Below are positions 1-21,114 of a stretch of DNA of 21,114 nt, in pieces (the stretch's first letter is position 1; the number at the start of each line of letters is the position of its first letter). The position numbers and the translations under genes are program-made. The DNA is taken from positions 1 through 21,114 of the forward strand of contig CANNLO010000047.1 of NCBI GenBank assembly GCA_947505055.1, written 5' to 3'. The notes under the pieces were generated by a model that had not been told where the DNA came from, ran no database searches, and was given only the letters and a program-made list of their open reading frames with translations. This stretch comes from Methylococcaceae bacterium. Its GTDB lineage: Bacteria > Pseudomonadota > Gammaproteobacteria > Methylococcales > Methylomonadaceae.

Positions 1-2
1 AT

Positions 3-1709
3 GACTCTCGAGTCGGACACGAACTAAAATCTGGCTACGTGGCTTCAGTTAACGCTTATATCGATATGTTGGTTTTATCTGAAAGAACAAAGGCGGATAG
101 ACGATCTCATTTGAATAAATGGAAAAGCATTGCTGATGCAATTGAAAGCAAAGCACGAGGCGTGGCTAAGCCACTTAAGAGCTTCAACGTTGCACTGAGG
201 GACTCATTGGTAGCCAGTAATATGAGCAAAGCTGCTTTTATTACCAATACCGGTGTATCAAAATCAGTTTTGGCCAAATGGTTGAGTGGCGCACAGCCTA
301 ACCAACGTACCATTACGGCAATTCACCGCGCTGAAAACGAGTTGGGGTTAAGTCGGGGAGAACTCACGAATCTTATTCGGGCAGATAACAAAGCTTTTAA
401 ATCCGACTTTGTTGGGGAGATTGGCTACAGAACTAGATTAGCAGAAGCTATAAAAAGTCCTTATAAGCTTCGGCCTGAAGAAGTTTCTGCGGAGCTGTTA
501 AAAGAGTGGAAGGATTTTTTTCGCTACAAAACAGCAGTGATAGTTAGTCTAAAAAGAACAGAAAAAGGTGTATGGAGGCTCAAGCCGATTGAAAAATGCG
601 CCAAAACTGTAGGAGAAGCCTGTATTAATAACTTAACTTCTCCATCTGGATTAATTATGTGGCGGAATATCCTGAATTTTCTTGGATTCTTACGGTTACC
701 CATTGACCAAGAAGGTTACGGCTTAGCTTTGCATGATGTGCAAACCATTGCGTGGTTCGCTCACCCTGATGCTATTAATGCTTATTTAGAGTTCATAAAA
801 AGTAGGTCTGGCGGAATTAGTCACGGTACCCATAAACGCATCTGCGCAGAGACAATTTGTATTTTAAATTATGAGAGTGGCTATTTGGGTCAGCAGCCTG
901 AATTTATTAAAAAGTTAAAAGTATCTTCAATCCCAGACGGCATGGACTGGAGAATGATGTGCGAAAAAACATCGGAAGTAGCAAAAGTATGGAAGAATCA
1001 ATCAAAGGACAAAAGCCGCTCAACCGAAGAGCCTATTGCTGCTTTGCTAGCGCTACCCTACGCCTTGGATCCTATCTTTAAAGCTATAAAGCAATTGGAT
1101 GCCCAAGCTGCAGGGATGCCTTCTGGAGGGATGGTGCAGGCTAGACTTAAAAGAGATGCTCTGTTGTTAGCGTTCTTGGTGTCAAATCCACTGAGGGTAC
1201 TTAATTTTAAAATAATGACCTGGTTGCCAGACAATACCGGAAATCTTTATAAGGATGGCAATACAAGCTGGCGACTTAGATTTGATGCAACTGACATTAA
1301 GACCGACAAGCCATACAATGTAAAGATTGCCAGTTGGTTAGTTAATCGCCTTGAAGCTTATATCGAAGAATATAGGAACACTCTACTTGAGTCTCGCCAC
1401 AGTAATTATTTGTTTGTCTCGAGCCAAGTGTCTAAAGCAGTAAAGTGGGAATCGCTAGATAGGCATATTCAAAAACTCACAAAAAACCTTGTCCCAGAAT
1501 CGCCAGGCTTTGGCGCACATGCCTTTCGTCACTTAGTTGCTACTGACTGGCTAACAAAGAATCCCAACGACTTCTTAACTGTAGCAGAACTGCTTAACGA
1601 CCGTATTGAGACGGTTATTGCGCATTACGCACACCTCAAGAAAGACCAGTCTTTTGATCGCTACGAAAATTACGTCTTAGGGGTGATGGGCGACAATATG
1701 AGTAAATAA
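3..1709 (+). CDS. Tyrosine site-specific recombinase (integrase), 5' end outside the window
   Basis: This is a tyrosine recombinase of the phage/island integrase class, which cuts and rejoins DNA at attachment sites. Numbered from the GTG at 39, the catalytic set is visible: box I Arg386 (N-P-L-R-V), box II H494-A-F-R497, and the likely nucleophile Tyr530 in A-H-Y-A-H. The position that is usually G-H/W before the Tyr reads L-L-N-D, so that residue is atypical. Residues about 62-112 look like a Cro/XRE helix-turn-helix (S-K-S-V-L-A-K-W-L-S-G), which is unusual at the front of an integrase. The frame stays open to the left edge and neither GTG39 nor ATG66 has a Shine-Dalgarno sequence, so the true start is probably outside the window. 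It is likely the mobility gene of the island. The family is clear; the exact subfamily is not. Confidence 0.88.
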   Translation, partial: DSRVGHELKSGYVASVNAYIDMLVLSERTKADRRSHLNKWKSIADAIESKARGVAKPLKSFNVALRDSLVASNMSKAAFITNTGVSKSVLAKWLSGAQPNQRTITAIHRAENELGLSRGELTNLIRADNKAFKSDFVGEIGYRTRLAEAIKSPYKLRPEEVSAELLKEWKDFFRYKTAVIVSLKRTEKGVWRLKPIEKCAKTVGEACINNLTSPSGLIMWRNILNFLGFLRLPIDQEGYGLALHDVQTIAWFAHPDAINAYLEFIKSRSGGISHGTHKRICAETICILNYESGYLGQQPEFIKKLKVSSIPDGMDWRMMCEKTSEVAKVWKNQSKDKSRSTEEPIAALLALPYALDPIFKAIKQLDAQAAGMPSGGMVQARLKRDALLLAFLVSNPLRVLNFKIMTWLPDNTGNLYKDGNTSWRLRFDATDIKTDKPYNVKIASWLVNRLEAYIEEYRNTLLESRHSNYLFVSSQVSKAVKWESLDRHIQKLTKNLVPESPGFGAHAFRHLVATDWLTKNPNDFLTVAELLNDRIETVIAHYAHLKKDQSFDRYENYVLGVMGDNMSK

Positions 1710-1757
1710 CTTAAGGAATCCACTGCTACATTTTCCGTAATAGCACAATCAATAGAG

Positions 1758-1809
1758 TCCTTGAATTGATATTCAATATATGCAAGTATTGAATATCGTA
1801 ATTGAAGGA
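1758..1809. repeat. Long imperfect inverted repeat downstream of the integrase gene
   Basis: The left arm at 1758-1777 pairs with the right arm at 1788-1809 around a 10-base centre. The inner ten pairs are perfect (GATATTCAAT against ATTGAATATC). The outer part has one mismatch and a two-base bulge, ending in TCCTT/AAGGA. No T-run follows, so it does not look like an intrinsic terminator. It could be an operator, a recombinase accessory site, or an RNA hairpin in the leader of the next gene. A short direct repeat (GCTAGTA at 1813-1819 and 1825-1831, 12 bases apart) follows immediately. Confidence 0.6.
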
Positions 1810-1847
1810 TATGCTAGTACTCAAGCTAGTAAATTTAAGGAGTTGTT

Positions 1848-2450
1848 ATGGCTATGCCATTAAGCCACATTGGGTCTTTTGAACGTTTTAGTGAAAAACT
1901 CTCTGGTCTTTGCCAAGAACATATTTCATCGAATAAAGCCAAGGGTTTTATTTTTATTTTTGAGAATCCTAAAACTCAAAAATTACGCAAAAGTGGTATT
2001 CATAATAGTGATAGAGCATGCGATGAACTTAACAAAATAGCAGGTTCAAAATTAACTATATTTTATCTTGATGGTAACTTAGGTACAAATAGTGAGTATG
2101 CATCTCGTGTTGATAATTTTAATCATGTATTTTTAGATAAACTTGGCTTTTCTGAAAAAATTGATTTGCCATGTTTGCTTTTCTTTAGAATTCACCAACA
2201 GGAGTTTTCCGACTTTGAAGCTCATACATTGCGCTGGGTTGAGATGGGTTTTGTTTTTAATGATATTAAAAATATTATTCAAGACTTGGCAGATAGAGTT
2301 GATTCTGAAGATATGGACAGTCCAGTACCCTTCGCTAGTAACACCAAGGTAAAAGTAATAAAAGGATTAAAACACATATCAATTGAGAGTCTAAAGATGA
2401 TAGTAACTGGGGTCTCGACTACGATCGTAGGTAATTTTTGGCCTTACTAG
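1848..2450 (+). CDS. Hypothetical protein, AT-rich orphan gene
   Basis: I do not recognise this 200-residue protein. The ATG at 1848 is preceded by a good ribosome binding site (AAGGAG at 1837-1842). The protein has no signal peptide and no clear membrane segment. It shows alternating hydrophobic strands (G-F-I-F-I-F, L-T-I-F-Y-L-D-G, P-C-L-L-F-F-R-I) that suggest an alpha/beta fold, and a more hydrophobic C-terminus (about residues 180-200). Its base composition is poorer in GC than its neighbours (a hand count of row 2101-2160 gives 15 of 60 bases), which fits separate acquisition. It lies between the integrase and the NUDIX gene and could be cargo of the same island. No function is assigned. 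Confidence 0.75.
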   Translation: MAMPLSHIGSFERFSEKLSGLCQEHISSNKAKGFIFIFENPKTQKLRKSGIHNSDRACDELNKIAGSKLTIFYLDGNLGTNSEYASRVDNFNHVFLDKLGFSEKIDLPCLLFFRIHQQEFSDFEAHTLRWVEMGFVFNDIKNIIQDLADRVDSEDMDSPVPFASNTKVKVIKGLKHISIESLKMIVTGVSTTIVGNFWPY

Positions 2451-2467
2451 TTTATTGCCTTAGGTTT

Positions 2468-2482
2468 CGACATGTTCTGTCG
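2468..2482. promoter_or_regulatory. Candidate operator, copy 1 (CGACA-N5-TGTCG)
   Basis: A perfect five-base inverted repeat with a five-base centre (CGACA-TGTTC-TGTCG) lies 46 bases upstream of the NUDIX start. The same arrangement recurs at 2966-2980 and, with one change, at 6229-6243, and each copy is in a non-coding stretch just upstream of a gene. It may be bound by the WYL regulator encoded at 5135, or by the related DNA-binding head of the TIR-STAND protein. The regulator assignment is inference. Confidence 0.5.
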
Positions 2483-2528
2483 CTCGTTTCTACTAGTATT
2501 CAAAAATCAGATTATTTAGGAAACTATA

Positions 2529-2951
2529 GTGAAAGAAATAAAAAAACTTTCAGCTGGAATCGTAGTTATCAGAAAAATTAATGTTGTTACTTGGCTCTAT
2601 TTAGTCTTGCGTTGCTATAGGAACTGGGATTTTCCAAAAGGATTGGTCGAAGATGGTGAGGATCCTTTTGAGACAGCTCGGCGTGAAACTTCAGAAGAAA
2701 CGTCAATCAACGATTTACAATTTAGCTGGGGACATAGTTTTACCGAAACTCAGCCTTATGCGGGTGGAAAAGTTGCGCGTTATTATTTGGCAACAACAGA
2801 TAAAGTCGAAGTGGTTTTTGGTATCAACCCAGAGATAGGTGGGCCAGAACACCATGAATATAGATGGGCATCCCTAAGCGATGCACAAGCACTTCTACCC
2901 GAAAGACTGATTCCAGTCTTAGTGTGGGTAAAAGCCAAACTAGACAACTAA
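2529..2951 (+). CDS. NUDIX hydrolase
   Basis: This 140-residue protein is a NUDIX hydrolase, a family that cleaves nucleoside diphosphates linked to another group and uses Mg2+ bound by the NUDIX helix. The box G-x5-E-x7-R-E-x2-E-E is complete near residues 38-60 (G-L-V-E-D-G-E, then R-R-E-T-S-E-E); only the usual late Gly is Ser. The preceding W-D-F-P-K-G is typical of members related to diadenosine polyphosphate hydrolases, but the substrate cannot be read from sequence. The start is GTG at 2529, after AGGAAA at 2518-2523. A candidate operator lies upstream at 2468-2482. In an island that also encodes TIR and SLOG domains, a role in removing a nucleotide signal is possible but unproven. Confidence 0.9.
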   Translation: MKEIKKLSAGIVVIRKINVVTWLYLVLRCYRNWDFPKGLVEDGEDPFETARRETSEETSINDLQFSWGHSFTETQPYAGGKVARYYLATTDKVEVVFGINPEIGGPEHHEYRWASLSDAQALLPERLIPVLVWVKAKLDN

Positions 2952-2964
2952 TCACTTCAGTTAT

Positions 2965-2992
2965 CCGACACAATCTGTCGCATTGATATGTT
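2965..2992 (+). promoter_or_regulatory. Candidate operator, copy 2, overlapping a possible promoter of the AAA-WYL operon
   Basis: CGACA-CAATC-TGTCG occupies 2966-2980. CCGACA at 2965-2970 could serve as a -35 element, with TATGTT at 2987-2992 as a -10 at 16-base spacing. If so, a protein bound to the palindrome would cover the promoter and repress it. The gene start is at 3022. The -10/-35 reading is tentative; the palindrome itself is exact. Confidence 0.5.
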
Positions 2993-3021
2993 AGCCTCTT
3001 ACTTCAATAGGAGAATGTCGA

Positions 3022-5115
3022 ATGCTTCAGTCATCCATGCACTTCAGCACAATTAATGGTTTTAATAAGCTCAGCAAGCTTTTCGCACTCCGCCTAATGG
3101 TTAACCTTGGCGTGTATAAAGAGTTCTTTTTGAAGAGCGCCTGTGCTGATGACGATTTCATCAGTTTACTAGGCGTTACTGCCGTTGGTAACGATGGTGA
3201 ATACAATCAGTCAGCAGCCATTAGAAATTTAAAGCGCGATTTACTCACATCGGAAAAAGCTAACATAGTTGTACCTGCTCATACTAGCCTAGTAAAAAAC
3301 TTAATCTGGCTTAAAGAGAAAATTGGGCTTAGTGACTTAGAGCAGCAATTGCTTTTATTCTTTATTGTAGAAAGACAAGACTTTAATTTACGTAAAGTTA
3401 CGATGAGCGTAGGTGAAATGAATACGATGCAAACTATTTGCATGATTGCCTGTGCTATTAATGCCAGTCCAGCCAAAGTGCGTCGCGCTTTAGAGCCAAG
3501 CGCTCGCTTAATTAAATCTGGCTTGGTCGATCTCAGCCACACCTATATTCAAATCTATCCTAAAAAAATCAGACTCCTTATTGGGTTATCTCATCAAATG
3601 GTCTTAAGGCAAGTTAACCCATTTAATCTTTTTACTGATAACTTTAAAATTACAAATTCTGGAAAACTAACACCAGATAACTTTCCTCATTTAGCACAAG
3701 AAATAGAGCATATAACAAGTTATTTGCGACAAGTGATGCTTAAAAAAGAGTCTGGGGTAAACATTTTGCTATATGGGGCACCAGGTGGCGGCAAGACAGA
3801 GTTCGTGCGCATGATTGCAAAGCAATTAAAAATGACGCTATTTGAAGTTGCCCAAGCGGCTCAGGATGATTCTCCTATTTCAGCCAATAAACGACTTCAG
3901 TCTTTTACCTTGTCACAAGAAATTTTGACACAAAAAGATAATACGCTATTGGTATTCGATGAAGTCGAAGAGGTCTTTAGCTCTGCTCCAAGCTTTGATG
4001 ATGGAGGAGAAGATTCAGGAAGCAGTTCTGGTAGAAGTAAGTGCTGGATGAATACACTGTTAGAACAGAATCCAGTTCCTGCTTTCTGGATAACCAACCA
4101 GGTAAGTAATATGGATGATGCCTATTTGAGACGATTTGATTATCATCTAGAGGTAAAGTCACCACCACGACTTGTACGATTAAAAATTGTTGAGCAATAC
4201 ACAAAGAGCTTACCGGTTACGCAGGCTTGGAAAAATTCTATTGCGGACAATGAGAATGTAATGCCGGCTGTCATTGAGCGCGCGCAAAAGGTAGTTAAAG
4301 CGATGCTATCTCAGCAGCCGTCTATGTCGGCTGAAAAGGCCATGACACAAATTATGGCTAACACTCTACAAGCTATGGGCAAGAATAATGTATTTCCAAT
4401 TACTGCTACGAATATAGACTATCGGCTAGAAGTTGTTAATGCAAATTGCAATTTACATGATTTAGCCAAGGGTCTTATGGAGAATCCTGAGGCGAGATTA
4501 TGCCTATATGGTCCGCCGGGAACTGGAAAGACGGCTTTTGCTCATCATCTAGCCCAGTTATTAGACAAACCACTTTTGACTAAGCGTGGTTCTGATATTG
4601 TCTCCCCTTATGTTGGCTTGACTGAGAGAAATATGGCTAAAATGTTTAAGAATGCTCAGGCAGAGGGCGCGGTACTTTTACTAGATGAAGCAGATAGTTT
4701 TTTACGTGATCGTACTGATGCACGAAATAGTTGGGAGGTTACTGCTGTTAATGAGATGTTGACCCAAATGGAATCTTATAATGGGATTTTTGTTGCATCA
4801 ACCAATCTTATTAACAATTTAGATAGCGCCTCTTTACGCCGTTTTGATCTTAAAATTGAATTCGGGTATATGAAGCCAGGTCAAGCGCACATCCTGCTAG
4901 CTGAATTAGCGAAGACATTATTAATTGACTTAACGGAAACCGAGTTAAATAGCCTTCGCCAACTTGATACCCTGACGCCAGGGGATTATGCCAATGTTGC
5001 AAGGCAAGCAAGATTATCAAAAATCCGAACTAGCCAAGAATTACTTAATCGATTAGAGAATGAATGTAAGGCAAAAGCCCCACATAAACTAGGCCCTATG
5101 GGTTTTGTTGCTTGA
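3022..5115 (+). CDS. Tandem AAA+ ATPase (two AAA modules)
   Basis: This 697-residue protein has two AAA+ ATPase modules. Module 1 has Walker A G252-A-P-G-G-G-K-T259 and Walker B L-L-V-F-D313-E. Module 2 has Walker A G497-P-P-G-T-G-K-T504 and Walker B L-L-L-D555-E-A-D. Each carries an L-R-R-F-D segment that may supply the arginine finger or a sensor residue. The first 240 residues are a helical region without a recognised domain. The double-ring layout resembles Cdc48/p97-type remodelling ATPases, but module 1 is divergent and has an acidic/Ser/Gly-rich insert after its Walker B. The start at 3022 follows TAGGAG at 3008-3013. The WYL regulator gene starts 19 bases after the stop, so the two are probably co-transcribed. 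No membrane segment is seen. Function within the island is unknown. Confidence 0.9.
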   Translation: MLQSSMHFSTINGFNKLSKLFALRLMVNLGVYKEFFLKSACADDDFISLLGVTAVGNDGEYNQSAAIRNLKRDLLTSEKANIVVPAHTSLVKNLIWLKEKIGLSDLEQQLLLFFIVERQDFNLRKVTMSVGEMNTMQTICMIACAINASPAKVRRALEPSARLIKSGLVDLSHTYIQIYPKKIRLLIGLSHQMVLRQVNPFNLFTDNFKITNSGKLTPDNFPHLAQEIEHITSYLRQVMLKKESGVNILLYGAPGGGKTEFVRMIAKQLKMTLFEVAQAAQDDSPISANKRLQSFTLSQEILTQKDNTLLVFDEVEEVFSSAPSFDDGGEDSGSSSGRSKCWMNTLLEQNPVPAFWITNQVSNMDDAYLRRFDYHLEVKSPPRLVRLKIVEQYTKSLPVTQAWKNSIADNENVMPAVIERAQKVVKAMLSQQPSMSAEKAMTQIMANTLQAMGKNNVFPITATNIDYRLEVVNANCNLHDLAKGLMENPEARLCLYGPPGTGKTAFAHHLAQLLDKPLLTKRGSDIVSPYVGLTERNMAKMFKNAQAEGAVLLLDEADSFLRDRTDARNSWEVTAVNEMLTQMESYNGIFVASTNLINNLDSASLRRFDLKIEFGYMKPGQAHILLAELAKTLLIDLTETELNSLRQLDTLTPGDYANVARQARLSKIRTSQELLNRLENECKAKAPHKLGPMGFVA

Positions 5116-5134
5116 TTGAGGCGTAAGGAAAAAT

Positions 5135-6178
5135 ATGTCAGAAGTTTTAATGCGTCAAATAGAGATGTTGCGGATGATTCCAAGACGTAGAAGCGTCACA
5201 ACTCAAAAACTCAAAGAGAAGCTTGATACACTGGGGTATTACGCCACTGAACGAACAATTCAGCGTGACCTAATTGAGATGTCACGTAAACTGCCTATAG
5301 TTTGCAAAGACGATGAAAAACCGTATCAATGGTCTTGGGCCATTCATGGTGAGTTATGGGATATTCCTCAAATGGATTTGGATGAATGCCTCCCTGCCAC
5401 GCTTCTAGAAATTGAGATGCTGTCATCCTTAGAGTCGACGATGGATAATAGATTCGCTGCAATTCACCCATATCTTGAGCGTTCATTTCTTTTCCTACTC
5501 AATAAAATTGGCAGTGCAAGCTTTAATCATTGGAAACGCAAAATTAGATGCATTGATACTCGGCAGATTGCTAAATCACATTTATTTGAGAAATCCGTGC
5601 TTGATTCTATTCACTTGGGAATCATTGAGAAAAAATATATTGAAATATCAACAAAGGATAATCCTGAGCTGAGTATTGAAATAGAAGTGCTAGCGTTACT
5701 GGCAATCGATACGGTTTATAAAATGATTTATAAGCGAAGTGGTAGTGGCCAAGTTGAATCACTTTCCGTAGCAAACCTGCTAAAGGCATCGTTATCTGAG
5801 ACAGTAATAACAGTACCTACTAATTTGGATTTGGATGACTATATAAATAAGCAGATTTATCGAGCAGATTCACCTAAAGAGAAATCAAAACTGATATTAC
5901 ATTTTTACAATTATGCCGGGGATTTTCTTAATGATTCAGCGCTTCTACAAGATAAAATTTATCCTGATCCCTATCATCAATTCCCCGACTTTCCCGTCAA
6001 GCAAAAAGTTGAAGATTTTGGTAATGGCGAACTTAGGGTCACTGCAACTAAGTATGTAACAAAAAAAACCATCCAATGGATTCTTGGTTTGGGGTCGGAT
6101 GTTTTAGTCATTGAGCCGGAATGGCTTAGAAATGAAATTAAAGCCTTAGTCACCAAAACAGCAAGTCACTACGCATAA
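5135..6178 (+). CDS. WYL-type transcriptional regulator (HTH + WYL-like + WCX)
   Basis: This is a 347-residue DNA-binding regulator. Residues 1-68 form a winged helix-turn-helix of the DeoR/YafY kind (T-E-R-T-I-Q-R-D-L). A WYL-like domain follows at about 140-235, with the signature reduced to V-Y-K in D-T-V-Y-K-M-I-Y. The C-terminus (about 250-347) matches the WCX extension (Q-W-I-L-G-L-G-S-D-V-L-V-I-E-P). WYL regulators are known to bind inverted repeats, sense nucleic acid or nucleotide ligands, and control defence loci such as BREX (BrxR) and CBASS (CapW). It lies 19 bases after the AAA gene, with AAGGA at 5125-5129. Its likely targets are the three palindromes at 2468, 2966 and 6229. Its DNA-binding head is copied at the start of the TIR-STAND protein at 7063. 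Confidence 0.88.
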   Translation: MSEVLMRQIEMLRMIPRRRSVTTQKLKEKLDTLGYYATERTIQRDLIEMSRKLPIVCKDDEKPYQWSWAIHGELWDIPQMDLDECLPATLLEIEMLSSLESTMDNRFAAIHPYLERSFLFLLNKIGSASFNHWKRKIRCIDTRQIAKSHLFEKSVLDSIHLGIIEKKYIEISTKDNPELSIEIEVLALLAIDTVYKMIYKRSGSGQVESLSVANLLKASLSETVITVPTNLDLDDYINKQIYRADSPKEKSKLILHFYNYAGDFLNDSALLQDKIYPDPYHQFPDFPVKQKVEDFGNGELRVTATKYVTKKTIQWILGLGSDVLVIEPEWLRNEIKALVTKTASHYA

Positions 6179-6227
6179 AAACATGAAGATAGATGAACGA
6201 TCCAAACTCAAGATAAACCAGAGGGGT

Positions 6228-6244
6228 GCGACAAGATCGGTCGC
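6228..6244. promoter_or_regulatory. Candidate operator, copy 3, upstream of the duplicated small genes
   Basis: GCGAC-N7-GTCGC is a perfect inverted repeat. Aligned to the other two copies it reads CGACA-AGATC-GGTCG, one base off the CGACA-N5-TGTCG pattern. In all three copies the centre ends in TC and the right arm is followed by C, so they share more than symmetry. The ATG at 6283 is 38 bases downstream. A -10 element such as TACAAT at 6255-6260 is possible but its spacing to a -35 is poor. Confidence 0.5.
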
Positions 6245-6282
6245 ATAATGCTTGTACAATTTTCTCATTGGAGGATTTAGTT

Positions 6283-6480
6283 ATGAGTTCAGCTAATAAA
6301 ATAAACGACCAAGAGTTGAAGGCGACTATTGATGCATTTAACGACACGGGTTATAGCAATGATAATTTATTTAAAATTATAAAAACTGCACATCTACCTG
6401 ACTCTGGGTGGACTACATTTACCCTTGAAGAAATGATTTTGTACAATACAACCATTGGAGGATTAAGCTATGACGATTGA
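6283..6480 (+). CDS. Small hypothetical protein, first of a tandem paralogous pair
   Basis: This is a 65-residue acidic, probably helical protein of unknown function. I chose ATG 6283 because GGAGG at 6270-6274 sits at good spacing and because the paralogue starts at the equivalent place. An earlier GTG at 6226 would translate through the operator. Residues 3-52 are 84% identical (42 of 50) to the protein encoded at 6470, including S-A-N-K-I and D-A-F-N-D-T-G-Y-S-N-D. Only the last 13 residues are unique, and these codons also carry the ribosome binding site of the next gene. It lies between the WYL regulator and the secreted Cys-repeat gene. No membrane segment or known domain is seen. Confidence 0.75.
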   Translation: MSSANKINDQELKATIDAFNDTGYSNDNLFKIIKTAHLPDSGWTTFTLEEMILYNTTIGGLSYDD

Positions 6481-6664
6481 TTCAGCTAATAAAATAAAAG
6501 ATCAGGAGCTAAAGGCTTCTATAGATGCTTTCAATGATACTGGTTATAGTAATGATGATTTATTCAAAATTATTAAAACTGCACAACTACCTGATTCTGC
6601 ATGGACTACCTATACGGCTGACGAAATGATTGCGCGAATTAATATAATCTGTGGCATAAAATAA
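6470..6664 (+). CDS. Small hypothetical protein, second of a tandem paralogous pair
   Basis: This is a 64-residue paralogue of the preceding gene. The ATG at 6470 lies inside the 3' end of the first gene (11 bases shared, different frame). It has its own GGAGG at 6457-6461, the same distance from the ATG as in the first copy, so the duplication included the ribosome binding site. The overlap suggests translational coupling and similar amounts of both proteins. The C-terminus (A-D-E-M-I-A-R-I-N-I-I-C-G-I-K) differs from the sister protein and is more hydrophobic. Synonymous differences are frequent, so the duplication is not recent. Function is unknown; a pair forming a heterodimer is possible. 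Confidence 0.75.
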   Translation: MTIDSANKIKDQELKASIDAFNDTGYSNDDLFKIIKTAQLPDSAWTTYTADEMIARINIICGIK

Positions 6665-6718
6665 TTAATTTTTTTGTATTTAGACAAGGTCGCTAATAAG
6701 AACTTTAGGTATATATCT

Positions 6719-6979
6719 ATGAAATACATTTTTGCTTTAATTTTATTAATGATGAATCAATCAGTTTTTGCGAATGCATCGAACTGCTATTCAATTCAAA
6801 ATCAAGATAACAAGAATTACTGTCTTGCTACAGCTAAAAACGAAAAATCCTACTGTTATTCAATTCGTGAAAACGACACAAAAAACATGTGTCTAGCGCA
6901 AGTGAGCAATCAAAAGAGTTATTGTTACAGCATCAGGTCTAGTGACTTAAAAAATCAATGTTTAGGGATGGTTAAGTAA
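6719..6979 (+). CDS. Small secreted protein with three Cys-containing repeats
   Basis: This 86-residue protein has a clear signal peptide (M-K-Y-I-F-A-L-I-L-L-M-M-N-Q-S-V-F-A, cleavage likely after residue 18 or 20). The mature part is three copies of a 23-residue unit: C-Y-S-I, then D-x-K-N-x-C-L, then N-x-K-S-Y. The six cysteines follow a regular pattern (C-x11-C within a unit, C-x10-C between units), which would suit disulfide bonds in the periplasm. I chose ATG 6719, which begins the signal peptide and has a weak AGG at 6707-6709. The frame is open upstream to a TTG at 6674, but that would spoil the signal peptide. The molecular function is not known. It is oddly placed among cytosolic defence-type genes. 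Confidence 0.8.
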   Translation: MKYIFALILLMMNQSVFANASNCYSIQNQDNKNYCLATAKNEKSYCYSIRENDTKNMCLAQVSNQKSYCYSIRSSDLKNQCLGMVK

Positions 6980-7062
6980 AAAATAACCTTTTAAGTAGTA
7001 TCTAAGGTAATGTCTTTAAGTCTGGATAGTTTAAATCAATGTTGTCGAAGTGAGGGGGAGTA

Positions 7063-10000
7063 ATGTCTGACGTGTTGTTGCGGCAAATTGAGATGTTGCG
7101 AATGATCCCTCGCAACAAGATGGTCACTACCAGCAAAATCAAGGCACGCCTTGAAACACTGGGCTATGTGATCACAGAAAGAACTATTCAGCGCGACTTG
7201 AATGAGCTTTCCAGAAAATTTCCAATTATATGTGATGACACAAAAAAACCTTATCAGTGGTCAATGACTGACGCCAGCCATAATCTTGACATTCCAAGCC
7301 TGGGAAGCGACGCAACACGCAGCCAACTTACATCGACAGAAGCCGCTCCTGAAATACAGCGTCGCTTGGACGATCTTGCAACACACCCAAAAACGATATT
7401 TTTTAGTTATGGTCACGACGATGGCAAAGAGTTGGTCCAATTATTCAAGCAGGACTTAGAGAAGCGTGGTCATCAGATATGGTTTGACGAGAAGGATATT
7501 GGCAATTGGGATGACTGGAAGGGTAAAATCACTCAGGGCATAGATTCCAGTCACATGGCCGTTGCCTTCATATCCAAGCATTCCATTCGTGATCCTGGAG
7601 TTTGTCGTAACGAGATTGCTATTGCGATGAATCGTTTCGGTACAGTTTATCCAATACTTATTGAAGATGGCATCGAGCAAGATATCCCCGTTACCATTCA
7701 GCATCTGCAATGGCCAGATCTAAGCCGTTGGAAGGATATTCGGAATGGCAAAGTGCCCGACATCGAATGGGATCGCTGGTACGAAGAAAAACTACTCAGT
7801 TTGATCGAGAAGATAGAAGGCGATGCCACGCGATTCTCCGACGAGACCCGTGTTCTCCAGCAGGTGCTGCAGCCCATCACTTCAGAATCCAAGATTGCCC
7901 AGCATGTACCTGGTTTTGTTGGCCGTGAATGGATATTTGATGCCTACAGCCAATGGGTCGATCATCAGCCAGAGTCACGTCTCTTCTGGATCAAGGCTGG
8001 GCCGGGCGTAGGCAAGACAGCAATCGCAGCGAACCTCGCCAACAGCAAGCGTGACGCTATTTGCGCTAGTTGGTTTTGCGATGCAAAGAGCAGTGAGCGC
8101 AGAAATCCGAATGCTGCCCTGAGGGCCATTGCGTTTCAACTGGCGCTACGATGGGAAGATTACCGTGTCAGACTTTTGAGAAGTCTTCAACTGTATGCCT
8201 GTGCTACAGATGTAACATGCGACAATGCCCGCGAAGAACTTGGCAAGAAAAACACGCAAGATTTATTTCTTTTACTGCTGGCTGAACCCATGGCTGGCCT
8301 TATCTGGCGCGGGCATAAACTGGTTGTTGTTATCGATGCCCTAGATGAAGCTACCAATGAACAGGGTAACAATCAGATCACAGAACTCATCAGTCGTGAA
8401 CTGGACAGCCTGCCAGACTGGATTGGCTTTGTCGTCACCAGTCGCCCTGAGGCCAAGATTGTCAATCGGCTGCGCCGGTTCAAGCCGTTTGAAATGAATG
8501 CGGAAGATCCGCGTAACTTGAATGATTTAAGAGACTGGTACAAGAAAAAACTCGGTAAGCGTTCGGAACTGAATGAATTATCTGAAGCCGAACAGAATCG
8601 CATCGAGGATCTGCTTATTGAAAGAAGTGAGGGGATGATTCTTTACCTCAAGATGGTGGAAGAAGGCTTCAAGGAGGAATCACTTTGCGTATCCAAACTT
8701 GAGGGCATGGGGTCTGGCTTGCCTGGCCTCTTTGATAGGTACTACGATAGCTTTCAGACCCGGTTTGGCGAGGATTATGAAATATCCGTCAAGCCGCTAC
8801 TGAGACTTTTTCTAGCAGCTGGTGGTCCCTTGCCAGAAGACTTAGTCAATGAGACGCTTAAGTGGAATAGCGAACAATTTCTGACCTGTCGCAACCGGCT
8901 TGGCAGTTATGTGATTCATACCGAACAGGGCTATGAGCTCTTCCACAAAACCCTAGCGGAATGGCTTGGAGATAAAACGAGCGCCCCGTTTTATATAGAT
9001 CGCTCATTAGGGCGGCAAAAGCTGGCCGATGTACTGTTTAAGGAAGTAGTTGTTAAAGAGAGTCATCAGGTGCGATGGAAAAATCTGGTTGAAGAATGGC
9101 TACCGGACTGGTTGCCAGAACTTTCTCAGCAAGACAATCCATTAGCAATTGGTAATCTAGGTCAAAAGCTACAGTATTGGGCAAACTACTCAAAGGCACG
9201 CCCACTTTTAGAGCTTGCATTGGAGATGCAGGAAAAAGTTCTTGGCCCAGAGCACCTTGATACTGCGACTGCCCTAAATAATCTGGCAGGTCTACTTCGC
9301 GATCAAGGCAAGCATGCCGAGGCAGAGTCTCTTTTGGTGCGAGCTCTGGGTATTTGTGAAAAAATACTGGGTACGGAACACCCAAACACAACATCATCCT
9401 TAAATAATCTTGCAGGCCTACTTCGCGATCAAGGCAAGCATGCCGAGGCAGAACCGTTTTATCGGCGCGCTTTGGCTATTCGTGAAAAAATTCTGGGCGC
9501 AGAGCACATTGATGTAGCCTCATCTCTAAATGGTCTTGCTGCTCTGTTTAATGAACAAGGTAATTATACCGAGGCAGAACCGCTTTATCGGCGCGCTTTG
9601 GCTATTCGTGAAAAAATTCTGGGCGCAGAACACATTGACGTAGCCTCATCTCTAAATGGCATTTCGATTTTACTTCGCAATCAAGGTAAGCTTGCGGAGG
9701 CAGAGCTGCTTTGTCGGCGCGCTTTGGCTATCCGAGAAAAAATTCTGGGCGCAGAACACCCCTATACAGCATCATCCTTAAATAATCTTGCAAGCCTACT
9801 CCGCGATCAAGGAAAGTATGCGGAGGCAGAACCGCTATATCAGCATTCTTTGAAAATCTGGGAAAAAACACTTGGTACGGAGCATCCTGATGTAGCGACT
9901 TCCCTAAATAATCTTGCGATGCTTCTTTGTGATCAAGACAAATTGGCTGAGGCGGAACCACTTTATAATCGAGCTTTGGCTATTTGGGAAAGAACATTGG

Positions 10001-10320
10001 GCGCTGAACACCCTAATGCAGCGACTTCCTTAAATGGTCTTGCTGGTCTCTTTCACGATCAGGGTAAGTATGCGGAGGCAGAACTGCTTTATCATCGTGC
10101 TTTGGTTGTTCGTGAAAAAACACTTGGATCAGAACACCCTTATGTAGCAACATCTATAAATAACCTTGCTAGTTTGTTTCGCGATCAAGGAAGATATGAA
10201 GAGGCCCATCAACTCTATCAGCGCGCTTTGGAGATTTATGAAAAATCCCTTGGTACGGCACATCCATATACAAAACAAGCGCGATTGGACTATGATAAAT
10301 TTATTGCAATTAACGGTTAG
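7063..10320 (+). CDS. HTH-TIR-STAND (NACHT-like) NTPase-TPR protein
   Basis: This 1085-residue protein is built like an innate-immune sensor. Residues 1-68 are a winged HTH 71% identical to the WYL regulator at 5135. A TIR domain follows at about 108-225 (I-F-F-S-Y-G-H-D-D; candidate catalytic Glu184 in C-R-N-E-I). A STAND/NACHT NTPase spans about 285-650 (Walker A G313-P-G-V-G-K-T319, Walker B V-V-V-I-D425-A-L-D-E, T-S-R-P-E at 459-463). About nine 42-residue TPRs of the kinesin-light-chain type fill 695-1075 (L-N-N-L-A, Y-x-R-A-L, L-G-x-E-H-P). TIR domains can cleave NAD+ or make cyclic ADP-ribose signals; STAND proteins oligomerise on sensing a trigger, usually through the C-terminal repeats. 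GAGGGGGAG at 7052-7060 precedes the ATG. The next gene starts five bases after the stop. Row 7801-7860 is 55% GC, higher than its neighbours. Confidence 0.9.
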   Translation: MSDVLLRQIEMLRMIPRNKMVTTSKIKARLETLGYVITERTIQRDLNELSRKFPIICDDTKKPYQWSMTDASHNLDIPSLGSDATRSQLTSTEAAPEIQRRLDDLATHPKTIFFSYGHDDGKELVQLFKQDLEKRGHQIWFDEKDIGNWDDWKGKITQGIDSSHMAVAFISKHSIRDPGVCRNEIAIAMNRFGTVYPILIEDGIEQDIPVTIQHLQWPDLSRWKDIRNGKVPDIEWDRWYEEKLLSLIEKIEGDATRFSDETRVLQQVLQPITSESKIAQHVPGFVGREWIFDAYSQWVDHQPESRLFWIKAGPGVGKTAIAANLANSKRDAICASWFCDAKSSERRNPNAALRAIAFQLALRWEDYRVRLLRSLQLYACATDVTCDNAREELGKKNTQDLFLLLLAEPMAGLIWRGHKLVVVIDALDEATNEQGNNQITELISRELDSLPDWIGFVVTSRPEAKIVNRLRRFKPFEMNAEDPRNLNDLRDWYKKKLGKRSELNELSEAEQNRIEDLLIERSEGMILYLKMVEEGFKEESLCVSKLEGMGSGLPGLFDRYYDSFQTRFGEDYEISVKPLLRLFLAAGGPLPEDLVNETLKWNSEQFLTCRNRLGSYVIHTEQGYELFHKTLAEWLGDKTSAPFYIDRSLGRQKLADVLFKEVVVKESHQVRWKNLVEEWLPDWLPELSQQDNPLAIGNLGQKLQYWANYSKARPLLELALEMQEKVLGPEHLDTATALNNLAGLLRDQGKHAEAESLLVRALGICEKILGTEHPNTTSSLNNLAGLLRDQGKHAEAEPFYRRALAIREKILGAEHIDVASSLNGLAALFNEQGNYTEAEPLYRRALAIREKILGAEHIDVASSLNGISILLRNQGKLAEAELLCRRALAIREKILGAEHPYTASSLNNLASLLRDQGKYAEAEPLYQHSLKIWEKTLGTEHPDVATSLNNLAMLLCDQDKLAEAEPLYNRALAIWERTLGAEHPNAATSLNGLAGLFHDQGKYAEAELLYHRALVVREKTLGSEHPYVATSINNLASLFRDQGRYEEAHQLYQRALEIYEKSLGTAHPYTKQARLDYDKFIAING
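9445..9658 (+). repeat. Near-identical 126-bp coding repeats in the TPR region
   Basis: The TPR part (about 9140-10300) has a 126-base (42-codon) period. The blocks 9445-9532 and 9571-9658 differ at about three bases, while other units differ much more. This indicates recent duplication or gene conversion within the probable sensor region. Confidence 0.8.
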
Positions 10321-10325
10321 AGGCA

Positions 10326-10688
10326 ATGGCTACTAGTAGAATTCCCTGCTATTTAATGCAAGGTACCGTGTACGTTATGACAATAAAAGATCAAGATGAA
10401 TTGCGGATTGGGGTGTACTCAACATCAAAACAATCCCGTGAAACTCAAGTGAGATCAGGTATTGGTCTTGATGTAGAAATAATATGGGAAGAGAAGTTAG
10501 CATCAAAAGCACACGCACTGGCAGTAGAGACATTGGCCCATCTTTATCTATGTGAGTTTGAGCAATGGCAAAAAGTCGGAAAGAAAACAGTTCAAGTCTT
10601 TCATTGTAGTAAAGTTGAGGCTAAGGACGCCTGCGAGAAAGCTGTGAAAGCTATATCCGCAGGATTAATGCTCGCTATATCAAGGTAA
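10326..10688 (+). CDS. Small GIY-YIG-like (MUG113/T5orf172-type) protein
   Basis: This 120-residue protein begins five bases after the TIR-STAND gene and ends five bases before the SLOG gene, so it is part of the same operon. The front (G-T-V-Y-V-M-T, then L-R-I-G-V-Y-S-T-S, then R-x3-Q-V-R-S-G) resembles the MUG113/T5orf172 branch of the GIY-YIG nuclease superfamily. A helical part follows with E-x2-A-H-L-Y-L and W-Q-K. The usual catalytic Tyr/Arg/Glu set is not complete in an obvious way, so it may be an inactive or very divergent member. GAGG at 10320-10323 is only two bases from the ATG. Translation may depend on coupling to the upstream gene, or may start at the later ATG 10356. The family call is moderate. 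Confidence 0.6.
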   Translation: MATSRIPCYLMQGTVYVMTIKDQDELRIGVYSTSKQSRETQVRSGIGLDVEIIWEEKLASKAHALAVETLAHLYLCEFEQWQKVGKKTVQVFHCSKVEAKDACEKAVKAISAGLMLAISR

Positions 10689-10693
10689 AAGCT

Positions 10694-12415
10694 ATGCCAT
10701 TTGATTCACTAGGGGAAATCCCCATCGTTTTTGCCGTTACAGGCCATAGAGATATCCCCTCTGAAGATTTTGATGGTTTGTCTAAGTTAATTTCTGCAAA
10801 GCTTAAACAATCTAAAACGGACTATCCTGATTCAACTCATGTGTTATTAAGTTGCTTGGCTGAGGGCGCTGACAGAATTGCGGCACAAGCGGCCCTAGAT
10901 GCCGGTTGGCAATTGGGCGCTATTTTGCCGATGCCAGAGTATGAGTATCTCAATGATTTTGAATCTAGCGAATCTAAAAATGAATTTCAGCGTTTAATAT
11001 CCGCCTCTAGTTTTGTCATGGAGGTCAGTTCATCATTACGGCCAGATTGCTATCTAGATGCGGGCAAATGGCTTTGTCGACGCGCTCAATTATTAATAGC
11101 GCTTTGGGATGGTAAGGACGGAAAAGTTGGTGGCACTGCTAATGTGGTGAAGATATTCCTTGAAGGCGACCCTAAATACAACGACAGCCCGGCAGTGCCA
11201 GATACAGGATTGGTTCATCACATTGTCACACGCAGACTTAGTGACCCTCAAGACTTACATAGCGCCAGCCCTAAAACTTTGTCACCACGGCCTGCTGGTT
11301 TGAAATTAGATAATGCTGGCGTTGAGAAAAAACGATGGGATGAGATATTTAAGCATATTGATAGCTGGAATAAAATTCATTCTGAATCAAAAAAAAATGA
11401 TGGAGAGAATAAAGTTGGCCTTGGACTTTATTACCCAAAGAGCGACGCAGATAGTACAAAGTATGGGGAAATCAATAAAAAACTTAAAGCTAAAATCAAT
11501 CAAAATCCACAATTAAAAGCTTTAGATTGCTTGTACCAAGCTGCTGATAAGCTTTCTTATGAAGCTCAGGAGAAGCGTAAGTCTAGATTTAAAATCATCA
11601 TTTTATTTGGCGCTTTAGCTATCCTTATGCAGCAGCTTTATTCCAGTGCATTTCCATATCCTGTCACGATGTGTATCGCTATAGCTTCGGGATTATTGAG
11701 CTATGGACTTTATTGGAAATCCCAGAGAAGTAAACTTGAAGAGCGCTATATCCATTACAGAGGGTTAGCAGAAGCTTGTCGTGTCCAATTTTTTTGGATT
11801 TTAATTGGGTGTAAAGATGATGTGACGGACCACTTTTTATTTGCGCAACGCAATGCCCTAGAATGGATAAGACAGGCAATAAGCACCATTGCTTTTTATG
11901 AAAACCCTACAACCGCTAATACGTTAGCAGATGTAAATTTGGTAAAAGATACATGGATAGAAGATCAATTTAATTATTTTATTGGGAATACAAACAAAGC
12001 TAAAAAACATGCTGATGATGGACGAAAATTCGACAATTGCACCAAGTACCTTATTTGGATTGGTTTATTTTTATACGTTGCAGTGCTATTCGTTCATATA
12101 TTTATGGGTGAGAGTTTAATTCCAATACTTAATCTAGTGTGTGGTCTTGCTTTAGCGGTAGCAGCTCTTTTTAACATTTGGAACGAAACAATGGCGCACA
12201 ATGAACATGCTACGCGCTATGAACGCTCAGGTTTGTTATTTGCCATTGCAGATGAAAGATTAGATGCCGCTATTAAAGGACATGGAATAGAACCAGGATT
12301 AAAATTGGCTTTAGCTCAAGAGATTATTTATAAAACAGGAAAAGAAGCCTTGGATGAAAATAGTGACTGGGTTTTACTGCATCAACAAAGGCCTGTTAAG
12401 GCCCCTGTTGGGTAA
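10694..12415 (+). CDS. SLOG-domain protein with four predicted membrane segments (SLATT-like C-terminus)
   Basis: This is a 573-residue probable membrane effector. The N-terminal 170 residues look like a SLOG (Rossmann-like, LOG/DprA-related) nucleotide-ligand domain: V-T-G-H-R-D, L-A-E-G-A-D-R-I-A, then A-L-W-D-G with G-G-T-A. Two hydrophobic pairs follow, at about 299-340 and 452-498. They are separated by a long helical stretch (S-K-L-E-E-R-Y-I-H-Y-R-G-L-A-E-A) typical of SLATT-type two-helix membrane modules. SLOG domains bind nucleotide-derived signals, for example in ThsA of Thoeris, and SLATT-type modules are proposed pore formers. It is the last gene of the operon that starts at 7063, five bases after the GIY-YIG-like gene. 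Signal binding and pore formation are inference from family and context. Confidence 0.8.
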   Translation: MPFDSLGEIPIVFAVTGHRDIPSEDFDGLSKLISAKLKQSKTDYPDSTHVLLSCLAEGADRIAAQAALDAGWQLGAILPMPEYEYLNDFESSESKNEFQRLISASSFVMEVSSSLRPDCYLDAGKWLCRRAQLLIALWDGKDGKVGGTANVVKIFLEGDPKYNDSPAVPDTGLVHHIVTRRLSDPQDLHSASPKTLSPRPAGLKLDNAGVEKKRWDEIFKHIDSWNKIHSESKKNDGENKVGLGLYYPKSDADSTKYGEINKKLKAKINQNPQLKALDCLYQAADKLSYEAQEKRKSRFKIIILFGALAILMQQLYSSAFPYPVTMCIAIASGLLSYGLYWKSQRSKLEERYIHYRGLAEACRVQFFWILIGCKDDVTDHFLFAQRNALEWIRQAISTIAFYENPTTANTLADVNLVKDTWIEDQFNYFIGNTNKAKKHADDGRKFDNCTKYLIWIGLFLYVAVLFVHIFMGESLIPILNLVCGLALAVAALFNIWNETMAHNEHATRYERSGLLFAIADERLDAAIKGHGIEPGLKLALAQEIIYKTGKEALDENSDWVLLHQQRPVKAPVG

Positions 12416-12571
12416 ATAGCCTGATTTAAAAATAATATTGATAGTTGTAAAGTACAGTTATTAAATTAATTACTATATTAATAGTTTACGTCAATGTTAA
12501 GTACGGCGAGTATCATGCTAGGATGTATTCATACAAAATCTTTGTTAATTATCAATTGAGTGGGAGTTAAA
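12416..12571 (+). promoter_or_regulatory. AT-rich intergenic region, likely promoter of the seven-gene operon
   Basis: This 156-base gap is the only sizeable one before the operon from 12572 to 20840, so the main promoter should lie here. TTGATA at about 12438-12443 followed after 17 bases by TTAAAT is a possible weak sigma-70 promoter. No copy of the CGACA/TGTCG palindrome is present, so this operon is probably under different control. The ribosome binding site GGGAG is at 12562-12566. Confidence 0.35.
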
Positions 12572-13294
12572 ATGGCACAAGAACCAGTTCAGAAGGTAAA
12601 AGGGGTTGTCGACATCGTTTTCCTTATCGACATATCTGGTAGCATGGGGCCGTGTATCGAGGCTTTGAAAACCAATATTGGAACATTCACGGCCACCATG
12701 GCTAACCCTGATCCAAATGGAGGATCTCCAGTTAAGGATTGGAGAATTAAGGTTGCCGGCTATAGTGATTTCATGGCTGATGGCAGTCAGTGGTGGGTTG
12801 AATTCCCGTTCGTAAATGATTTGACCCAAGTTACTTCAAATCTATCCTCGCTAAAGCTAGTAGGTGGTGGCGACTTGCCCGAGTCACTTCTTGATGGTCT
12901 CTACAAGATTGCAAAGATGCCCTCAACAGAGAAGAGCGATAGTGCCGAATCAAATAGTTGGCGACATAGGCACAACGCAGCTAGGGTAGTTATATTTTTT
13001 ACCGACGCAGAGTTTCATCCAACACTGTCAATACCAGAAGCTCCTGGTGCAATGTTAGATGACGTGATTAGAGAGCTGCAAAATTCAAGAATAATTCTTT
13101 GTGGTTTCTGCCCAGAACATGAGTGCTATAACAAGCTTTCAGAGTTGGATAAGAGCGTAATTGAGTTTGTTGGGACGATTTCTGATGCTGTTGCCAAGAT
13201 GGGCGAATACACTAGCGACACAAAAAACTTCCAAGAGACGCTCAAGGCGCTCGCTAAAACCGTTAGTCTATCTGCAGAAGTTGTTGCCCTCTAA
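12572..13294 (+). CDS. vWA (MIDAS) domain protein, TerY-like
   Basis: This 240-residue protein is essentially one von Willebrand factor A domain. The metal-binding MIDAS motif D20-I-S-G-S24 is intact, and the later acidic site is D145 in F-F-T-D-A-E. Such domains bind partners through a divalent cation. Stand-alone vWA proteins (TerY type) are known to sit beside kinases and phosphatases in Ter-linked modules, which fits this operon. I chose ATG 12572 with GGGAG at 12562-12566; an in-frame GTG at 12560 would overlap that site. C-terminal Cys and His residues (G-F-C-P-E-H-E-C) may be structural. It is the first gene of the operon, 18 bases before the kinase gene. Confidence 0.85.
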   Translation: MAQEPVQKVKGVVDIVFLIDISGSMGPCIEALKTNIGTFTATMANPDPNGGSPVKDWRIKVAGYSDFMADGSQWWVEFPFVNDLTQVTSNLSSLKLVGGGDLPESLLDGLYKIAKMPSTEKSDSAESNSWRHRHNAARVVIFFTDAEFHPTLSIPEAPGAMLDDVIRELQNSRIILCGFCPEHECYNKLSELDKSVIEFVGTISDAVAKMGEYTSDTKNFQETLKALAKTVSLSAEVVAL

Positions 13295-13312
13295 CATCAA
13301 AGGTAATAAGGC

Positions 13313-14617
13313 ATGCCAATAAAACTAAAGCCGGGGAACAAAAAAACATCCCCCAAATCAACGTACGAAATTGTTCGGGAATTAAACCAAGGGATGTTTG
13401 CTTCTTCTTATGAGGCAAAGTCGGCGCTTGGAAGGCGTGTATTCTTTAAAGAATACAAATCTCCTACCCCTACAGTATCTTGGTACAGAGGATATGTTGA
13501 GTATCAGACTGAAATAAAAAAGAGAATTGAATTGGATCCTGTCACTAGAGTCAGGACATACGAGTTCATCGATTTTTTTGAAGATAAATTTTTCTATCAG
13601 GTATTCGAATTTGTTGAAGGGGGTATGTCCTTACAGGGTTGCCTAGATAAGTTAAGAGACGCTGCGAGCGCCGCTTCTTGGAAGGATCGCGTTTATTTTG
13701 CTCGGGTAATGATGGCGGGGATTGCCGGATTCCATGCTCTTAAGATTATCCATACGGACCTCAAGCCTGACAATATTTACTTAATCCCAAACAAGGATAG
13801 CGCGGGTGATTATTACCTGAGAATTATTGATGTTGATTTTGCAATCCTCCAGGATAAGCAGGCTCCATGGCACGGCGTAAATGGATATGTAGGTACACCT
13901 AAATATCAGTCCCCAGAACATTTGCGTGGCGAAATTCCAACACCTGCATCTGACACGTTTACTTGTGCGCTAATGCTTTGTGAATTACTTGGTGGAGGCC
14001 ACCCTTTTAGGAAAGAGGAAGATTATGGAAATTCTATATTGGCCGGTGACAAGTTTATTCCATTCAAATTAGAGCAGTCGATCAATAAGGTTGACGACGT
14101 TGCATTTCTTGAAGGGGTGATTAATACATGTTTCAATCCAGATCCAGAAAATAGGCCAACAGCCAGACAGGTTGCCGATGCACTTTTGGGCAAAAAATTT
14201 GAGTGGATTATAACTCCTACAACTGCCCCATCTCCTGTAATTACGCCTACGACATCCCCTGTGGTAACGGACCCTAAACCTAGCCTATCGACTACTGATA
14301 AGTCGGTTGCTATTAGTTTTGGGGGGAAGCAATTAACACTGATCAATATCGATTCCGAGTTCGGCAAGAGGACATTTAAAGGCGTTCATGATGATGCCCA
14401 GTTTCTGAGCGAAAAGCAATTCAGGATATATCGAGATCCTGCTACGAAGTGCTGGCTAATTTCTCATGAAACATCAGCCACCAACGAGACAATTGTTAAT
14501 GGTTCTAAATTGGTAGCACCAGTTTCCGTTGCTGATGGGATGCGCATTGCCGTAGGAAATTCTGCTAAAGGTATTGAGAAATTTACTCTTACGCTTAATT
14601 TAGTAGTAAAGGAATGA
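13313..14617 (+). CDS. Ser/Thr protein kinase with C-terminal FHA-like domain
   Basis: Residues about 20-295 form a Hanks-type Ser/Thr kinase. The ATP-binding Lys46 (V-F-F-K), catalytic loop H147-T-D149-L-K-P-D-N154, metal-binding D175-F-A and the G-T-P-K-Y-Q-S-P-E activation segment are present. All key residues are therefore kept, although HRD reads HTD and DFG reads DFA. A Thr/Pro-rich linker (about 296-325) leads to an FHA-like domain (about 330-434). In it the usual S-x2-H is S-E-K-Q and the N-G-T-x-V-N-G core is N-E-T-I-V-N-G, so phosphothreonine binding is uncertain. No membrane segment is seen. The phosphatase gene begins one base after the stop, so the two are probably made together and act on the same targets. 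Confidence 0.92.
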   Translation: MPIKLKPGNKKTSPKSTYEIVRELNQGMFASSYEAKSALGRRVFFKEYKSPTPTVSWYRGYVEYQTEIKKRIELDPVTRVRTYEFIDFFEDKFFYQVFEFVEGGMSLQGCLDKLRDAASAASWKDRVYFARVMMAGIAGFHALKIIHTDLKPDNIYLIPNKDSAGDYYLRIIDVDFAILQDKQAPWHGVNGYVGTPKYQSPEHLRGEIPTPASDTFTCALMLCELLGGGHPFRKEEDYGNSILAGDKFIPFKLEQSINKVDDVAFLEGVINTCFNPDPENRPTARQVADALLGKKFEWIITPTTAPSPVITPTTSPVVTDPKPSLSTTDKSVAISFGGKQLTLINIDSEFGKRTFKGVHDDAQFLSEKQFRIYRDPATKCWLISHETSATNETIVNGSKLVAPVSVADGMRIAVGNSAKGIEKFTLTLNLVVKE

Positions 14618-14618
14618 T

Positions 14619-15755
14619 ATGGAAAGCTCCGCTTTTAATGCATTCAGGGAAATACGTCGCGAAATCGCATCATTGTGGAATCAACTGAATCGTGATTTGA
14701 ACAAGGGAGGCTCACCAGATTTTCCTCTACTTTATGAAAACGAGCTTTCTAAAGTCGTGATCATGAAACCTGAAACCTTTGGGAAACCTGAGAACTGGTT
14801 TTTCATTGGAGATATTCATGCGGATTTTTTTGCGTTACACACACTCCTAAACTCCATCAAAAAACAATGTCCCGACTTCAGGCTTGTTTTCATGGGTGAC
14901 TTGGTGGATCGTGGGGAGCAACCAGTTGAGTGTTTCTTTCTACTATTGCAATGGGCAAAGGAACATCCGGAGCGAATTATCTGGTTGGCGGGAAATCACG
15001 ATATCGCTTTTACTTATGACAATCAGCAAAAGCAGTTTGTTTCTTCCGTTAGGCCTTCAGAGTTTCTAGACTTTCTGAATATAGATGATGAAATGCAAAG
15101 CTTCCGTAAATTATTGGGAGACTTTTTGGTCAAACTTTCTGGAATGCTACCTAGGGCGGTACTTTTCCCCGACGGTTTACTTGCAACGCATGGGGGGTTC
15201 CCGTTGGTCGACAAGCAGGAGTCCGCTAAAAACTTCTCTAAAGTTGAAGAGATTATGACATGGCTCAATTCTCCAGAATGCCTTCAGGACTTCACTTGGA
15301 CAAGAATTGCTAAATATCCCAAGCGCTCACCTAACCGTTCATCAAAGGGCTGCTCTTACGGTTTCCAGGACTTCGAGGCTTTCTGCAATCTCAAGCCAGA
15401 CTTATTTCCTGTGAAACGAATGATTACTGGGCACGAGCACCCTGAAACAGGATGGCAAGAATTCTCAAGTTATATATTAAACCCCAGCGCTACGATCTGT
15501 GGATTTGGCTTTGATTATATGTTGGAAGCACCAGAAAAATTTTATAGGTACAAACCTAAGCTGATGCTAGGACGATACCGCAAGGATCAGCTACCTGAAC
15601 CAATTGAGATAGATTATTCGGTTGAAGAACTACATAAATTTTACCCTCCCATTAAGCCAAATGATCCAATGACGTCTGCTTCCATTGATCCTCCTGTGGT
15701 CGATGAGTCGATTGGTGAGAGAACGTCGACTACGTCAATCAGTCATCCCCAATAA
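14619..15755 (+). CDS. PPP-family metallophosphatase (Ser/Thr phosphatase-like)
   Basis: This 378-residue protein is a calcineurin-like phosphoesterase of the PPP type, expected to remove phosphate from Ser/Thr using two metal ions. The metal ligands and signature motifs are in order: G-D65-I-H67-A-D, G-D94-L-V-D-R98-G, G-N126-H127-D128, H191 in A-T-H-G-G, and H272 in G-H-E-H. All are intact, so it should be active. The C-terminal tail (about 340-378) is low in complexity and rich in Pro/Ser/Thr. The gene follows the kinase by one base, with AAAGGA at 14608-14613. Kinase and phosphatase next to each other suggest reversible phosphorylation. Related vWA-kinase modules usually carry a PP2C enzyme, so a PPP enzyme here is a variation. 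Confidence 0.92.
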   Translation: MESSAFNAFREIRREIASLWNQLNRDLNKGGSPDFPLLYENELSKVVIMKPETFGKPENWFFIGDIHADFFALHTLLNSIKKQCPDFRLVFMGDLVDRGEQPVECFFLLLQWAKEHPERIIWLAGNHDIAFTYDNQQKQFVSSVRPSEFLDFLNIDDEMQSFRKLLGDFLVKLSGMLPRAVLFPDGLLATHGGFPLVDKQESAKNFSKVEEIMTWLNSPECLQDFTWTRIAKYPKRSPNRSSKGCSYGFQDFEAFCNLKPDLFPVKRMITGHEHPETGWQEFSSYILNPSATICGFGFDYMLEAPEKFYRYKPKLMLGRYRKDQLPEPIEIDYSVEELHKFYPPIKPNDPMTSASIDPPVVDESIGERTSTTSISHPQ

Positions 15756-15760
15756 ATGCC

Positions 15761-16639
15761 ATGAGTTCTGGCCTTAAACTCGTATTTTACGAAACAGACG
15801 TCACTACAATCAATGTTGAAACCTTAGTAGGCAAAGCTTTATTGAAAAATCTTGGGGATGATGCAAAGTTCGTCAGCACGAAGCAGTTCAGAATTTTCAG
15901 GAATCCCAGCTCAGGAAAATGGAGTATCGAGCATGATTCTTCGGCTCAGAATGAGACCCTTCTTAATGGCGACACCCTAACAGCTGCATCAGAGCTTAAT
16001 GATGGCGATGAAATTTCAATAGGTAATGCCTCTAAGGGTATCAAGAAAATGCCATTGCAGGTGCAAATCGCCGGCGAAGCAACAATACTATTGACTCCTC
16101 CATTAGTGGCTAGAATGGAAGAGCCCTCCACTTCTAAAGCTTCACATCTTCCTTCTGACCTTGAAGTTAGTAGCACTCTAGCTCATAAAACTGGCGCTTT
16201 GATGCTTGTCTGGCTTAAAGCCGTTTGCATGTCGTTACTCACAATTGCTGGGTACTTTCTTGGAGCACTGGCAGGTGGTGTGATTGGAAGTAATGCAACT
16301 CTAGTCAGGAAAGGGCGCTCAACTTTTGGGGAAGTTATTCTGAACATCAAAGACTGCAAAGTTAGGCAAGGTCGATCAATGTTTGGCGAAGTGCAGATGA
16401 CGATAGTTGGTGAAAAAATCCATCGGGGCAATTCATCGATGTTTGGAGAGGTCCTGGCGCATGTAAATGGCGATAGGGTTATCTCCGGAAACAATATTTT
16501 TGGTGAGGTAATAGCAAAGATTGATGGCAATCACGTTATCAAAGGCAATGCCCTAATATTTGGCGATGTGATCGCTAATGTTGAAAACGGTGGACGTATG
16601 TCTGCGGCTGCAGCCGCAGTGTATTTACTACTAATGTAG
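15761..16639 (+). CDS. FHA-like domain, membrane segment and G-E-V repeat protein
   Basis: This 292-residue protein starts with an FHA-like domain (1-108) closely related to that of the kinase at 13313. Shared segments include K-Q-F-R-I, N-E-T and G-N-A/S-x-K-G-I; the canonical His is again Gln. One or two hydrophobic helices follow (145-177), ending in a Gly-rich stretch. Residues about 178-280 hold five units of about 20-22 residues with the core F-G-E-V or F-G-D-V and alternating I/V. These look like short beta-strands that could form a solenoid or stacked sheet. The last residues are Ala-rich and hydrophobic. It may be a membrane-anchored scaffold recognising a phosphoprotein. The start lies five bases after the phosphatase stop with no clear Shine-Dalgarno sequence, so translation is probably coupled. 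Confidence 0.8.
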   Translation: MSSGLKLVFYETDVTTINVETLVGKALLKNLGDDAKFVSTKQFRIFRNPSSGKWSIEHDSSAQNETLLNGDTLTAASELNDGDEISIGNASKGIKKMPLQVQIAGEATILLTPPLVARMEEPSTSKASHLPSDLEVSSTLAHKTGALMLVWLKAVCMSLLTIAGYFLGALAGGVIGSNATLVRKGRSTFGEVILNIKDCKVRQGRSMFGEVQMTIVGEKIHRGNSSMFGEVLAHVNGDRVISGNNIFGEVIAKIDGNHVIKGNALIFGDVIANVENGGRMSAAAAAVYLLLM

Positions 16640-16678
16640 TGAGAAAACTTTAACCAATTTTTATTTTAAGGGGTCTAT

Positions 16679-18100
16679 ATGTCAATAAAATTGCAAGCGG
16701 GTGAAATAGTTAATGGCTATGTTATAGAGCGCCATCGTGACCTTGGCGGATACTTTTCCCTTTATGACACTCACAAGGAATTCCATCCAAGTAGCCTTTT
16801 TCAGTTTAGATCTCCTAGTATAAATTCCGATTGGTACCAGCTTTATATCGATCACTTAATTGAATTAAAAGAAATAATTTCTAATAGTAGTTTAAAAAAT
16901 ATAACTGAGCATGTCCTTGATGTTTTCTCAACGAAACATTCTTCCCTTTGCTATGTAACTGATCGATTATCTGCATCTCTGGATGAGTACCTTGAATTGA
17001 CAAGGTCGATAGGAGATTTGATAGGAGTTGCACGAGAATTAACAAAGAATGTTGCCGCAATGCATGATGCTGGCTTAACTCTTGGTGCTTTCTCCCCATC
17101 TACAATTAGAGTTCAGCAAAATGGTGGCAAATGTAAACTCTTGCTATCACATCTGCACTGGGTTCATATTCGAAATAAACCATGCCCATGGGATACAAAA
17201 TGGCAGTTCATAGGATATTCATCACCAGAATTACAAACCCCCGAAGGTGGACCAATATCGACAGCATCGGATGTTTTTACTCTTGGTGTAATTATTGTGG
17301 AATTACTTACAGGAAAAAACTGTTTCATAAACAATGATACCTCCTTGGAAGAAGCGCTTGCTGAAAGTTATGTATTAATAGAAAAGATTGATGGCCTAGA
17401 CAAGAGTTCTTCTCAAAGTATACTGGCTCGTGCTTTAGATCCCAATCCTCAAAACAGGCCAAGCGCCCACGAAATTATAAAGATATTCCCTAGAGATATT
17501 TCCGAGAGTTCAAATGATATTATTCTGATTGATAAGCCCGTTGAGAGGTCTTTGCAAGCACTAGCCTTCTGGGTTGCTTACCAAAATGGAAGATATCGGC
17601 ACCACTCTCTACCAGAGGGCGCCATTGTTTCTGAGTTAACATGCCTTTTGTCCGGGGATGTCAAAGGTCAGCTCACAATTGAGCGTGAGTTGATGTATAA
17701 GGATTTATTGGAAGGTAAGCCATGGGATACCAAGGTGCGAGCCGATTTGGCAATCATGCCTTCTGAGCCAGAAAAGCGTGGTGTTCCTGTTGCATTAATT
17801 GAAGTAAAACGAGCTGACGCTCCTTGGCGTGAAATTGAAGGAGACCTCATTGCGCTAAATCATTTTAAATTACTTTCACAAAACACTCTAACCCTATTGG
17901 TTGTGGTCGCTCAAGCTCATAGACCTAATCAGTGGGTTAGCCCCAATGGTGTTTCTCCCAATGAAATTGAAACTATTCAAATTCAAGAAGAGGATAAAAC
18001 CGTTGATATCAGATATAAAGTCCGAAGAGTCCTTAAAGCTTCAGGCTCTTTCAAGATGGTGGATAGTGCATGCTATTGCTGTCTTATTGAGGTTCTATAA
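16679..18100 (+). CDS. Pseudokinase fused to a PD-(D/E)XK-like nuclease domain
   Basis: Residues 1-280 keep a kinase fold pattern (activation-segment-like G-Y-S-S-P-E-L, S-D-V-F-T-L-G-V-I-I-V-E-L-L-T-G, N-P-Q-N-R-P-S-A). The catalytic residues are gone: the H-R-D-x-K-P-x-N loop reads L135-G-A-F-S-P-S-T142 and the D-F-G site reads S157-H-L159. It is therefore a pseudokinase. Residues about 290-473 carry D356-L-A-I and, 18 residues later, E375-V-K377 on a hydrophobic strand, the pattern of PD-(D/E)XK nucleases. Shortly before them is a conserved-looking E-R-E-L-M-Y. AAGGGG at 16668-16673 precedes ATG 16679. In this operon it could be the effector, with the pseudokinase half reading phosphorylation or binding the active kinase. 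The nuclease call is good on motif but untested. Confidence 0.8.
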   Translation: MSIKLQAGEIVNGYVIERHRDLGGYFSLYDTHKEFHPSSLFQFRSPSINSDWYQLYIDHLIELKEIISNSSLKNITEHVLDVFSTKHSSLCYVTDRLSASLDEYLELTRSIGDLIGVARELTKNVAAMHDAGLTLGAFSPSTIRVQQNGGKCKLLLSHLHWVHIRNKPCPWDTKWQFIGYSSPELQTPEGGPISTASDVFTLGVIIVELLTGKNCFINNDTSLEEALAESYVLIEKIDGLDKSSSQSILARALDPNPQNRPSAHEIIKIFPRDISESSNDIILIDKPVERSLQALAFWVAYQNGRYRHHSLPEGAIVSELTCLLSGDVKGQLTIERELMYKDLLEGKPWDTKVRADLAIMPSEPEKRGVPVALIEVKRADAPWREIEGDLIALNHFKLLSQNTLTLLVVVAQAHRPNQWVSPNGVSPNEIETIQIQEEDKTVDIRYKVRRVLKASGSFKMVDSACYCCLIEVL

Positions 18101-18127
18101 CTTTTTGCGAAACCCAAGGAAACGAAA

Positions 18128-19378
18128 ATGGCAGCACCAAATGTAGATATTGTTTTTGTGATTGATGCTAGCGAGAGCATGAGACCATGCTTTGAGCAGT
18201 TGCGACAGCATCTCTCGGAAGTTTATGCTCCCATGCAAGGACTTGTTAGCAAGGTTCGTTTCGGGATGGTGGCTCAGAGTGTTGGCTCAACTGGTGGCGT
18301 GGTGATGTTCGATCATCAGTTTCTCTGTGGATCAGGTCCCGATGCGATGAAAAAGCTTTATAGCAAAGCGCCAAACGACACGGATACCCAAAACGAATTC
18401 CTCACGGACAATTCAGAGAAACTCAAACAGTCACTCAGCGTTTTAAAGCCTCAAGGCAACGAGGACATGCTTGTCGCTCTCGATATAGCGCTTGACTTCC
18501 CTTTTGGCTCCCTAAGCAACACAAAACGTGTGGTAGCTCTATTCTCAGATGAGTCATTTGAGGGGGGTATTTCTAAGAGTGCCAACAATGAAAAAATACC
18601 GGACTTGATCCAAAAGATTCAGAACCGGCATATCCAACTCTTTTGCGCTATTCCTGATAGTGCCGCAATTCAGAAGATTGCTGAGGTGGACCGTTCTGAG
18701 ATTGAGCTTGTAGATGGCGGCGGCGGCTTGTCAACAGTTAACTTCAGGCAATTACTTGGACAGATGGGCAAAAGCATCAGTGGTTCAATGTTGCAGTCGG
18801 TTTCAGAGCCCGCTTACAAGCGAGCCATTTTCGGACAGGACACATGGGGAGAGTCTCGAGCTCTCTCCGCCACCAATAGGGATGTAATTCTCAGCGTTGG
18901 CGAGTCGGCCAATCTAGACGATTCAGGGCCGATCAAGAATATCCATGTCCAGTTGAACTGGACTCGCGCAATTGATCTTGACTTACATGCTTTCTTTAAA
19001 AACCGACGAGGACAACACAGACATCTTTATTTTGTTAATCGACACACGCCCATAGACGGAGTTAGCTTAGATAATGATGCAGGTGTTGGGGATAGAGGCG
19101 GCCAGAATGTAGAAAACATAAATGTGAGCGATATTGATGCTATTGAAGAAATTCTTTTTGCTATAAAAATTTTCGGCGATGGTGAAAGGTTCTGCGATTA
19201 TGATGCCCGAGTCGTGGTTGACACAGGGAATGGCGAGAAATTTATTGTACCTCTGACTTCAAGCGATTCAGCAACTTGGTGTGTCATTGCAAAAATAAGC
19301 AATCACCCAGGGAGGTCGCCCAAAGTTGTAAACGTTAATTGCATCATGGAGGAAGAGCCGACTGTAGATTCGGTTTGA
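18128..19378 (+). CDS. vWA domain fused to a TerD-like domain
   Basis: Residues 1-215 form a vWA domain with MIDAS D13-A-S-E-S17 and a later acidic site in L-F-S-D-E-S. Residues about 270-400 resemble the TerD family: W-T-R-A-I-D-L-D-L-H-A, V-S-L-D-N-D-A-G-V-G-D-R-G-G, and I-E-E-I-L-F-A-I-K-I-F. TerD domains bind Ca2+ through such Asp-rich loops and occur in the Ter stress and tellurite-resistance systems, where TerD-vWA fusions (TerF type) are known. The linker (about 215-265) is unassigned. AAGGA at 18116-18120 precedes ATG 18128. This gene is the strongest link between the operon and Ter-type systems. A role in tellurite resistance itself is not implied. Confidence 0.82.
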   Translation: MAAPNVDIVFVIDASESMRPCFEQLRQHLSEVYAPMQGLVSKVRFGMVAQSVGSTGGVVMFDHQFLCGSGPDAMKKLYSKAPNDTDTQNEFLTDNSEKLKQSLSVLKPQGNEDMLVALDIALDFPFGSLSNTKRVVALFSDESFEGGISKSANNEKIPDLIQKIQNRHIQLFCAIPDSAAIQKIAEVDRSEIELVDGGGGLSTVNFRQLLGQMGKSISGSMLQSVSEPAYKRAIFGQDTWGESRALSATNRDVILSVGESANLDDSGPIKNIHVQLNWTRAIDLDLHAFFKNRRGQHRHLYFVNRHTPIDGVSLDNDAGVGDRGGQNVENINVSDIDAIEEILFAIKIFGDGERFCDYDARVVVDTGNGEKFIVPLTSSDSATWCVIAKISNHPGRSPKVVNVNCIMEEEPTVDSV

Positions 19379-19394
19379 TCCAGGATATATCTTA

Positions 19395-20840
19395 ATGATA
19401 TCAACTAAAAAAGATAAACTTATTCGATTAGGGCAGATTAAGGCTGAGTGTGATGAAGCATTTATGTGCATCAGTCATGGCCTCCCAATGCCTTGTGATA
19501 TCTGTGATGCTGAATCCGATGACCATGCACCACATGCGGCTAAGTGTAGCAAATGTGGGTATAGCAACAGATCATCGCGAGGTTACTTATCTGGAAAAAA
19601 ACACCCGTGTCATTCCATTGAGAAATATGATGAAACAGGCCACATTGCATTTGATCCTGATCCTGAAATTTTAAGGGCAGAACATGAGAAGCAGCTGCGA
19701 CGTGAAAGAGAGGCTCGTGAGCGTCGAGAACGGGTTGAACGGGAACGTCTAGAGCGCGAGAGAATTGAACGGGAACGTCTAGAGCGCGAGAGAATTGAAC
19801 GGGAACGTCTAGAGCGCGAGAGAATTGAAAGAACAACCAGAGGGCACGGGGATGGAGCAAAAACTGGGATATTTTCACCTAGAGGTTTTAGTTTTATCTT
19901 AATTCTCCTTTTTTTGGCGTACATAAGTTTTTTTAAGAAAGATCATACTTATAGTCCTCCAAAAGAATTGGATTCAACAAAACTTCAGGAGGATATTAAC
20001 CTATCGTCGACCAAAGAAAGCTCGCTTGTTGCACAAGAACTTTTACGTCAGGACGACGCCTTAAGGGCTTCAGAATCTGTTATTAATGGTCTTGAGCTCG
20101 ACGCAGTAGTCAAATCAATGTCGCCTGAAGACCTCAAGCTCTTAGTCAGTAGCGGAAATAAAAAAGCAATTTTGGCGCAGGCGCTAGAATTAGCTACCCA
20201 AGGTTACGATGAAGCTTTACAGGCTTTTTCCAAGATAAAAAAACTGGCTGATACTGGATTTTCTCCAGCGCAGTTCTTCACTTCCCAAATGTACTATAAC
20301 GCTACTGGGACTGAGCTTGATAACACCATGGGGCTTGCCTATCTGCGTGAATCCGCAAATAGTGGTTACCCTCGAGCAATGTATGATCTAGGTGTTCGGC
20401 TCGTTGAGGGTAATGGTGTTAAGGATAATATAAAGGCAGCAATTAAGTGGCTTAGTCTTGCTAAAGATGCAGGCTCTTCCGAAGCTACGATTCTACTCGA
20501 TAAATTGCTTATTCAATCAACTCCTCAGTCGATACAAGCCATCCCCTCTAATCAAGCTAATGTGATTAGGCCGCAAGAGACGCAAAATATGTCACCAGGT
20601 GGTTATTCTCCAGATAACGCTCAACCAGAAGCTGTTTATGAAGCAAAATTCAAAGGAGTTTTCGGAATAACTATTGAAGAGAGGCTCTACCCGACAGAAG
20701 AAATGAGAGAAAATGCATTAGAATTGTGGGCCAGTGAAAGAAAAATTCTAGAACCGGATGGCACAATTAATGAAAAGCATGTTGTGAAACAACCTGAATC
20801 TAATAGCAGTTACCAGGATTTCATTAACAGTTATCATTGA
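19395..20840 (+). CDS. Zn-ribbon-like, coiled-coil, single-TM, Sel1-repeat protein
   Basis: This 481-residue protein has four visible parts. Residues 19-75 carry paired cysteines (C34-x2-C37 and C51-x2-C54, with nearby His and Cys) that look like a zinc-binding knuckle. Residues about 92-147 are a highly charged Arg/Glu helix, a likely coiled coil or single alpha-helix, encoded partly by an exact DNA repeat. One membrane segment follows at about 164-180. The C-terminal part has Sel1-type repeats (A-x-F-F-T-S-Q-M-Y-Y, G-L-A-Y-L-R-E-S-A-N-S-G, A-I-K-W-L-S-L-A-K-D-A-G) at about 260-370, then a Pro/Gln-rich region and an unrecognised end. Sel1 repeats mediate protein contacts. As the last operon gene it may be a membrane scaffold. 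AGGA precedes ATG 19395. Confidence 0.82.
   Translation: MISTKKDKLIRLGQIKAECDEAFMCISHGLPMPCDICDAESDDHAPHAAKCSKCGYSNRSSRGYLSGKKHPCHSIEKYDETGHIAFDPDPEILRAEHEKQLRREREARERRERVERERLERERIERERLERERIERERLERERIERTTRGHGDGAKTGIFSPRGFSFILILLFLAYISFFKKDHTYSPPKELDSTKLQEDINLSSTKESSLVAQELLRQDDALRASESVINGLELDAVVKSMSPEDLKLLVSSGNKKAILAQALELATQGYDEALQAFSKIKKLADTGFSPAQFFTSQMYYNATGTELDNTMGLAYLRESANSGYPRAMYDLGVRLVEGNGVKDNIKAAIKWLSLAKDAGSSEATILLDKLLIQSTPQSIQAIPSNQANVIRPQETQNMSPGGYSPDNAQPEAVYEAKFKGVFGITIEERLYPTEEMRENALELWASERKILEPDGTINEKHVVKQPESNSSYQDFINSYH
19735..19829 (+). repeat. Perfect 30-bp tandem repeat, about three copies, coding
   Basis: A 30-base unit (starting GGGAACGTCTAGAGCGCGAG) occurs at 19741-19770 and 19771-19800 and again at 19801-19829, identical apart from the final base. 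It is preceded by a partial copy from 19735. The unit is ten codons long and encodes the Arg/Glu helix R-E-R-L-E-R-E-R-I-E. Perfect identity at the DNA level indicates recent expansion and probably copy-number variation between strains. It keeps the frame whatever the copy number. Confidence 0.92.
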
Positions 20841-21092
20841 TGTTTGGGGGATCTTAATAAATGTAGGGTTTTATGTGACCGTCCGCTTAGGGTCGGAAGT
20901 GACGAAATTAAGTGACTGCTTTATGCAAAAATATCGTTTGTGGTGTGTCAGAAAAGTATATTTCTTCAATGATTTTACTTAGCCGGCATTCATGAAGATG
21001 AATAGGGTTGAATTTTAGGTTAGGCTCATAATGAACTCATACGAACAAGACATGTTGTCAGTTCAACCAGTTAAAGACTTTGGAGAATTATT
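20841..21092. other. Intergenic region between the defence-like operon and pqqA
   Basis: I see no convincing gene in these 252 bases. The region should hold the pqqA promoter and possibly one island junction, but I can identify neither with confidence. There is a short hairpin at 20988-21003 (ATTCAT-GAAG-ATGAAT). TTGAAT at 21008-21013 and TAATGA at 21029-21034 are only 15 bases apart, a poor promoter. No terminator with a T-run follows the last operon gene. Confidence 0.5.
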
Positions 21093-21114
21093 ATGTGGAC
21101 TACACCAGCAGCTA
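21093..21114 (+). CDS. pqqA: Coenzyme PQQ precursor peptide PqqA, N-terminus only (cut by window edge)
   Basis: The last 22 bases encode M-W-T-T-P-A-A, after GGAG at 21082-21085 with seven bases to the ATG. PqqA is a peptide of roughly 23-30 residues whose Glu and Tyr are joined to make pyrroloquinoline quinone, and many begin M-W-T-x-P-A. The diagnostic E-V-T-x-Y part lies beyond the window, so the call rests on seven residues and the ribosome binding site. A competing frame from ATG 21031 is also open to the edge but looks less like a known protein. Confidence 0.55.

Follow-up and report, generated by a model that had tools for sequence, protein, structure and literature searches.

Phospho-switches that pair Ser/Thr kinases with phosphatases occur in several described bacterial systems. 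In the TerY-P triad, a vWA protein and a PP2C phosphatase accompany a kinase with a C-terminal Zn ribbon or OB fold. Some TerY-P-bearing operons are described as containing extra vWA genes, and modules resembling TerY-P as acting against phages on their own (PMC11090510). In KKP (PfkA-PfkB-PfpC), an antiphage toxin-antitoxin, the toxin role is assigned to the kinases and the antitoxin role to the phosphatase in phage defence (PMC11341870). The T6SS threonine phosphorylation pathway comprises PpkA, which carries a vWA domain, together with PppA and Fha1. PppA is a PP2C enzyme. The parts of this pathway are described as acting at the inner membrane (PMC3224232). Kinase, PP2C and stand-alone vWA genes have also been linked to GAP1-N2 systems (Kaur et al. 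2020, PMC7159879).

Here, a seven-gene operon from a Methylococcaceae bacterium is described that shares parts with each of these systems. It lies on a stretch of 21,114 nucleotides, hereafter the window.

Organisation of the operon

Seven consecutive + strand ORFs span positions 12572-20840, separated by 18, 1, 5, 39, 27 and 16 bases (Table 1). They encode a vWA protein, a Ser/Thr kinase-FHA, a PPP phosphatase, an FHA-TM-beta-flower protein, a pseudokinase with a D...ExK nuclease-like part, a vWA-TerD protein and a Cys-rich/coiled-coil/TM/Sel1 protein. An earlier note on this DNA had listed the same seven genes with gaps of 1-39 bases, and ORF and Pfam searches confirmed the gene set, packing and domains that it had observed. 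The start of gene 1 was taken as ATG, with a GTG at 12560 also possible.

Table 1. Features of the operon and its leader (positions in the window)
Feature	Position	Strand	Description	Support
Upstream intergenic stretch	12416..12571	+	156 bases; leader of gene 1	
Gene 1	12572..13294	+	vWA protein, 240 aa, with DxSxS motif	PF00092 1.8e-6
Gene 2	13313..14617	+	Ser/Thr kinase (HTDLKPDN) with divergent C-terminal FHA (about 14309-14617)	PF00069 2.4e-25
Gene 3	14619..15755	+	PPP-family (calcineurin/PP1-like) phosphatase	PF00149 (Metallophos) 8.9e-16
Gene 4	15761..16639	+	FHA (about 15761-16069), hydrophobic segment (about 16190-16291), 6-fold beta-flower (16304-16591)	Pfam and hydropathy
Gene 5, whole ORF	16679-18100	+		
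Gene 5, N-terminal part	16679..17530	+	Pseudokinase akin to the kinase of the module	PF00069 5.9e-9
Gene 5, C-terminal part	17531..18100	+	PD-(D/E)xK nuclease-like by motif	E319, D356, E375xK377 invariant
Gene 6	18128..19378	+	N-terminal vWA and TerD-like domain (about 18881-19375)	PF00092 1.8e-6
Gene 7	19395..20840	+	Zn-ribbon-like, Cys-rich N-terminus; charged stretch resembling a coiled coil; hydrophobic segment (about 19863-19940); single Sel1 repeat (20370-20477)	

Upstream, the TIR-STAND genes that the earlier note had placed near the operon are present at 7063-10320, followed by two further genes and then the leader. The leader is likely the promoter region of the operon. Promoter-like sites across 12300-21114 did not exceed chance (13 found, 18.0 expected), and no direct repeats of at least 20 bases flank the operon within the window. 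An integrase-like gene, recognised by eye, precedes the operon, as do the TIR-STAND genes. PADLOC gave no specific match for the seven operon proteins; its hits were to kinases in a generic way, plus a weak one for gene 3 (PDC-S10, E 0.00047).

Protein domains

The kinase of gene 2 retains HTDLKPDN and is active-looking. Its FHA domain falls below the Pfam cut-off (0.0027), and alignments of both the kinase and the FHA were made. Canonical FHA domains bind phospho-threonine through GR, SxxH and NG motifs (PMC1262709). In the eight aligned sequences, the His of SxxH is replaced by Gln in every case, so that H is kept in none and S in four. GR survives in one, the Arg being Lys or Gln in the other seven, and the Asn of NG is aligned in all eight, but the residue after it is Glu, Ala or Pro. 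The two FHA domains of the module had been called odd, and these altered phospho-threonine residues show in what way they depart from the canonical type.

PPP phosphatases are the classic protein phosphatases of eukaryotes. In gene 3 and its relatives, the metal motifs GDxHxD, GDxxDRG, GNHD and HGG are invariant across 28 aligned sequences, which places the protein in the PPP family, and a PDB search with the PPP profile returned calcineurin and PP1 as best matches, calcineurin at the top. In NCBIfam, the nucleotide hydrolase ApaH matches best, at 36.9 of 176 bits and so far below the cut-off; proteins are thus a candidate substrate class for gene 3, not a proven one.

Gene 1 is about 49% identical to the vWA proteins of nine Rhizobium/Microvirga modules. 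TerD (PF02342) is unmatched in gene 6 of the window itself and is matched in 4 of 16 full-length relatives (best 2.2e-8); a PDB sequence search for TerD returned no TerD chain. Gene 6 also has a TssR_VWA match below cut-off, and PADLOC matched neither vWA protein. Among the proteins with hydrophobic segments, gene 4 matches FHA (5.9e-5) and Bflower_3 (3.9e-19) in Pfam, and gene 7 matches Sel1 (2.3e-9). A Zn site in gene 7 is weakly supported, by a Zn_ribbon_RanBP match below cut-off (E 0.012).

Gene 5 couples a degenerate kinase to a putative nuclease. The VAIK Lys, the DLKP Lys and the following Asn are lost in all 11 sequences of the family (the window's and 10 relatives found), and the HRD Asp in 8 of them. 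E319, D356, E375 and K377 of the C-terminal part are invariant in the same 11, which gives the conserved D...(D/E)xK pattern of PD-(D/E)xK enzymes and bears out the pseudokinase with nuclease residues D356, E375 and K377 proposed earlier, the nuclease being assigned by motif. This domain has no match in Pfam, PADLOC or PDB sequences, profile search included, and is a probable nuclease on its PD-(D/E)xK motif alone. Against 72,556 plasmids at E 1e-5, gene 5 matched only the kinases of the same modules (8/8 records), which suggests that the pseudokinase arose by duplication of the kinase inside the module.

Recurrence in other genomes

The core order vWA - kinase-FHA - PPP, read by coordinates, recurs in 9 of the 72,556 plasmid records (Rhizobium, Microvirga), these being all nine with a PPP match, and again without inserts in a Rubrivivax order genome (G029). 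A Rubrivivax MAG has the order with inserts: vWA - STK-FHA - 134 aa Cys-rich+FHA - PPP - vWA - Cys-rich+TM+FGE. In all six insert-free loci checked (five plasmids and G029), the core is followed by a small Cys-rich TM gene, in two pieces in L107. No other genome or plasmid among those searched was found to carry all seven genes. The five plasmid copies read and G029 contain no relative of gene 7 or of the nuclease, TerD and beta-flower halves, so the nuclease is not a general output of the module. Each plasmid module has a single kinase.

Members of the PPP and gene 6 families have longest contigs of equal length in nine pairs, on 8 contigs, with 1.1 expected, equal length being no proof of adjacency. 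The module was found in 0 of 218 genomes in the family of a Sinorhizobium genome and in 0 of 301 in the order to which a Methylococcaceae genome belongs; among 398 genomes from the same phylum as the Rubrivivax genome, the one hit was the genome already known. Scanning genome contigs with the PPP alignment picked up generic PPP motifs, in at least 590 stretches and at least 158 relatives, from which 80 loci were kept. Only one of these (L001) aligns along most of the query (residues 59-354, 36%), and none of eight genomes chosen via the kept loci matched the PPP alignment. Viral contigs held 24 PPP-like loci (24-38% identity), none for the pseudokinase-nuclease and none for vWA-TerD; phages gave 17 records with partial kinase matches only, none covering 80%.

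A tblastn search (E 1e-3) of seven related places matched none of the nine upstream proteins of the window. A wider system that includes the TIR-STAND genes was rejected on this ground. PADLOC on 10 neighbours of related copies found nothing except a group II intron reverse transcriptase matching RT models. The reading of the locus in the earlier note therefore stands in part: this is a packed phospho-signalling operon whose core order is kept in distant genomes, while the exact seven-gene set has not been seen elsewhere and proximity to TIR-STAND genes is not conserved in the seven places searched.

Comparison with described systems

Like TerY-P, the module has a vWA protein beside a Ser/Thr kinase (genes 1 and 2) and a Ser/Thr phosphatase in one operon, with Cys-rich, Zn-ribbon-like parts that here sit on separate proteins. 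Unlike TerY-P, it has PPP rather than PP2C, no PP2C family appearing among the matches listed for 16 window proteins, and the C-terminus of its kinase is FHA-like, not a Zn ribbon or OB fold. It also adds a second FHA protein and vWA-TerD, pseudokinase-nuclease-like and beta-flower proteins. Since PPP and FHA take the places of PP2C and the Zn ribbon, the module lies outside the TerY-P definition, as a relative built from different parts, much as had been proposed, down to the nuclease-like domain on the pseudokinase. It probably works like TerY-P all the same.

KKP likewise combines two kinase-fold proteins with one phosphatase. However, its phosphatase is PF13672 (PP2C), whereas the second kinase of the present module is dead and bears a nuclease-like domain, leaving one Ser/Thr kinase and additional vWA, FHA and TerD parts. 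The T6SS pathway shares kinase, phosphatase, FHA and vWA parts, but the vWA of the module is a separate protein and its phosphatase has the PPP fold; no T6SS family is above cut-off among the matches listed for the 16 window proteins. GAP1-N2-linked genes also join kinase, phosphatase and vWA; they differ in using PP2C, in kinases that carry a Zn ribbon or TM, in GTPase context and in being actinobacterial. Among defence kinases, MADS mad6 matches gene 2 best in both PADLOC and NCBIfam, yet the match covers the kinase domain only, at 67 of 460 bits and far below the NCBIfam equivalog cut-off, and no other MADS model is among the PADLOC matches listed (10 proteins). The accessible text of the BREX paper PMC12839542 contains nothing on a vWA - kinase-FHA - PPP module. 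TerY-P, KKP, T6SS and MADS were each rejected as the identity of the module, given these departures from their defining features, and it is filed with TerY-P/KKP-type phospho-switches as a distinct form.

Possible mechanism and alternative explanations

The preferred reading, tentative and held at somewhat less than an even chance, is a membrane-tethered phosphorylation switch whose output would be the nuclease-like domain of gene 5, kept in check by its pseudokinase. The switch would consist of a kinase-FHA, a PPP phosphatase and a pair of vWA scaffolds, with gene 4 (FHA-TM) and gene 7 (Zn-ribbon-like-TM) as its membrane tethers. In the resting state, PPP would keep the targets of the kinase dephosphorylated. 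A stress or invader signal, perhaps entering through the beta-flower, TerD, vWA or Zn parts, would shift the balance to the kinase, and FHA and vWA domains would collect the phosphorylated partners. This assembly could free the nuclease-like domain from the pseudokinase of gene 5, and the freed domain may cut DNA or RNA and so halt growth or phage replication. In favour of the proposed switch are the core order kept in other loci, the catalytic motifs that kinase and PPP retain, the invariant D, E and K beside lost kinase residues in gene 5, the duplication suggested by its plasmid matches, the contig-length pairs of PPP and gene 6 and the antiphage precedents of KKP and TerY-P-like modules. 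Against it stand the absence of the nuclease half from the plasmid copies read and G029, the altered phospho-threonine residues of the FHA domains, the ApaH match of gene 3, a nuclease call made by motif alone and the lack of a specific PADLOC match. A defence role is plausible but weakly supported, since the module recurs without its TIR-STAND neighbour and the PADLOC matches are generic.

Alternatively, though this is rather unlikely, the operon may signal stress in general, or metal or envelope stress, a role proposed for Ter systems, and have no part in fighting phages; the nuclease-like domain would then bind or process nucleic acid in repair. TerD and vWA domains, Cys-rich proteins and Sel1 and TM parts would suit such a role, and TerY-P triads are tied to tellurite resistance, with a metal-sensing phosphorylation switch as the hypothesis (PMC11090510). 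For the copies on rhizobial megaplasmids, the few neighbours scanned also included no recognised defence gene. However, the patchy spread (0/218, 0/301, 1/398) fits a mobile conflict gene set better, and in the window the operon comes after the integrase-like and TIR-STAND genes.

A toxin-antitoxin of the KKP kind is improbable. Kinase and pseudokinase would then be the toxin and PPP the antitoxin, broad protein phosphorylation would do the damage and the C-terminal domain of gene 5 would be auxiliary. The logic of two kinase-like proteins and one phosphatase is the same, and KKP toxicity requires both kinases, but gene 5 is without catalytic residues, whereas both KKP proteins are treated as Ser/Thr kinases in the accessible part of PMC11341870, which also makes no mention of vWA. 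The phosphatase is not PF13672 either, and plasmid modules have only one kinase. That the operon regulates the neighbouring TIR-STAND genes as one larger system is very improbable: they share a strand, with 156 bases from the last upstream gene to gene 1, but the operon has a separate leader region and 0/9 upstream proteins have a relative in the seven related places.

A fuller version of the preferred switch is itself doubtful. The operon would then be a conflict system without a name so far, in which a kinase-PPP switch, scaffolded at the membrane by FHA and vWA domains, gives licence to a nuclease gated by a pseudokinase. The dead copy of the module's own kinase would act as a phospho-sensing lid, and interchangeable outputs (nuclease, FGE enzyme, TerD) would be set on the conserved vWA - kinase-FHA - PPP core.

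If true, the PPP, kinase-FHA and vWA operon would show that phospho-switches of the TerY-P and KKP sort can also be built on another phosphatase fold, and the pseudokinase-nuclease, as the likely output, would allow the gating of a nuclease by a pseudokinase to be put to the test.

Operon layout and surroundings

A packed phospho-signalling operon of seven genes, as proposed in the earlier note, is borne out: its consecutive open reading frames are separated by 18, 1, 5, 39, 27 and 16 bases, and 156 bases precede gene 1. Several other features lie upstream of it. A near-identical HTH sequence, recognised by eye, opens both the WCX-type regulator and the TIR-STAND-TPR protein; the latter looks, by sequence, as if fused to the DNA-binding part of a regulator. 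The YAcAr/DUF4231-like membrane protein is possibly a partner of the TIR-STAND gene. The window's last bases resemble the start of what we take to be pqqA.

Features of the operon and of the region upstream, with the basis of each assignment
Feature	Position	Strand	Description	Basis
Integrase-like protein	3-1709		Upstream of operon; C-terminal motif	By eye; Pfam nothing useful
NUDIX protein, then double AAA protein			Upstream of operon	Pfam
WCX-domain regulator	5135-6178		Upstream of operon	Pfam
Repeated stretch	6288-6631		151 bases, 82% identity, spacing 193 bases	
Small Cys-rich repeat protein	6674-6979		Directly after the 151-base repeat	
HTH-TIR-STAND-TPR protein	7063-10320		Upstream of operon	Pfam
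Two proteins with T5orf172 and YAcAr/DUF4231 matches			Between TIR-STAND gene and operon; below cut-off	Pfam
Of these, YAcAr (SLOG-like) and DUF4231-like membrane protein	10694-12415		After TIR-STAND gene; both below cut-off	
Seven-gene operon	12572-20840	+		
Gene 1		+	vWA protein	Pfam
Gene 2		+	Protein kinase; weak FHA match at C-terminus	Pfam
Gene 3		+	Metallophos protein	Pfam
Gene 4		+	FHA, hydrophobic segment, then Bflower_3	Pfam; hydropathy
Gene 5		+	Weak kinase match, then domain without match	Pfam
Near-invariant YCCLIEVL	18050-18097		C-terminus of gene 5 family	
Gene 6		+	vWA protein	Pfam
Gene 7		+	Sel1 protein	Pfam
Repeats in gene 7	19735-19829		Three identical 35-base matches, 30-base spacing, encoding a charged stretch	

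Conservation of the core module

Conservation of the gene order, a check suggested in the earlier note, holds for the core of vWA, kinase-FHA and PPP genes but not for gene 7, which has no tblastn match at the related loci (five plasmid copies, G029 and a Rubrivivax MAG). Among 72,556 plasmid records searched with tblastn, nine match gene 3 (seven Rhizobium, two Microvirga). The same nine stand out among the 29 records that vWA matches at an E-value of 10 or less, being the only ones with about 49% identity over 97% of the query; in the other 20, identity is at most 29.7% where coverage exceeds 40%. A kinase match covering at least 80% of the query is likewise found in 9 of the 317 plasmid records with a kinase match, again these nine, which are also the only ones matched by gene 4, via its FHA part. 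Their coordinates place vWA, kinase-FHA and PPP on one strand and in that order in all nine.

Five of these copies were retrieved (L106, L107, L108, L110 and L111). Downstream of PPP, all except L107 have a Cys-rich gene of about 190-196 aa; in L107 it is in two pieces (two frames). The four intact versions have a strongly hydrophobic C-terminal segment (computed), and Zn-ribbon matches in the three copies scanned are below cut-off. The L107 copy (L107:6275-10256, Rhizobium leguminosarum RCAM0610) may be broken, misread or affected by sequencing errors, because its kinase annotation is split and its PPP match partial.

Outside plasmids, G029, a genome of the Rubrivivax order, encodes vWA (49%), kinase-FHA, PPP and a Cys-rich gene (L109, L116). 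The Rubrivivax MAG has the core with inserts (L001): vWA, kinase-FHA, a 134 aa Cys-rich and FHA protein, PPP, vWA, and a Cys-rich, TM and FGE-sulfatase protein, with the Cys motifs in the 134 aa and FGE-sulfatase proteins judged by eye. Genes 4, 5 and 6 find matches at the related loci only to their FHA, kinase and vWA parts.

Domains of the encoded proteins

In gene 2 the HTDLKPDN motif is retained and DVD stands at the DFG position, so that an Asp is kept; relatives have HTDLKP or HADLKP, with DMD. Gene 3 is a predicted PPP-type phosphatase, since its metal motifs (GDxHxD, GDxxDRG, GNHD, HGG) are invariant across 28 aligned sequences and calcineurin and PP1 are the best PDB matches of its profile. 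In NCBIfam it is closest to ApaH, though far below cut-off, so nucleotide substrates would also be conceivable.

Gene 5 aligns to gene 2 across the kinase domain. In all 11 gene 5 family sequences the VAIK lysine (Arg in four), the DLKP lysine and the next Asn are lost, and in 8 the HRD aspartate. E319, D356, E375 and K377 are invariant in all 11, in agreement with the earlier proposal of the last three as nuclease residues of a pseudokinase. The C-terminal 189 residues of the window protein have no match in Pfam or PADLOC; apart from two chance-level matches, whole relatives hit only kinase families in Pfam, and a profile built from 8 sequences of the domain finds nothing among PDB sequences; the domain is therefore called a candidate nuclease by motif. 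Y466, C467 and C468 are also invariant in 11/11.

The FHA domains are indeed odd, as had been noted. One divergent group unites those of genes 2 and 4, of two Rubrivivax proteins and of four plasmid kinases; in it the canonical GR, SxxH and NG motifs (as given in the cited part of PMC1262709) are changed: GR is present in 1/8, the S of SxxH in 4/8 and its H in none (Gln in all eight), while at NG the aligned Asn persists in 8/8 but with Glu, Ala or Pro after it. These domains could thus still read phospho-threonine, though in an altered way. The second half of gene 6 is putatively TerD by transfer from relatives, PF02342 matching 4 of 16 full-length relatives and not the window protein itself. 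The charged stretch of gene 7 is possibly length-variable.

Distribution of the gene families

Protein searches returned 203 PPP relatives, 210 vWA-TerD or vWA relatives and at least 11 proteins of the gene 5 family, one being that of the window; this last count is a lower bound, as scoring was limited to the 7997 candidates with the most shared words. Shared contigs were approximated by equal size of the longest contigs among the matches listed (120 PPP, 119 gene 6 family, 10 gene 5 family), against a null of lengths jittered by 10% over 2000 rounds. PPP and gene 6 families coincide in 9 pairs on 8 contigs versus 1.1 expected (maximum 5); each coincides twice with the gene 5 family versus 0.14 expected (maximum 3). 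This suggests that the three families share contigs, with adjacency not implied and both gene 5 counts small.

Within taxa the module is rare. Around the Rubrivivax MAG, the PPP alignment matched 2/300 genomes of its order (the MAG and G029), 1/398 of its phylum and 1/250 of its family (the MAG in both); elsewhere it matched 0/301 in the order to which a Methylococcaceae genome belongs, 0/7 in the family of genome G602 and 0/218 in that of a Sinorhizobium genome; vWA-TerD alignments matched 1/250 and 1/81 (itself). In this search only a few top candidates in each genome are scored; runs including genome G001 recovered it, and the three empty runs had no known member as control.

Known systems and a possible role in defence

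In the passages cited here, TerY-P combines a TerY-like vWA protein, a PP2C-like phosphatase and a kinase with a C-terminal Zn ribbon, and an OB-fold variant is reported to be antiphage (PMC11090510; commentary PMC7699616). KKP pairs PF00069 kinases with a PF13672 phosphatase (PMC11341870), GAP1-N2 systems are also accompanied by kinase, PP2C and vWA genes (PMC7159879), and a T6SS pathway combines PpkA (with vWA), PppA and Fha1 (PMC3224232). The suggestion of an undescribed system survives in part: no title or abstract start among the matches listed contains a vWA, kinase-FHA and PPP module, but the operon is placed as a variant of the TerY-P/KKP kind.

A defence role, which we infer, has slightly less than an even chance. 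It is favoured by the KKP and TerY-P precedents (in the cited parts of PMC11341870 and PMC11090510), the patchy spread of the module, an antitoxin (TacA-like) paired with an acetyltransferase close to the L111 copy, and a DUF4062 gene some 15 kb away from the module in the Rubrivivax MAG; according to the cited part of a preprint, DUF4062 proteins are TIR-like NADases and include an antiphage system (PMC13174449). The TIR-STAND neighbours in the window also count for it, but the nine upstream proteins have no match in the seven related places. Moreover, PADLOC gives no specific match for any of the seven proteins, nor for 10 chosen neighbours of related copies, except RT models (group II intron reverse transcriptase).

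Beside the Rubrivivax module (L113:516-15816), the opposite strand carries a Tubulin_2 protein together with three large proteins that Pfam does not match; an IS transposase lies in between and the DUF4062 gene further upstream. PADLOC matched 0/5 proteins there.

In summary, the operon, whose mechanism we infer, is a compact module for phospho-signalling that belongs, as a variant, with TerY-P and KKP; its core is conserved, and the putative pseudokinase-nuclease appears to be a rare addition in the window copy.
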